A DNA stretch of 50,035 bases, taken from a virus. The stretch's first letter is position 1; the number at the start of each line of letters is the position of its first letter. Below, piece by piece: positions 1 to 50,035 of the stretch. The stretch is taken from the IMG/VR virus record IMGVR_UViG_3300028844_003046, positions 1-50,035 of that record; one strand, given 5' to 3'. Made by a program: the position numbers and the translations under genes. The notes beneath the pieces are model-generated. The model was not told the DNA's origin. It was given only the letters and a program-made list of their open reading frames with translations, and did no database searches.

Positions 1-621
1 GTCAAGTCTGCCGCCAACACCGCCAAGCAGCAGGGCAACTGCCCCGCTGGTATGGAGAGGTTGGTAGGAGATATCTGTGAACCGCAGGTGGACTGGAAGG
101 AGCGCATCAAGTTGGCGCTTCACCGTGTTGCTGGCAAGGACGCATCAACATGGCAACGTCCGAACAGACGACGGCTCGCTATCCCGCCACACATTTACTG
201 GCCGGGAACTGAGTCGTATCAAGTGGGCACTATCGCCATGTTCGTTGATACGTCCGGCTCCGTTAGCGATCAGGAGATGAGTCACTTCTTTGGAGAAATG
301 GCAAGTATCCTCACGGAGTTGGTGCCACAGCGAGCAATGGTTGGGAGCTGCGACACCGAGTGTCATGGGCCGCACGACATTGTTGATGTGAATGAACTTC
401 TTGACTACAAGCCTGAAGGTGGTGGCGGCACACACATGCCAGCGATCTTCGACAGGCTGGAAGAAGTGAATGAGCGTCCTGATGCTCTCATTATCTTGAC
501 TGACAACTATACGGACTATGGCACACCTCCGGGGTATCCTGTGATCTGGGTGTCCACAAGTGATCGTGTAGCAAGTCATGGGGAGACTATTCCCATCAAG
601 GTACACGACTCAAGCTGGTAA
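1..621 (+). CDS. VWA-like (DUF2201-type) protein, C-terminal part, cut at window start
   Basis: The reading frame is open to base 1, so the gene starts upstream and only the last 206 codons are visible. The ATG at 52 is internal. The visible part has a von Willebrand A-like fold pattern: a MIDAS-type DTSGS motif (bases 247-261) after a hydrophobic strand, a GGGGTH segment holding the second metal-site threonine (about 418-435), and a strand ending ILTD. This matches the C-terminal domain of DUF2201 proteins, which in bacteria usually pair with a MoxR-type AAA+ ATPase. Such a partner would lie left of the window. By family knowledge the protein binds a divalent metal and probably remodels a partner. 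Its phage role is unknown. It is the first visible gene of the rightward early operon and is followed by a strong ribosome binding site for the next gene. Confidence 0.75.
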   Translation, partial: VKSAANTAKQQGNCPAGMERLVGDICEPQVDWKERIKLALHRVAGKDASTWQRPNRRRLAIPPHIYWPGTESYQVGTIAMFVDTSGSVSDQEMSHFFGEMASILTELVPQRAMVGSCDTECHGPHDIVDVNELLDYKPEGGGGTHMPAIFDRLEEVNERPDALIILTDNYTDYGTPPGYPVIWVSTSDRVASHGETIPIKVHDSSW

Positions 622-641
622 TAAGGAAAAGGAGAAAGGAA

Positions 642-1388
642 ATGGAGAAAAGAGAAGCTAATCCCCGTCTTGGGATACAAGACAAACGCAATGTGTTTCA
701 GTACCTGTTGGCAATGACTGAACGCCTGTTGATGTTGAACAGGTTTCCAGTTGACCAAGAGGACTTCTCACTATCACTGTTGGCAGAGGAGACAGAGAAC
801 GCATGGAAGGTTTTGTGTCAGAAACCTACTATGAATACTATAAATCCTGCTGCTAGTTTCACATTCACGTGCATGGATAAGGAGTGGAAACTGCACAGGT
901 ATCCGGACGATAAGACCCCCACAAAAGCACCGTACTACGGTCGTATGTTTATCAACATGAACGAGTCACCGGATATTGACGTGGCCCGCCGCCATCAGGG
1001 GTTGGTAAAGGTCTGGTGTCAACGACAAGCACGCCTTGAGGACCAGTGCTTGAGGACAGCAAGGGTATTGAAATACATCGTACATGCTTGCAACACAGTA
1101 GGTCAGTACAAGCGAGTTAGTCCTGATCTCATCACGTTCTTGCCTGAGAAGTATCGTAACGCATTGCAAGACTACACCAAGCAGTCGCCATACCCTGAGA
1201 TAGTAGTAACACCAGATGAAATTGACACGGCGTTATCATCCCTAGCTTTCGCCGCATTACAGAAGGAGCATTACTCAGAAGATAATTACAAGACCAGACC
1301 ATCATGGGGTAATTACGGGTATCATCTTGAACCCTTCCCCCGAAGTGCTAAATACCACGAAGCAAATTACAGAAACCTAGAGCTATAG
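642..1388 (+). CDS. unknown early protein, paralogue A of a tandem pair
   Basis: This 248-residue protein belongs to no family I recognise. It is mainly helical by eye, soluble, with no signal peptide or membrane segment. It is paralogous to the next gene. Both share an N-terminal FPV-x2-(D/E)-(E/D)-F segment and a C-terminal block of the form V-x3-C-x-T-x-GQ-x-KRV...LTFLP-x-Y/K-x-R. The start ATG is preceded by a purine-rich leader, GGAAAAGGAGAAAGGAAATG, that recurs exactly before the paralogue. This copy carries about 35 extra C-terminal residues rich in Tyr, Asn and Pro. Its position just before csrA and the replication genes suggests an early takeover or regulatory role, but this is inference. 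Confidence 0.8.
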   Translation: MEKREANPRLGIQDKRNVFQYLLAMTERLLMLNRFPVDQEDFSLSLLAEETENAWKVLCQKPTMNTINPAASFTFTCMDKEWKLHRYPDDKTPTKAPYYGRMFINMNESPDIDVARRHQGLVKVWCQRQARLEDQCLRTARVLKYIVHACNTVGQYKRVSPDLITFLPEKYRNALQDYTKQSPYPEIVVTPDEIDTALSSLAFAALQKEHYSEDNYKTRPSWGNYGYHLEPFPRSAKYHEANYRNLEL

Positions 1389-1404
1389 GAAAAGGAGAAA
1401 GGAA

Positions 1405-2049
1405 ATGCCAACAATGCGATTGAATGATGAAGAAAAATCAACGATAAGGTCTGCCTTTAATAGAGTGTTGGATCGGTCGCTTAATAACATACCGTTTCCA
1501 GTGACTAAGGATGAATTCGATGAGTTTGCTTATTCACTTCTTGATGACACTACGCGCAGTCATTATGAGTGGCTGCGGGAGAACAAAAAGAAACTCGCCC
1601 AAAGTGCTTGCTGGCACCCATCAATGGAGTTTTTATCTCCTGAAGGAGAGAGGTACACGCTTCAGTTTGGCTCGGATACGTGGCTACCTTACGAAGATAT
1701 CGTGATGGAAGAAACTAACCTCAGGTACGACGAGGTTTGGCAGTGGACAAGACGGTACTGTGAAATATATGACCGAGTAAAGTCTGCGAGTGGTTTCGTT
1801 ACTGATGTTGTTGAACATTGTTGTACGGCGGGTCAAATAAAAAGAGTAATGCAAGACGAAATACTCACGTTCTTACCTACGTACATACGATCAAGTTTCA
1901 ATGATGCAGAGAGACAGTCTCGTTGGCCTTCTAGTCTGCCAAGTGACTGTTGGGATGATCTAAAAACGCTTGCCGACACCTTGGCTCTGGGATCACTTAG
2001 CCCTAAGGATTTACAAGGAACGCAAGTTTCCGCACGTAAATTATCATAA
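1405..2049 (+). CDS. unknown early protein, paralogue B of a tandem pair
   Basis: This 214-residue protein is the second copy of the tandem pair. It keeps the N-terminal IPFPV-x-KDEF motif and the C-terminal block with CCTAGQIKRV and ILTFLP, but overall it has diverged strongly from the first copy. There is no membrane segment, signal peptide or recognisable catalytic motif. Trp and Tyr are frequent in the middle (residues about 85-130). The leader and ribosome binding site duplicate those of the upstream copy, so the duplication seems to have included the translation start region. It is separated from the upstream gene by 16 bases and from csrA by 28 bases. The function is unknown. Confidence 0.8.
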   Translation: MPTMRLNDEEKSTIRSAFNRVLDRSLNNIPFPVTKDEFDEFAYSLLDDTTRSHYEWLRENKKKLAQSACWHPSMEFLSPEGERYTLQFGSDTWLPYEDIVMEETNLRYDEVWQWTRRYCEIYDRVKSASGFVTDVVEHCCTAGQIKRVMQDEILTFLPTYIRSSFNDAERQSRWPSSLPSDCWDDLKTLADTLALGSLSPKDLQGTQVSARKLS

Positions 2050-2077
2050 TTGGACAGAGCCTTAAAGGGAGTATAGT

Positions 2078-2275
2078 ATGCTCATATTAACTAGGAGATT
2101 GGGCGATTCGGTACTGTTGAAGTATCCCGGTGGACAGATCACCGTGACATACCTATCGCAACAAGGTCCTTCAGGCAACGAAGTCAGGATGGGATTCGAT
2201 GCACCGAAGGAAGTCAACATCGTTCGTAGCGAGATACTTGACCGCTACCCCGACGATAATAAAGGAGAAAAGTAA
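2078..2275 (+). CDS. csrA: CsrA-family RNA-binding translational regulator
   Basis: This 65-residue protein matches CsrA/RsmA along its length. The first strand is MLILTRRLGD with the RNA-contacting Leu4, Arg6 and Arg7. The last strand is APKEVNIVRSEI, where Arg50 corresponds to Arg44 of E. coli CsrA. Compared with the usual 61-residue form it has a few extra residues in the loops around residues 15-20 and 28-34. CsrA dimers bind GGA motifs in mRNA leaders and block or stabilise translation, so the phage copy probably reprograms host or phage messages. The ribosome binding site AAAGGGAG lies 6 bases before the ATG. The stop overlaps the next start (TAATG), so the two genes are translationally coupled. 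Confidence 0.93.
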   Translation: MLILTRRLGDSVLLKYPGGQITVTYLSQQGPSGNEVRMGFDAPKEVNIVRSEILDRYPDDNKGEK

Positions 2276-2832
2276 TGTCGAAAGACACCAAGGCATATGC
2301 CACAAAACTGCTCGACCGTCTGATCGAGTTGGACTATCAGACCGTTGAAGCGTACTACGACATGGGCAGCATCATTTCGTCCATGCAACACGGCAAGCTG
2401 TACCAAATTCTTGAGTACAGTTCCATGACCCACTTAGTCGAAGAAGAACTTACGTACACCCCGTCAACAGCGTTCAAGTACGGCCAGATGTATCGTCATT
2501 TCCGGCGGCTCAAATACCTCAAGCACGAAGCCATTGAACTCCTCAAGAAGTTCGGCCTCACGCATATGTGCGAGGTATTGCCAAAGATGAAAGACAAGAT
2601 TGGTCAACGTGCTATCAAGAAACGTATCGACGCTATTGACGACCACCAGATCAACTTCACGCTGACTCAAGCGCAACTCGACAAGACCCACGATGCTCTC
2701 AAGAAGATGGGAGCAATGCAGGGTGATGGTGGGCGTTGGCTTAACTCGTCCGAAGCGTTCATGCACATGGTCAACAACATCAATACCATGGACATTGAGA
2801 AGGAAGCTGCGAAGCTGCGAGTGGTGAAGTAA
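2275..2832 (+). CDS. unknown helical early protein coupled to csrA
   Basis: This 185-residue protein begins at the ATG overlapping the csrA stop (TAATG), with AAAGGAGAAAAGTA as ribosome binding site. It is rich in Lys, Leu and Ile and looks all-helical. The middle (about residues 60-125) has a basic segment with alternating Arg/Lys such as MYRHFRRLKYLKHEA and IGQRAIKKRID, which could contact nucleic acid. No catalytic motif or membrane segment is visible. Tight coupling to csrA suggests expression in fixed ratio, but no functional link can be shown from sequence. I do not recognise the family. Confidence 0.8.
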   Translation: MSKDTKAYATKLLDRLIELDYQTVEAYYDMGSIISSMQHGKLYQILEYSSMTHLVEEELTYTPSTAFKYGQMYRHFRRLKYLKHEAIELLKKFGLTHMCEVLPKMKDKIGQRAIKKRIDAIDDHQINFTLTQAQLDKTHDALKKMGAMQGDGGRWLNSSEAFMHMVNNINTMDIEKEAAKLRVVK

Positions 2833-3135
2833 ATGACATGGAGTACCCCGGCTGCGGTGGCCCCTACACCGGTAACCTACGAAGCGGTTTACTTTTTGGT
2901 CCTTGAACGTGAGCAAGTAGTTCTTCACAGCGACGAACTAAAATCTTGGAGTGGGCCGATGGAGTGGGGTGGCAACCTTGATAGTTTCATGGGCACCAAG
3001 GCCGAAGGTACTCCATTCATTCCTGTGGACCCACATACCGCACTTTCCTTGGGGTGGTTATCTTCGATACGAATGGCTAACAACATGCCATATCTTGACG
3101 AGAGTATTAGGGCAGCAATCGCGCTAGTAACATGA
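2833..3135 (+). CDS. unknown small early protein
   Basis: This 100-residue protein's ATG follows the previous stop directly (TAAATG). No strong Shine-Dalgarno sequence is visible, so it probably depends on translational coupling. An N-terminal strand-like stretch (YEAVYFLVLEREQVVLHSDE) is followed by a Gly/Trp-rich segment and a short helix. No known domain is recognised. It sits between the csrA-coupled gene and the small gene preceding DNA polymerase. Confidence 0.65.
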   Translation: MTWSTPAAVAPTPVTYEAVYFLVLEREQVVLHSDELKSWSGPMEWGGNLDSFMGTKAEGTPFIPVDPHTALSLGWLSSIRMANNMPYLDESIRAAIALVT

Positions 3136-3144
3136 AGGAGAAGG

Positions 3145-3354
3145 ATGATGGCAATGACCAAGAAGGACTACGTGCTGGTAGCAAGTGCTATCAAAGCACA
3201 GAAGGAACGTATGCACGCTGAGTTTCGTATCGAAGCGAAAGCGATGAATGATTTTGCTGAGACAATGGCAGCACACTTTGCCTTGACGAATGACAACTTT
3301 AATAAAGACATATTCTTAGAGGCAGCAGGGCATGGCGAAGATAGTAACGCTTGA
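3145..3354 (+). CDS. small conserved-type phage protein before DNA polymerase
   Basis: This protein of up to 69 residues starts with a cluster of Met codons (3145, 3148, 3154). GGAG at 3137-3140 favours 3148 and AAGG at 3141-3144 favours 3154, so the exact start is uncertain. The MTKKDYVLVASAI beginning and a helical body with AMNDFAETMAAHFALTNDNF resemble many very small phage early proteins that precede replication genes. The function is unknown. Its last 23 bases overlap the start of the DNA polymerase gene, implying coupled translation. Confidence 0.7.
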   Translation: MMAMTKKDYVLVASAIKAQKERMHAEFRIEAKAMNDFAETMAAHFALTNDNFNKDIFLEAAGHGEDSNA

Positions 3355-5176
3355 TTTCGAGACATACTATGAAAAGAAAGGCTACACGCTTACTGAACTC
3401 ACTACTCAGCAGTACGTACAGTCTCCGCTTTTTCAGATCATTGGTGTGGCTGCGAGTGTCAATGGCGGTGAACCTACGTGGCACTCATCTGAGAGTAACG
3501 AAGATACCAAAAAGTTTCTCGCGTCGTATGAGTTGGACAAGAGGGGTACGATCACAGTCGCCCATAACGCCATATTCGATGGAGGAATACTTGAGTGGCA
3601 ACTGGGGATAAAACCTTGGATGTACTTCTGCACCATGATGGGGAGCCGCCCTACCGTCGCACCGTACACAGGCCGAATGTCATTAAAGGAAGTCAGCAAG
3701 TTCTTGGACCTAGGTCTTAAAGGAACCGAGGTGCAGGCAGTCGCCAACATGCGATTGCGTGACTTCGATGCTGACAGTTTGTTGAGGTATGCTGCGTACT
3801 GTATCCAAGACGTAGACTTGTGTTGGAAGATATTCAAGAAGCTGGCAGCAACAATGCCTGCTGACGAAATGCGGATACTTGACGGGACCATTAAGAAGTT
3901 CACTCGTCCCAAGCTACAACTTGATCCAGATATTATTGACGATGCATTAGCTGAAGAACAGGCAGCTAAGGCCAAAGCACTTGCCAAGGCAGGGCTTGAA
4001 GATCCTTCCCCCCTTATGAGCAACCCGAAGTTCGCTGATCTTCTTAAGAACGCGGGTGCCAATGTTCCAATGAAGCAATCCCCAACCACCGGGAAAACGA
4101 CCCATGCGTTCGCAAAGTCTGACCCCGAGTTCATGAGACTATTACATTCACCTACCCCCCAAGTGAGGCACCTTGTAGATGCCCGACTTAAATTCAAATC
4201 AACCATCAACGAAACCCGACTTAAGCGTTTCAAAGAAGTGGCGGCAAGTACCCCTGAGAAGTGGTTGGCGTGTCCGATACTTTACTATGGTGCGCACCCG
4301 GGACGCTTTAGTGGATTGGATAAACTTAACCTGCAAAACCTTGGCAGGAAGTCTGCGCTGCGTCGTGCAATTGTTGCACCGAAAGGCTACAAGGTATTGG
4401 CAGGTGACCTTTCGCAAATTGAGGCTCGTATCACCGCTTGCCTTGCGGGTCAAATGGATCTGGTCGAGTTATTCAGGTATTACGACAATATTGAAGCGAC
4501 AGACCGTGACGTTTATTGCGAGTTTGGAGACAAGGTATACGCTCGAAAGATCACTAAAGAAGATGAAAAAGAGAGATTCGTCGCTAAGACGGGAGTCCTC
4601 TCACTCGGCTACCAGTCGGGCGCTCAAAAATTCTATGACTCTATGCAAAGTTTTGGTGTTGAAGACTTTAGCCTCTATGATGCGCAAGCTGTTGTTGAAA
4701 CTTACCGGTCCTCGTACCCGCACATAACTGCCCTGTGGCAACGTATGGAGTATGTTATTGAGTGCATGAAGTCAGGACAGGGGTTTGACCTCGGCCCATG
4801 TCAAGTACTGCTTGGCCACATCTGTCTGCCTAATGACATGTTCCTAACGTACCCAGAGCTAACAACTACTGGCAGACGAACCAAATATAGATTCGGTACG
4901 GAGTGGCGCGATCTGTATGGCGGCAAGCTGACGGAGAATGTTGTCCAAGCACTTGCCCGTATAGTCATGACAACAGCAGAACTACGACTCGCCAAGGCAG
5001 GTCTTAGAGCAGCATTAAGTGTCCACGATGAACTTGTGTTCGTCGTTCCAGAAGAACACGTTAACGCCGCAAGATCTGCAGTGCGAAAAGCATTAACAGC
5101 CCCGGTGCCTTGGATGCCGGAACTTCCAGTCAATTGCGAGATAGGAGTTGGTGACAATTATGGCGACGCAAAGTGA
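3332..5176 (+). CDS. family A DNA polymerase with 3'-5' exonuclease
   Basis: This 614-residue replicative polymerase is of the T7/PolA type and shorter than T7 gp5 (about 704). The N-terminal DnaQ-like exonuclease is intact: Exo I D8FE10T, Exo II HN-x3-D83, Exo III Y156-x3-D160. In the polymerase domain, motif A is D359LSQIEAR, the O-helix/motif B spans about 415-430 with R415, K419 and Y427 in LGYQSG, and motif C is VHDE with D566. It should replicate the phage genome with proofreading. The start ATG lies inside the previous gene, with AGAGG 9 bases upstream. No thioredoxin-binding loop can be judged by eye. It is followed by nuclease and helicase genes in the same operon. Confidence 0.96.
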   Translation: MAKIVTLDFETYYEKKGYTLTELTTQQYVQSPLFQIIGVAASVNGGEPTWHSSESNEDTKKFLASYELDKRGTITVAHNAIFDGGILEWQLGIKPWMYFCTMMGSRPTVAPYTGRMSLKEVSKFLDLGLKGTEVQAVANMRLRDFDADSLLRYAAYCIQDVDLCWKIFKKLAATMPADEMRILDGTIKKFTRPKLQLDPDIIDDALAEEQAAKAKALAKAGLEDPSPLMSNPKFADLLKNAGANVPMKQSPTTGKTTHAFAKSDPEFMRLLHSPTPQVRHLVDARLKFKSTINETRLKRFKEVAASTPEKWLACPILYYGAHPGRFSGLDKLNLQNLGRKSALRRAIVAPKGYKVLAGDLSQIEARITACLAGQMDLVELFRYYDNIEATDRDVYCEFGDKVYARKITKEDEKERFVAKTGVLSLGYQSGAQKFYDSMQSFGVEDFSLYDAQAVVETYRSSYPHITALWQRMEYVIECMKSGQGFDLGPCQVLLGHICLPNDMFLTYPELTTTGRRTKYRFGTEWRDLYGGKLTENVVQALARIVMTTAELRLAKAGLRAALSVHDELVFVVPEEHVNAARSAVRKALTAPVPWMPELPVNCEIGVGDNYGDAK

Positions 5177-5378
5177 CCTTTTTGAGAAAACTGAAGATGC
5201 TCTCCTTGCCGAGAGATTGATGAAAACACCCATAAAAGACCAAATTCAGGGCCAATACCGGACACCAGAGCAGTATGTAAACAGTTTGTTGGTGGCCGAG
5301 ATGCTAACAGGGTACGTAGGCGCTCGCGCAGTCATTGAATTCTGCGTCACCACGTTGGAGCGCAACAGTGGTAACTAA
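5160..5378 (+). CDS. unknown small protein within the replication module
   Basis: This 72-residue protein begins MATQSDLFEKTEDALLAER and overlaps the polymerase 3' end by 17 bases. The ATG at 5160 lies 12 bases after AGGAG. Upstream in-frame GTG 5151 and TTG 5148 are possible alternative starts but sit too close to AGGAG. It is acidic at the N-terminus and helical, with no recognised domain. It overlaps the next nuclease gene by 11 bases. Placement suggests a small accessory factor of replication or recombination; this is inference only. Confidence 0.65.
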   Translation: MATQSDLFEKTEDALLAERLMKTPIKDQIQGQYRTPEQYVNSLLVAEMLTGYVGARAVIEFCVTTLERNSGN

Positions 5379-6045
5379 GAAAGGCAAGCAAACCGCATGG
5401 TCGTTCAGCAGACTCAATGCCTTTGAGAACTGCCCGAAAAAGTTCTGGCATGAATCTGTCCGCAAGGACGTACCGTTTGAAGAATCAGAGGCGATGCGCT
5501 ATGGCAAACTTGTTCACAAAGCATTGGAACTCCGAGTTGGTAAAGCTAAACCGCTACCCCTCAATCTCAGACACCTTGAGAAGTATGCAAAGCTTCTCGC
5601 AGACGCAAACGGCAACAAACTTACAGAGCAGCAGCTTGCAATCGACAGCAGCTTCGAGCCGTGCGATTGGTTTTCCAAAGAAACATGGTGTCGTGCTATT
5701 ATTGACTTAGCAATAGTCAACGGCAGCGACGCAGTTGTCTTCGACTATAAGACAGGGAAAATCAGCAGCGATTTCACTCAGCTCAAGTTAGCTGGTGTAT
5801 TGCTGATGCTACACATGCCCGAGATTAAAACTGTTGATCTCGCGTACTTGTGGACAAAGGAAAAAAAGATAACGCGGCATGACAGCAAGCTGACTCGTGA
5901 AGACATTAAGACTGTTGTCACGGAGTTCATGCCACGTCTGCGTAAGTACGAGAGGGCACACCGGACAGAGTCATTTCCGGCTAGGCCCGGGTTTCTCTGC
6001 AAGAACTGGTGTCCAGTAAAGAAATGCCCACATCACGGAGAATAA
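5368..6045 (+). CDS. PD-(D/E)XK nuclease, RecB/Cas4-like, probable Fe-S cluster
   Basis: This 225-residue protein starts at GTG 5368, with GGAG 7 bases upstream and overlapping the previous gene. It has RecB-family nuclease motifs: an N-terminal FSRLNAFENCPKKF element, GKLVH (H50), IIDLA (D113) and the core D126-Y-K128-T-G. One cysteine near the N-terminus (C22) plus three at the C-terminus (C211, C215, C220) reproduce the Cas4/AddB arrangement that binds a 4Fe-4S cluster. By family it should degrade or process DNA ends as an exonuclease. In T7-like replication modules such a protein takes the place of the gp6 exonuclease in recombination and host DNA breakdown. Confidence 0.88.
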   Translation: MVTKKGKQTAWSFSRLNAFENCPKKFWHESVRKDVPFEESEAMRYGKLVHKALELRVGKAKPLPLNLRHLEKYAKLLADANGNKLTEQQLAIDSSFEPCDWFSKETWCRAIIDLAIVNGSDAVVFDYKTGKISSDFTQLKLAGVLLMLHMPEIKTVDLAYLWTKEKKITRHDSKLTREDIKTVVTEFMPRLRKYERAHRTESFPARPGFLCKNWCPVKKCPHHGE

Positions 6046-6046
6046 A

Positions 6047-6337
6047 ATGGCCCTTACCCCTGAAGGACGAGTCAAGCGGCGTGTCTCTCAAATACTCAAA
6101 CGTGCTGATAACTGCTACTACTTCATGCCAGTACAGACGGGCTACGGCTCACCGACGCTGGACTATCTTGGTACTCATAGGGGTCGTGGTTTTGCTATTG
6201 AGACCAAGGCTCCGGGGAAGAAGCCAACAATGCGTCAAAAAGCAATCATCGCTGAAATGGAACGAGCAAAAATGAAAGTGTTCGTTATTGCCGGGAACCC
6301 GGAAGAATACGAGGAGCTAAGACTTTGGCTGTTTTAA
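6047..6337 (+). CDS. VRR-NUC domain nuclease
   Basis: This 96-residue single-domain protein fits the VRR-NUC family (virus-type replication-repair nuclease). The pattern is E6 in the first helix, a G-x-G-S-P-T-L-D39 turn, the core E52-T-K54, and a downstream Q64. Full-length phage VRR-NUC proteins are of this size and act as structure-specific nucleases, possibly resolving branched DNA like T7 gp3. The start ATG follows the upstream stop by one base, with CGGAG just before. The C-terminus overlaps the helicase start by 13 bases. Confidence 0.88.
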   Translation: MALTPEGRVKRRVSQILKRADNCYYFMPVQTGYGSPTLDYLGTHRGRGFAIETKAPGKKPTMRQKAIIAEMERAKMKVFVIAGNPEEYEELRLWLF

Positions 6338-7875
6338 TATCAGCGAAGCATGACGCCATCGTCATACCCTACAGGAAGGATGTCCACAATCTCCTGCCAT
6401 CATCGCTAAGATTTAGTCACAACACTAAATCTTTTCTCAAGATTACCTACGGGATCGAAGAAGTGCGTCTCCTCAACAACTTGGGGATAGAGACGCCTGC
6501 ACCGATTCGCAACAAATACAACTGGCCCGGGATGCTCCCATTTGAATCCCAGATGGAGACCGCCGCACTGCTCACGACCTCCAAGCGTGCATACGTGCTT
6601 TCTTCTATGGGAGTGGGCAAAACCCGGGCCGCTTTATTCTCATTCGATTTCCTTCTACAGCAAGGTGCTGTGAAGAACTGTCTTGTGGTGGCTCCCCTAA
6701 GTACTTTGGTGCCTGTCTGGGAGGTGGAAACCTTTGAAACTTTCCATCACCTGTCCGTTGGTGTTATGCATGGCACCAAAGATAAAAGGCTCAAGGTGCT
6801 AGGGGAAGACCACCACATCTACGTTATCAACCACGATGGTCTCAAGACAATTAATAAAGAACTCATTGCCAAGAAGTTCGATTGTGTGATCCTCGATGAG
6901 TTGGCTATCTACCGCAACCGTCGCACCGACAGATGGAAAGCGGCCAAACCCCTAGTTCACAACGCTGTGTATGCATGGGGGTTAACAGGAGCACCTACCC
7001 CGAACGGCCCAACAGATGCGTATGGTCAGGTCAAGCTCCTGACACCATCCCGTATGAATATGTCATTCAGGGCTTTCCAGCAACAGACCATGAAACAGGT
7101 CAGCCAGTTCAGGTGGGTGCCTCGCCCTGAAGCTAACGACATCGTCCATGAGGCGATGCAACCGTCAGTCCGGTTCGCACTAGAGGACTGCCACGATCTA
7201 CCGCCTGTCACACTGTCAGCAAGGGACGTGACGTTATCAGCGCGACAGAAGAAGGCCTACAAACAGTTGATGAACGAATATGCGATGGAATCTAAAAAGG
7301 CGGGGGTTATTACAGTCGTTAATGAAGCTGCTCGGCTCAACAAGCTCATACAGGTGGGAGCTGGATTCGCGTATACCAAAGAAGGCAAGGGTGAGTATCT
7401 CGATGCCAAAAGGCGACTCACGGCCACTCTGGATCTTGTCCGAGAAGCCGAAGGCAAAGTTATTGTGTTTGCATCATACAAGTGGGCTGTCGCTATGCTG
7501 GAACGTGTTTTGGGGCATATTGGGACTCCACTGGCAATCACCGGAGCTACCCCGTCCGCCGAACGCAACAAGAACATCGCACTATTTCGAGGAAGTAACG
7601 CTCACCAAATTCTTGTCGCTCATCCCGGCTGCATGGCCCACGGTGTCAACCTACAGTGCGCCTCTACTATTATCTGGTATACGCCGACGCATAGTCTTGA
7701 AACGTACATGCAAGCTAATGCTCGTATTACTAGACCGGGGCAGAAACAGCACATGAATATCATCCATCTCACCGCCACGCCTGTTGAAAAGCGCATATTC
7801 AAGAAGCTGGCGAAAAACGAGAAAATTCTTGGCGTGCTATTAGAGATGTTCAAGAACCAAGAAATAGGTATATAA
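6325..7875 (+). CDS. SNF2-type superfamily 2 helicase/translocase
   Basis: This 516-residue protein has SF2 motifs in order. Walker A is MGVGKT (95-100), followed by motif Ia VVAPLSTLVPVW. The DExx box is DELA (191-194) and motif III is LTGAPTPN (220-227). A RecA2 domain carries VIVFASYKWAV (about 379-389), and motif VI is QANARITRPGQ (463-473), which is SNF2-like. It should use ATP to translocate on duplex DNA, probably in replication or recombination. The start is TTG 6325, with GAGGAG 8 bases upstream, inside the VRR-NUC gene. No Met codon with a better site is seen near the N-terminus. Nuclease plus SNF2 pairs are common in phage replication modules. Confidence 0.92.
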   Translation: MAVLISAKHDAIVIPYRKDVHNLLPSSLRFSHNTKSFLKITYGIEEVRLLNNLGIETPAPIRNKYNWPGMLPFESQMETAALLTTSKRAYVLSSMGVGKTRAALFSFDFLLQQGAVKNCLVVAPLSTLVPVWEVETFETFHHLSVGVMHGTKDKRLKVLGEDHHIYVINHDGLKTINKELIAKKFDCVILDELAIYRNRRTDRWKAAKPLVHNAVYAWGLTGAPTPNGPTDAYGQVKLLTPSRMNMSFRAFQQQTMKQVSQFRWVPRPEANDIVHEAMQPSVRFALEDCHDLPPVTLSARDVTLSARQKKAYKQLMNEYAMESKKAGVITVVNEAARLNKLIQVGAGFAYTKEGKGEYLDAKRRLTATLDLVREAEGKVIVFASYKWAVAMLERVLGHIGTPLAITGATPSAERNKNIALFRGSNAHQILVAHPGCMAHGVNLQCASTIIWYTPTHSLETYMQANARITRPGQKQHMNIIHLTATPVEKRIFKKLAKNEKILGVLLEMFKNQEIGI

Positions 7876-7876
7876 T
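7849..7876 (+). promoter_or_regulatory. possible weak promoter before 7915 gene
   Basis: An exact TATAAT hexamer lies at 7871-7876, with a poor -35 candidate (TTCAAG, 7849-7854) 16 bases upstream. It lies at the end of the helicase gene, 38 bases before the next start. This is weak evidence. It could boost the following gene and the SSB gene. Confidence 0.28.
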
Positions 7877-7914
7877 GCGCATGTTAAAATCTGAAAAAAC
7901 CATAGGAGAAGGAT

Positions 7915-8301
7915 ATGGGTCACCCAACCGTTGACGAAGTTGTGAAGGGATTCATCAAGCTGCGGGACCGCAAAACCCAGCTAAAGAAAGAGCAAGCCGA
8001 CGAGCTGCGGCCAATCACTGAGAAAATGACGCTGCTCGAAAACTGGCTGCAACGAGAGCTTATGAAGCAAGGCGTTGACAGCATGAAGACGAAGGAAGGT
8101 ACTGCTTTCACGTCTACTGTCTCTGCTGCTACAGTGAAGGACCGCGATGCGTTCTTCGATTTCGTGAGAGAGAAAGAAATGTGGGACCTGTTAGAGAACA
8201 GGTGCTCCAAACAAGTGGTGCGTGACTACCTTGAGGAAACAGGTGAGGTAGTCCCGGGCGTTAACTATCAAGAGACCAAAGTGGTCAGGATAAGGAGATA
8301 A
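7915..8301 (+). CDS. small phage protein upstream of SSB, unknown function
   Basis: This 128-residue protein has an N-terminal charged helix or coiled coil (about residues 8-50, many Lys/Glu/Leu), a conserved-looking KTKEGTAFTS strand, and a C-terminal segment with PGVNYQETKVVRIRR. This layout resembles a common small phage protein found beside single-stranded DNA-binding proteins, but I cannot name a family. AGGAGAAGG gives a strong ribosome binding site. It ends two bases before the SSB-like gene, so the two are probably expressed together and may cooperate in replication. Confidence 0.78.
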   Translation: MGHPTVDEVVKGFIKLRDRKTQLKKEQADELRPITEKMTLLENWLQRELMKQGVDSMKTKEGTAFTSTVSAATVKDRDAFFDFVREKEMWDLLENRCSKQVVRDYLEETGEVVPGVNYQETKVVRIRR

Positions 8302-8303
8302 CA

Positions 8304-9263
8304 ATGGGCGAAGTTGCTCAGTTCCAAGGCGGCAAGGTGCCTCAAAAACTTGCAGAAAGAATGTCTGCGAACAACGAAGACTTATCGAGTGGTGTACGTG
8401 GTGGATACAGTGTTGTCTCCATTAAAGGATCACGTTGGCATGTGAAGGTGGGCGATGAAACTACTACGATTACAGACCCAAGTTCTGGGGACCCTGTTGG
8501 ATCGCTTCGACTCGTACTGCTCAAAGCGTCTCCCAATGTCAGTAAGAACTTCTATGAAGGAGGCTATGAAGAAGGAGCTAACGAGGCTCCATCATGCTGG
8601 TCTATCGACGGCGTGGTGCCCGACCCAGCAGCAGATAAACAGGCAAAGAGCTGTGCGGGTTGTCCCAAGAACCAGTTTGGCTCTCGCATTACGGATGCTG
8701 GCAAGAAAGTGAAGGCATGTAGTGATAGTCGCAGGCTTGCTGTCATCCCCGAGGGTGATTTCGCCAACGAGGTTTATGGTGGTCCCATGTTGTTGAGAGT
8801 ACCGGCCAGTAGCCTGAGTAATCTTTCTCAGTTCGGAAAGAAGATGAAGAACAAGGGCTTCCCTTACAACACCATCGTTACGCGGGCCAGCTTTGATATC
8901 TCTGTCAGCTTTCCCAAGATTGAGTTCAATGCTGTCCGGCCACTGACCGACGACGAGGCAGACGAGATTGTTGGCCTGCTTAACAACCCTGAGTTCGCTG
9001 ACAAGATCGAAGCAGTTCTTGCCAAGGACTTGGAGGTAGTGCCCATGTCAGACGAGGCTGATGATGAAGACGATGCACCCCTCTTTGAAGAACCCCCCGA
9101 GGACAAGCCGAAAGCTGCTGCCAAAGCACCGGCCAAAGCCCCTGCTAAACCCAAGCAGAAAGCCGAGCCGAAAGAAGAAAAGGTAGAAGAAGAAGACGAG
9201 TCCGACGACGAGCTTGACGACGAGCTTGAGAATATTCTCGGGTCACTCGACAACCTTGATTGA
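8304..9263 (+). CDS. single-stranded DNA-binding-like protein with zinc-like cysteines and acidic tail
   Basis: In this 319-residue protein the middle (about 30-235) looks like a beta-rich domain with a CAGCPKNQ...KACSDSRR cysteine set that could bind zinc. From residue about 245 it turns into an Ala/Pro/Lys linker followed by a strongly acidic C-terminus ending in DDELDDELENILGSLDNLD. An acidic tail after a flexible linker is the hallmark of SSB proteins such as T7 gp2.5 and T4 gp32, which use it to recruit replisome partners. The Zn-like cysteines parallel gp32. Location between helicase and primase-helicase supports the role. The SSB call is inference from architecture, not from a recognised signature. 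Confidence 0.7.
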   Translation: MGEVAQFQGGKVPQKLAERMSANNEDLSSGVRGGYSVVSIKGSRWHVKVGDETTTITDPSSGDPVGSLRLVLLKASPNVSKNFYEGGYEEGANEAPSCWSIDGVVPDPAADKQAKSCAGCPKNQFGSRITDAGKKVKACSDSRRLAVIPEGDFANEVYGGPMLLRVPASSLSNLSQFGKKMKNKGFPYNTIVTRASFDISVSFPKIEFNAVRPLTDDEADEIVGLLNNPEFADKIEAVLAKDLEVVPMSDEADDEDDAPLFEEPPEDKPKAAAKAPAKAPAKPKQKAEPKEEKVEEEDESDDELDDELENILGSLDNLD

Positions 9264-9278
9264 TTGTACTAATCTGGT

Positions 9279-9307
9279 GGGCCACGGTAGATGGACTGCC
9301 GTGGCCC
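9279..9307 (+). terminator. perfect 9-bp stem-loop between SSB-like and primase-helicase genes
   Basis: GGGCCACGG (9279-9287) and CCGTGGCCC (9299-9307) form a perfect GC-rich stem with an 11-base loop. No T-run follows; instead the ribosome binding site of the next gene begins 5 bases later. It may cause pausing or partial termination, or be an RNA-processing or stabilising hairpin that sets the ratio of SSB to primase-helicase. Confidence 0.6.
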
Positions 9308-9326
9308 TCGACGGAGAATGAGGCGA

Positions 9327-12098
9327 ATGGATGCCAAAGAATTCCTGCAACGAATACTACCTCAACATGGCAACTACTACGGTGCCGTTACTGGAAATAA
9401 CAGATTCAGTCAGCACAAACTACGAGACATCGACGCACTCGTATCATATGCAGATCGACTCAAGGCAAAGAGATGCGACCTGTACTTTGCGACTGGCAGC
9501 TTTGGCAGCCAGCGTACCGCAGACGAGTGTCAAAAAAAGCGGGCACTATATCTTGATATCGACTGCGGAGTGGGAAAGCTATATCAAGATAAGAAGGCTG
9601 CTATCACAGAACTTTTCAGTTTCTGTAAGGCCACCGGCTTCGCACGACCGAACATTCTAGTAGATAGTGGAGGAGGGATTCATGCCTACTGGACATTTAC
9701 GAATGAAGTATCCACTGAAGCATGGCTCCCGATGGCGACAGCACTTAAAGACCTGTGTGAGTTGCACGGGTTCGGAGCAGACCCCACCGTCACAGCCGAC
9801 GCCGCCCGTATCCTCAGAATCCCCGGGACATACAACCAAAAAGAAAACACGCCCCGCGAAGTAAAAATAATCCATGCATCAACCAAGGAATATAGTCCAA
9901 GCAAGCTGGGAAAACTTCTTGGCTCGACTCGATCACATTCCTTACAAACTCTCGGGGCTATGGCTTCGGAGAACGATGTTGCTTTCGAGGTTTCATCAGG
10001 AAAACCGTTCTTCGCAAACAAAATCTTGGAACGGTGCCATGTCCTTAAACATACTTATGAAACGGGCGGAGCCGACCAAGTGGAACCACTTTGGATGGCT
10101 CAACTTTCACTTATGGCATATGCGGCTGATGGTAGCGAGTATATACACGCTCTATCAGATCAACATGCGGACTATGATTACCGCCGCACGGAGAAGAAAT
10201 ACAATGCTCGCGTTCGTGTCAAGGACTCGGGCAAGTTTGGTCCGCCGCTGTGTAAAACTCTGGGTATGTATCTCCCCGACAAATGCAATTCTTGTCGATG
10301 GTCTGGGAAAATCAAGAGTCCGATTGTTCTGGGGCGCGAGGAAGATGGTTCTGAAATACCATTTCCGTACAAGCAAGATGATAAAGCCATTTATCGACTG
10401 GAGAAAAAGGAACTAGAAGATGGTCAGACTCAAGAGAAAGCTGTTAAGGTTTTGTCATTTGCTATTGAGAACTTCCAAGTATTCTCGTCGCCTGATCCTT
10501 CGGCGGGAATGGTATTCAGATTTTCTGTCGATGCGTACGGTTCGCGTGTCGTCACATTCACTACGAAGCACCTATGTGACAAGCGGATGCTCGTCGTCGA
10601 ACTCTCAAACGCAGACGTTCCCCTTCACTCACATGAATACCCCGGATTCGTTCAGCTCATGACAACGTGGGCAGACAAGATGGTGCAAGCTAAACAGGTA
10701 GGTAAGCCCACTGTTGCACTCGGTTGGAGTAAAGAGAAAGATGAAATTGCCTTCACCCTTATTGACCGTACGATCACTGAGGGCTCGGGGGATAAGGAAG
10801 TTACATTCCTTGACCGCGAGTTTGTTAAGGACTTCACTCCTCAGGGTGGCAGGGAGGCTTGGATTAAGCTCGCACAGTATCTTACTGCTGAAAACAGACA
10901 CGCCGTTACAGCGGGAATATTGTCGGCATTTGCTGCGCCGCTTATCACCTTCACAGGAGTGAACGGTTGTGTTCTTGCACTTGTGTCTGATAAGTCTGGT
11001 ACTGGCAAGTCCACTGCTTTACGCACAGCTCAGGCAGTCTGGGGTGATCCCCGGCGAGGGGTCAACGCGCTTGATGATACTCCTCTGTCTGTGGCCAATC
11101 GTATGGGCAAGCTTAATAATCTCCCAGCTTTTTGGGATGAACTAAGAATGAAAGATCAGGTCGAAAAATTCGTCCTGCTTATGTTCCAAGTGAGTCAGGG
11201 CAAAGAACGCTCACGACTCAAGTCCAACATTACCACGCAACACGTGGGCACTTGGAATACACTGATTACCGTGGCCTCGAATGAGTCCATCACAGATCAC
11301 GTACGTCATCTGGTACACGGAACGGATGCAGGGCTGCTTCGTGTGTTTGAGGTCACGGTTCCTTACTTGCAACGAGCCAAGGACATTGATGCTATGTCCT
11401 CTGCTCTTGATAAGAACTTCGGTCACATTGGTGGTGAGTACGCACGGTGGTTAGTAACCAATCACAAAACTGCACTCGCTCTGTTGGGAAAAGTGAAGGA
11501 CAAGTTCAGCTCCCGAGTTCATGCCGATTCTGCTGAACGGTTCTGGGTTGCTACTTGCAGTGCGCTACTCACCGCCGCCATCGTCACCAATAAGCTAGGC
11601 TTCACCGCTATTGACATTGACCAGTTCACAAGCTGGCTCGTTAAGGAGTTCCTTCGTAGTCGTTCGGAACAGACCATGGACTTTGATCCCATTGAGATCC
11701 GTGCCAAGAAGTATCTCTTTCAGTTCTTAGACATCCACAAAGATCAGCTCGTAGTGTTCGATCGTTTATCAGGTAGGGGTGTAGCATCAGTGGGCACCCT
11801 GCACTCGCCACTACCGAAGGGTGAGATACTAGGTGTCTACGCCAAAGAGGACAACAAGGTGAGGATAAAGAAGATGCCGTTTGTTCAGTGGGTGTACGAG
11901 CACCATAAGGAACCGCACACTCGGATGGTTGAGGCTCTTGTGAAGCAGAACTGTATCGAACGTAGAGCATCAGTATCCGTTGGTGTTGCTAACGCAGTGC
12001 AGTCGAGAGATGCGGTGATTGATATACCTCTGGACGACCCTACGTTTAGCGACGTTCTCGATCGTATTGACGCTGACGCCCTCTCCGACGAGACCTGA
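9327..12098 (+). CDS. primase-helicase (AEP-type primase plus P-loop helicase)
   Basis: This protein is 923 residues from ATG 9327, which has GGAG 10 bases upstream. ATG 9318 and an upstream ATG at 9291 are in frame but badly spaced or inside the hairpin. The N-terminal half has archaeo-eukaryotic primase signatures: LYLDID (D77, D79), SGGGIHAYW (H119) and an ARILRIPGTYN segment. A CNSC pair near 320-323 may bind zinc with C309. The C-terminal half has Walker A SDKSGTGKST (554-563) and Walker B-like FWDE (602-605), as in DUF927-type phage helicases. It should prime and unwind DNA for the polymerase. Its last 53 bases overlap the 3' end of the opposite-strand giant virion gene. Confidence 0.9.
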   Translation: MDAKEFLQRILPQHGNYYGAVTGNNRFSQHKLRDIDALVSYADRLKAKRCDLYFATGSFGSQRTADECQKKRALYLDIDCGVGKLYQDKKAAITELFSFCKATGFARPNILVDSGGGIHAYWTFTNEVSTEAWLPMATALKDLCELHGFGADPTVTADAARILRIPGTYNQKENTPREVKIIHASTKEYSPSKLGKLLGSTRSHSLQTLGAMASENDVAFEVSSGKPFFANKILERCHVLKHTYETGGADQVEPLWMAQLSLMAYAADGSEYIHALSDQHADYDYRRTEKKYNARVRVKDSGKFGPPLCKTLGMYLPDKCNSCRWSGKIKSPIVLGREEDGSEIPFPYKQDDKAIYRLEKKELEDGQTQEKAVKVLSFAIENFQVFSSPDPSAGMVFRFSVDAYGSRVVTFTTKHLCDKRMLVVELSNADVPLHSHEYPGFVQLMTTWADKMVQAKQVGKPTVALGWSKEKDEIAFTLIDRTITEGSGDKEVTFLDREFVKDFTPQGGREAWIKLAQYLTAENRHAVTAGILSAFAAPLITFTGVNGCVLALVSDKSGTGKSTALRTAQAVWGDPRRGVNALDDTPLSVANRMGKLNNLPAFWDELRMKDQVEKFVLLMFQVSQGKERSRLKSNITTQHVGTWNTLITVASNESITDHVRHLVHGTDAGLLRVFEVTVPYLQRAKDIDAMSSALDKNFGHIGGEYARWLVTNHKTALALLGKVKDKFSSRVHADSAERFWVATCSALLTAAIVTNKLGFTAIDIDQFTSWLVKEFLRSRSEQTMDFDPIEIRAKKYLFQFLDIHKDQLVVFDRLSGRGVASVGTLHSPLPKGEILGVYAKEDNKVRIKKMPFVQWVYEHHKEPHTRMVEALVKQNCIERRASVSVGVANAVQSRDAVIDIPLDDPTFSDVLDRIDADALSDET

Positions 12099-15000
12099 GA
12101 CGAGCTACGTCCCCCCTACTAATCCAATCGCTCCGCTTTTCAAGAGAGCGATTGAACTTTTGGATGTCTTCCCACACTTCTGCTTTTTCTTTAGCAGTCT
12201 CGGCAGCAAGAGCCAGAGCAACAAGGTTGCTCTTTCTTGTACTGCGCCGCTGTTCTCTGGCCATTAGGTTGTATTCATAGTCGGTAGTCATAGCTATACC
12301 AGTGGGGCGGAACCCCATTGCTGAACGAATCCAACCCGTTACATCTTCAGGTTCAATGAATGTCAGAGTGTCAGTTCCGACTCCTTCCATTTCATACTTC
12401 AACCCTCGAATCGCACCCCGCGCTGCTTTCAACGGTATTGCTGCCGCCGCAAAGTCATACCAGTTACCTCTTGGATCTCCTTTCCACAGGCGCGAACCTT
12501 CTCTTACCGTTGTTATGCCGTATTGAGCAACCGGCCCCAACGCTGTTGTCATCATTGTCTCTACACCCCCAGCGTCACTAAGATTGATACGGTCATTGCC
12601 CATCCATATCAAGTTACCGAGGTTGATAGATTTGCTCATGTCAACACCAAGTGCTGCAGGCACGCCGCGTGATGCTAGTGCTGCCACCGTGTCGTTAGCA
12701 ACATCCTGCAAGTACAACTCCACAGCTTCTTCAGGATCAAACTCATCTCCTGCTTCACGGAACGCTTGGTTAAATGCCCACACCAATGCTTGTACTGGGG
12801 CCATCATTAAACCACCCGCCACACCGCCGAAAACTGTATGCGTAGTAATCAAACCACCCGCCAGCTTCAGTGCCTCAACACGGCCACCTTTCTTGATAGC
12901 AACATCCATCATCGACCCATAGAGCAGCCGAGTCAGCCCAATGCCGTAGGACTTGAACATCATCATTGGTGTAATGATTGCTCGTAGCCCACCACCAGCC
13001 CATTTGGGGGCAGCCTTTAACAATCTCGCACGGTTAGCAGAGTCATAGTTGAACTGCGTCGCCTGCACACCGTCAGCTATTGCTTGCATGTCACCGTTCG
13101 ACAAGTAGTGGATAGCCAGCGCCGTGCTGATACGGTTGTACTTTTCAACACCTTCAGGAATAGTCTCCATGAGCTTGAGAGCAGTAGCCGTAGCCTTACC
13201 TACTGGGCCCGCCCACTCTTGTATTGATGTCAAAGTACTTGGCGTCATGATGTCACCGAACTGGTGAGCAATCGTTGACTGAATAATCCCTTGGGCTTCC
13301 AGATCAGCTACTACTTTCTGCGCAGCAGGGGGCAAGTTCTGTTTGAATTGGTCGTAGCTCTTTGCACCCTTGGCTGCCTTCAGTATGGTCCCAGCCGCTT
13401 GCATGTACGCAGCCGTGCCTTTCGCTCCCCACTTGGACCCAATGTACGGCAGTGTGACAGTGAGCGTCTGGGTAGCATTGAGCACCCAGTACGAGGGAGC
13501 GCCGAGGAAGTTGAAGAACCCGATAAGGCCAACGCCCTTCTGGAACTTACTCATCTCCCGATCCTTAGCGTCCTCTCTGTTCTGCGCAGCGAGTTCGTTA
13601 ACAACGTCACCAACCAGCAGTGCTTCGTCTTCAGTGATGCCTCCTTGTTGCAAGGCATCCTGCATACCTTTTGACTGTAGCTGTTTCAGATCTTTAAGGG
13701 CTTGGTGTACTTCATAAGAAGTAGCAAGGTCACCCAGTGTGTACTTGGTGACAAACACATACTCCTCAAAGGCACGCCCCATGTCATCAGCAGCAACACC
13801 ATCAATACCCATACGCTTCAACTGACTAGCGTATGCTGTGTTGTCTGCCATAATCTCAATCATCGCTGCTTGTAAACGCTTAGACATGTGATCTGATATG
13901 CCGTCTTTCCTTCTACCCATGCGTCCCGCAAGCTCAGCCGTCACCGACTCCACATCACGAGGGATCGACATTGATTCGATCTTTTTAGTGACGTATGTAG
14001 AAATCCCCAGCTTGTCTTCAAGTGCTGCAGCAACACGCTGGGCTTCCTTGCGTGTGTGATGGAATGATACGTATGGCTCACCATCTTCGTTATGCTCGTC
14101 GGTGCTTGACACTACGTACTTACCATAGCGACGTAATGGGAAGTATGGTCCCTTAACAGATGTACCCTTAATAATTTCTTCGGCGGTCTTCGCTATTGCA
14201 CGTCGTTCCTTCCACTCTTTCAGTTTTTCTTTCTTCTCCTCCTTAACTTCTTTGCTGTCTTTTTTATCAATGATGGTGTCAGCGGGGCGCGCACCATCCT
14301 CTACCAGATTGCCCTCGGTGTCATACATACCCGGGAACAGCTTCTGGATATCCTCTTTGCTTTCTACTTTGCCGAGTTGCTTAACAAGAGTAGAGTCAAT
14401 CTCGTACGTCTTGCCAACAGTACGCAGGGCTTCTATTCGTTTTCTATCCTGTATCTCCCTAGTCAGCATTGCCATTTCAATAAGTAGCTGTGCTGCCTCA
14501 GGGTTTGTTTTGTTCAGTGCCACCCAGTCTTTGCGGGCTTGCTTTGCAGCCTCACCCAGTAAAGTGCTTAGTTTACTCACGCCCTTCTTGTCGGGCTTGG
14601 ACCACAAGTGCTTGTTCTCTTTGGCACGGAGGCTGACGTGTGGCCACACCTGTGCAAGCGTGGTGTCAGCCATCAATTCAAGTACCTTAGCGCGTGACTT
14701 ATTATCCAACTTCTGCAGCTTCTTAAGTGCTGCTGTTGCTCGTACAGCAAATTCTTCTGCTAGCTGAGAAGCAGCTTGTTTCGCTTTGATGTATTGAGTC
14801 AGCGGGCTGAACGCATGTCCTGCTGCTTTAGCAGCCCGTCCAAACAACTCGCGGTAGTTACGCTCAATGACATCACGATTCATAAAGCCAAGGTTAATAG
14901 CACGGGGGAGGTTCTTTAGGCCATCGGCCAGTGTTTCAACTGCTTGCTTAACTTTACTATCACGTGCACGTGCAGCATCAGCCGTTCTGTTGACGACGTT

Positions 15001-18000
15001 CGTACGGACCTTCTTGTCAGGGATATCCTCCTGTGACAAGAACGGCTCCGCATACCCCTTCATCTTGTTCCCTTTACGAGTAATACTTTCGGCGTCAGCT
15101 TGAGTGGTGAACATCTGTTCAGTCCAGAACATCACTTCAAGCAACACTGAATTTCTTGGTGAGATGCCAAGGAACTTAGCAACTGCACCGATCAACACGG
15201 CAATAGCTGACGGGAACTTCTTACCTTGTTTGATCTGTGAACGCACAGAGGGGAGAAGTGTAGGAGCGTCTTCTACCTTCATGTTCCCTAAGAACTCTTG
15301 GAAGTATGGTTTGGTAAATGCCTCTGCCAAGAACTCCACAGGATTACTTAGGCCATAATATATAAAGCCAAGCCCTTGGCCTTTCTCCGCACCCCTATCT
15401 TTTTCTTTCATCCACAGAGTTATTTCATCAAACAGTTGTTTGTGCGCTGGTTCTCCCAAGGCTGACAAGTTGTTAGCCATCTCAATATATTTTTGTGCTG
15501 GGAAATCGGGGTGCATTTTCTGGAACTCAAGCAACGATTGCTTGTACAGCGTATTGATGTGCTGTTGAAAAGGTTTGTCAGTAGCGTATGCAAAGGTAGT
15601 AGCTGCGTGCACCATCTCATGCAAGACCGTGCGAACAAACGCTTCATCATGCCTAAGGTCTGTGTTGTATACGGCGGTAATTTTAGCATTAGCCGGATCA
15701 ATTCTATTTGTTTCTTTGTTGATGGGGTTGTACCCACCCATCTCCATAAAACCGTTTTCATTTATGAACGGCGAATCCTTCAACTGTATGGTTACACCAG
15801 TGAGGTTGAGCTTCATCAACATTCTTGAGAGGTGGGCGTACCTATGGTTTGAAGGTAACGCAGAGACAAACAGCTCAAGTATCTCCTGCATACTCGCCGT
15901 TGGTGTGTCAGGCCAGATGTCACTCGCCCGATTGTCCCTCTCAACCAGCGTCTCAATCTCAATGCGAATCTTATCCATCGCCTGCTTAAGAATGCGACGG
16001 TCCTGTTTGACTCGTGCACGCTTAGCACCGGTGAGGCTGGGATGAATGTCGTTGATAATATCGCGTAGGCGGCTGGCCCAGCTTACACCGAACTCGTCCA
16101 CTGTTGTCGTTTCAACGTCAATCTCTGGGTCAATAGCGCCGGTCATCCGAGCTATTTCAAGCTCATCCTCTGACATTGAAGAAGCAATGTCGTCCTCGAA
16201 TGACTTTTGTTCTGCTTCTATCTCAGCAAGACGCGCATCTCTACGCTCACTGATTTCAAGAGCAAACTCTGCGATCGTGTCATACACTTCAGGACTGACA
16301 CGTTTACCAACAATTTCAGTAATGTCTGATACCAGACGAATTGGGTCGGGAGTTCTAACGTGCCGGTATGCAGCCTCTACTATCTGGTCACGCTGTTCAG
16401 ATGAAACCGCCTTCATAATGCCACGGAGTTTTTTCACTGACGCTTTACTTACACCAATTTTCTCCAGTGCACGATCAAGCGCGCCTTGTCCCGGCTCTAC
16501 TCCGGCTGTTTCGGCAAGAGTTGCAGATTCTCTACCCACAATATTTTGTGGTTCTGGATCAAATATTTCTTCGGGTTTAACGTCAGGTTTTTTGGCTGCT
16601 TTTTTAGGCTTCTTCGCAGCTGTGCCTTTCGCTGCCACTCTCTTACCACCAACATAAACAGGGAGGCCAGTCTTACCCAGCTCTGCTATCTCCGCTTTAG
16701 TTAATGAGTCAGCGACAATAGCGACAGGCTTCATGCCCCCCGTTGCTACTCCATCATTTTGGTAGTCTTTAAGTGTGTACTCGTTCTTCTTATCAGCGAA
16801 CACAAGTACAACGTTACCAACGTCTCCGAGTACAGTGGCGGCTTGGCCCACCAAGTCAACAGATATGTTGGTGCCTTTCTTCAGCCCGTTCTTAACGATA
16901 CCTGCAACGTCAGCTATCTTACGAACAGCATGGTAGACATGTCCCTTCTGTAATTTCTTCGGGACATTCTTTTTGACCTCGGCAAGTATCTCTGCATTTT
17001 CTTCCGCGACCCCCTTTGCTATAGCTTCGGAATCAATACGACTCGCTTCATCAAAGACCGCTACTGCTAGCTCCGCTTGCTTGAGCTTATAAACCCCCTT
17101 CATCCCCAACGTTTTAGCTATGGCTCGTAGCTGGGTAACCGTGCCATAAGCAATGTCAACGCCACCGATGTACCCCCTAATAAGTCTACTCAACTTACGT
17201 GGGTCTGGGTTGTCTTCTATCAGCTTTCCGACTTCTGCCCTTCGCTCTTTATCGAAAGCGATCTTTTCTTTACGCTGTTCAGGCGATAGCTTGCCTTCTT
17301 CAGTAGGCGAAGGCTCAAGCATAGACTTTACATCCATACCTCCTTTCACGGCTTTCTGTGCAGCCGCTGCCTTGGCCTCAGAAGTTTCTGTTTTTGGCTT
17401 CGCAGGAGCCTCTGTAACGGGCGAACTCGCCTCGGGCTTAGCCTTACCCTTGGCTTTTTTGGCCTTATCTCCCCTTGCTTCGGCCTCTGCAAGCAGTGGC
17501 GTTACCTTCTCAGCAATGTCCCTGAGGTTGTTTGCCAGCTCAAGCAGAGTGCTAGCATTAAAACTAATTGTCTTTGTCTTGCCACCACCTTTTGTCTTTT
17601 TCTCAACAGGGGCTTGAGCCGCATCAGCTGCTCGGTCAGCCAATTCCATCGTCTTGCCATAGTTAGCGCCGATGCCTGCTTCTTCAAGTACACCAGCTTC
17701 TTCGGCTGCCTTGAGCAGCGCACGAACAGCTCCGGACAACTCGCCCAGTTTGTTCGCCATATTAATCTTGGTGCCTTTGAGTACATCTTTACCCTTGGTT
17801 AGCTTCCCCTTGCCTACAGTCTTAGCCTTTTCATAGAAGGCCATGAAGTTGTTGTACTCGGCTTGCACTTGCCCAGCAATGGAGTCGATAGGGGCATCAG
17901 TAAGAGAAGGTATAGTTCCCTGAACATGAGAAGTGAGTCGGTCAAGGGTTTGTATTACCTCTGCGGTCTTGCCTTCGGCAATACCATCAAGAAGTTTTTT

Positions 18001-20550
18001 AACTTCAGGCAAATCCTTGGTGAGATCTACTTCCTCTTGCAGTACTTTGAAAAACTTGGCAACACCAGTACCTGAAAATGTCCTAGCAGGTACTTTGGCA
18101 GCGGTATCTGGATAACGCTTCGCAAGCGTTTCCATCAAGTTTCGCCACGCGGTACGGACGGGGCCCGGTTCCTCGTTTGCCTGAATGGTTTCAGTTACTT
18201 TTGGTCCCAGCACCTTGGGGTCAATTAACGGCGACTCAGTCTCGACTTCCTCAGTAGCTGCTGCAGCTGCAGCTGCATCGTCGAGCATCTCCTCAACTGG
18301 AGTCTCCTCAACAACTTCTGAAGGACCCTCCTCCTGAGAGCTAGGCGCTTTAGTATCAGTAGGTTCTGGAGCGGTTGTCGCCGTTTCTGCTTCAGGAGGA
18401 GGGGGTTCTATTACTTGGTCTGCAGCTTCATCATCAACATTAACGTCGCCGGTGTCGGGTATGGATGTCTCAACGTCAGCGGGTACATCACCGGCTGACG
18501 ATGCATCAGCTGGGTCGCCAAGATCATCAACCTCGGACCAAGAACCGTCTGGGTTCCTCTTGACCTTAGGCTTCTTCGGAGGTGGCGTAGTGTCTTCTGG
18601 TTTATTACCGCCGAGGTCTTTGCCGGTGGCTTTGTTAATAGCCATCTCGCCAAGGCCCGGTACGATCTCACCAATGAACTCGCCAGCAACTGCGGCAGGG
18701 TCGTACTCTTGCCCTGCCATCTTCTGCGCCGATAGTTCACCCATGGCACCAGCCGTAGCTTGTGCCAGAATTTCAGAGGTGCCACCAACAACCGCACCGG
18801 TCTTCTTCGCTGCACCGGCGAGTGCTTTGATGGGTTTGAACATGCGGCCAGCGATACCCATAGATAGGGCATCCCATGCGGCCACACCAATGCCTCGCTC
18901 TCGGCCCAGCTCTCTTGCGGTTGCCATGAGCTCCTCATCAGCGAAGGCTTCTTTTAGTGCGTTGGAGTCAGTAGCGTCAACCCCGTGCTCAGTCAAAGCT
19001 TCCCCGATGCTGGCAAGATATTCAGTAGCGAACGAACCAAGACCCGCACCGGTCATACCACCAATGACTGTACCCACACCCGGAGCGGCAGCGGTTCCCG
19101 CTACAGATCCAGCGAGGCCACCAGCCAGCGGCGCTGCTGACATAGGCAAACTTTCAACTACAACCTGCATAGCGAGGGCAGGATTGGTTATGTAGTACCC
19201 AAGAGCATCCCAGAAACCTTCAGATTCCTGTAGTTCCGCAAGGCGAGCAGCATCCTCCTCAGATACTTCCCATTTCTTCAGCGCTTCGGCTCCCTCCGCG
19301 TACTCCTCAGTGTCACCCTGAGCCAGATCAATCAGCTGGCCTGCACGCAAGAGGCCCCGCATCAATGCGTGCTTGATACCCCAACCATAGTTGTCTTCTT
19401 TCTCAGCCGCGACAGGTACGTAAGTCTCCCAGTCATCAGCATTGAACTCTTGCTGCTGTTGCTCGGTGCCTTGCTTTTGTTGGGCTGATTGCCAATCAAG
19501 CTGACCAAGTACAGGGTCGTCCTGCAAATAGGGGATGTTCTTGTTGAATGCTGTATCAACTGCACCGGCAATGCTTTCGTCTGTTGGTATTGCAAAGCCG
19601 CCAGTATACTGGGCCGTAGCCAGAGCTTCAGATAACCCGCCACTTGCTCTGCCAGCCATGTCATCAAGGTAGTTGGCAGTTTCCTCTGGTAGAACAGACT
19701 TCCAGTTAGCGCCGTGTTCTCTTACTGCCTTATCGACATTACCCATGCCCCAGTTATAGGCAGCAGCCATCAGTTCTCGATTACCTTTGTACTTTTCTTT
19801 CAGTAACGCTAGGTATCTGACACCACCACGAACGTTTTGTTCGTCGTCCATACGGTTAGAGACACCCATGTCCTTAGCTGTACCGGGCATCAATTGCATT
19901 AAACCTTCAGCGCCAGCCGAAGATACTTGGTTGCTTCTACCACCAGACTCTTGCGTCATGTAGTCGGCAACGAGCTGAGAGCTTAAGTCATACTGTTTGG
20001 CATATTTATTAATCAGATCTTTACGGCGCTGAACAGCATCGGGGACACCAACAATCTCGACCCCTTCACCCCAGCCGACAGCTAATTGTTTTGCTTCTTC
20101 AGGGCTGGCTACAACTGACTCTCGTTGAACAGCACCTTCGGGGGTTTTCTTTTGGACAACAAGCGCACCTTCCTCACTTGCAGGTTTTCCCTTACCAGAG
20201 AGAGTGAGTGCACCAATAATTTCTTGGTTTGTACGTCCAGAGGTCTGCTCTTTTAGTGCTCTGTCCGCTACTTTCTGGTCACGAGCAATGAGGGTGCCAC
20301 CCTTACCATCAAAGTCTTCAATGACAACAGACCCCGGAGGTTTCTTCTCAGGAACTTCAACCTGTTCCGGAGACAAGTACACAGCCTGACGCTCGCTATT
20401 GGAGGCGAGGTCCTGCAACTGGGCCTCAATATCCATAACCGGCTCAGCACTGGGGGTGTCTAGTGCGTCCGGTAGTGCCCCCTGTGGAGCATCATCCCAT
20501 GAATATACTTCCCATTTGCTAGGATCAAAATCGTCTGGGTTCGCTGCCAT
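12046..20550 (-). CDS. giant polyvalent internal virion protein with transglycosylase and metallopeptidase motifs
   Basis: At 2834 residues this is far longer than T7 gp16. Residues 178-300 are an SLT lytic transglycosylase: E201 in TQESGGR, then GLMQLMPGTA and AAAYNWGMGNV. A Gly/Ala-rich hydrophobic region follows at about 455-520. A low-complexity acidic/Pro linker lies at about 685-780 and Lys/Ala linkers near 1090. An ART-like segment (HVYHAVRKI) starts near 1204. A zincin motif HEMVH (1644-1648) is followed by NPVEFLAEAF, a likely third ligand. The C-terminal 600 residues contain hydrophobic helices such as GVGLIGFFNFLGAPSYWVL. This is the plan of polyvalent proteins ejected with phage DNA: wall opening, membrane passage and effector domains. 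The start has AAGGA nearby and follows the 523-residue gene in the same operon. Confidence 0.9.
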   Translation of the reverse strand: MAANPDDFDPSKWEVYSWDDAPQGALPDALDTPSAEPVMDIEAQLQDLASNSERQAVYLSPEQVEVPEKKPPGSVVIEDFDGKGGTLIARDQKVADRALKEQTSGRTNQEIIGALTLSGKGKPASEEGALVVQKKTPEGAVQRESVVASPEEAKQLAVGWGEGVEIVGVPDAVQRRKDLINKYAKQYDLSSQLVADYMTQESGGRSNQVSSAGAEGLMQLMPGTAKDMGVSNRMDDEQNVRGGVRYLALLKEKYKGNRELMAAAYNWGMGNVDKAVREHGANWKSVLPEETANYLDDMAGRASGGLSEALATAQYTGGFAIPTDESIAGAVDTAFNKNIPYLQDDPVLGQLDWQSAQQKQGTEQQQQEFNADDWETYVPVAAEKEDNYGWGIKHALMRGLLRAGQLIDLAQGDTEEYAEGAEALKKWEVSEEDAARLAELQESEGFWDALGYYITNPALAMQVVVESLPMSAAPLAGGLAGSVAGTAAAPGVGTVIGGMTGAGLGSFATEYLASIGEALTEHGVDATDSNALKEAFADEELMATARELGRERGIGVAAWDALSMGIAGRMFKPIKALAGAAKKTGAVVGGTSEILAQATAGAMGELSAQKMAGQEYDPAAVAGEFIGEIVPGLGEMAINKATGKDLGGNKPEDTTPPPKKPKVKRNPDGSWSEVDDLGDPADASSAGDVPADVETSIPDTGDVNVDDEAADQVIEPPPPEAETATTAPEPTDTKAPSSQEEGPSEVVEETPVEEMLDDAAAAAAATEEVETESPLIDPKVLGPKVTETIQANEEPGPVRTAWRNLMETLAKRYPDTAAKVPARTFSGTGVAKFFKVLQEEVDLTKDLPEVKKLLDGIAEGKTAEVIQTLDRLTSHVQGTIPSLTDAPIDSIAGQVQAEYNNFMAFYEKAKTVGKGKLTKGKDVLKGTKINMANKLGELSGAVRALLKAAEEAGVLEEAGIGANYGKTMELADRAADAAQAPVEKKTKGGGKTKTISFNASTLLELANNLRDIAEKVTPLLAEAEARGDKAKKAKGKAKPEASSPVTEAPAKPKTETSEAKAAAAQKAVKGGMDVKSMLEPSPTEEGKLSPEQRKEKIAFDKERRAEVGKLIEDNPDPRKLSRLIRGYIGGVDIAYGTVTQLRAIAKTLGMKGVYKLKQAELAVAVFDEASRIDSEAIAKGVAEENAEILAEVKKNVPKKLQKGHVYHAVRKIADVAGIVKNGLKKGTNISVDLVGQAATVLGDVGNVVLVFADKKNEYTLKDYQNDGVATGGMKPVAIVADSLTKAEIAELGKTGLPVYVGGKRVAAKGTAAKKPKKAAKKPDVKPEEIFDPEPQNIVGRESATLAETAGVEPGQGALDRALEKIGVSKASVKKLRGIMKAVSSEQRDQIVEAAYRHVRTPDPIRLVSDITEIVGKRVSPEVYDTIAEFALEISERRDARLAEIEAEQKSFEDDIASSMSEDELEIARMTGAIDPEIDVETTTVDEFGVSWASRLRDIINDIHPSLTGAKRARVKQDRRILKQAMDKIRIEIETLVERDNRASDIWPDTPTASMQEILELFVSALPSNHRYAHLSRMLMKLNLTGVTIQLKDSPFINENGFMEMGGYNPINKETNRIDPANAKITAVYNTDLRHDEAFVRTVLHEMVHAATTFAYATDKPFQQHINTLYKQSLLEFQKMHPDFPAQKYIEMANNLSALGEPAHKQLFDEITLWMKEKDRGAEKGQGLGFIYYGLSNPVEFLAEAFTKPYFQEFLGNMKVEDAPTLLPSVRSQIKQGKKFPSAIAVLIGAVAKFLGISPRNSVLLEVMFWTEQMFTTQADAESITRKGNKMKGYAEPFLSQEDIPDKKVRTNVVNRTADAARARDSKVKQAVETLADGLKNLPRAINLGFMNRDVIERNYRELFGRAAKAAGHAFSPLTQYIKAKQAASQLAEEFAVRATAALKKLQKLDNKSRAKVLELMADTTLAQVWPHVSLRAKENKHLWSKPDKKGVSKLSTLLGEAAKQARKDWVALNKTNPEAAQLLIEMAMLTREIQDRKRIEALRTVGKTYEIDSTLVKQLGKVESKEDIQKLFPGMYDTEGNLVEDGARPADTIIDKKDSKEVKEEKKEKLKEWKERRAIAKTAEEIIKGTSVKGPYFPLRRYGKYVVSSTDEHNEDGEPYVSFHHTRKEAQRVAAALEDKLGISTYVTKKIESMSIPRDVESVTAELAGRMGRRKDGISDHMSKRLQAAMIEIMADNTAYASQLKRMGIDGVAADDMGRAFEEYVFVTKYTLGDLATSYEVHQALKDLKQLQSKGMQDALQQGGITEDEALLVGDVVNELAAQNREDAKDREMSKFQKGVGLIGFFNFLGAPSYWVLNATQTLTVTLPYIGSKWGAKGTAAYMQAAGTILKAAKGAKSYDQFKQNLPPAAQKVVADLEAQGIIQSTIAHQFGDIMTPSTLTSIQEWAGPVGKATATALKLMETIPEGVEKYNRISTALAIHYLSNGDMQAIADGVQATQFNYDSANRARLLKAAPKWAGGGLRAIITPMMMFKSYGIGLTRLLYGSMMDVAIKKGGRVEALKLAGGLITTHTVFGGVAGGLMMAPVQALVWAFNQAFREAGDEFDPEEAVELYLQDVANDTVAALASRGVPAALGVDMSKSINLGNLIWMGNDRINLSDAGGVETMMTTALGPVAQYGITTVREGSRLWKGDPRGNWYDFAAAAIPLKAARGAIRGLKYEMEGVGTDTLTFIEPEDVTGWIRSAMGFRPTGIAMTTDYEYNLMAREQRRSTRKSNLVALALAAETAKEKAEVWEDIQKFNRSLEKRSDWISRGDVARLRSRRRGRQRQYDRERR
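12125..12164 (+). terminator. possible terminator of the rightward replication operon
   Basis: CAATCGCTC (12125-12133) pairs perfectly with GAGCGATTG (12146-12154) across a 12-base loop, followed by AACTTTTGG on the plus strand. It lies 27 bases past the primase-helicase stop, inside the coding region of the opposite-strand giant gene. The T-run is short, so efficiency is uncertain. Confidence 0.45.
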
Positions 20551-20559
20551 TGCAGATCC

Positions 20560-22131
20560 TTATGAATGGGTCGCTTGTCTACGACGTTCGGCTTCCTGAT
20601 CGGCCTGCATTTGTGCTGCCCTTTCGTTTACAGGCAGTGCTGCGGCATCCTGTTGCCACTGGTAGTTAGGGTCCATCGGGTCAGTAGCCATTGCAGGTGA
20701 GTTCTGCGAAGTGGTGTTCCCACCCTCCGTCAGTTTGAAGTTTGCTATTGCATCCTGCTTCAAAGATGGCGGCAGCCTAAAGCGTTGGCCATCATAAACA
20801 GCAAGGACATCCCCAGTTTCTTTGTTCCTCATTACTTTGAAATCAGGAGCGTGCTCTTGCAAATCGAGGCCACCGGGCTGTCTTATAAGCTGAGAAATAA
20901 TGGCGGCCTTATCATAGTCGAGAGTGTTTGTCCCGTTGCGGCCCGGACCCTGTTCCAGCACCAACTGGGAAACATCAGACTTAAACTTACCTTTTTCCTG
21001 TGGGTGCTCGTTAAGATAGCTATCTACTTCAGGTGTTATTGCTTCAAATTCATTCATGAAGTAGTCATTAGCGCCTTTGATTATCTGTACAGACTGACCG
21101 GGGTCCCAGCCAAGGTCACCAGCTCTAGCATGTGCAGCGGCATCGCGTCGTCCTAGTGCAGATATAACAGATGCCAGTGCTTGTGTAGTAGCTGCATCAG
21201 CCCGCTGCCCAGCATACTTAGAGGTTTCTTTTTGTGCTTCAGCTACCATTCTACTTGAAGATGCGTTGGTCTGAGCAATACCTTCATCGACTACATTCTT
21301 ACGCTCAGTCTCATGCTGTTTCTTCCAGTCGAGGTACGATTCAGGTGTCTTCATGTGCTGGTCAGTAAAGGCCCTGAGGTGATCGGCATTAAGAGGCTTG
21401 TCGCTCCGCTTGCCGTCCTTGCCTTGCATATAGAGCTCGCCATTGTGTGCAACGAACTGGAGACCAGTATCAAAGGGGGTCACTTCAAGTGCGGCGTTGC
21501 CTGCACGCATGGCCTCCCCAACCATACCCTTATCCAAAGCATCAACAGCCTGAAGTGCATACCCCATCACCTGACGACGAGAGGTGGCGTTCTCCATCTC
21601 CTGAAATTTTGAATACCCTTCCAGCCCGCCTGTAAGGATGGCGTATCTGGCGGTGTCGTTGTACCAGTCGTTGTAACGCTCACGCCTTGTCGTTTGCGGC
21701 ACGGGTGCCTGCTGTTGTGGCTGTGGCAACGCCTGCTGTTGTGGCTGTGGCAACGCCTGCTGCGGCTGAGCCTGTGGTACTTCCATTGCGCCACCATCTG
21801 CGGCACCGGGCATACGGTTCACTACAGGAGCAACGCCCGGAATTGCGTACTGGTTCTGCGGTACTGCGGGAGCTGGCTGTTGGGCTACAGGCCCTGCACC
21901 AGACGCAAACGCTTTCCACTGCTGAAACTGCTGCGGATCTTCAAGCATCCCACGCAGCTTGTACCTTTCAGAAAAACCCTTCAGCCACTGGTGTTGTTCG
22001 GCATCGCGGCCTTCTTTCGCTTCGTTAATGACGCGCTCAGATTTTGACGATGCCCTGTCTTCTCTGGCATTCAACCCTTCAGTAACACCGGGGCCAACTC
22101 CTGCCAATGCTCCTAGTATTCCTGCACTCAT
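20560..22131 (-). CDS. putative internal virion protein, 523 residues
   Basis: This protein lies directly upstream of the giant protein, in the place of an internal core protein such as T7 gp15, so a role in the ejected inner-virion complex is inferred. The N-terminus is Gly/Ala-rich. Residues about 115-150 are a Gln/Pro repeat tract (QQALPQPQ units). The rest is helical with Ala/Gln-rich heptad-like stretches (about 270-330) and a C-terminal Gln/Arg-rich tail. No enzyme motif is seen. Its ATG overlaps the stop of the upstream 355-residue gene (ATGA). Confidence 0.75.
   Translation of the reverse strand: MSAGILGALAGVGPGVTEGLNAREDRASSKSERVINEAKEGRDAEQHQWLKGFSERYKLRGMLEDPQQFQQWKAFASGAGPVAQQPAPAVPQNQYAIPGVAPVVNRMPGAADGGAMEVPQAQPQQALPQPQQQALPQPQQQAPVPQTTRRERYNDWYNDTARYAILTGGLEGYSKFQEMENATSRRQVMGYALQAVDALDKGMVGEAMRAGNAALEVTPFDTGLQFVAHNGELYMQGKDGKRSDKPLNADHLRAFTDQHMKTPESYLDWKKQHETERKNVVDEGIAQTNASSSRMVAEAQKETSKYAGQRADAATTQALASVISALGRRDAAAHARAGDLGWDPGQSVQIIKGANDYFMNEFEAITPEVDSYLNEHPQEKGKFKSDVSQLVLEQGPGRNGTNTLDYDKAAIISQLIRQPGGLDLQEHAPDFKVMRNKETGDVLAVYDGQRFRLPPSLKQDAIANFKLTEGGNTTSQNSPAMATDPMDPNYQWQQDAAALPVNERAAQMQADQEAERRRQATHS
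21707..21762. repeat. 24-bp tandem repeat inside the 523-residue virion gene
   Basis: Two perfect 24-base units (21707-21730 and 21731-21754) and an 8-base partial third encode repeated QQALPQPQ. The exact identity suggests recent slippage; copy number may vary between relatives. Confidence 0.9.
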
Positions 22132-23195
22132 TGGATGATCCCTCCCATTTGCTGCGTTGGCATGGGCTGCGCCGGTTGGTCTACATCGGTCGGGATGGGG
22201 ATGGCCTGCTTAGAACTTGGAGGCGGCCGACCGGTTTCTTTCTCAATCATCTTGTCGAAATGGTTTGTTCCCAATTTCCTGACAACATCGGCTGGTATCA
22301 CGTACTCGCCATCACTGATAGCCACGGCTCCAGCGTCGTCTGTTGGCCCACCCGGAGCCATAACGGGCCCACCGTCTGCCACAGCTGCTAGCTGGCCTGC
22401 GCTTTGGCCAACAGCCATCATGTTGTTGAAGTTCTGCTGCCCAGCTGCGTTGTTGATTTCAGTACGCTGCAGGTCTCGGCCATAAGCCGTGTCCACAATG
22501 CCTGCACCGAGATCGTATCCCTGATAGGCACCCTGAAGGTAAGGTATGGCACCCTGTGCTACCTGTGCCCCGCCGACAGTTGCTCCAGTGGCTGCATTGA
22601 GAGCTGCGCCACCGACATTTGCTCCCATCGCAGTTGCCTGCATAGCCTGACCAGCTATGTTCTGGCCAACGCCTACAGCACGTGCTGTAAGGTCACGACC
22701 AATCTGCTTGGTGCGTTCGCCTGCTTGGTTAGCAGCGAGAGCGCTCATAGCGGCCTCTGCAACTCCCGCCTGCTTATCCAGCGCCGCATAGCGCAAGTCT
22801 GAAGCGTCTACGCCATAGCTCTCAAGCTTGCGCTCTTGGGCCTCTCGTTGAGCCTGAGTAGCAGACTTGACATCCTGAACTGCGGCGGCCCTCTGTCTCT
22901 GCTCCTCACCTTTCGAGGAATACAGAGCCGCATCGGAGAACATTGACTCCATGGCGGGGACGACCTTCTGGTCATAGAAGTCTTTCTGCTCAGCAGCCCA
23001 GCCAAACATATCCTCCATGGCAGGCATAGCGGACCCCATGACTTGGGACCCCCATTGCTGCAACTTGCCCCACTCTTGCTGGCCAGTTTCCCACATTGAC
23101 TTCGCCCAGTTAGAAGACATTCGGGCGTCGGCCATCGCTGCATCAGAATATTTACTAGTATCAGGCGGCGGCGGAGCGTTGCTTGCACTTCCCAT
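22128..23195 (-). CDS. putative virion (inner core or tail) protein, 355 residues
   Basis: The start is ATG 23195, with GAGGG 7 bases upstream; an in-frame TTG at 23201 is less well spaced. The N-terminus has a Pro stretch (APPPPD), then amphipathic helices rich in Trp/Gln/Met. A long Ala/Gln helical region follows (about 85-240) with Gly-Ala repeats. A C-terminal segment has DGGPV-x3-GG, SDGEYVIPADVVRKLG and a Pro/Gln tail. The last motif (sDGEyVip.dvv..lG) recurs in phage internal and tape-like structural proteins. The likely role is as part of the protein set ejected with DNA. The family name is unknown. Its 5' end overlaps the GNAT gene. Confidence 0.72.
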   Translation of the reverse strand: MGSASNAPPPPDTSKYSDAAMADARMSSNWAKSMWETGQQEWGKLQQWGSQVMGSAMPAMEDMFGWAAEQKDFYDQKVVPAMESMFSDAALYSSKGEEQRQRAAAVQDVKSATQAQREAQERKLESYGVDASDLRYAALDKQAGVAEAAMSALAANQAGERTKQIGRDLTARAVGVGQNIAGQAMQATAMGANVGGAALNAATGATVGGAQVAQGAIPYLQGAYQGYDLGAGIVDTAYGRDLQRTEINNAAGQQNFNNMMAVGQSAGQLAAVADGGPVMAPGGPTDDAGAVAISDGEYVIPADVVRKLGTNHFDKMIEKETGRPPPSSKQAIPIPTDVDQPAQPMPTQQMGGIIQ

Positions 23196-23619
23196 CTTCA
23201 ATCCCTCTTAACCAGCGACACTGTTCCTGTGTCATAGAAAGTATGTACATATCACCCCTGTCATACGCATCTTCAATTATGGCTTCCAACTTAAAACCAA
23301 GGCGCATATCCATCGAAAGGGCTTTCACGTTTTCACTGCATACAGTTGCCAGCACTTTCTTGACACGAAGGTCATGGAAAGGATACTCGAAAACTGCTTG
23401 AATTGCTCGTCTTGACACGAACTTAGGGTCATCGATAGCCACGTGCATTTTGATGCTACCGCCCACCTCATAGTCGTCGTAGACAACCCCCCACTTTGGT
23501 TTCCACTGGGCATCCACCACACCCATACATGACTTGCCGTGCTCATACCACAAGCCTGTGCCCATGCGCTCCCATACCCATGGGCCTATCAACTTTATGT
23601 CAGAGCAGTTCGGTGTCAT
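23161..23619 (-). CDS. GNAT-family N-acetyltransferase
   Basis: This 152-residue protein has the GNAT core: strand IKMHVAID, then HDLRVKKVLATVCSENVKALSMD and LGFKLEA, the typical acetyl-CoA-binding helix and the N-x2-A...LGF motif, ending with GDMYILSMTQEQ. Such proteins transfer acetyl groups from acetyl-CoA to amines. Here the substrate may be a virion or host protein; similar GNATs occur in podovirus structural clusters. Its stop lies 35 bases inside the next virion gene and its start overlaps the preceding small gene (ATGA), so it is expressed with late genes, not early ones. Confidence 0.82.
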   Translation of the reverse strand: MTPNCSDIKLIGPWVWERMGTGLWYEHGKSCMGVVDAQWKPKWGVVYDDYEVGGSIKMHVAIDDPKFVSRRAIQAVFEYPFHDLRVKKVLATVCSENVKALSMDMRLGFKLEAIIEDAYDRGDMYILSMTQEQCRWLRGIEDGKCKQRSAAA

Positions 23620-23831
23620 TTCTTAGCTGTAAGTTTCTTCGCAATTTCTGCCGGAGGCGGTGCAGGCATGAGTACCAGCTCACCTCTGATAATCTGTCTC
23701 AATATGTTCTTGAGATCAGTAACAGCATCAGCTGCGTTGCCGGGGAGCATTACCCGATTGTCACTCAACGCCATGATTACTGTGCTAGCGATGTTGTTTA
23801 GTTCTTCTTGCGATATTTCTCTTTCATTCAT
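23616..23831 (-). CDS. small unknown late protein
   Basis: This 71-residue protein is helical and acidic at the N-terminus (MNEREISQEELNNIAS) and has a Pro-rich C-terminal third ending KKLTAKK. No membrane segment or known domain is found. It is linked by a 4-base overlap to the GNAT gene and lies 10 bases after the 156-residue adhesin-like gene. It may be a chaperone-like or assembly partner of its neighbours, but nothing in the sequence proves this. Confidence 0.65.
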   Translation of the reverse strand: MNEREISQEELNNIASTVIMALSDNRVMLPGNAADAVTDLKNILRQIIRGELVLMPAPPPAEIAKKLTAKK

Positions 23832-23841
23832 TTGTATTGTC

Positions 23842-24312
23842 CTACGCTGCTGTAACTGTGGCTTCGCCCGTATAGTACGCCGAAGCTATGACTGGTGATG
23901 TTGTTCCTGTTGCATAAAGCTCAAAAAGGCTTGTTGAAGTAACTACACCGGGGACCATGCCTCCTTGACCATTTCTCCATATCCGCTCAACATCCAGCTT
24001 CAAGTAGGTCCCCAACGTGTCCGGTTGGACCTGCCAAGTTGTACCAGAAAACAAAGATGCTTCACGGATGTCATAAAAGGCCCCAATATTAGTGACCGGC
24101 TCATTGGGATACCATTCACCCGACACAAACAAAGTCCTATTGGCAACTAAAGGCCCCAAATCGTAAACTTGGCCATTAGGGTGAAACGTGACACCGGCGT
24201 TGGTTGCAACTTCTTCTTGACTGTGTGCAGAGATCTGATTAGACAAAGCACCAATAGAAGTGTTCAGCCCCTTACTTATCAGAATGGTAGATTGAAAATG
24301 TGAGATAGTCAT
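23842..24312 (-). CDS. beta-rich virion protein, paralogue of the 24719-25174 product
   Basis: This 156-residue protein's core AGVTF-x3-G-x-x-YD-x-GP-x3-A-x-RT-(I/L)-FV-x-GEW, YDIR(E/Q)ASLF and VERIWR is shared with the 151-residue protein 400 bases away. The two are clear paralogues flanking an unrelated 132-residue gene. Thr/Ser/Gly/Val-rich strands suggest a beta-sandwich typical of small fibre or decoration proteins. Location downstream of the long fibre-like genes suggests a tail-tip or adhesin subunit or its assembly factor. The start overlaps the previous stop (ATGA). Confidence 0.72.
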   Translation of the reverse strand: MTISHFQSTILISKGLNTSIGALSNQISAHSQEEVATNAGVTFHPNGQVYDLGPLVANRTLFVSGEWYPNEPVTNIGAFYDIREASLFSGTTWQVQPDTLGTYLKLDVERIWRNGQGGMVPGVVTSTSLFELYATGTTSPVIASAYYTGEATVTAA

Positions 24313-24707
24313 ACAGAGCCTCCGTCGTCAATTTTTACCGCATCACGAACACCAACTTCCCATGGCGTATCTTCAGTGCGATTCCAAATCCGCGATACAC
24401 CTACTGGTACACCGGGCTTTAATGACTTACCCCCTTGGAAAACACTGTCTCGTAAAAAAACATATTGTGACTCGTTAAGCAGCTCCCCTTCCTTTACAGA
24501 TCCGGGGATCAATACATTAGTACCAACAACTTGGTTGTCGTCATCCAAGATGTAATAGTCCCAACCATCAATACGTTCTTGAGCACAACCGTCGTCGTGC
24601 AGCACGGTCACGTTTTGCACCCCTGTCGGTGGACAAGAGTTCCAATCGGAGAGAGTCTCTCCACTATAAAGTTTGCCGTTGCTGTACATAATTTCAAATC
24701 GCTTCAT
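24309..24707 (-). CDS. unknown late protein between two paralogues
   Basis: This 132-residue protein starts MKRFEIMYSNGKLYSG, followed by SDWNSCPPTGVQNVTVLHDDG and WDYYILDD. This strand-rich, polar, cysteine-containing sequence resembles small phage proteins found with tail adhesins, but the family is not recognised. No signal peptide or catalytic motif is seen. It is inserted between two paralogous beta-proteins and linked to the downstream copy by a 4-base overlap, so the three may form one functional unit. Confidence 0.68.
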   Translation of the reverse strand: MKRFEIMYSNGKLYSGETLSDWNSCPPTGVQNVTVLHDDGCAQERIDGWDYYILDDDNQVVGTNVLIPGSVKEGELLNESQYVFLRDSVFQGGKSLKPGVPVGVSRIWNRTEDTPWEVGVRDAVKIDDGGSV

Positions 24708-24718
24708 ATTAATACCCG

Positions 24719-25174
24719 TTAGTTACTCGCCTCTGCAGTATAAGTCGCAGTATCAATTGCCGAACCAGAACCAGTGTCTCGTACCTCAAAGCTCCCAGAT
24801 GCCGACGAAACATTGGGTGCTGACATCGCGGTGACGTTACAACGCCAGATCCTTTCCACGCTTATCTGTACCCAAGTACCTACCGTTGCCGCCTGTTGGG
24901 TCCAAGTGCCAGTGAACAGCGATGCCTGACGGATATCATAGCTTGATCCAATACCAGTGTCAGGCTCATCCGGCCACCACTCACCGGCGACAAATATGGT
25001 TCGGTCGGCTAAGGCTGGTCCCATATCATAACATTCCCCATCGACATTAAAGGTAACGCCAGCAAAACATACGCCGCCGGTGTTATTGTGCTCTGAAAAT
25101 CCACCACTAAGAGCGGGCGAGGTGCCTGACGGAGAATACAAAACGCGCTTAACTGAAAAACCCGACAGGCTCAT
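24719..25174 (-). CDS. beta-rich virion protein, paralogue of the 23842-24312 product
   Basis: This 151-residue protein starts at ATG 25174, which overlaps the stop of the 884-residue fibre gene (ATGA); the 15-codon upstream extension is shadow. The core AGVTFNVDGECYDMGP, IFVAGEWWPDEP and ASLFTGTW aligns with the 156-residue copy. The N- and C-termini diverge. Thr/Ser/Gly-rich beta structure is expected, and coupling to the fibre gene suggests a fibre-associated or tip protein. Not assigned to a named family. Confidence 0.72.
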   Translation of the reverse strand: MSLSGFSVKRVLYSPSGTSPALSGGFSEHNNTGGVCFAGVTFNVDGECYDMGPALADRTIFVAGEWWPDEPDTGIGSSYDIRQASLFTGTWTQQAATVGTWVQISVERIWRCNVTAMSAPNVSSASGSFEVRDTGSGSAIDTATYTAEASN

Positions 25175-27825
25175 GCGTAATCCGCCCCTCCTCCGAACCA
25201 AGTACTCCCGGCGTTCCAAGTCTCAAAGGTGAAAATGGTGAACCCGTTGAGCGTCGTTGTAACCTCTTTCTCAGTGCCACCGGCCCACTCAAATGTGGCG
25301 CCTGACCAATTGACCGCGCGAGCCGTTGTCGAGTCTTGGGTCACCTTCACAGTGATCTGGCCATAGGTTCCTGACGGCGGGCCACCACTCAGGGTAATTG
25401 TCGTTGTACCCGTAACTGATTCAAGGTCTACCTCGAATGCCGGCCCGTTCGAGTAGGTCAAGGTCTGCGTCGTGCCGTTCGGTGTATAGCTGACAGACTC
25501 AATCGCATAATCCTGTAGCACGGCTTGGTCGATCGTGTTATCGGCCATGAAAATGTCAGCGCCGCTGGACGTAAGATTTCCTGTGAAGGTGTCTGCCGCA
25601 TTACTGGTTATATAGATGGTGTGCGTATGACCGGGGTTAGAGCCGCTTGTGACATTCGCACCTGTGACAGTCGTAGCCGCCATCGTGCCGGTTACACTGA
25701 CGCCCGTCGCTGTCGTATCAAGCTTGGTGTTGACGCCGTGAACACCGCTGTGATTCAGCCTTACTGCACCAGCAGCATTTGAGATATAAAAGCCGAATGC
25801 GCGAGAACCCAACATGCCGTACCCACCGATGTAAGCATCATCGGTTCCCGGTGTGGTGTTCGGGCCAAGACCAGTCGCCTCGAAATTATCAGCAGTCATG
25901 TCACCAGTAGTAGTGTAGTTACCAGTGCCGGATGTCTTGCCCGTCAAGTTGTTGAAGGCGTGCGTGTGGCTGTCGTCAGTCACAACAATAGCGTTGTACG
26001 TGCCACTGACATCACCACCAAAGTTAGTGGTCGTTTGCAACACATCAGCGAGGTCAACATCATCGACCGTACCTGTAACCGTGATGTTGCCGGTGACATC
26101 AATGCCAGCCAAAAAGTCGTGATTAACCTCAGACTGAATACGACCGGTCGTCATCTCCATGACCTGAGTCAGAGCAACCGGAGTATCTTGAACAGTACTG
26201 TTACCAAGCTCGAAACTTAGCGAGGCTGTAGTACTATCAGTAGTGGCTTCGATACGACAAGCCGACTGCGAGACGCTGGTATTATCGGGTGTGCCGTTGC
26301 GGTGGTTGAACGTCAGGTTCGAGTTGCCGTAACCATCATTAATGGTCAGGGCTGGACCACCGGAGTTCTCGCCAGCACCGAAGTCACCGTCGGTCAGAAA
26401 GTCACCTGAACTCGTACCAGCTGTTACATTTGAGAACTGGTGACTATGGCTATTATTGGCAACCGTCGTCACACCGGAGTCGGTCATAGTGACATCGCCC
26501 GACAGGGTAAAGTCTCGCCACTGGGAGGTGCCAGTGTCGTAGATCATCACTGCACCATCGGTAGGGGACGTCAGGGTTACGTCTGTAAGCCCATCCAGTG
26601 ATGTAGCGCCGGAAGCACCGGCGGCAGCGTCACCCCACACCCAGAATTCTGTGTCACTGTACTTGTAAACAGTGACAATGCCGCCCTGCTCAACGGTGAC
26701 ACTACCACTGGTCGGAGCGCCACCGGCGGTAAGCTGAAAAACATTCGCGGTGCCCTGCGTAATTTCAATACTGTCAGTGCCTTCATTGAACACCACGTAA
26801 GTGGCACCAACAGGGATATTCCCATCATTGTTACATGTGAAGTTGACTGCTGTACCGGCATCGCGGTGCCAGATCATTCCGTTGTGAGCTAGGTCAAAAG
26901 TATCATCAACGTCAATCTCATACACAGGCATGACGTTAAAACCAATTGGACGAGAAACATCCGTACCGTCTTTAACCCGACCACCAGTACCATAGTCTGC
27001 GGTCGTTACCACGCCGTCGAGTGTCCATGTTCCAGTAATGGTCTCGGTTGCGTTCTTCTTTACAGAATTTGTATCAATGTCATCCAATGTAATGGTACGG
27101 GTACTCACAACCCCGTTCGCATCAGTGACATGGCCCAGCGTATCTGTTGTAACATTGATATCAATATCAGACACAACAGTAGCGCCGGTAAGAGCACCAG
27201 TATCTACACTAAAATCGTCACCGGGGTGAGAAGGATGTAAGTAAACAGTATCAGTCCAAGGCACATTGACAACACCTTGGTTCGCTGCATTAAGCTGCAA
27301 CCCATAGGTTCGACTTGCAGTTGACGTTACTGTGTTTGCCGCTGTCGGGTTATCGGTATTGCTAAATAACTCAATGCCGCCAATTGTCGTTGCCGTTGCG
27401 TATGACTGGCTAATAGTCAAAGTACCGGCAGCATTACTGGTACTGATACCATTGCCGCCAGCAAGATCAAGAATCTCAGCAGAACTAATCGCCTGATCCG
27501 TACCTGAATCAGCTCGCACCGTCCAGCTTGCGTAGTTATCATAAGCCGTGTGCGTGTGGCCGGGGTCAATGCCACTGGTTACGTTCCCGCCTTCGATTGT
27601 TCCCGAAGTGCTTATGTTCTGGGTTGCGCTGGTCCAATCAATATGCTCGTTGGCAACGTAGTTGGTCAACGTATCGTGGTCAGTCAGTTCAGCAAGAGCA
27701 GCCCCATGCTTTGTCCATAGCCGCTTGTCAGCCGTATTGACTGCTAGCTCACCAACTTCCATGTTTACCGGGTTAGGGGTTACTGTCGTAGTCGAGCTAC
27801 GTTTTATAATTAATGTGTTGGGCAT
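25171..27825 (-). CDS. large tail-fibre-like protein
   Basis: This 884-residue protein begins with the common fibre N-terminus (MPNTLIIKRSSTTT...GELAVNTADKRLWTKHG). It then consists of Thr/Gly/Asn/Val-rich repeats such as VTSGIDPGHTH, VTSGSNPGHTH and TVANNSHSHQF, which recur along the chain. A module at about residues 260-400 is shared with the next fibre gene (414 bp aligned without gaps). The C-terminus SYTPNGTTQTLTYSNGPAFEVDLESV is a known-looking fibre end. It probably forms a trimeric fibre or fibre-like appendage. No chaperone or peptidase domain is visible. TTT/ACT-rich repetitive coding is usual for this class. Confidence 0.82.
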   Translation of the reverse strand: MPNTLIIKRSSTTTVTPNPVNMEVGELAVNTADKRLWTKHGAALAELTDHDTLTNYVANEHIDWTSATQNISTSGTIEGGNVTSGIDPGHTHTAYDNYASWTVRADSGTDQAISSAEILDLAGGNGISTSNAAGTLTISQSYATATTIGGIELFSNTDNPTAANTVTSTASRTYGLQLNAANQGVVNVPWTDTVYLHPSHPGDDFSVDTGALTGATVVSDIDINVTTDTLGHVTDANGVVSTRTITLDDIDTNSVKKNATETITGTWTLDGVVTTADYGTGGRVKDGTDVSRPIGFNVMPVYEIDVDDTFDLAHNGMIWHRDAGTAVNFTCNNDGNIPVGATYVVFNEGTDSIEITQGTANVFQLTAGGAPTSGSVTVEQGGIVTVYKYSDTEFWVWGDAAAGASGATSLDGLTDVTLTSPTDGAVMIYDTGTSQWRDFTLSGDVTMTDSGVTTVANNSHSHQFSNVTAGTSSGDFLTDGDFGAGENSGGPALTINDGYGNSNLTFNHRNGTPDNTSVSQSACRIEATTDSTTASLSFELGNSTVQDTPVALTQVMEMTTGRIQSEVNHDFLAGIDVTGNITVTGTVDDVDLADVLQTTTNFGGDVSGTYNAIVVTDDSHTHAFNNLTGKTSGTGNYTTTGDMTADNFEATGLGPNTTPGTDDAYIGGYGMLGSRAFGFYISNAAGAVRLNHSGVHGVNTKLDTTATGVSVTGTMAATTVTGANVTSGSNPGHTHTIYITSNAADTFTGNLTSSGADIFMADNTIDQAVLQDYAIESVSYTPNGTTQTLTYSNGPAFEVDLESVTGTTTITLSGGPPSGTYGQITVKVTQDSTTARAVNWSGATFEWAGGTEKEVTTTLNGFTIFTFETWNAGSTWFGGGADYA
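26627..27040. repeat. 414-bp module, copy A, shared with 28415-28828
   Basis: This block aligns without gaps to 28415-28828, and most bases are identical by eye. It encodes the GTGGRVKDG...NVMPVYE...WVWGDA segment of the 884-residue fibre. The same fold recurs at protein level in the 359-residue gene (about 33920-34340), where the module has diverged and shifted in length. Confidence 0.85.
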
Positions 27826-27831
27826 GACCTA

Positions 27832-29259
27832 TCAGAACGTGCCACCATCAAAAGTCGTTTCGTGTAGGTAAGCCGGTACTACTGCTAATACTGCTGAAGC
27901 TTCAGCATCGACCTCGGACTGGTCTGCGATTTCGATATACCCTGCAACGGTTTCAGATGCTGGTCCGATGTTGTTCTGTACAGTGGTCCAGTCAGCAAGT
28001 GCCGCTGCACTGTCAATTTCAGCGATCAGGACATCACCAATTTCTACTGCTTCAGTAAAGAAGTTGCCTGCTGCTGTGACGGTGTAGGTATCACCTTTTG
28101 TTACGCCAGAGGGGGCAACGTCCAAATCAGGTGTGTTAGTCGCAGCGTTGTACCCTCCTTGGTATGTCATCGCCCCGCCTGCCCCGAAGGGGAGGTCGGA
28201 TACTAAGCCTTTCTTAACGTTGGTGTCTGTTGCGTCATGATAAATGATCGTGTCAGACAGCGATATTGCTGTGCCTTCAAGGTCCGTTGCCACATCAATA
28301 AGATTATCGGTGCCAAGATAATCAATGCCAACTGTTGGGTTAGTGGCTGTGCCTGCTACGGTGATACCGGCAGAGGCTGTTGCAGTAACCGACTGGACAG
28401 ATACGAGAGGGTCTGCGTCACCCCACACCCAGAACTCAGCATCTGCATATTTATAAACTGTGACAATGCCACCCTGTTCAACGGTGACACTGCCACTAAC
28501 GGGTGCTGCACCAGAGGCTAAGAACAGGACACTTGCCGTGCCTGCTGTAATCTCAATGCTATCCGTGCCTTCATTGAAAACACAGTATGTAGCGCCAACA
28601 GGGATGTTTGTGTCGCTATTGCAGGTGAAGTTGACTGCTGTACCGGCGTCGCGGTGCCACATCATTCCGTTATGGGCAAGATCAAATGCGTCGTCTGCAT
28701 CGACCTCGTAGACTGGCATGACGTTAAAGCCAATTGGACGCTCTACATCCGTACCATCTTTGACACGACCACCCGTACCGAAGTCTGCCGTAGTTACAAC
28801 TCCGTCTAACGTCCACGTACCAGTAATGACTTCAGTAGCTGATTTATCTACGGCATTAGAAATAAGAAAGCTGTTAGCATCAGCATCAATCGCACCAGTA
28901 CCGTTCCACGTAGTGATAAAATTGTCTGTGCCCGTGCCGCTTGGGTATCCAAGATCATCGTCAAATATACTCAGCGGTGTAGCGCTGAACAGTACGCGTT
29001 TGCCCTGACTATCAGAAGCATCTTCAAACACCATGTAGTCAGAAGTGATTGGAGTTGCAGCGGCAAGGCCAGCAGTTGGTTCAGCAGGTGCACCATTCAA
29101 GTTACGGATTAATTTGAATACAGTTGGCCCTGTTGTACCGACCCAGAACTCGTTAAGGCCGTTTGGAGAACCAGATTCAGAGTTAGCTAACTCACCTTGG
29201 AGCAAACTAGTGGGTTCGTTTGTAGAAGCAGATCTTTTGATCCGAAGTGTATTAGCCAT
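27832..29259 (-). CDS. tail-fibre-like protein sharing a module with the 884-residue fibre
   Basis: This 475-residue protein's N-terminus MANTLRIKRSASTNEPTS with GELANSE parallels the neighbour's fibre N-terminus. Residues about 145-282 contain the shared NVMPVYEVD...VEQGGIVTVYKY module. The C-terminal part carries AMTYQGGYNAATNTPDLD and ADWTTVQNN, a segment often found at fibre ends, plus a final SEVDAEASAVLAVVPAYLHET region. It is expected to be part of a tail fibre or its side branch. Its start overlaps the upstream stop (TAATG), so its level follows the 373-residue protein. Confidence 0.8.
   Translation of the reverse strand: MANTLRIKRSASTNEPTSLLQGELANSESGSPNGLNEFWVGTTGPTVFKLIRNLNGAPAEPTAGLAAATPITSDYMVFEDASDSQGKRVLFSATPLSIFDDDLGYPSGTGTDNFITTWNGTGAIDADANSFLISNAVDKSATEVITGTWTLDGVVTTADFGTGGRVKDGTDVERPIGFNVMPVYEVDADDAFDLAHNGMMWHRDAGTAVNFTCNSDTNIPVGATYCVFNEGTDSIEITAGTASVLFLASGAAPVSGSVTVEQGGIVTVYKYADAEFWVWGDADPLVSVQSVTATASAGITVAGTATNPTVGIDYLGTDNLIDVATDLEGTAISLSDTIIYHDATDTNVKKGLVSDLPFGAGGAMTYQGGYNAATNTPDLDVAPSGVTKGDTYTVTAAGNFFTEAVEIGDVLIAEIDSAAALADWTTVQNNIGPASETVAGYIEIADQSEVDAEASAVLAVVPAYLHETTFDGGTF
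28415..28828. repeat. 414-bp module, copy B, shared with 26627-27040
   Basis: Equal-length partner of copy A in the neighbouring fibre gene, giving direct evidence of intragenomic duplication within the adhesin block. Substitutions are spread along the block, suggesting an old duplication maintained by selection or gene conversion. Confidence 0.85.
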
Positions 29260-30380
29260 TAGAAATTTCCTGCGTCAGTTAAAGCGGCGATGTCGGCTCG
29301 TGCTAGAGTCCCGCCAGAGGTGTCACTAATAACCACCTCATCATCTGGTGCAACGGTAGTAGAAATTAGTTCTGTTTGATTTGTAATTGCTGAAACATCC
29401 AGCGATAAAGCTACATCGCCGGTTACTTCACCTGTATGTGTGGGGTAGCCAACAGCCGCCTCAAGCCTGATCTCTGTCGTAGAGTGGTCGTATGTCAGGA
29501 CGTAATTATCTTGGCCAGCACCTATGGTCTGGTCAACGTCAAAAGGCATCGTGCCTACGGTGAACGTGGCTAAGGCTGATCCGGCAACCGTGAAATCTGT
29601 TGTGGCACTATTTGCATCAAGTCTTGCGTCGGTTCCAGTGTGGTTGAGAAATACAAACCCAGAATTCGTTGCACTATATACACCAACCTCACCGCCATCC
29701 TGTACCCATATGTCAGCGCCATCCTCAAGCTGGATTCGTGTTGACCCTGCCCCGGTCAGCCCGCTAATTACCCAAGCCTGCGTATTTGCGAATGTAAGGA
29801 AAGCATCAACACCTCCGACTGTCATAGTCATAGTGTCAGTGGCTACTGCACCTTGAATCTCAAGTCGATCAATGTTGTCTAGGCCAAACCCGGCACCGTC
29901 GATGTCACTTGTCCACGGAGTTTGGCTTCCACCACCAGTAGCCGCCTCAAGGCTGATCTTGCCACCGCCGCTATCGTATGTGAGGACATAGTTATCAGCG
30001 CCAGCGAGCGACTGGTCACCGTCAAAAGTGTAATTACCAAGGACCACGTCGCCGGTGCCATTAGGCTGAATGTCAATATCGCCATTGAGCGTTGACGTAT
30101 TGATTGAGTTTGCCTGAACATCAAGATCACCGCCCAGCTGCGGAGTAAGGTCATCAACCACATCCGTAAGGCCACCGCCACCGCCAACAGTGATGTTGTT
30201 TATTTCCTGTTGCAGTGCGGCAACTGCTTCTTGCAGCTCAGTAGATAAGGCAGCCGTTCGGCTCCCCCGGATACCCTGTATTACTTCTACAGCTTCCTTA
30301 AGAGCTTGTGTCGTTCTCCACAACGAATCAACTTCATTGACTGGTTCTGGAATTGCAATTGGTCGTTGCTGTACAGCCAT
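29259..30380 (-). CDS. tail-fibre-like protein with N-terminal coiled coil
   Basis: This 373-residue protein has an N-terminal helix or coiled coil (about 20-66) with a VAALQQEINNITV end and a GGGGG hinge. Then come the common phage motif DVVDDLTPQLGGDLDVQAN and Asp/Gly/Thr-rich strands with two DNYVLTYD elements. The coiled coil plus beta region suggests a trimeric fibre segment joining other fibre proteins. Start/stop overlaps (TAATG) on both sides place it in the same translation unit as the 630- and 475-residue genes. Confidence 0.78.
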   Translation of the reverse strand: MAVQQRPIAIPEPVNEVDSLWRTTQALKEAVEVIQGIRGSRTAALSTELQEAVAALQQEINNITVGGGGGLTDVVDDLTPQLGGDLDVQANSINTSTLNGDIDIQPNGTGDVVLGNYTFDGDQSLAGADNYVLTYDSGGGKISLEAATGGGSQTPWTSDIDGAGFGLDNIDRLEIQGAVATDTMTMTVGGVDAFLTFANTQAWVISGLTGAGSTRIQLEDGADIWVQDGGEVGVYSATNSGFVFLNHTGTDARLDANSATTDFTVAGSALATFTVGTMPFDVDQTIGAGQDNYVLTYDHSTTEIRLEAAVGYPTHTGEVTGDVALSLDVSAITNQTELISTTVAPDDEVVISDTSGGTLARADIAALTDAGNF

Positions 30381-32272
30381 TACGCTTTCGCCAGTTCCTT
30401 ACCTGTGCCTGCCATCTTGAATGAATAAATGTTCTGCGCACTTTGAAACTCTATCTGCCACTTGTCGGCTTTATACCCACTGGGCAAACGCATCATGTCA
30501 TTGCTAGTAATTTCTTGATCGTACCGAAGTACATCATCACCCCATATACGTATCCGAATATTATCCCTTACGGCAATAAAATCATTGTTGTAAAGGGGGC
30601 TACCACCAAGAGGCATTTTGTTCTGCACAACTGGTGGAGAGTTTGTTACCCCAGTCTCTGTACGCACCCCATTTATAGGATACAAATTAAGCGTGTTCAG
30701 CGGAGATGTCGTCAGTGCTGGTGTTTCTGTCTCAATTGTTGTTGCAGAAAAACGAGAAGTGTTATACCCCGTGTAGTCATACCCGGGATCAAAGTCCACT
30801 TCAGAAATTACATCGCGGTACTGTAAACGGTACGCACCCATGTTTACGGGGTAAGGGGTTTCAAATACCTTCGAGCGCCACGTGTATGCCTGCGGCACCG
30901 TTGTTTCTGGGTTCCAAAGATAAACAACGTCCCCCGAAATAAGATATGCCTCCCCAGTGAAGGGGTCTGTTTGTACACCAGACACATCAGCGAACCCACT
31001 GAGATTAACAATGTGTCCGAGTGGCTCCTCAGGCTGAAACAACCAACCTTCACTGATACTGTTAAACGTAAGCACACGAGAACCATCAGCGGCGGAACGG
31101 GCAGTAGCCGGAGAGTATTCTTGCCGCCACTCATTACGTGTCATCAGTGGTGCGGTCATGTTGTAAGCACCGGACTGGTTGACCATGACAATGCCATTCT
31201 GTGACGAGTACATGACACCAGCCAAGCTGTTCACGATGCTGCGGAAAGACAGACAGGGCTCAACATCATCAAGGCGAGTCAAGGCAACACTGGATGGATG
31301 AACACCAGTTGCCACATACGGGTTTGCAGTTGTGCAGACAACAATACCCGATTGGTACACACCGAGCCCAATAATTTCTGCGTCTACAGAGATCTGATAT
31401 GACGTAGGGAAAGCATGAGGGCGGTAAGGTTCAGAAAAATATAAATCCCTACCAACAAAACCAACCAAGATCCCGTTCGGCATGTTAACGATGCCTTGAA
31501 GACCAGAAGGAGGTAACTCCCAACCATTAGAAGACAGAGACTCGTTAAGAGAAACAGAATCAGTAGAGACGTCATCAGTAGCGGTAGCTAGGAACCCACC
31601 ACCTATGTCCTCCTCTTTGACAAAACGGTAGTCAACAGAATTCGTGCCAGTGACAGTACGGTAGATACGACGCTTAGCCAGTGGGTTCGGAGTGAGCCCA
31701 CCAGTGAAATTTTGGTCTAACGTAGACAGGTTCCATGTTCCAGTGATATCACCAGTGGCGGGGTCAGATGCTGGTGAAGGAGCTGACTCCTCTCCCCACT
31801 CATTGACAAAGGTGTACACATACGCACGAGTCTCATCGACAGACCCTGACGCGGGTGGCGTCACAGTAGGGGCAGTTGTTGGAGCTGGTACACCTAAGTC
31901 GTATATAGGCGTCCCTGCTGCCCAAGCAGAAGCTGCCGCCACTTGTGGAACTCCGGCCCCGCCCGCTGCGTAGTACCTATCATACTGGTCGTTCTTTAGT
32001 GCACCACGGACAAAGTTTCTGTCTTCGTCATCAAACGCTATCCATGTACCAGCGGCATCTGCGATAGACACAGCTCCATCGTATAGGCGATAAGCTCGTT
32101 CAACAGTGAACACTTCAGCTGATAAGTCAGCCACACTCAAAGGCTGCCGCAAGCCGCGAAGCTCGGCAGAATAAAGCTGGGTATTCTCTGCGACGGTCGA
32201 ACTATTTGAAGGTAGTTCTCGGTCAGAGATCTTTGGCCGTAACCCAGCGAACCCTTTGAGGTGGATGAGCAT
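30380..32272 (-). CDS. putative tail/structural beta-propeller-like protein
   Basis: This 630-residue protein begins MLIHLKGFAGLRPKISDREL, a beginning common among podovirus structural proteins. It has a fibronectin-like segment (TRAYVYTFVNEWGEESAPSPAS) near residues 165-190 and repeated Tyr/Gly/Val strands through the middle that could form a propeller or large beta-sheet. The N-terminal 'AxNTqLysgELrglr' pattern is often seen in tail-adaptor-like proteins. The exact role (tail hub or stabilisation) is not proven. It is coupled to the neighbours by 1-base overlaps. Confidence 0.75.
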   Translation of the reverse strand: MLIHLKGFAGLRPKISDRELPSNSSTVAENTQLYSAELRGLRQPLSVADLSAEVFTVERAYRLYDGAVSIADAAGTWIAFDDEDRNFVRGALKNDQYDRYYAAGGAGVPQVAAASAWAAGTPIYDLGVPAPTTAPTVTPPASGSVDETRAYVYTFVNEWGEESAPSPASDPATGDITGTWNLSTLDQNFTGGLTPNPLAKRRIYRTVTGTNSVDYRFVKEEDIGGGFLATATDDVSTDSVSLNESLSSNGWELPPSGLQGIVNMPNGILVGFVGRDLYFSEPYRPHAFPTSYQISVDAEIIGLGVYQSGIVVCTTANPYVATGVHPSSVALTRLDDVEPCLSFRSIVNSLAGVMYSSQNGIVMVNQSGAYNMTAPLMTRNEWRQEYSPATARSAADGSRVLTFNSISEGWLFQPEEPLGHIVNLSGFADVSGVQTDPFTGEAYLISGDVVYLWNPETTVPQAYTWRSKVFETPYPVNMGAYRLQYRDVISEVDFDPGYDYTGYNTSRFSATTIETETPALTTSPLNTLNLYPINGVRTETGVTNSPPVVQNKMPLGGSPLYNNDFIAVRDNIRIRIWGDDVLRYDQEITSNDMMRLPSGYKADKWQIEFQSAQNIYSFKMAGTGKELAKA

Positions 32273-32631
32273 TACGTGATAACCGAACTCACAACATCAA
32301 CAGTACCAGCGGTGGACTTCGTGATCCGCACGGTGTTCTCAACAGCGACACAAGACACATCTACCTGAGCAGCGATCTGCGTTGCCAACCCCGACGCTGC
32401 TGCAAATGCATCTTCATCACCTGCCGGAGAATACGAAGGAGTCAAGTCGGCCCCACCAATATTAACAGTCACGGTGATGGTGTCCGTACTACTCCAAAGT
32501 CCATCAAGAACCACAATCGCTGGCAAGGTATCAGAACCCGCTTGCCTTTGGATTCGTGATAATGCTTTACGCTCAAACTGTGAGTTGTACCCATAAGTAT
32601 TGAGCTTATGTATCTGACTGCTTCTACCCAT
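32272..32631 (-). CDS. small unknown structural-cluster protein
   Basis: This 119-residue protein has a basic N-terminus (MGRSSQIHKLNTYGYNSQFERK), then beta strands and an Ala-rich helix with AAASGLATQIAAQVD. No domain is recognised. The GGAGGGAAGAAA ribosome binding site is strong. It lies between lysis-type membrane genes and the 630-residue structural gene. It might be a virion component or an assembly protein. Confidence 0.68.
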   Translation of the reverse strand: MGRSSQIHKLNTYGYNSQFERKALSRIQRQAGSDTLPAIVVLDGLWSSTDTITVTVNIGGADLTPSYSPAGDEDAFAAASGLATQIAAQVDVSCVAVENTVRITKSTAGTVDVVSSVIT

Positions 32632-32644
32632 TTTCTTCCCTCCG

Positions 32645-32851
32645 TCAATTCACTTTATTAATTGATTCCAAAACTGCCAAACGCGCTTCCGTTTGTGTGA
32701 TGTACTGGTTGAGTCTTCTTGACTCCTCTCTGAGATCTTTCCCAATGCCGTCGAGCTGGTTACTGATTCTTTTAACTCCCCACGCGACAACTCCAGCCCA
32801 GAGACCGAAGGCCAAGGATAGGAAGGATAGAAGCGTGGAGATTTCATTCAC
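32645..32851 (-). CDS. small membrane protein with coiled coil, lysis-linked candidate
   Basis: This 68-residue protein has one hydrophobic N-terminal segment (about 6-26: LLSFLSLAFGLWAGVVAWGV) followed by a charged helix with heptad spacing (about 27-66). This topology is shared by i-spanins and by small phage accessory membrane proteins. It sits directly next to the holin gene, which favours a lysis role such as an inner-membrane spanin or a holin regulator. No outer-membrane lipoprotein partner (Rz1) is found nested or nearby, so the spanin call stays open. Confidence 0.62.
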   Translation of the reverse strand: MNEISTLLSFLSLAFGLWAGVVAWGVKRISNQLDGIGKDLREESRRLNQYITQTEARLAVLESINKVN

Positions 32852-32854
32852 TTC

Positions 32855-33292
32855 TTACCCCTTTGGCTTCTTTTTACCCATGTTTTCTGACTGCACGCCC
32901 AAGCGCTTCTCGTAAGTACGTAATCCGCCCAGACCCAGCATACCAAGCAGGACGGTTGTTAGTTCACCCGTGTCCAGCCGGGGTGCCTCGGCCAAGTCCA
33001 GTCCGTAGGAAAAGAAAACCCACGACAGCAGTGGTTGAAAAATAAAGTTCCACGCCAGCGCAAGACTGCACACCCAGCCGACAGAAGGTCGCCAGCCAGC
33101 CACGAACAACGACTTATGCTGCGCCTCCTGTTTATTGATTTCCAGTTGACCTTGAACCAAGGATGTCATTGCAGACAACATCTGCGCCTCAACCGCTTCC
33201 TTTGCTCTGGCACGTTCATTAGGGTCTGGAATACGATCAATCAATGGTCCAATGATCGGCCCAATCATACTTTTAATAAGGTCGCCTAACAT
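32855..33292 (-). CDS. holin, 3-TM superfamily (PF11351-like)
   Basis: This 145-residue protein has an N-terminal amphipathic Ile/Pro stretch (MIGPIIGPLID). A central GWRPSVGWVCSLALAWNF segment (67-84) leads into the first hydrophobic part (about 71-97), and a second segment, TTVLLGMLGLGGLRTYEK, follows near 112-129. The GWRP-x-VGW...LGLGG-x-RTYEK pattern is typical of the 3TM holin family found in phages and gene-transfer agents. It should form lethal membrane lesions late in infection. The C-terminus is basic (KKKPKG). It lies two genes after the beta-module proteins and 3 bases before the small membrane protein. Confidence 0.87.
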   Translation of the reverse strand: MLGDLIKSMIGPIIGPLIDRIPDPNERARAKEAVEAQMLSAMTSLVQGQLEINKQEAQHKSLFVAGWRPSVGWVCSLALAWNFIFQPLLSWVFFSYGLDLAEAPRLDTGELTTVLLGMLGLGGLRTYEKRLGVQSENMGKKKPKG

Positions 33293-33293
33293 G

Positions 33294-33893
33294 TTAAATC
33301 CCTATAGCTACGTAGTCACCTTCAGCTAGCCCTTCATCAAACGTGAGCTGCTGATTCCCTGTGACAGTGAAATGCGACGGCGGAAACTGACGCACGCCGT
33401 TAATAAAAGCCTGCACCCGATCATCAGAAGCAGGCAACGATGCTGTGGTGTTAAACACAGCTTGACCCTCAGTAGAAGTAAAATACTCCCAAGTTTGAGG
33501 CAATCCATCTGTAAGTGACGTCAACTGCCCAAGGCTATTAACTGTCACTAATGAGTCTGGTGTTAGTGCTGCTGCTTGTTGTACAAACGTTTCAAGCGTT
33601 TCTTTCGTAACACGTAATTGTATCGCTGTGTCCGTAGTAGCCCATGCTTTAGCGGACGTTCCATCTTGTCCCCGAACCACTGTAAACACATCGCCCACAC
33701 GATCCGTAACACGACATATCTCAACCAGTTGAGCCGCATAATTCTGAAGCGTGATGAAAAATATTTCGTCGGGCGCGGTGATGCTGGGAAAGTTATTCCC
33801 CTGCCCAGCAACCATCGTGATTGTCGTCGTGACATTATCGATAGCTGCTGCAAGCATTCCATTACTATTATTTTCAAATACGATCAGCGGCAT
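33294..33893 (-). CDS. tail/adhesin protein with N-terminal module shared with next gene
   Basis: This 199-residue protein begins with the MPLIVFENNSNGML pattern. The N-terminal ~105 residues match the start of the 359-residue protein (FENN...GQGNNFPSIT...ITL...VEICRVTD...FTVVRGQ...LRVTKETL). The C-terminal half has YFTSTEGQAVFNTTASLP and FINGVRQFPPSHFTVTGNQQ, a short fibre or hub extension commonly seen at ends of phage fibre-type proteins. It probably serves as tail base or fibre adapter. There is a one-base gap to its upstream neighbour. Confidence 0.75.
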   Translation of the reverse strand: MPLIVFENNSNGMLAAAIDNVTTTITMVAGQGNNFPSITAPDEIFFITLQNYAAQLVEICRVTDRVGDVFTVVRGQDGTSAKAWATTDTAIQLRVTKETLETFVQQAAALTPDSLVTVNSLGQLTSLTDGLPQTWEYFTSTEGQAVFNTTASLPASDDRVQAFINGVRQFPPSHFTVTGNQQLTFDEGLAEGDYVAIGI

Positions 33894-33894
33894 A

Positions 33895-34974
33895 TTAGAC
33901 AGACTCGATTATCGCGCCTCCCCACAAAAAGTAAACGGTGTCGCTGTATTTGTAGACAGTACAAACAGACCCGTCAGTCAGAGTAAATCCGTTACCTGCC
34001 ACAACATCAGTTGTGGTCTCATTAATCTGATCGAACCACCTAATGGTGACTCCTGTCGCCCCTTTAATACGGAACAGCCCAACAGCGGAAGTATCACAAA
34101 CTACAGTCCATGTTGCTCCTTGTGGTATGTCTGCATCGTTGGGCAGCGTAAAATCTGCTGCTGCAGCAGAGTCCTTGTGCACCAAAGTGCCGTTGGAAGA
34201 AAGGCCAAACGTAGCGGTAATATCCTGCTCAGTAACAGGCATCACGTTGAAGCCAACAGGCTGGGCGTTATCAAGGCCGTCTTTCACTCGGCCGCCAGTA
34301 CCGAAGTCCGCCGTAGTAACGTCGTCATCGAGGGTCACTGTCCCTGTAAACGTAACAGTAGCGTCGCCCTCTTGGACAAAGTCAGTAGCCTGTAAAGTAT
34401 CAAGCGTATCTGCATCTAACCCAGAGCCCGCTCCGTCGTTCCCCTCATGCCAGATTTCATACAGCGCACCGGTGGTGCCGATGGTTACAGCGCCGCCGCC
34501 AGAGGGCACCTGTAGTTGGTTAGCTGTACCACCATCAGCACCACGAAGCGGCAGACCCTTAATCTCGCCTGCGCCTGTTGACGTGAGAACAGCATCCTGA
34601 ATGTCATTACCATTCACATCCAACGTACCAGTCATCGTGCCGCCGGTGCGCTGTATGAACTCAGCCATAGTCGCAGCGGTCATGCGCAGCTCAACTTTAG
34701 ACCCCACTGCAAAAGTCTGGGAAGTGGTGTTTTCTTGTGCGCGAGCAACGGTCAAGGTGTCAGTAGAAACATCAGTACACTGAACGATCTCAATATTGCC
34801 GCTGGTGTCTTCCAACGTGCAATAAAAGAAGTCCCCGCTGGCTGTAGTAACCGGAGGAAACAATGCGCCCTCGCCCGCCTGTAACACAAGCGTAGTGTCT
34901 TCAGGGCCCGGGGTAGCACCGGCTGCTTCTACACTTAGTGTGCCTGAAGCATTGTTGTCAAATTCAATACTCAT
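33895..34974 (-). CDS. tail/adhesin protein combining two modules found elsewhere
   Basis: In this 359-residue protein the N-terminal module matches that of the 199-residue protein (FDNNASGTLSVEAAG...FPPVTT...CTLED...VQCTDVSTDTLTVARAQ). A centre follows with FIQRTGGTMTGTLDVNGNDI, a typical fibre-linker motif. The C-terminal half carries the ADFGTGGRVKDG...FNVMPV...VYKYSDTVYFLWGG module of the two long fibre proteins. So it links both duplicated sets and is probably a fibre or baseplate connector. The start overlaps the upstream stop (ATGA). Confidence 0.77.
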   Translation of the reverse strand: MSIEFDNNASGTLSVEAAGATPGPEDTTLVLQAGEGALFPPVTTASGDFFYCTLEDTSGNIEIVQCTDVSTDTLTVARAQENTTSQTFAVGSKVELRMTAATMAEFIQRTGGTMTGTLDVNGNDIQDAVLTSTGAGEIKGLPLRGADGGTANQLQVPSGGGAVTIGTTGALYEIWHEGNDGAGSGLDADTLDTLQATDFVQEGDATVTFTGTVTLDDDVTTADFGTGGRVKDGLDNAQPVGFNVMPVTEQDITATFGLSSNGTLVHKDSAAAADFTLPNDADIPQGATWTVVCDTSAVGLFRIKGATGVTIRWFDQINETTTDVVAGNGFTLTDGSVCTVYKYSDTVYFLWGGAIIESV

Positions 34975-35285
34975 GTGTCATTCACCTTGAATTCAATCTC
35001 GCTTTCGACGGTCTGCGTATCCGTTGTAGTTGCAAGAAACGTTACCTTGTATCGCTTTCCGTCTGTCCCTGAGCTCATGTAATACTCAAACACAGTCCCA
35101 CCAACGACCTGTGTCGTGCCAACTGTAAGGGTAGGCTCACCAACATCACCCGACGCTGGATTCAATAGCTCAACTTGAGTAGCTACTCCGTTCACAGTTT
35201 CTCCAGTCGCCAACCACTCAGAGTAGTCAATCTGGTATTTCTTTATTTCCAGCGGTTGCTTTGTGAACCGATCAAGTAAGGCCAT
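34971..35285 (-). CDS. small beta-rich virion protein
   Basis: This 104-residue protein has an N-terminus MALLDRFTKQPLEIKKYQIDYSEW. The rest has Thr/Val-rich strands (LTVGTTQVVGGTVFEYYMSSGTDGKRYKVTFLATTTDTQT) that look like an Ig-like or small beta-sandwich fold, often found as a phage decoration or fibre-linker unit. The strong ribosome binding site GGAGGATC precedes an ATG that overlaps the upstream stop (TGATG). The role is inferred only from fold and context. Confidence 0.7.
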   Translation of the reverse strand: MALLDRFTKQPLEIKKYQIDYSEWLATGETVNGVATQVELLNPASGDVGEPTLTVGTTQVVGGTVFEYYMSSGTDGKRYKVTFLATTTDTQTVESEIEFKVNDT

Positions 35286-35818
35286 CAGATCCTCCGAACT
35301 TTTGTTGTGCGGCTTTCCGCAGGGACGGTTGAAACATCGACTTCACTCGGCTCAGAACTAAGCGGTTGTTCATCCACATCCGAAACTGTAATAGTCGAGG
35401 TGATACTGGCAGGATGATCCGCCAGTACATACGCTGTACGGTACTCAGCAGGGACGACCGAAACGCCTTCCACTTCATATGCCATCGATACCTCCTGAGT
35501 TCTCTCGCTCGACGTTGTTCTTTCACCTGCCATTGCAGCTTCGTCACGCGCAGCCCAAAGTACCGATGAATCCTCCGCAGGTCTCTGGACAGAAAAATTA
35601 GGCTCATCTGCAATAAGCGAGGGAAAGGTAGCGCATAGACTGGCATCTTGTGGGTCGCCCGGTAGGATCGACCTATAGGGGTCAAGCGTAAAGGTGCTGC
35701 TCGCAAATGGGCTTTCCACGAAAGCTGCGCCGTTGACAGCAAAGCCATTGACTTCAAAGCCATTGATACCTCCCAACGGGAGATACAGGTCCGTATCTAT
35801 GTATGCAGGTTTTGGCAT
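35285..35818 (-). CDS. unknown virion-cluster protein
   Basis: This 177-residue protein starts MPKPAYIDTDLYLPLGGINGFEVNG. It is rich in Ser/Thr/Glu/Pro with few hydrophobic helices, so it may be partly disordered. The C-terminus is basic (RTTKVRRI). No domain is recognised. It follows the 226-residue head-tail-type gene and precedes the adhesin block, which suggests a connector or tail component; weak evidence. Confidence 0.65.
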   Translation of the reverse strand: MPKPAYIDTDLYLPLGGINGFEVNGFAVNGAAFVESPFASSTFTLDPYRSILPGDPQDASLCATFPSLIADEPNFSVQRPAEDSSVLWAARDEAAMAGERTTSSERTQEVSMAYEVEGVSVVPAEYRTAYVLADHPASITSTITVSDVDEQPLSSEPSEVDVSTVPAESRTTKVRRI

Positions 35819-36499
35819 TTACATAGCCCACGAATTAAAACTCCACGGTTGTGAAGCTGGGCCATAATCAGTGTCAGCAATAACCCGGGAACGGGTCAGC
35901 TCAGACCGATATTTCTTACCCCAGTATTCTGCAGAAGTGTTGTTGGTATAGACCTTACCGGGCTCCTCATAGAGCCTTTGCAAAGTGCCTGCTTTGATGG
36001 CTTCGTAGTGCTGGTCAAGAACTTCTTGGTCAATACGGTTATCAGCGCGAAGCCTAGGCGTCAATGCGGCAACAACATAAATGTCCTCAACATCAATAGC
36101 CAACTGGGGCCAAAATTTAATGGTGTGGTAAGGCTCAAGATAGAACCTTGATGGGGTGCTTGAGGTTTGCTCTGTTGCAAATAGACGAGGGATTACTGCC
36201 TTGTTAGTCTGAGTCAATGCAGCGCCATTACGCACGACCTGCATAACCAAGATGACATTCCAATAAGCATCAACAGGATTGAGGCAAAGTTGAGCCTCGC
36301 CAGCAGAGACGCTGAACGGCCCAAGAAAGCGCCGCGCTGCTTTGGTGCGTTGGAAGAAATCCTTTATGACCAACTTCACTTGGTCATAAATGTATCCTTC
36401 AATAGCCCCGGGAACCTTGGCATGGATCTCCTTAACCCAAGTATCAAGCGAGCCACTAGTGGTTACCGAAAACCCTTCTTCAAAGCCACTCTGCGGCAT
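35819..36499 (-). CDS. putative head-tail or tail-adaptor protein
   Basis: In this 226-residue protein the beginning is followed by a helix with VPGAIEGYIYDQVKLVIKDFFQRTKAARRFLGPF. Strands with NVILVMQVVRN come next, and the C-terminal half has YWGKKYRSELTRSRVIAD. This helix-then-strand layout next to a DUF6682-like gene and after the capsid gene is typical of podovirus neck or tail-adaptor proteins (analogous to T7 gp11/gp12 position), but homology is not proven by eye. The ribosome binding site AGGAGTAGAAA is good. Confidence 0.72.
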   Translation of the reverse strand: MPQSGFEEGFSVTTSGSLDTWVKEIHAKVPGAIEGYIYDQVKLVIKDFFQRTKAARRFLGPFSVSAGEAQLCLNPVDAYWNVILVMQVVRNGAALTQTNKAVIPRLFATEQTSSTPSRFYLEPYHTIKFWPQLAIDVEDIYVVAALTPRLRADNRIDQEVLDQHYEAIKAGTLQRLYEEPGKVYTNNTSAEYWGKKYRSELTRSRVIADTDYGPASQPWSFNSWAM

Positions 36500-36511
36500 T
36501 TTCTACTCCTA

Positions 36512-36862
36512 TTAAGGTTTACCTGACAAGTTTCTCCGATACGCTGAAAGTAAAGTCATAGCCCTGTTATCGACTGCAAACTCGTCGTCCCGTAACTCAG
36601 CATTACCTGCCAAATAATAGACAAAGCTCTGGTAAAAAATCTCTGGTAACGGGAAGTCAACAGCAGGCACTTGGTTAAGATCGGCCACAGTGATTTCCGG
36701 CAGTGCTTCGCCCAGATTGAATGCATCTGGACGCAACATCTTTGTCATAGAGACTGCACTATTAAAATCTGAAACCAAGTCTGCGTCTGTGTACCGATCA
36801 CCTGCCACATCGTTCAAAATTACGCGGGCATCAGTGAGGGCATTATCAACAGACTTAGGCAT
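36512..36862 (-). CDS. DUF6682-like phage connector-type protein
   Basis: This 116-residue protein's N-terminal pattern DARVILNDVAGDRYTDADLVSDFNSAV with MLRPDAFNLG resembles the DUF6682 group of small phage proteins encoded near neck genes. It is helical with a short beta hairpin. The start ATG overlaps the stop of the upstream gene (TGATG), with GAGGT as ribosome binding site. Likely role: head-tail connector or capsid-vertex adapter, from position between capsid and tail genes. Confidence 0.72.
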   Translation of the reverse strand: MPKSVDNALTDARVILNDVAGDRYTDADLVSDFNSAVSMTKMLRPDAFNLGEALPEITVADLNQVPAVDFPLPEIFYQSFVYYLAGNAELRDDEFAVDNRAMTLLSAYRRNLSGKP

Positions 36863-37137
36863 CAGTCTACCTCAAGCGCTCCGAGAACCCCTTCCACATC
36901 GGGATCAAAGTCTTCAATGACTGTTTCCCCAATTTCGGGAACAACCACTTCAGGTTCAACATCCGGTTCGGGCTCGGGTTCAACAACTTTCGGTGCTGCT
37001 TTAACAGGCTTATTCAGGCTAGCCTCGTATTCCTCACATTCATCGGCAGTCATCTTACGAACGTCTGCACATTTCAATGAAGCTTCAACATACGGAAGCA
37101 CACACCCGGTAGCTAATGATTTCAAATACTGCGCCAT
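36862..37137 (-). CDS. small acidic virion-cluster protein
   Basis: In this 91-residue protein a short cysteine-containing N-terminal helix region (ATGCVLPYVEASLKCADV, ECEEYEAS) is followed by a Pro/Glu/Val low-complexity tract (about 55-80) and an acidic end. Small proteins like this sit just after capsid genes in podovirus genomes, but no family is recognised. It is the first gene after the capsid terminator, so its transcription depends on read-through or an unseen promoter. Confidence 0.68.
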   Translation of the reverse strand: MAQYLKSLATGCVLPYVEASLKCADVRKMTADECEEYEASLNKPVKAAPKVVEPEPEPDVEPEVVVPEIGETVIEDFDPDVEGVLGALEVD

Positions 37138-37150
37138 TTTACCTTCCAGT

Positions 37151-37180
37151 CAAAAGAGGGAGGGGGACCGTCCCCCTCCC
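37151..37180 (-). terminator. rho-independent terminator after the major capsid gene
   Basis: A perfect 10-bp stem (37158-37167 with 37171-37180) with a 3-base CCG loop is very GC-rich and, on the minus strand, is followed by TCTTTTG. It lies 20 bases past the major capsid stop. It should cut transcription between capsid and tail genes, giving excess capsid mRNA, with partial read-through. Confidence 0.85.
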
Positions 37181-37199
37181 ATGTCAGAACTCCTGACCC

Positions 37200-38144
37200 T
37201 TACTTGGTAGCGTAAAGGATACCGAGCGCCGTTCCGTCAACTACCTTGTAACCGAACACCTGCAAGCCGCGCAGGATGGTTCCGAAGGTGCTTTCAGCAC
37301 GGAGCGTCTCAACCTTAGTCAGCTGCGAAGCGAACGTCAGGCCGTGTGAGTGACCAAACAAGATGCTATGTGCATCATCCGTCGAGCCGTAAGGCAGGAG
37401 GTTAGAAGCGTACAACGTGAACCGATCGATCATACCGAGGCGGCCATTACGCAGCATCGATACGCCATCACCAGTCAGCGAAGCATCACGCAGATCTGAC
37501 GTTTTAATCATTGCTGCAAGCCATGCAGGAATGACAACCCAACGTCCCGTCTCCGGAATGTTTTGCTCGTCGAGGATCTGGCCACAATCAATGATCTTAT
37601 TGATCGCAGTTGCGGCAGTGATGGTAACTGGAGCACCAGCCGCACCGAGGTTAATGCTGGTGCCAGCTTGTGCACCTGCGGTCGCGCCTTGGTTAGCTGC
37701 AGCGACACCGGCGGGAATACCTGCCAGTACGTCAGTATCGATCTCGATCTTCATCTGCTCAGAGGCATCATCTGCCCACATGCTGAAGTGGTCGAGGTCC
37801 GACTGAATTTCCATCACATCATCGAGTGCCGTAGACCAATACTTACCAGAATCAATCAGCAGCTCAACAACTCCGCTGGACGGCGTTTCTGTTACCAGAG
37901 ATCCGTACGCAGTGTAGTCTTTGATGTCGATCGTCGGCTTGGTACGGATCGTAACCTTGTCGCCATATGAAGTAATCTCGCCCTCGTAGTCCGTATTTGC
38001 GACTGCTGCCAAAACAGTAGCGTCATAGAACTTTTCGATGATCTTTCCAGACCAAAGCTCGGGAATAAATGTGCCGGTGTATACCGGGTTCGGTACAGCA
38101 CTCCAAACACTGTTACCAGCACTTGCAACTGGGGTAAATGCCAT
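37200..38144 (-). CDS. major capsid protein
   Basis: This 314-residue protein starts MAFTPVASAGNSVWSAVPN, followed by PELWSGKIIEKFYDATVLAAV, DYEGEITSYGDKVTIRTKP and a mid-domain with an Ala/Gly-rich stretch (about 155-178). The C-terminal half has the VIPAWLAAMIKTSD and RNGRLGMIDRFTLYAS segments typical of HK97-fold capsids of podoviruses. It forms the icosahedral shell with the scaffold protein encoded 16 bases upstream. An AGGAG ribosome binding site precedes the ATG, and a strong terminator follows, consistent with high expression. Confidence rests on signature and synteny. Confidence 0.9.
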   Translation of the reverse strand: MAFTPVASAGNSVWSAVPNPVYTGTFIPELWSGKIIEKFYDATVLAAVANTDYEGEITSYGDKVTIRTKPTIDIKDYTAYGSLVTETPSSGVVELLIDSGKYWSTALDDVMEIQSDLDHFSMWADDASEQMKIEIDTDVLAGIPAGVAAANQGATAGAQAGTSINLGAAGAPVTITAATAINKIIDCGQILDEQNIPETGRWVVIPAWLAAMIKTSDLRDASLTGDGVSMLRNGRLGMIDRFTLYASNLLPYGSTDDAHSILFGHSHGLTFASQLTKVETLRAESTFGTILRGLQVFGYKVVDGTALGILYATK

Positions 38145-38160
38145 GAGTTTTAACTCCTAA

Positions 38161-39207
38161 TTAACGTATGCGCCCTTCTCGGGTGGCAGCGATTATGTCT
38201 GCCTCAATTCTGGCCTTATCCTCTGGTCGGCTTTTGTATCGTCCTTTCTGAACATCAGAATAAAACGTACCGACTTCAGCATTAGTCCAGACACGCTTGT
38301 CTTTAGGAGCGCCTGCATCGCCACCTGACCTTGGTTGGCCGGGGGCTACATAATCATTCAGATCCAGTGTCGAGCTACCAGTTCCCCCTTGCCCAGAGGG
38401 TTGTTCGGTTGGAGTCTGAAGGATTGCGGCGTTTTCCTCTGCGTACTTATCGAAGAAAGCTTTAACCTGTTGGGCGTTTTTACGGTTAAAAGCATTCAAC
38501 ATAAGGGTCTTACGAGTTTCCCCGGTAAAGGGGTCTTGTTGCTCCAGCCACTCGTGGAACTCAGGATCAACATTTATTTTACGCCAGTCTTGGACTGTTC
38601 TGTCCAGCTGGTCGAATACTTCGTTTGTTTCTTGCTTAGCCACTCGCTGACCAGTCTCACCGACATCACGTTTAAGAGTGTCGAGTTCTTGTGTCAACGA
38701 TTGGATCTTTGGTTGGTACTCTGATTCAACAATAGCGCGAGCCTTACGACCAATCACGTCCAGCAGATCTTCGCCATAGTCGGCAATTTCTTCTGGCGTA
38801 AAGTCCGTACGAGGCAGCTCAGGCTTTTCTTCAACAACTGGCCCTTTAGCCAACTTGTCTTCCAGACTGTCAATTCGAGCATTTGCATCGCGTAAGCTTT
38901 CAGACAGACGGGGTACTTCAGCATCGTACTTGCCTTTCAGGACAGAGTACTTCTGCTTCCAATCAGTACGCTCAACCTTTGGTTCAGGTTCGGGCGTAAC
39001 CTCAGGATCACCTCCTTCTGGTTTCGGATGAAGCTCAGTGACCTCCGCTTTCGGTTTTTCCTCATTGGGAGTTACTTCAGCAAGGAGATTATCAATCTCC
39101 TGTTGTGACTCATCACTCGATCCAGCATCCGCCTGTTCTTTACGGATCTGGTCTTCGATTTCTTTGCCTTGTTTTACTTGATCGCGGAGTTGTTTTGGGA
39201 GCGCCAC
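38161..39207 (-). CDS. capsid scaffolding protein
   Basis: This 348-residue protein starts at GTG 39207, with GAGGA 8 bases upstream. It has a highly charged, Glu/Lys/Pro-rich N-terminus and a long coiled coil (about 85-205 with LSESLRDANARIDSLEDKL and LTQELDTLKRDVGETGQR). A Gln/Gly-rich linker and a basic C-terminus (REGRIR) follow. This is the standard make-up of podovirus scaffolding proteins, and it is placed directly before the major capsid gene. It should guide procapsid assembly and then leave the shell. The C-terminal basic helix is the likely capsid-binding part. Confidence 0.85.
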   Translation of the reverse strand: MALPKQLRDQVKQGKEIEDQIRKEQADAGSSDESQQEIDNLLAEVTPNEEKPKAEVTELHPKPEGGDPEVTPEPEPKVERTDWKQKYSVLKGKYDAEVPRLSESLRDANARIDSLEDKLAKGPVVEEKPELPRTDFTPEEIADYGEDLLDVIGRKARAIVESEYQPKIQSLTQELDTLKRDVGETGQRVAKQETNEVFDQLDRTVQDWRKINVDPEFHEWLEQQDPFTGETRKTLMLNAFNRKNAQQVKAFFDKYAEENAAILQTPTEQPSGQGGTGSSTLDLNDYVAPGQPRSGGDAGAPKDKRVWTNAEVGTFYSDVQKGRYKSRPEDKARIEADIIAATREGRIR

Positions 39208-39220
39208 AGGCGTATTCCTC

Positions 39221-39460
39221 TTAGCTTATTCTTTGGATTCGACCGACAGTTTCGGGTGCTTTTTCCATCTCATGTTTTAAGATGGAGAGCCCCTGCGCAC
39301 GGCCACGTAGTACATCTGGGCTATGGTGTTCGTCATGCCCCATTACTGCACCCTGAGTAAAGGTAGCAAGCACAAGATCAAACCAGTCAATAAAGGTTTT
39401 GAAATCTCTATTGGCAGTTAATCGAACGATTGCTTCAGCAGTTTCTTGGTCAAGCTTCAA
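39221..39460 (-). CDS. small head-module protein, TTG start
   Basis: This 79-residue protein has start codon TTG 39460 with GGGGAAA upstream. The start overlaps the stop of the preceding gene (TTGA), which supports this start by coupling. It is helical and contains a SPDVLRGRAQGLSILKHEMEKAPETV segment, where LRGRAQ-x-L is a pattern seen in small podovirus proteins encoded between portal and scaffold. The role is unknown; head assembly is likely from position. Confidence 0.7.
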   Translation of the reverse strand: MKLDQETAEAIVRLTANRDFKTFIDWFDLVLATFTQGAVMGHDEHHSPDVLRGRAQGLSILKHEMEKAPETVGRIQRIS

Positions 39461-39711
39461 TAGCTTTCCCCTTTCATCCAGTTAAACATACGTCCGGCAC
39501 GACGGCTTTCTTCGCCAGCGGCAACGTCTGTTTCATTACGAGCCTTGGCATTCTTGCCGTAGATATTCGTAAAGCGACGTTCGCTGCCGGGACGCCCACT
39601 GCCAAATTCAATGGCAGAGTACATATTTGAAGGGGTATGTTCCTGAGCACCATGCGTCTTGCCGGGGTTCTTGCCCTTCTTGCCTCGTTTCGCTGCGGTA
39701 AAGAAAGCCAT
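39457..39711 (-). CDS. small basic head-module protein, 84 residues
   Basis: The ATG at 39711 has GGGGAG 5 bases before it; the longer frame to 39741 lacks a ribosome site. The N-terminus is strongly basic (FFTAAKRGKKGKNPGKTHG), then polar with Arg-rich AGEESRRAGRMFNW near the end. It is one of three tandem tiny basic proteins between portal and scaffold. A nucleic-acid or capsid-inner-surface role is possible. No domain is known. Confidence 0.72.
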   Translation of the reverse strand: MAFFTAAKRGKKGKNPGKTHGAQEHTPSNMYSAIEFGSGRPGSERRFTNIYGKNAKARNETDVAAGEESRRAGRMFNWMKGESY

Positions 39712-39712
39712 A

Positions 39713-39979
39713 TCAGCTCCCCTGCATTTTCGTCGAGCCAAACTTTGTAGCGCTGTGACCAGACTTTGGGTACTCGCGGCGACTAGTGTTACCCGGAGCT
39801 TCTTTGCCCTGCTTAAACTTCTCAGAGCTCATGCCCTTACGGACAACAGAGCTGGTTCCGGATTTCATAAAATCGCGCTTTTCAGTGTTGGTATCGTCCC
39901 ATCCTGCTTTGGACTCCTCACCACTAAAAACATGACGAGAACCTTTCTGCCCACTTTTGTTGTAGGTTTCAAAGGCCAT
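39713..39979 (-). CDS. small basic head-module protein, 88 residues
   Basis: The ATG at 39979 has GGAG 7 bases before it, so the frame's first codons upstream are discarded. It has a Gly/Ser/Lys-rich composition with repeated SGxxS/K pieces (YNKSGQKGSR, KSGTSS, PKSGHSATKFG). It is probably disordered in solution and ordered on binding. It shares the MAF start and Ser-Gly-Lys style with its downstream neighbour, hinting at distant relatedness. The function is unknown; likely a minor head or portal-associated protein. Confidence 0.7.
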   Translation of the reverse strand: MAFETYNKSGQKGSRHVFSGEESKAGWDDTNTEKRDFMKSGTSSVVRKGMSSEKFKQGKEAPGNTSRREYPKSGHSATKFGSTKMQGS

Positions 39980-39981
39980 GA

Positions 39982-40149
39982 TTAAACTCCGTTTACGCCG
40001 TAACCGCACCGATCAGACTTGGTGTTGGGGTTCGACATGATGGACGAATTTTTACCGCCGCCCTTTGTCTTCGACTTAGTATGCTCACCGTCGCTGGCAG
40101 ACAGAGGTTTGCCATACTTTTTAGCGAGCCCCGAGTTAATCTTCTTCAT
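39982..40149 (-). CDS. 55-residue basic protein overlapping the portal stop
   Basis: This gene is too short for usual cut-offs. The ATG at 40149 overlaps the portal stop (ATGA), with GAGGAG 7 bases upstream. The product is basic and Gly/Ser/Lys-rich: MKKINSGLAKKYGKPLSASD, then KSKTKGGGKNSS and a C-terminal CGYGVNGV. The perfect ribosome binding site, the coupling and the fit into a 169-base gap support a real gene. It resembles its two basic neighbours in composition. Role unknown, likely in head assembly. Confidence 0.78.
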   Translation of the reverse strand: MKKINSGLAKKYGKPLSASDGEHTKSKTKGGGKNSSIMSNPNTKSDRCGYGVNGV

Positions 40150-42206
40150 TGAGATACTCCTCTAGTTACGTTTTCCTGACCTTCCCTCGCAGCCATTGCG
40201 GGGTCTCGGCCTGCAGCGGGAGCACCACCGGGAGCGCCTCCACCAGCTTCAGCAGCGGCGGCCGCCTGTTCAGCAGCGGCGGCCTCTTGCATCTTCTCCT
40301 GAAGTTCTTCGGACGATGGTACTACTTTTTTCCCTTTCATACCAAGTTCTTCCGCAACATCTTCAAGAACAGCAGCGCGGCCCGGGATACCCATGATCTG
40401 CATATCCATCGGGTTAGCGGTCATCTGCAGGAACTCAAGCTTGCGCATCCGATCTGTTTCTTTCTGGACGGCTACTGTCACGCCCTTGACAACAATACTC
40501 TCATCACCCTTCAGTTCCGGACCTGCAGAACTCAGCATGACCATCTCGTAAAGCTCCTCAAGAGCCGGTGTGAGGATGTCATCATCCACATTCGCCGCAA
40601 CGTTTTGCATAACTTTCGATGCGTTATCCATAAGCATGGCAAGACCAGACGCCGTACGGCCTGCGCCGCCAGTTGCACCCGAACCGGTAAGGTACTTGGG
40701 GAGTGCCGACGCTTCATCAGCCATATTCGCAAATTTTTCATAGACAGCCATTAGCTCCTGCACATTGCTCTGCGGTTGGAAGAAATCAACTGGCTTCTGA
40801 GTGTTGTTACCCAGCGGGTCATCTATTACGTGCCAGCGTTTCCATGCATAAAGAGTGTTAGCGTCTTCGGTTTGAGCTAATCGATCGAGATTAACGACAA
40901 CCTGCGGGCCGGAGCTTATTGACAGGTTGTTGACAATACTACGCATAGTCGTGTTACAGACGGACGTGATATCTGCCAGAATGTCCGGAAGGCCATAGCC
41001 CCAGATAGATCCGGGGATCTTCTCGAAGCTGGAAAGGAAGTAGTTGGGGCGCTGCGTAAGGCTTGGCGCGATCTGTGCTTTGATGCAATACCTATCTATT
41101 ACCCATGCATCAACCATGTATTCTTTCTCAGGATCATCAACCTCATCCTCGGAGAACCCATGGTCCAGCAGCATCTTTCCCTGTATGCAGCCATGCCACT
41201 CAAGAGCGTCAATCAGCTGGCCACGGGCGGACTCCCAATGATCTCGGTCCTCAAGGTCTTCCCTTTCCTCGTCAAACCAATCTCGCCACGAACGCGATTG
41301 CGTTTTGTCCTTGAAGTCAGCGAGGACAGCACGAATTTCATCCTCCTTGTACCCCGGGACATCGATGAGATTGTATAGGTCCTGCCGAGAATACCTAACG
41401 TGTTCAATCACATAGGACTCACCGAGATGCGACGCATCCGGGGTGAAATATAAGTCCAGCGGGCTAACACGATCCCAGAAAAGTTTGGGGGTTGTCTCTC
41501 TGGAAGGTTTACCATCCACCCATCTGACTTTCGTCTTTTGGCGGACAACGGGGCCCTTGATGCACGCGATAGGGAAAATCGGCAGGTCAATAAGGAATTC
41601 TTTGAGCGCTTGGTAAAAACGGCCCTCAACTAATACGTCATTGAGCTCACGACTCGCTTCTTTCGCTTCTTCGTGGGCATTCTTAATAGCCGCCAGTTGA
41701 GCTGAATCCATCAACTGTGAGATACGATCACGAACCATTTGGTCAGAAATCTGCATCCCCTGTTCTTGCATGGACTGAACTTCAGATTGAACCAGTCCGG
41801 ATACTGCAGCGGTTATGTCTTCAGGCAGCGTAGGTACTGGCGTTGGTGTGAGCTCCCACGGTGGCTCGGTTCCGGATAGATACAAGTCCCTGAGGACACT
41901 GGTGGCTCCACGGCACTTGGTTGGGGTAACTCTGGAATAGACTTCGGACCCGCCAAAGGCACGGATGTCCTTCAGCTTTTGTGGGTTGTACTCTCCTCGG
42001 TAAGTGCGCTGAGCTTCGATGAGTCTTTGAGATATACCATTGACGTACCGAGCATTGCGGGCGTCATGGAACTCGCGGCGGATAATTGCTACGAGTCCTT
42101 CCATTTCCATAGTCGGTTCGGGCGGGGTTCGTTGGGCTTGAACTTCAGCCTCATAGTCAGAAACCTGCTGGGGGGAAACGACCTGTAAAATACCCGCCAT
42201 GTGCAT
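40146..42206 (-). CDS. portal protein
   Basis: This 686-residue protein contains the portal-type pattern: VYSRVTPTKCRGATSVLRDL near the N-terminus, a stem region with FWDRVSPLDLYFTPDA and IEHVRYSRQDLYNLIDVPGY, and GSIWGYGLPDILADITSVCN in the core. A central AGRTASGLAMLMDNASKVMQ helix precedes a C-terminal Ala/Glu-rich low-complexity tail (GGGAPGGAPAAG). Podovirus portals form the dodecameric DNA gate at one vertex. ATG 42206 and ATG 42200 are both possible starts; neither has a strong ribosome site. It is the first gene of the leftward virion arm, just downstream of the divergent promoter region. Confidence 0.9.
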   Translation of the reverse strand: MHMAGILQVVSPQQVSDYEAEVQAQRTPPEPTMEMEGLVAIIRREFHDARNARYVNGISQRLIEAQRTYRGEYNPQKLKDIRAFGGSEVYSRVTPTKCRGATSVLRDLYLSGTEPPWELTPTPVPTLPEDITAAVSGLVQSEVQSMQEQGMQISDQMVRDRISQLMDSAQLAAIKNAHEEAKEASRELNDVLVEGRFYQALKEFLIDLPIFPIACIKGPVVRQKTKVRWVDGKPSRETTPKLFWDRVSPLDLYFTPDASHLGESYVIEHVRYSRQDLYNLIDVPGYKEDEIRAVLADFKDKTQSRSWRDWFDEEREDLEDRDHWESARGQLIDALEWHGCIQGKMLLDHGFSEDEVDDPEKEYMVDAWVIDRYCIKAQIAPSLTQRPNYFLSSFEKIPGSIWGYGLPDILADITSVCNTTMRSIVNNLSISSGPQVVVNLDRLAQTEDANTLYAWKRWHVIDDPLGNNTQKPVDFFQPQSNVQELMAVYEKFANMADEASALPKYLTGSGATGGAGRTASGLAMLMDNASKVMQNVAANVDDDILTPALEELYEMVMLSSAGPELKGDESIVVKGVTVAVQKETDRMRKLEFLQMTANPMDMQIMGIPGRAAVLEDVAEELGMKGKKVVPSSEELQEKMQEAAAAEQAAAAAEAGGGAPGGAPAAGRDPAMAAREGQENVTRGVSQ

Positions 42207-42207
42207 G

Positions 42208-42248
42208 TCCGCAATAAGTTGCTAGTATGCGGAATATCGTTTATAAAC
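42208..42248. promoter_or_regulatory. dyad and palindrome in the divergent promoter region
   Basis: TCCGCA (42208-42213) and TGCGGA (42228-42233) form a 6-bp inverted repeat with centres 20 bases apart, two helical turns. GTTTATAAAC (42239-42248) is a 10-base palindrome over the plus-strand -10. Together they could be an operator for a phage or host regulator controlling both directions. Confidence 0.4.
42219..42247 (+). promoter_or_regulatory. sigma70-like promoter for the rightward adhesin island
   Basis: TTGCTA (42219-42224), a 17-base spacer and TATAAA (42242-42247) form a good sigma70-type element, 39 bases before the ParB-like gene. It overlaps the leftward promoter, so the two may compete. 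Confidence 0.55.
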
Positions 42249-42261
42249 AAGCTCGTGTCAA
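42233..42261 (-). promoter_or_regulatory. sigma70-like promoter for the leftward portal/virion operon
   Basis: On the minus strand, a perfect -35 TTGACA (42261-42256) lies 17 bases from GATATT (42238-42233), 4 of 6 matches to the -10. It would start RNA about 20 bases before the portal ATG. Confidence 0.5.
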
Positions 42262-42285
42262 CAGTAATGGCAAGGATTTGCTGAG

Positions 42286-42708
42286 ATGAAGTGGAACGGG
42301 TTTAGCGCTTATTACTTTGATAGCTTCCCCGTTGACAAGCTTAATGCCTTCGATATCCCTGAAAAAGAAGGTGTAAAGACCGGAGGAATGAGCGCTGAAA
42401 ATTTCAAAGAGCTAGTAGCCAGCATTGAAGAAAAGGGTCTTATCAACCCAATCATAGTCGAACGCGCAAACCACATGACTGTTGCTATTGGAAACAACCG
42501 AGTGTGGGCTTTACGGCAGCTGGGTAAGCCTTATGCAAAAATAGTCCTATTTGCAAAAGTAGGTTCAGTTCCGGAAGGCGGCGAGCATATCCCTAACAAA
42601 CACCTTGAAGCACGAATGGCCCAAATTCATCCCGGTGATGAATCATGGTTTCATAGCCAAGCTGCTCGGTGGATTCGTAAAAGAGTAAGACAAGAGCCTC
42701 TTGAATAA
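42286..42708 (+). CDS. ParB/Srx-like domain protein
   Basis: This 140-residue protein's middle matches the ParB N-terminal fold: NFKELVASIEEKGLINPIIVE (about 39-59), then AIGNNRVWALRQLG (67-80), where GNNR corresponds to the ParB GNHR/GxRR motif. Such domains bind nucleotide (CTP or ATP) and act in DNA partition, methylation-associated DNA modification or phage regulation. The C-terminus is basic (ARWIRKRVRQEPLE). Single-domain ParB-like proteins without a helix-turn-helix are common in phages. It is the first gene of the rightward island, with AAGGA 9 bases upstream, and its stop overlaps the next start. Confidence 0.75.
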   Translation: MKWNGFSAYYFDSFPVDKLNAFDIPEKEGVKTGGMSAENFKELVASIEEKGLINPIIVERANHMTVAIGNNRVWALRQLGKPYAKIVLFAKVGSVPEGGEHIPNKHLEARMAQIHPGDESWFHSQAARWIRKRVRQEPLE

Positions 42709-43163
42709 TGGGTATCCAACGGGTTCAACGCTCCACAACCCTACGTGCTCGCACATACGCAGAGCTGCGTGCACTCGATGCCCCGGTCCACAACGATCTT
42801 GCTTCAGTCCTTGTTGGCGACGAAGAAGGTTGGTTCCTGTTTGATGACACAGACGTGAGATCAGACGATGGAGTTGATATCATCGTACCTGATGACGCAA
42901 CTCCGGGGTCGTGGATACGAACAGATTTTGGAGTTACTAAATTGAAAAATGCAACCCGTATAGATGAAGAAAGCAGTGGCGACGTTTTATACGTTGGTAA
43001 CGCTCTCCCGGGGACAGCTACAAGCTCTGCAACATGGAGTATTAAACGCATTACGTTTACTCTTGACGGTTCTGGCAACACCGATTCGGTTACTGAATGG
43101 GCTGACGGAAACAGCAATAGAGACAACATTTGGGACAACAGATTATCTTTAAGCTATTCGTAA
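42708..43163 (+). CDS. tail-fibre-type small protein
   Basis: This 151-residue protein begins MGIQRVQRSTTLRARTYAELRAL, then has GWFLFDDTDVRSDDGVDIIV and TPGSWIRTDF, a motif of phage fibre or tail-spike head domains in which GSWIR is recurrent. The C-terminal part is Thr/Ser/Asn-rich with TFTLDGSGNTDSVT. It is likely a virion attachment adapter for the adhesins that follow. The start overlaps the ParB-like stop (TAATG). Confidence 0.72.
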   Translation: MGIQRVQRSTTLRARTYAELRALDAPVHNDLASVLVGDEEGWFLFDDTDVRSDDGVDIIVPDDATPGSWIRTDFGVTKLKNATRIDEESSGDVLYVGNALPGTATSSATWSIKRITFTLDGSGNTDSVTEWADGNSNRDNIWDNRLSLSYS

Positions 43164-43184
43164 GGACACGAATCGGAGTATGAA

Positions 43185-45599
43185 ATGACACAATATGTGA
43201 TAGTTGACTATGACGGTCAATCAGGCGGCGAATTTGTCGAAGAAGGAGCACTTGTCACGTGGACAGTGCCGAGTTCTTCGTCCGGTTTCATTGTAACTGA
43301 CATCCCCGATGGTGCCGCCGGATCACTCCGCATGGCACTAGTCAGCGGTGTCCTACCATCGAATAACGCTACTCTAACTCAGGGTGGTGTAACGGCACTA
43401 GCGAACAGTGACGCAGGTGCCAAGATCGAGAATATGCTATATCCCGCGTATGCGCGTGAGGATTTGGCTGTTGCGTCAACTGGCGCGATTACGTGGACCG
43501 GCCCCGCACTCGGTGCCACCCACTCATTCTTCTTCGATGGTCAGACGACTAATGTCGTAGCAAATGAGATTCTAACTTTCTCTGGCGGTCAGACTTGCGA
43601 AGTCATCACGGTTGAATCCGATGCTGGTGCGTCGGGTGAACTCTCGGTTCGGATAATCGGGGACATCGACATTAATGACCTGCCAGCCGACAATGAGACT
43701 TTCACTGGTGACATTGCTGGTGACGGTACTGTAGATGGCGCGTTCCATCCTCGCGGCTACACCCCGGAAGAAGTTCACAGGCTTCTGTCTGACCTCAACG
43801 ATGACGAGACGATCTTCGGTGACGATGATCTCTCGATGATCGACCCGACAGCCTCTGAACGGCAAACCGGCGTACAGGTCAAGCTTCTTGGCACCATTAA
43901 TATCAACGACACTGTTGCACAGCACATGTACGGCGGTTCTATCGAACAGGGTAGCGGCAACACACAGGAAGTTTATTCCGGCCTCGGTGTTGGCGTAACG
44001 TCGCCTCTTACGACTACGGTCCCGGTGTTGATCCAAGAAGATGCGCTCATCACCGAGTACTGGGATAATGCTTACTTCCCTGATTCGGTATCCGGTAACA
44101 TCCGAATCCTCGTTAAGACTATCGAAAACGGTACGAAGATCGACGGTCAGCGAGTGCGTGGTGCGTTGCTCGAATTCGGAGAGCTGTACTTCTTCGCTGG
44201 TACGACCATTGGTTTCGGTGAGGTGTCACTGGCCCTCGTATCCGCCGCAGACGGTAACAACAATACGGCTGTCGGTACGGTCGCAGGTGCCCCGTACAGT
44301 TCGATTGTCTTGACTGAAGGCTACCAGTCCCTCGACTTCCTTGAAGGCTCTGGCTCCACTCCATTCGGTCTGTCGATTGATTTCGGTTCAGCCAACAGCC
44401 TACAGACCTATGAACGGTCCAAATACATTCAACGGCGCGGTACAGCTGAGACGCTGTTCGGGCGTAATGCCCAGCTGTTCGTCGGCATCAATACCAACTT
44501 TGCCTACAATGGTGAGGTCGGTGCAATTGCCGAGGACGATGTACTCCAGTGGGGTACCGAGATTCCTTATACCGGCGGCACAGGCACACTCGTTGCAGTT
44601 GGTGAAGTAGTTGAGGGCGGTACCTCCGGCGCTCTTGGCCGCGTCATCTTCGTAGACGACACAGCTGGCTCCGGCACAATCATCGTCGCTGACCCCACCG
44701 GCAGCTTCAACAATACTGAGGCGCTAACCACCCTACGCGGTGCGTCAGAGTGGACTGCGACATCCGGTACGGTTGTGAATAACACGGCCTCCGGCCAGAT
44801 GCTTCTCGTCGCCAAGGATGATGGCGGTGCTACGGGCAACGTCTACGGTCAGCTTTTGACTGGTACGGTCCCGGCAAATGGGCAAACCCTGTTCGGTGCC
44901 ACGGACGGTGACACACTTGATGTGAATGGTGCTGTTTCGTCTCGCACGGTAAACAGTCAGCTGGTTGGTTCGTATACCGGCGCGAATTACAACCCGATGA
45001 ACTTCGGTATCGCCATTGACCCGAGCGATGCGATTGCCGGTGACTCGTTTACGAACTTGCTCGAAGCTGGTATCGCACCTCCGGATAACCGCTCTGGCTC
45101 AGTCACGAACCTTATAGTCGGTGACTACGTTACGGTCTTCCCTTGGGATGGTGTGGCTACGGACGTTAACGGCGATGCAGAACCGGACTTTAACGAGATG
45201 ACTACTACGGCTCTCGTTACTGGCGGCGTATCGACAACGGTTGTGGTTGGTGCAGGTAATATCCCTGCCAATACCCCGGCAACGGGCTACCTCCGTCTTG
45301 AGCGTGACTCAGACGGTAACTATGACTTGCTTGAGTACAGTGCATGGACTAACACAACTGGTACCTTCACCTTGGTTGGTACAGCTCCGAACACGGCTAC
45401 TAACCCGGCCAACTTGTTTAGAGCGTTGATTGACCAAGTAGCAACGGCGACCTCGCACTCTTACACGGCTACCTTCACTGTTGCGAACGATGTGGCAGTT
45501 ACAGTACGTCGTGGCGGAGTTACTCCAATCAAGACATTCAAAACTACGGCGGAATTTGGGGCATTTAGCATTTCAACAATTCGCACGCCTGATGCATAA
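43185..45599 (+). CDS. large virion adhesin/tail-spike-like protein
   Basis: This 804-residue protein is strand-rich: Thr, Gly, Asp and Val dominate, with almost no long helices after residue 40. A ~45-residue pattern with GA(S/G)G-x-(V/L) and GxxTFTG/GALGRVIFV-type endings seems to recur near 125-175, 470-520 and 540-590. The middle has EEVHRLLSDLNDDETIFGDDD. The C-terminal part (about 750-804) ends in IKTFKTTAEFGAFSISTIRT. No enzymatic spike motif is recognised. It is expected to be a cell-surface-binding structural protein. GGAG 6 bases before the ATG is a good ribosome site. Confidence 0.75.
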   Translation: MTQYVIVDYDGQSGGEFVEEGALVTWTVPSSSSGFIVTDIPDGAAGSLRMALVSGVLPSNNATLTQGGVTALANSDAGAKIENMLYPAYAREDLAVASTGAITWTGPALGATHSFFFDGQTTNVVANEILTFSGGQTCEVITVESDAGASGELSVRIIGDIDINDLPADNETFTGDIAGDGTVDGAFHPRGYTPEEVHRLLSDLNDDETIFGDDDLSMIDPTASERQTGVQVKLLGTININDTVAQHMYGGSIEQGSGNTQEVYSGLGVGVTSPLTTTVPVLIQEDALITEYWDNAYFPDSVSGNIRILVKTIENGTKIDGQRVRGALLEFGELYFFAGTTIGFGEVSLALVSAADGNNNTAVGTVAGAPYSSIVLTEGYQSLDFLEGSGSTPFGLSIDFGSANSLQTYERSKYIQRRGTAETLFGRNAQLFVGINTNFAYNGEVGAIAEDDVLQWGTEIPYTGGTGTLVAVGEVVEGGTSGALGRVIFVDDTAGSGTIIVADPTGSFNNTEALTTLRGASEWTATSGTVVNNTASGQMLLVAKDDGGATGNVYGQLLTGTVPANGQTLFGATDGDTLDVNGAVSSRTVNSQLVGSYTGANYNPMNFGIAIDPSDAIAGDSFTNLLEAGIAPPDNRSGSVTNLIVGDYVTVFPWDGVATDVNGDAEPDFNEMTTTALVTGGVSTTVVVGAGNIPANTPATGYLRLERDSDGNYDLLEYSAWTNTTGTFTLVGTAPNTATNPANLFRALIDQVATATSHSYTATFTVANDVAVTVRRGGVTPIKTFKTTAEFGAFSISTIRTPDA

Positions 45600-45607
45600 A
45601 GCTAATA

Positions 45608-47953
45608 ATGGCTACTGTTTCTGTTTCGTTTAACGGCACTCGGGTAAATGACTCGGATGCCGCTACCAATACAGGTAACTGGGGATCATCCGGTCCCGCG
45701 CCAGCATCGGAGTTCCCTCTTGCTTATCAGGTAACGACAGGCACAACGACTGGTGCGGTAAACAAGAAGATCAACTCAACCTCGTTGGGTGGTCTTGACT
45801 TTGATCCTGTCACTGGTACGCCCGTTGATATGACTGCCGCAGCTAATCGGCTGTGGTTCGTTAAGGCGTATGTGTCTGACTCTTTCGACCTGAACACTAC
45901 TGAAGGTGTCCGTATTGGTGTCGGCTCCGGCAACGCAGCGTACTATTACTATAACGTCGCTGGTTCTGCTGCAAACAACACTCGCTTTTCAGAATACCCG
46001 CCGCAGGGTGGATACTTGATCTTTGGGCTTGACCCCAACATTTCTCAGTGGCGAGAAGGCACTGTAGGTAGTCCAGTACTCACCGCTGTTGATTGGGTAG
46101 GTGTTCAGTGTGCGTTCGTAAACGGTACTGCTAAAGCTGAGAACTTAGCTCTTGACTCCATTGACGTTGGTACTGGGCTTGTCTTGACTGGTGGTGATGG
46201 TGTCGATACTGATGGCACATTTGACAGTTTTGTCACGATAGATCAGGACACGAAGGCTAATCGCTGGGGCGTTGTAACAGGTAGCGGTAACGTCATCCGA
46301 GTAAATGGACTACTTGAGATTGGTAGGAATACTGGTGGTACAGCTGTTGTAACAGGCTTCACTGATATAAATTCTATCGTACTGTTCCCTGATGGCTACC
46401 ATAGTCGAGGTCTTGTTGGTGTAGATGTTGACCTCTCCGCCGGTGCGACTACAGTCGTAACTATTGACTCGTTGATGATCGGTGAGGGCAGTCGTAACGG
46501 CGCTGATGCTGACGATACTCGCCCAGACTTTACAGTGAACGGTACGGCTGGAACGCTAACTCTCGGTGCTCAGATGCGTAACTTCCGCGACGTTACGTTC
46601 ACCTCTGCCTGCACTGTAGACGGTGCTGATATTGAATGTCATCTGTTAGTTCAGGCCAGCTGTGACATAGAGAACTCTATCATCCGTACTAACGCACTGA
46701 CCAACACGGCAGTGCTACAGGACCCGACTTTCGGCGTTTCCACAGACCTGAATAATACTGAGTTTGTACAAACTGGTGTGGGCCACGCCATCGAGATTGA
46801 CACCCCCGGAACATACGGCCTCCAAGACATTACATTCACCGGCTACGGTGGTACCCCCGGCTCGAATCCTACTGCTTCTACAGGTGCGGCAGATGCAGCT
46901 GTGTTCAACAATTCAGGCGGGTTGGTGACAATCAACGTCAACGGTACCGGCAACCAGCCCAGTGTCCGTAACGCCGCCAGTTCTACAACAGTTGTCAACC
47001 AGACCGTCACAGTAACCATTAAGGCAGTAACCACAGCTGGTATCCCCATCCAAGGTGCTAGAGTGTTCTTGGAGACAGGGGCCGGTGGTACGGCTACCAT
47101 TAGTCATGTTGGTACTAACAGTGTGGATGCGGGTTCTTCAGCAACCTCTGTTACGCTGAGTGAACCGGCGGGTACGCAGGAAGACGACCTGATACTTGTA
47201 ATCGTCAAAAACGATGCAACCGGTTCTGTTTGGACTCCTCCCGCTGACTTTACTGAACTTGACGAAGTGACAGGTACATCCAACCAGCGGTTCTGGATCG
47301 GGTATAAGGTACGCGGTGCCACACAAGGTAACGGGTATGCCTTCAGTCACGACTTCGGTGCAGGGACTCACACGGCAGGGATGATGGCTGTCTACCGTGA
47401 CGGGAATACAGGTACTCCACTGGATGTCTCATACGTGCAGGCGACCCACAAGACTGACAGCGTGGACGACCTGAGCTACGCCCCCAGTGCCATTACGACT
47501 GTTACAAACAATGCGTGGGTGGTAATTATGAGTGGCTGGTCAGGTGGCCCCGGTACGGTAAGCTGGGCGGGTATTTCCGGCTACACGACTGATGGCACCC
47601 TCGAAGGTGGTAGTGGGCGTAACCTCAACGTCGTGTCCAAGTTGGTCGCTACAGCAGGCACGGAGACACCGGGGTCGTTCGGCACAACTGGCGATGCTGG
47701 CGAGGATGGTACTAGCTTCACTCTCGCTATCAGGCCCGGAACAACTTCAACTGGCGGCGATGATCTGATCCCATATGACACTACAGACGCGCTTGGTGAG
47801 GTAAATCTGAGTTACGGCGGTACTACCCCACAGGCGGTGAGAGGGTATGTTCGGAAAGGCACTGCGTCGCCGGTTTACAAAACCAGCCCGATTAACGCTA
47901 CCATTACATCAGGTGGGCTATCTCAGACCATCACTCTAGTGGCAGATGAATAA
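45608..47953 (+). CDS. large adhesin with Ig-like domain split by an inserted beta-domain
   Basis: This 781-residue protein begins with a beta-sandwich-like N-terminal region (SVSFNGTRVNDSDAATNTG). Residues about 200-450 are repetitive Gly/Thr/Asp-rich beta structure, possibly a beta-helix or spike stem. An Ig-like fold starts near 470 (VTVTIKAVTTAGIPIQGARV to LETGAGG) and resumes near 716 (DTTDALGEVNLSYGGTTPQ, then RGYVRKGTASPVYKTSP), with ~230 inserted residues between. The insert contains its own Trp/Gly-rich beta-domain. Function: likely receptor binding. Little ribosome binding site is visible before ATG 45608, so coupling to the upstream gene is likely. Confidence 0.75.
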   Translation: MATVSVSFNGTRVNDSDAATNTGNWGSSGPAPASEFPLAYQVTTGTTTGAVNKKINSTSLGGLDFDPVTGTPVDMTAAANRLWFVKAYVSDSFDLNTTEGVRIGVGSGNAAYYYYNVAGSAANNTRFSEYPPQGGYLIFGLDPNISQWREGTVGSPVLTAVDWVGVQCAFVNGTAKAENLALDSIDVGTGLVLTGGDGVDTDGTFDSFVTIDQDTKANRWGVVTGSGNVIRVNGLLEIGRNTGGTAVVTGFTDINSIVLFPDGYHSRGLVGVDVDLSAGATTVVTIDSLMIGEGSRNGADADDTRPDFTVNGTAGTLTLGAQMRNFRDVTFTSACTVDGADIECHLLVQASCDIENSIIRTNALTNTAVLQDPTFGVSTDLNNTEFVQTGVGHAIEIDTPGTYGLQDITFTGYGGTPGSNPTASTGAADAAVFNNSGGLVTINVNGTGNQPSVRNAASSTTVVNQTVTVTIKAVTTAGIPIQGARVFLETGAGGTATISHVGTNSVDAGSSATSVTLSEPAGTQEDDLILVIVKNDATGSVWTPPADFTELDEVTGTSNQRFWIGYKVRGATQGNGYAFSHDFGAGTHTAGMMAVYRDGNTGTPLDVSYVQATHKTDSVDDLSYAPSAITTVTNNAWVVIMSGWSGGPGTVSWAGISGYTTDGTLEGGSGRNLNVVSKLVATAGTETPGSFGTTGDAGEDGTSFTLAIRPGTTSTGGDDLIPYDTTDALGEVNLSYGGTTPQAVRGYVRKGTASPVYKTSPINATITSGGLSQTITLVADE

Positions 47954-48468
47954 TGGCTACGACAGTAAATTGGATCACCGGTGAGATCACAGTCCCACGG
48001 GCTGATATGCCTATAATCCAAGTTTCTCCTGAAGTACGTGAGTTAGACACTTCTGCTTTCTTCGATGACTTGAAAAACCTTGAAGCATCAGAAGAAGGTA
48101 TGCCTTGGCCGGATACTCAACGACACAATTTGTCGTATACCATTTCTGGTGTGCAGTACGCTGAAGCTATTGAAGTCATTGATCCGTACTTCGTAACGTT
48201 TGAAGACGGCCAATATCGAGTGTCATTAAGCGGATCAAATAACAACATCATCGACGTCGCTACTGCGAACCAAGTAGGCATCCTTGGTAACAACTCTGCG
48301 GGCCTTATTTTCAACCAAGGGCAGTCGATTGGTCAGGGCGACCTTGACAACATCGCTGATGCAGTTTGGGATGAAGCCATATCAGGCCACACAACCTCAG
48401 GAACATTCGGGTCGTGGGTACAAAAGAAGCTCTTAACGGTCTCAAAATTTATAGGTCTAAGTGGTTAA
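47953..48468 (+). CDS. virion protein at the end of the adhesin island
   Basis: This 171-residue protein starts MATTVNWITGEITVPRADMP and has VRELDTSAFFDDLKNLEASEEGM and a C-terminal IADAVWDEAISGHTTSGTFG motif. The latter is repeatedly found at the ends of phage tail or host-binding proteins. Its start overlaps the adhesin stop (TAATG) without a clear ribosome site. The stop TAA (48466-48468) overlaps the opposite-strand stop of the next gene, so the rightward and leftward arms abut exactly. Confidence 0.77.
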   Translation: MATTVNWITGEITVPRADMPIIQVSPEVRELDTSAFFDDLKNLEASEEGMPWPDTQRHNLSYTISGVQYAEAIEVIDPYFVTFEDGQYRVSLSGSNNNIIDVATANQVGILGNNSAGLIFNQGQSIGQGDLDNIADAVWDEAISGHTTSGTFGSWVQKKLLTVSKFIGLSG

Positions 48469-48914
48469 GAAGTACCCTTGGGGCGAATTGCAAGGTCATG
48501 TTCGTACCCTTCTAAGAGCTCATGAAGCTTCAGCATCGCGGCGCGAGAGCTCCCAACGGAACGATCCGATCCAGTCAAACCGGGAGCTATACACCCGACT
48601 ACGTCTGCGACTGTGTTGCCGGGGTGGATAAGGCAGAGGTACCGGCCCCACGTAGAGTGGTTGCGTTCCTCGTCCTGTTCCCAGACTCCCAGATCGGGGT
48701 TTGAGAAAATGAACGCTTTCTTGCCCGATGGCCGTGTGTAATTACGCAAACGATACAAGCCATCCGGTACGCAACTCTCAAAAGGCGTGCCACCCGGACC
48801 AACTGGGTTTTTAACCCAAGGGCGCTCAATTGTTTGGAACGACTGGTTGCCAACATTCAGAACACCTCGCGTGCAGTCATCAAGGTATGCAAACCTTTCT
48901 AAAGTTATAATCAT
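48465..48914 (-). CDS. DUF5675-like protein, possible cell-wall-active enzyme
   Basis: This 149-residue protein starts at ATG 48914, which overlaps the terminase stop (ATGA); a longer in-frame extension is not needed. The pattern fits DUF5675: IERPWVKNPVGPGG, a CVPDGLYRLRNY segment and a C-terminal IHPGN-x5-GC element with H97 and C108. The H...GC spacing recalls L,D-transpeptidase (YkuD) catalytic residues, so a wall-active (endolysin-like) role is conceivable but unproved. It is expressed from the terminase transcript and ends exactly against the rightward island. Alternative: a small head or lysis protein with a non-enzymatic fold. Confidence 0.72.
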   Translation of the reverse strand: MIITLERFAYLDDCTRGVLNVGNQSFQTIERPWVKNPVGPGGTPFESCVPDGLYRLRNYTRPSGKKAFIFSNPDLGVWEQDEERNHSTWGRYLCLIHPGNTVADVVGCIAPGLTGSDRSVGSSRAAMLKLHELLEGYEHDLAIRPKGTS

Positions 48915-50035
48915 GTCCACGCCCCCACCGGCATATCCGGTTTTTTGAAGTCTTGTCTTTGCATCCGACGCATCACTTTCCCCATGAGGTTTTGTGCTGT
49001 TCCGAGGCAACCATATTGCAAAGCATCCGCAAGATCGGCCCACGGTCTGACTTTATGGGGCTTGTCTTCGAGTTCGCCATCCTTTCGAGCGCGATAGCGG
49101 TACTTATGCTTGAGGGCAGTAATGAGCTCTGGGCATCCTTCTGGATCAAATAGAATAGCTGCCTCGCCCTCTCTCTGCATGAGCAACCATTTTTCAACTG
49201 CATCCAAACGTGGCTTGATATTATTTGTCTGAGCAGGAATAGCTTCAAAGCCCAATCCCCTTATCATGGTGAAGACCGATCGCTCTCCGATTTCGCTTTT
49301 CTTAATGCCACTTGGGTCGCCCACGATGTACATGGGTTTCCCTTGAAAACGAGGAGAAAACACGACCGGCATAAGGCGGTCTCGTACGAACTTCTCCACG
49401 CCCATGTTCTCCTCATAGACTTCTTGCAATACAAGCAATCGTCCGACGTGATCCACCTGCATGACGATAGCAGCAGGTGCACGTGCGAAGTCCATGCCAA
49501 TAATAAGCGCGTGGCCAACACTGGGAGTAAGCGGGCCCTTCGCAACATGGAACGTGTCCTTGAATGTGTTCTTGAAGACAGCCTGACCTTGTAAAGATTC
49601 CCCCCACTGTCCAAATACAAATCTTTCCGACCACTCGGGACTAGCGCCATTGAGGAGCGTCCAGTAGTAATCGTAACCCCCGGGGAGGTAGGTGATGTTC
49701 TCTGCAAGGGGGTTCTCTGTGACATTGCCACCGTCGTCCCTCAGAAGTGGTGGGGGCTGCTCGAAGTAACCGTATGACTCTGGTAACTCAACCTTGAGGA
49801 TTTCGTAGTAAGGAGAATCTTCCGTGCCGGGGTTAGAATCCGCAAACACGCCGAACCAGTTTGGTCGCCCTCTGAGCTGGGATGGGTAACGACCACAACG
49901 ACCCAAGGCTCCAGAAATGAAGACAGGATCAACCTCAACAAATTCGTTAAAGTAAGCGCCCGTGAGCTGCGAAGATAAGAGACGTTTCTGGTCGTCCGGA
50001 GTATCCAGCGGAATAAGGAGTATTTCACAATGGAT
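48911..50035 (-). CDS. terL: terminase large subunit, C-terminal part, cut at window end
   Basis: The frame is open to base 50035, so the ATPase N-terminal part lies beyond the window; 374 residues are visible. Early on are RPNWFGVFADSNPGTEDSP (an ATPase-coupling-type ADTNP motif). The RNase H-like nuclease domain follows, with IIGMDFARAPAAIVMQ (first metal aspartate), YIVGDPSG (second) and a C-terminal WADLADALQYG (third). It should cut and pump DNA into procapsids. It is the first visible gene of the leftward group 4; the DUF5675-like gene follows with a 4-base overlap. The portal lies downstream only across the rightward island. Confidence 0.93.
   Translation of the reverse strand: MHCEILLIPLDTPDDQKRLLSSQLTGAYFNEFVEVDPVFISGALGRCGRYPSQLRGRPNWFGVFADSNPGTEDSPYYEILKVELPESYGYFEQPPPLLRDDGGNVTENPLAENITYLPGGYDYYWTLLNGASPEWSERFVFGQWGESLQGQAVFKNTFKDTFHVAKGPLTPSVGHALIIGMDFARAPAAIVMQVDHVGRLLVLQEVYEENMGVEKFVRDRLMPVVFSPRFQGKPMYIVGDPSGIKKSEIGERSVFTMIRGLGFEAIPAQTNNIKPRLDAVEKWLLMQREGEAAILFDPEGCPELITALKHKYRYRARKDGELEDKPHKVRPWADLADALQYGCLGTAQNLMGKVMRRMQRQDFKKPDMPVGAWT

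Follow-up and report, generated by a model that had tools for sequence, protein, structure and literature searches.

What does a phage gain from a gene for a CsrA-type RNA-binding protein, and on whose messages would such a protein act? The question is raised by a small gene in a 50,035-nucleotide stretch of viral DNA (IMG/VR record IMGVR_UViG_3300028844_003046, positions 1 to 50,035), hereafter called the window, which is an incomplete phage genome lacking about 13.7 kb relative to IMG/VR contig G001. The original prediction placed a csrA gene at positions 2078–2275, and an ATG-initiated open reading frame lies exactly there, downstream of a ribosome-binding site.

2064–2083, + strand: csrA ribosome-binding site, AAAGGGAG
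2078–2275, + strand: csrA-like gene, 65 aa, CsrA/RsmA/RsmE family (Pfam, PHROG and PDB matches, AlphaFold2/Foldseek)

The encoded protein, MLILTRRLGDSVLLKYPGGQITVTYLSQQGPSGNEVRMGFDAPKEVNIVRSEILDRYPDDNKGEK, matches the Pfam CsrA profile PF02599 over positions 1–50 of 53 with 55.1 bits (E=7.5e-15; curated cut-off 27 bits), and PHROG 9500, described as "CsrA-like regulator" (E=1.6e-13). E. coli CsrA, RsmA and RsmE were retrieved from the PDB by phmmer at E-values of 4e-9 to 6e-7. These sequence matches confirm the product as a member of the CsrA/RsmA/RsmE family, and the gene is the only one in the whole record to match CsrA.

Residues known in the family as RNA-contact or core positions are matched by L2, L4, R6, R7, R37, A42, P43, I48, R50 and E52. 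They include Leu4, Arg6, Arg7 and Arg50, singled out as RNA contacts when the gene was first noticed. In an alignment of 43 homologues the contact and core residues are retained: R6, P43 and R50 are invariant, L4 (42/43), A42 (41/43) and E52 (42/43) nearly so, and I48 and R37 correspond to the usual V/I and R/K states. The contact residues of strands beta1 (L4, R6/R7) and beta5 (V/I42 and R44 in the family, I48 and R50 here) are thus all kept, and E52 is the residue that forms a salt bridge with R6 in the CsrA family. R50 aligns with Arg44 of E. coli CsrA and RsmA, which is essential for RNA binding by RsmA; mutation of its equivalent in RsmN lowers affinity more than 1000-fold (PMC3791407).

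A full CsrA fold had also been proposed. The monomer predicted by AlphaFold2 (pLDDT 85.3, input alignment of 36 sequences) resembles RsmE in the RsmZ/RsmE complex 2mfc, the best Foldseek match in the PDB (E=2e-3, probability 1.00, TM 0.70/0.77, rmsd 1.7, 41% identity); all other Foldseek matches are poor. Strands beta1 and beta5 are unpaired in the predicted monomer, as expected for a CsrA-family protein modelled as a single chain. Two loops are indeed longer than usual in the alignment, each by 3 residues: the beta2-beta3 loop measures 8 residues instead of 5, the beta3-beta4 loop 11 instead of 8. The first extension is found also in homologue L095, in a Xanthomonas phage (L162) and in a Vibrio phage (L164); the second is shared with G001 only and is absent from the other 41 homologues. 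Judging from known structures, both loops would be remote from the beta1/beta5 surface reported to contact RNA, and for this reason the suggested effect of the loops on RNA specificity seems unlikely.

The protein is like E. coli CsrA (1Y00) and RsmE (2JPP/2MFC) in its whole domain, its contact residues and the predicted beta2-beta4 core and helix. It differs from bacterial CsrA, RsmA and RsmE in the two 3-residue loop insertions, in having V49 in place of H43, and in a short acidic tail. It resembles RsmN/RsmF of P. aeruginosa in its key arginine and in having extra residues inserted between beta2 and beta3 (PMC3791407). Membership of the RsmN/RsmF subfamily was considered and rejected, as it calls for a helical insertion of about 16 residues, which goes with a rearranged dimer, whereas the 3 extra residues found here are predicted to form a longer turn. 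In a tree of 44 CsrA members, in which few columns could be used and 5 of 41 branches are supported, the protein pairs with that of G001; its origin beyond this pairing is not resolved.

Far larger insertions were met among the viral sequences surveyed. A 128-aa open reading frame in L101 (frame about 1000–1365), found also in L102, L103 and L104, corresponds to a CsrA with some 60 residues between beta2 and beta3, and its two halves match PF02599 separately (positions 1–19 and 29–51). The 16-residue insertion of RsmN is the only precedent known to us. A csrA protein from a "Halobacteria archaeon" MAG proved identical to that of an Ectothiorhodospiraceae MAG (L108/L109), which probably denotes a mis-binned contig.

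The gene resides in a six-gene accessory cassette, bordered by a VWA/metallopeptidase gene and by polA.

52–621, + strand: VWA-like/metallopeptidase gene (DUF2201), bounding the cassette on the left
642–1388, + strand: cassette gene, 248 aa, no assigned function, no Pfam or PHROG match; distant paralogue of 1405–2049
1405–2049, + strand: cassette gene, 214 aa, no assigned function
2275–2832, + strand: gene 3' of csrA, 185 aa, no assigned function
2833–3135, + strand: cassette gene, 100 aa, no assigned function
3145–3354, + strand: cassette gene, 69 aa, no assigned function
3332–5176, + strand: DNA polymerase A, bounding the cassette on the right

Genes 642 and 1405 are tandem distant paralogues (blastp E=1e-10, 31% identity over 85 aa); their purine leaders are nearly identical despite the strong divergence of the proteins. 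The csrA stop codon overlaps the ATG of gene 2275 (TAATG), an arrangement which suggests that the two genes are likely to be translationally coupled. A search for relatives of gene 2275 found none outside the window and G001, in which the only copy adjoins csrA.

The cassette belongs to a co-directional run of genes which includes VWA/DUF2201, polA, a RecB-like exonuclease, VRR-NUC, a SNF2 helicase and DUF927; the exonuclease and VRR-NUC names are transferred from the matching genes of Rhizobium phage RHph_TM3_14A, the nearest relative among isolates (46% identity in the portal protein, 36.5% in PolA). Virion genes lie farther along the window, mostly on the opposite strand. Of the early, replication-side operon proposed for csrA, the co-directional replication neighbours stand; the early timing is inferred from gene content only. 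The gene is genuinely phage-borne and does not lie in bacterial flanks: polA, SNF2, DUF927, portal and virion genes surround it, the record belongs to IMG/VR, and synteny is kept in a second phage contig. A search for a plasmid origin gave no match. Elsewhere in the window, a protein of 2834 aa is encoded at 12046–20550 (− strand); it has a lytic transglycosylase (SLT) domain at its N terminus and is probably an injected virion protein.

About 80 related viral contigs (L014–L093) have the polA-exonuclease-SNF2-DUF927 core in common. The core including the VWA and VRR-NUC genes (window 52–12098) is conserved over these contigs, and the cargo genes that sit between VWA and polA vary. Genes 642, 1405, csrA, 2275, 2833 and 3145 occur together only in the window and G001, and a CsrA profile search of 50 related records matched G001 alone. 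Since the cassette is restricted to this pair among the contigs sharing the core, csrA counts as cargo of the variable region next to polA.

A comparison of csrA in the window with its G001 counterpart gives pN 0.18 and pS 0.51, with dN/dS about 0.23; the gene is under purifying selection, as measured on this one pair. The CsrA proteins of the two phages are about 75–77% identical, the same level as in the replication core, against only 35–49% for the products of cassette genes 642, 1405 and 2833. Synonymous change is lower in csrA (0.51) and gene 2275 (0.55) than in the neighbouring genes, where it is about 0.71 (binomial test, p about 0.004 for csrA and about 0.0001 for gene 2275). Part of the reduction falls in a 30-nt run of identity at the junction of the two genes.

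2228–2267, + strand: csrA 3' end and Shine-Dalgarno sequence of gene 2275; 30-nt run identical to G001, one mismatch, then identical ATAAAGGAGAAAA

The identical runs at the csrA junctions (30 and 28 nt) were evaluated as cases of exceptional nucleotide conservation, a view set aside as runs of up to 71 nt occur elsewhere in the pair; as a sign of special constraint they are at most suggestive. The longer runs are at 11250–11320 (71 nt) and at 42204–42266 (63 nt, covering the portal gene start and a divergent intergenic region), in genomes whose synonymous sites elsewhere differ by about 70%.

Profile match, contact residues, predicted fold and purifying selection together make identification as a CsrA-family RNA-binding protein well supported, and to this extent the original prediction holds; the action on host or phage messages that it also envisaged is plausible and fits published work on phage CsrA. 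Our preferred reading, which we consider probable, is that the gene, accessory cargo of an uncharacterised tailed phage, encodes a genuine post-transcriptional regulator of the CsrA/RsmA family which acts on GGA leaders mainly in host mRNAs. The protein would be expressed together with the replication genes and form the interlocked dimer of the family. With residues L4, R6/R7, I48 and R50 of beta1 and beta5 it would recognise A(N)GGA sites in the leaders of mRNAs, and would then block or change the translation and stability of certain messages. Host mRNAs already under Csr control, in metabolism, motility or defence (cas, for example), would most likely be the main targets, and mRNAs of the cassette itself might form a second set. 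Two points weigh against a firm reading. Only two phages have this version of csrA, so conservation is judged from a single pair; and a larger beta2-beta3 insertion alters dimer architecture in RsmN (PMC3791407), a point to be kept in mind given that both loops are unusually long here.

The alternative that survives best, though we hold it unlikely, assigns phage messages as the main targets: CsrA would bind the leaders of genes 642 and 1405 as well as the Shine-Dalgarno sequences of csrA and gene 2275; it would thereby time or limit early expression and regulate itself.

625–640, + strand: triple-GGA purine leader of gene 642, GGAAAAGGAGAAAGGA; candidate CsrA site or plain strong Shine-Dalgarno sequence
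1377–1404, + strand: leader of gene 1405 with three GGAs; its 28 nt are the same in G001, although synonymous divergence is about 70%

The motif GGAAAAGGAGAAAGGAAATG precedes both cassette genes, 642 and 1405. In the window two of the cassette genes have a leader of the form GGAAAAGGAGAAAGGA(A)ATG; one has it in G001, where a near-identical leader also precedes an unrelated gene of 144 aa. No copy with up to 2 mismatches was found before start codons in 706 kb of relatives lacking csrA (n=79). Across IMG/VR the 20-nt form is matched only by G001 and by the coding region of one unrelated contig without csrA. Leaders with at least two GGAs number 30/111 in the phages with csrA and 157/896 in relatives without it (Fisher p=0.02), so that the GGA load is only mildly higher in the csrA-bearing pair. 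Three GGAs in 16 nt overlapping a Shine-Dalgarno sequence could be used by a CsrA-type repressor, but make equally well a strong purine-rich ribosome-binding site. The motif, moreover, was picked after viewing the window, and the leader counts are not independent. Csr sites usually require spacing and structure, and among predicted leader folds no stable hairpin presenting the GGAs was found, the energies being unremarkable. As targets on the phage's own mRNAs the triple-GGA leaders are therefore a suggestive lead.

Autoregulation could involve a predicted small hairpin, GAGUAU-AGU-AUGCUC (2069–2083), also formed in G001, which would pair the end of the Shine-Dalgarno sequence with the csrA start codon; it is suggestive at most, since overall fold z-scores are not significant. 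That the phage has a self-contained Csr regulon, in which CsrA controls the cassette via lineage-specific triple-GGA leaders and itself via this hairpin, we regard as quite doubtful. If true, a bacterial Csr switch would have been turned by the phage onto its own early gene programme.

Slightly more doubtful still is the idea that the protein shifts the Csr balance of the host, either by titrating sRNAs of the CsrB/RsmZ type or by forming mixed dimers with host CsrA. The contact residues would permit sRNA binding, the host Csr pathway is under sRNA control (PMC7652899), and phage csrA genes correlate with host csrA (PMC8450108). Against this, counteraction of sponge RNAs, part of the original prediction, found no direct support: Rfam searches of the window for CsrB/RsmZ-type RNAs gave chance-level matches only, and an identity of about 37–51% to cellular CsrA makes heterodimers uncertain. 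That csrA is a recently captured, functionally idle passenger, as its occurrence in only 2 of the roughly 80 replication-core relatives might suggest, is very improbable, since dN/dS of about 0.23 at pS 0.51 shows that it has been kept by selection over a long divergence, and its contact residues are invariant.

The preferred reading, a regulator directed mainly at host mRNAs, is in line with what is known of other phages. Genes for csrA were reported in 30 of 2,517 phages (Sobrero and Valverde 2020, PMC7366521); Campa et al. (2021) found many in GenBank and IMG/VR and proposed an anti-CRISPR role; RsmA represses three CRISPR-Cas types and is encoded by phages (PMC8450108). The phage collection matched with E. 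coli CsrA in this study yielded 88 records. Phage CsrA/RsmA proteins include the RsmM type of Pseudomonas phages such as F116 and phi297, and those of Vibrio, Xanthomonas and Providencia phages (PHROG 9500/5527). The window protein is like them in small size, in location in the early or replication-side region of a tailed phage, and in contact residues (PMC7366521, PMC8450108). It differs in belonging to another lineage, in its identity of at most about 53% to any CsrA of an isolated phage, and in the 3 additional residues of the beta3-beta4 loop. A role has been measured for the csrA-family gene PTXU04_00028 of Escherichia phage PTXU04, the silencing of which by CRISPRi-ART results in smaller plaques (PMC11879866). 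In contrast to the gene described here, PTXU04_00028 is of another phage lineage and appears to be a very divergent family member, as judged from Pondi (29% identity). Pondi belongs to the same phage genus as PTXU04.

With csrA already documented in many phages, the present case is a further, moderately diverged example, accompanied by weakly supported hints of targets on its own mRNAs. It adds a lineage, the relatives of Rhizobium phage RHph_TM3_14A, in which csrA is sometimes present and sometimes absent, as part of a defined cassette next to polA. Targets of phage CsrA proteins are in general almost untested, and the leaders described here are concrete candidates, which make the question of host versus own mRNAs directly testable.

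Follow-up and report, generated by a model that had tools for sequence, protein, structure and literature searches.

A giant PLxRFG-family protein at the end of a phage late-gene block joins an SLT transglycosylase, a probable zincin-like protease and a variable slot

The 50,035-base IMG/VR virus record analysed here (the window, by which we mean that whole stretch of DNA) carries a giant gene, and the question it raises is whether the product is a polyvalent protein that enters the host cell together with the phage DNA and, if so, which of its parts serve delivery and which are delivered. A sequence-only reading had proposed an ejected chain of wall, protease and effector segments. The reading frame on which that proposal rested is sound: it runs unbroken for 2,834 codons on the minus strand (12046-20550) from a start at 20550, the plus strand of the same interval has many stops, and stop-free runs reached 266 codons at most when the whole window was mononucleotide-shuffled 20 times. 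The giant gene is the final gene of a leftward late-gene block consisting of a portal, a major head protein, virion proteins, a GNAT-type protein, a 357-aa protein, a 523-aa protein and then the giant. The portal is of the SU10 type (Pfam E 1.1e-11) and, among the phage records compared, is nearest to that of the RHph_TM29 group of Rhizobium phages (46%), with HMO-2011-type podophages further off (about 24%). The genes needed for what follows are:

12046..20550, minus strand: giant polyvalent (PLxRFG-family) protein, 2,834 aa (reading frame, homology, NCBIfam NF032893)
20560..22131, minus strand: 523-aa gene directly upstream of the giant, possible virion partner (counterpart in the relative L009, position)
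22128..23201, minus strand: 357-aa virion protein (PHROG 8003, BcepIL02 gp66)
23161..23619, minus strand: GNAT-type acetyltransferase, 152 aa (annotated GNAT/N-acyltransferase homologues)

The family of the giant is set by its C-terminal part, for which two regions were delimited:

12061..14151, minus strand: PLxRFG ('tail-700') domain, aa 2134-2830 (NCBIfam NF032893, PHROG 10089, structure model)
14152..14973, minus strand: LPD39-equivalent region, divergent, aa ~1860-2133 (alignment with relatives)

NF032893 scores 214.8 bits where the cut-off is 100 (E 2.2e-63) and covers positions 1-667 of 681, and PHROG 10089, 'DarB-like antirestriction', matches the same domain (E 2.9e-13). The PLxRFG motif of the giant is PLRRYG at 2138-2143; its P, L, R and G are invariant in 57 aligned sequences, gathered by a scan that used this motif as one of its two patterns; an 85% redundancy filter had kept 56 of 78 C-terminal segments. 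A structure model of the domain is nearly all helical and of fair confidence (pLDDT 78.8, pTM 0.73). It had no PDB match at E <= 0.001; a second structure search gave a best Z of 6.0 over 75 residues, which, since the model is helical, may reflect merely a common arrangement; that no family emerged from these searches argues against none. Thirty-four predicted viral structures in BFVD match it at E <= 0.001, several of them named 'large polyvalent protein associated'. This C-terminal third had been read as membrane-active. It is instead the PLxRFG domain, and hydropathy gives little hint of membrane helices: the giant has two 19-residue stretches with a mean hydropathy of at least 1.6 (1233-1251 and 1779-1797), neither of them in its last third. 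Near the C-terminus, the giants of L009 and of Ochrobactrum phage POI1126 have one such stretch each, and those of L010, Rhizobium phage RHph_TM29 (TM29) and Klebsiella phage LASTA have none. As for the region upstream, LPD39 (PF18858) did not match the record of the window itself; it matches the other five of six records at E <= 10, three more distant ones over the cut-off and that of L009 at E 6e-6. Because the region aligns with these PF18858-matching relatives, it is possibly a divergent LPD39 member.

A scan with the C-terminal alignment returned 312 encoding stretches, and among the best 80 of the 312, which were the ones analysed, L009 (57%) and L010 (47%) stand apart from the other 78 (22-27%). 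L009 aligns with the giant over residues 318-1024 (47.3%) and 1326-2834 (47.7%), and L010 over 398-1048 (27.2%) and 1322-2834 (38.2%); neither aligns over the SLT domain or over a slot at ~1050-1320. These comparisons also define two segments that match no family:

17461..18153, minus strand: segment kept in L009 and L010, aa ~800-1030 (sequence comparison)
15886..16575, minus strand: segment kept in L009 and L010, aa 1326-1555 (sequence comparison)

The long linkers noticed in the chain are there as well, recognisable by biased composition; residues 701-800, for example, contain 27 D/E and draw 80 of their 100 letters from AGPSTEKQD. Scans with a few exact peptide patterns, which reach close relatives only, yielded no relatives from viral contigs for the whole chain, the slot or the zincin region, and no match from genome contigs for the 1326-2834 alignment or for the N-terminal module. 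With the genome-contig scans empty, no prophage and no host was found. Weak Pfam matches elsewhere in the giant (HsbA, Urocanase, GvpG, SpoVIF and others) fell below their cut-offs and were rejected.

At the other end of the chain, an SLT transglycosylase had been noticed near the N-terminus, and its identity is certain:

19657..20022, minus strand: SLT lytic transglycosylase domain, aa ~177-298 (Pfam PF01464, PDB Slt enzymes, motifs)

PF01464 matches residues 179-282 (19705-20016, minus strand) with 79.8 bits against a cut-off of 21.3 (E 1.4e-22), and PDB Slt enzymes match the region with a best E of 1.8e-8. The giant carries QESGG at 200-204 and GAEGLMQLMP at 213-222 (GLMQLMP at 216-222); we take the E-S and GLMQ motifs to be functional motifs of the SLT family, Glu201 of QESGG presumably being the catalytic-type glutamate. 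Of the 80 PLxRFG loci, 62 had their records tallied for SLT, which was present in four: one of 13 in one set (besides the window) and three of 50 in the other, the two sets having one record in common, negative for SLT. One of the four matches lies in a giant-sized frame (4,545 codons, in the record of L088) and the other three sit in frames of 977, 1,064 and 1,405 codons; the records of L009 and L010, possible fragments, had no match. Since SLT was found in just four of 62 records, it looks like an optional addition to PLxRFG giants, albeit with soft absences, as the records may be fragments. The LASTA giant likewise has an N-terminal SLT.

The neighbouring genes bear on whether the giant travels with the virion. 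The 357-aa protein matches PHROG 8003, 'virion structural protein' (E 2e-33), and gp66 of the Bcep22-like phage BcepIL02 (E 4.7e-11); homologues of the GNAT protein occur in LASTA (6e-14), TM29 (6e-21) and BcepIL02 (1.3e-12). Both genes are thus homologous to BcepIL02 gp65 and gp66, and both are conserved beside the LASTA and TM29 giants. The 523-aa protein is 36% identical to its L009 counterpart (E 3.6e-48), has no match among phage records at E <= 1 and no homology to BcepIL02 gp69; its gene occupies a position equivalent to that of gp68 in JC1. In CsCl-purified virions of JC1, also Bcep22-like, PMC9144972 reports 51 unique peptides of the 4,515-aa DarB-like giant gp69 and nine of its 510-aa neighbour gp68. 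The 4,667-aa giant of BcepIL02, which is of the JC1 type, was matched by none of our C-terminal, N-terminal, protease or LPD39-region profiles at E <= 1, and the JC1 precedent is therefore one of position and kind, not of homology between the giants. According to PMC9024508, P1 DarB is packaged in the phage head, and it is believed to pass into the cell.

Of the polyvalent reading, then, the SLT, a zincin-like protease (see below), the setting among late virion genes and the PLxRFG homology hold up, and the ADP-ribosyltransferase and the membrane-active C-terminus do not. The chain combines several unrelated domains (SLT, zincin-like and PLxRFG, the zincin-like one by residue conservation only), and its gene lies in a late block with the portal, the major head protein and virion proteins upstream on the same strand. 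Domain by domain, HMM searches recover SLT and PLxRFG but not ART, MPTase-PolyVal or, in the window's own record, LPD39. Because the GNAT and 357-aa neighbours are conserved beside DarB-like/PLxRFG podophage giants, comparison of gene order and sequence makes a polyvalent, ejected protein a well-supported reading. We go somewhat further and regard it as rather probable that the giant is a virion-borne, ejected and probably self-processing carrier with exchangeable cargo, belonging to a podovirus-like phage.

An alternative of some standing, though unlikely, is that the giant is a structural or ejection-channel protein only, with the SLT serving passage through the wall, the rest acting as scaffold, no effector, and a protease-like domain whose activity would not extend beyond virion maturation. 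Such is the customary description of T7 gp16 as a structural or ejection-channel protein. Residues 176-543 of the giant align with PHROG 342, 'internal virion protein with endolysin domain' (E 3.7e-4), an uncultured phage has a related SLT in its 'internal virion protein D' (30% identity, E 1e-17), and NCBIfam names the C-terminal domain 'tail-700', all of which would suit such a protein, as would the absence of an effector family from the giant in every family scan (Pfam, PHROG, PADLOC and NCBIfam, PADLOC giving no match at E <= 1). The F116/H66-type giant, a closer homologue, is likewise termed structural for phage H66 (PMC5217972). Against a purely structural role stand the same C-terminal module being joined to a methylase and helicase in LASTA and to a pyrophosphatase in TM29 and douglas, and a slot that differs between close relatives when the rest of the chain does not.

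The carrier reading gains a further part from a module that follows the SLT domain:

18574..19317, minus strand: N-terminal module, aa ~412-659 (profile matches, PHROG 9880)

It consists of a Gly/Ala-rich part and then a conserved stretch predicted to be soluble. Pfam and NCBIfam gave no match, and the supported PHROGs are all without a named function, among them PHROG 9880 (unknown function, E 1.2e-5). A profile seeded with the giant, L009 and L010 matches giants from DC33 (6e-23), CP2 (5.1e-20) and ctfjg026 (7.8e-19), three phages that do not belong to the PLxRFG group and were chosen for this comparison since tblastn had indicated them. A viral scan with the module returned 13 loci, one being the L009 record again and 12 new. 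Three of the 12 new reading frames are truncated at the contig end; all nine uncut ones have an HExxH downstream and none has the PLxRFG module, although these nine fall in few lineages and are therefore not nine independent cases. In a Pfam scan of seven giants with the N-terminal module, DC33 and L108 carry LPD22 and ART, CP2 carries LPD22, and L105, L106, L112 and ctfjg026 showed no recognised polyvalent domain. Among the best 80 PLxRFG loci, a 12-sequence profile found the module in L009 and L010 only; a match in L044 (E 1e-8 with a 6-sequence profile) was absent from the 12-sequence listing and is uncounted. Judged by these profile matches, the N-terminal module is one that recurs in otherwise unrelated giant polyvalent proteins, and it ties PLxRFG giants to ART-carrying giants.

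Kinship of this module with the N-terminus of the N4 virion RNA polymerase is suggestive at best. The 12-sequence profile gave a collinear but weak match (hhalign E 0.021, probability 2.3%) and the 6-sequence profile a probability of 0.2% (E 0.39). One of 200 block shuffles scored equally high, but over 30 columns as against 117; in the control with the reversed alignment the scores were 19.3 against 22.9, and HMM scores of the module against N4 itself were at noise level. PHROG 2206, 'virion RNA polymerase', weakly touches the giant at 409-611 (E 0.21) and 1610-1819 (E 0.13). Kinship with the C-terminus of the N4 protein, also considered, was unsupported (score 25.4, with three of 60 shuffles higher); the section of PMC5217972 on the F116-like homologue reports a domain match to N4 in its C-terminal part. 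A more general proposal, for which we see a limited chance, is that the giant exemplifies a phage delivery chassis, with an envelope-crossing header (412-659), an exchangeable slot holding an effector, a zincin that cuts its own chain and, at the C-terminus, a module for packaging. The header would then be common to unrelated ejected giants and perhaps to the N4 virion RNA polymerase.

Self-processing of the carrier would depend on the protease-like region:

15151..15885, minus strand: zincin-like metallopeptidase region, aa ~1556-1800 (conservation, weak SprT-like match)

HEMVH lies at 1644-1648, with a distal Glu1739, 95 residues past the first His of HEMVH, and also Glu1743. For the composition of the giant, HExxH is expected 0.021 times, and it arose in 100 of 5,000 shuffles; HExxHAAT arose in none of 5,000. 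A profile of the region matches 18 of 89 proteins at E <= 0.01, four of them its seeds, and all 14 non-seed matches retain HExxH. H1644, E1645, H1648 and E1739 are invariant, and E1743 nearly so, in 15 aligned sequences (the giant and 14 relatives), an alignment without TM29 and without L026 and L027, which matched weakly (E 4e-4) and resemble each other. Section 8 of PMC5512222 gives HEXXH plus a distal Glu ligand as the pattern of zincin-like peptidases in polyvalent proteins. The zincin noticed earlier thus stands as a conserved residue pattern of the zincin type, and the giant probably carries a zincin-like protease; family and fold searches do not add to this. MPTase-PolyVal (PF18818) matched neither the window record nor five relatives at E <= 10, a SprT-like Pfam match (E 0.0031) stayed below its cut-off, and a model of the region was of low quality (pLDDT 61.2, pTM 0.38), this poor model having no PDB match at E <= 0.001. 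For a model of 1060-2145 the best Z, 7.3, spanned 70 residues within a helical stretch and is uninformative. We consider it improbable that the effector of the giant is the zincin-like domain, cleaving a host protein once inside the cell, a possibility that Iyer et al. list for polyvalent MPTases (PMC5512222, section 8), given that the region is broad among phages (the 18 proteins above, plus CP2, which is without the PLxRFG module). Chain processing fits this spread better than one host target, and self-processing is a role proposed for such proteases in the account of Iyer et al. (PMC5512222).

If the chain carries cargo, the place proposed for it is the stretch in which the giant parts from its relatives:

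16591..17403, minus strand: variable slot, aa ~1050-1320 (differs from L009 and L010)
17059..17142, minus strand: weak Rho_N/SAP-like match, aa 1137-1164 (Pfam PF07498, sub-threshold)
16621..16968, minus strand: orphan segment in the slot, aa ~1195-1310 (without significant family match)

Here the sequence of the giant differs from that of both L009 and L010 and the flanks are conserved, a contrast that rests on two close relatives whose records are possibly fragments. The PF07498 match reaches 18.6 bits against a cut-off of 24.9. Nothing credible was found for the slot among phage records (best E 0.9) or, by tblastn, among plasmids (best E about 5), where two of three rows at E 5-6 are rho genes. 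The orphan segment we take to be the one presumed earlier to be ADP-ribosyltransferase-like, and that presumption was not borne out. ART-PolyVal (PF18760) did not match the window record at E <= 10, the initial pass there yielding nothing to score, nor did it match in a segment scan; it detects DC33 (E 7.9e-21) and L108 (E 3.4e-19), and such ART domains are therefore visible when present. Our own ART profile (DC33, L108, L111 and L114) scored the slot below zero bits per domain, with an E of 0.05 for the whole slot in a 3-sequence set, not above noise. An ADP-ribosyltransferase in the slot is thus very improbable: the His on the first strand of HYD-type ARTs, as section 9 of PMC5512222 describes them, might be echoed by VYHAV at 1205-1209, but the other two motif residues could not be located and both profiles were negative.

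On the preferred reading, of an ejected and probably self-processing carrier, infection would proceed as follows. The giant would enter the particle along with the genome, relying for packaging and ejection on the PLxRFG module, on N-terminal sequences or on both. The N-terminal SLT would then open the peptidoglycan locally, and the Gly/Ala-rich N-terminal module may aid the passage of the chain across the envelope. The zincin-like domain would cleave the chain itself, a host protein being the less likely substrate, and so free the slot at 1050-1320 as cargo. What the analysis shows is the anatomy of the chain; we infer virion location, cell entry, proteolysis, the roles of the modules and any cargo function.

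The exact mix of domains had been thought undescribed, which is correct in part. The class (Iyer 2017, PMC5512222) and several pairings are in print: the portion of PMC6630229 on these giants gives Bcep22 an N-terminal transglycosylase and reads that of Atu_ph08 as a cell-wall hydrolase plus peptidase. In the open-access literature of one library we came across neither this domain order without methylase and helicase, nor the slot contrast with L009 and L010, nor the shared N-terminal module. What is new in the giant is the arrangement of its domains; the class is known, and the system is not of a new type. An unannotated giant is now placed in a defined family, and the comparison sets conserved carrier parts apart from exchangeable ones. 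If the layout of header, slot, protease and packaging module is true, the slot would be a direct place to seek early effectors and the giant a natural model for proteins delivered alongside phage DNA.

Among known systems, the N4 virion RNA polymerase is a virion protein of giant size that resembles ours in having an HExxH (at 2228) and, towards its N-terminus, a segment rich in Gly and Ala. It differs in being an RNA polymerase, of which the giant has none at E <= 1 (Pfam). Nearer are the PLxRFG/DarB-like podophage giants of Klebsiella LASTA (4,433 aa), Erwinia Pavtok, Ochrobactrum POI1126 and Rhizobium RHph_TM29 (2,328 aa), to which C-terminal identity is about 19-23%; the PLxRFG module is common to the giants of LASTA, POI1126, Pavtok, TM29, douglas 12A4 and 1F273_PE002. 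In contrast to the LASTA giant, in which a comparable scan shows families of both methylase and helicase, ours has neither the DarB-type adenine methylase nor the SWI2/SNF2 helicase at E <= 1 (Pfam), and it has no counterpart of the InPase (pyrophosphatase) domain upstream of the C-terminal part in the TM29 and douglas giants; the TM29 giant shares its protease pattern, as HEATHAAT. The giants of Limnohabitans phage DC33 and Xanthomonas phage CP2 differ in having no PLxRFG-profile match, in carrying LPD22 and, for DC33, in a genuine ART-PolyVal, yet have the N-terminal module and an HExxH downstream of it. Closest are the IMG/VR relatives L009 and L010, which lack an SLT match in their possibly fragmentary records and hold another sequence in the slot, but are co-linear with the giant and 48% and 38% identical to it over its last ~1,510 residues.

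The pairing of the lytic transglycosylase domain (SLT) with PLxRFG giants exists in both fused and split forms. In three other viral records that hold a PLxRFG giant, the SLT is encoded apart from it, in a frame of its own, which spans 977 codons for locus L073 (record G013), 1,064 codons for L048 (G038) and 1,405 codons for L045 (G035).

The record of Limnohabitans phage DC33 (L091), whose giant shares an N-terminal module with the window protein, bears an Inoviridae classification. Yet DC33 looks like a tailed phage despite this label, since its genome measures 39 kb and encodes a 3,125-aa polyvalent protein.

The window encodes the following tail-fibre-like proteins:

25171-27825, minus, tail-fibre-like protein
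27832-29259, minus, tail-fibre-like protein
33895-34974, minus, tail-fibre-like protein

In their translations, a near-repeated block around GTGGRVKDG looks by eye to be common to all 3, suggesting that a fibre module was duplicated. Two small proteins encoded close together likewise appeared paralogue-like by eye from their translations:

23842-24312, minus, small protein of possible paralogue pair
24719-25219, minus, small protein of possible paralogue pair

Near the right end lies a terminase-like sequence, also recognized by eye:

48911-49906, minus, terminase-like sequence

Its reading perhaps continues in another ORF, 49741-50028, pointing to a possible frameshift or an effect of the record edge.

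One small product appears to resemble CsrA:

2078-2275, plus, 65-aa putative CsrA-like protein

For the Bcep22-like phage JC1, a CsrA-like protein, gp47, is a component of the virions (PMC9144972).
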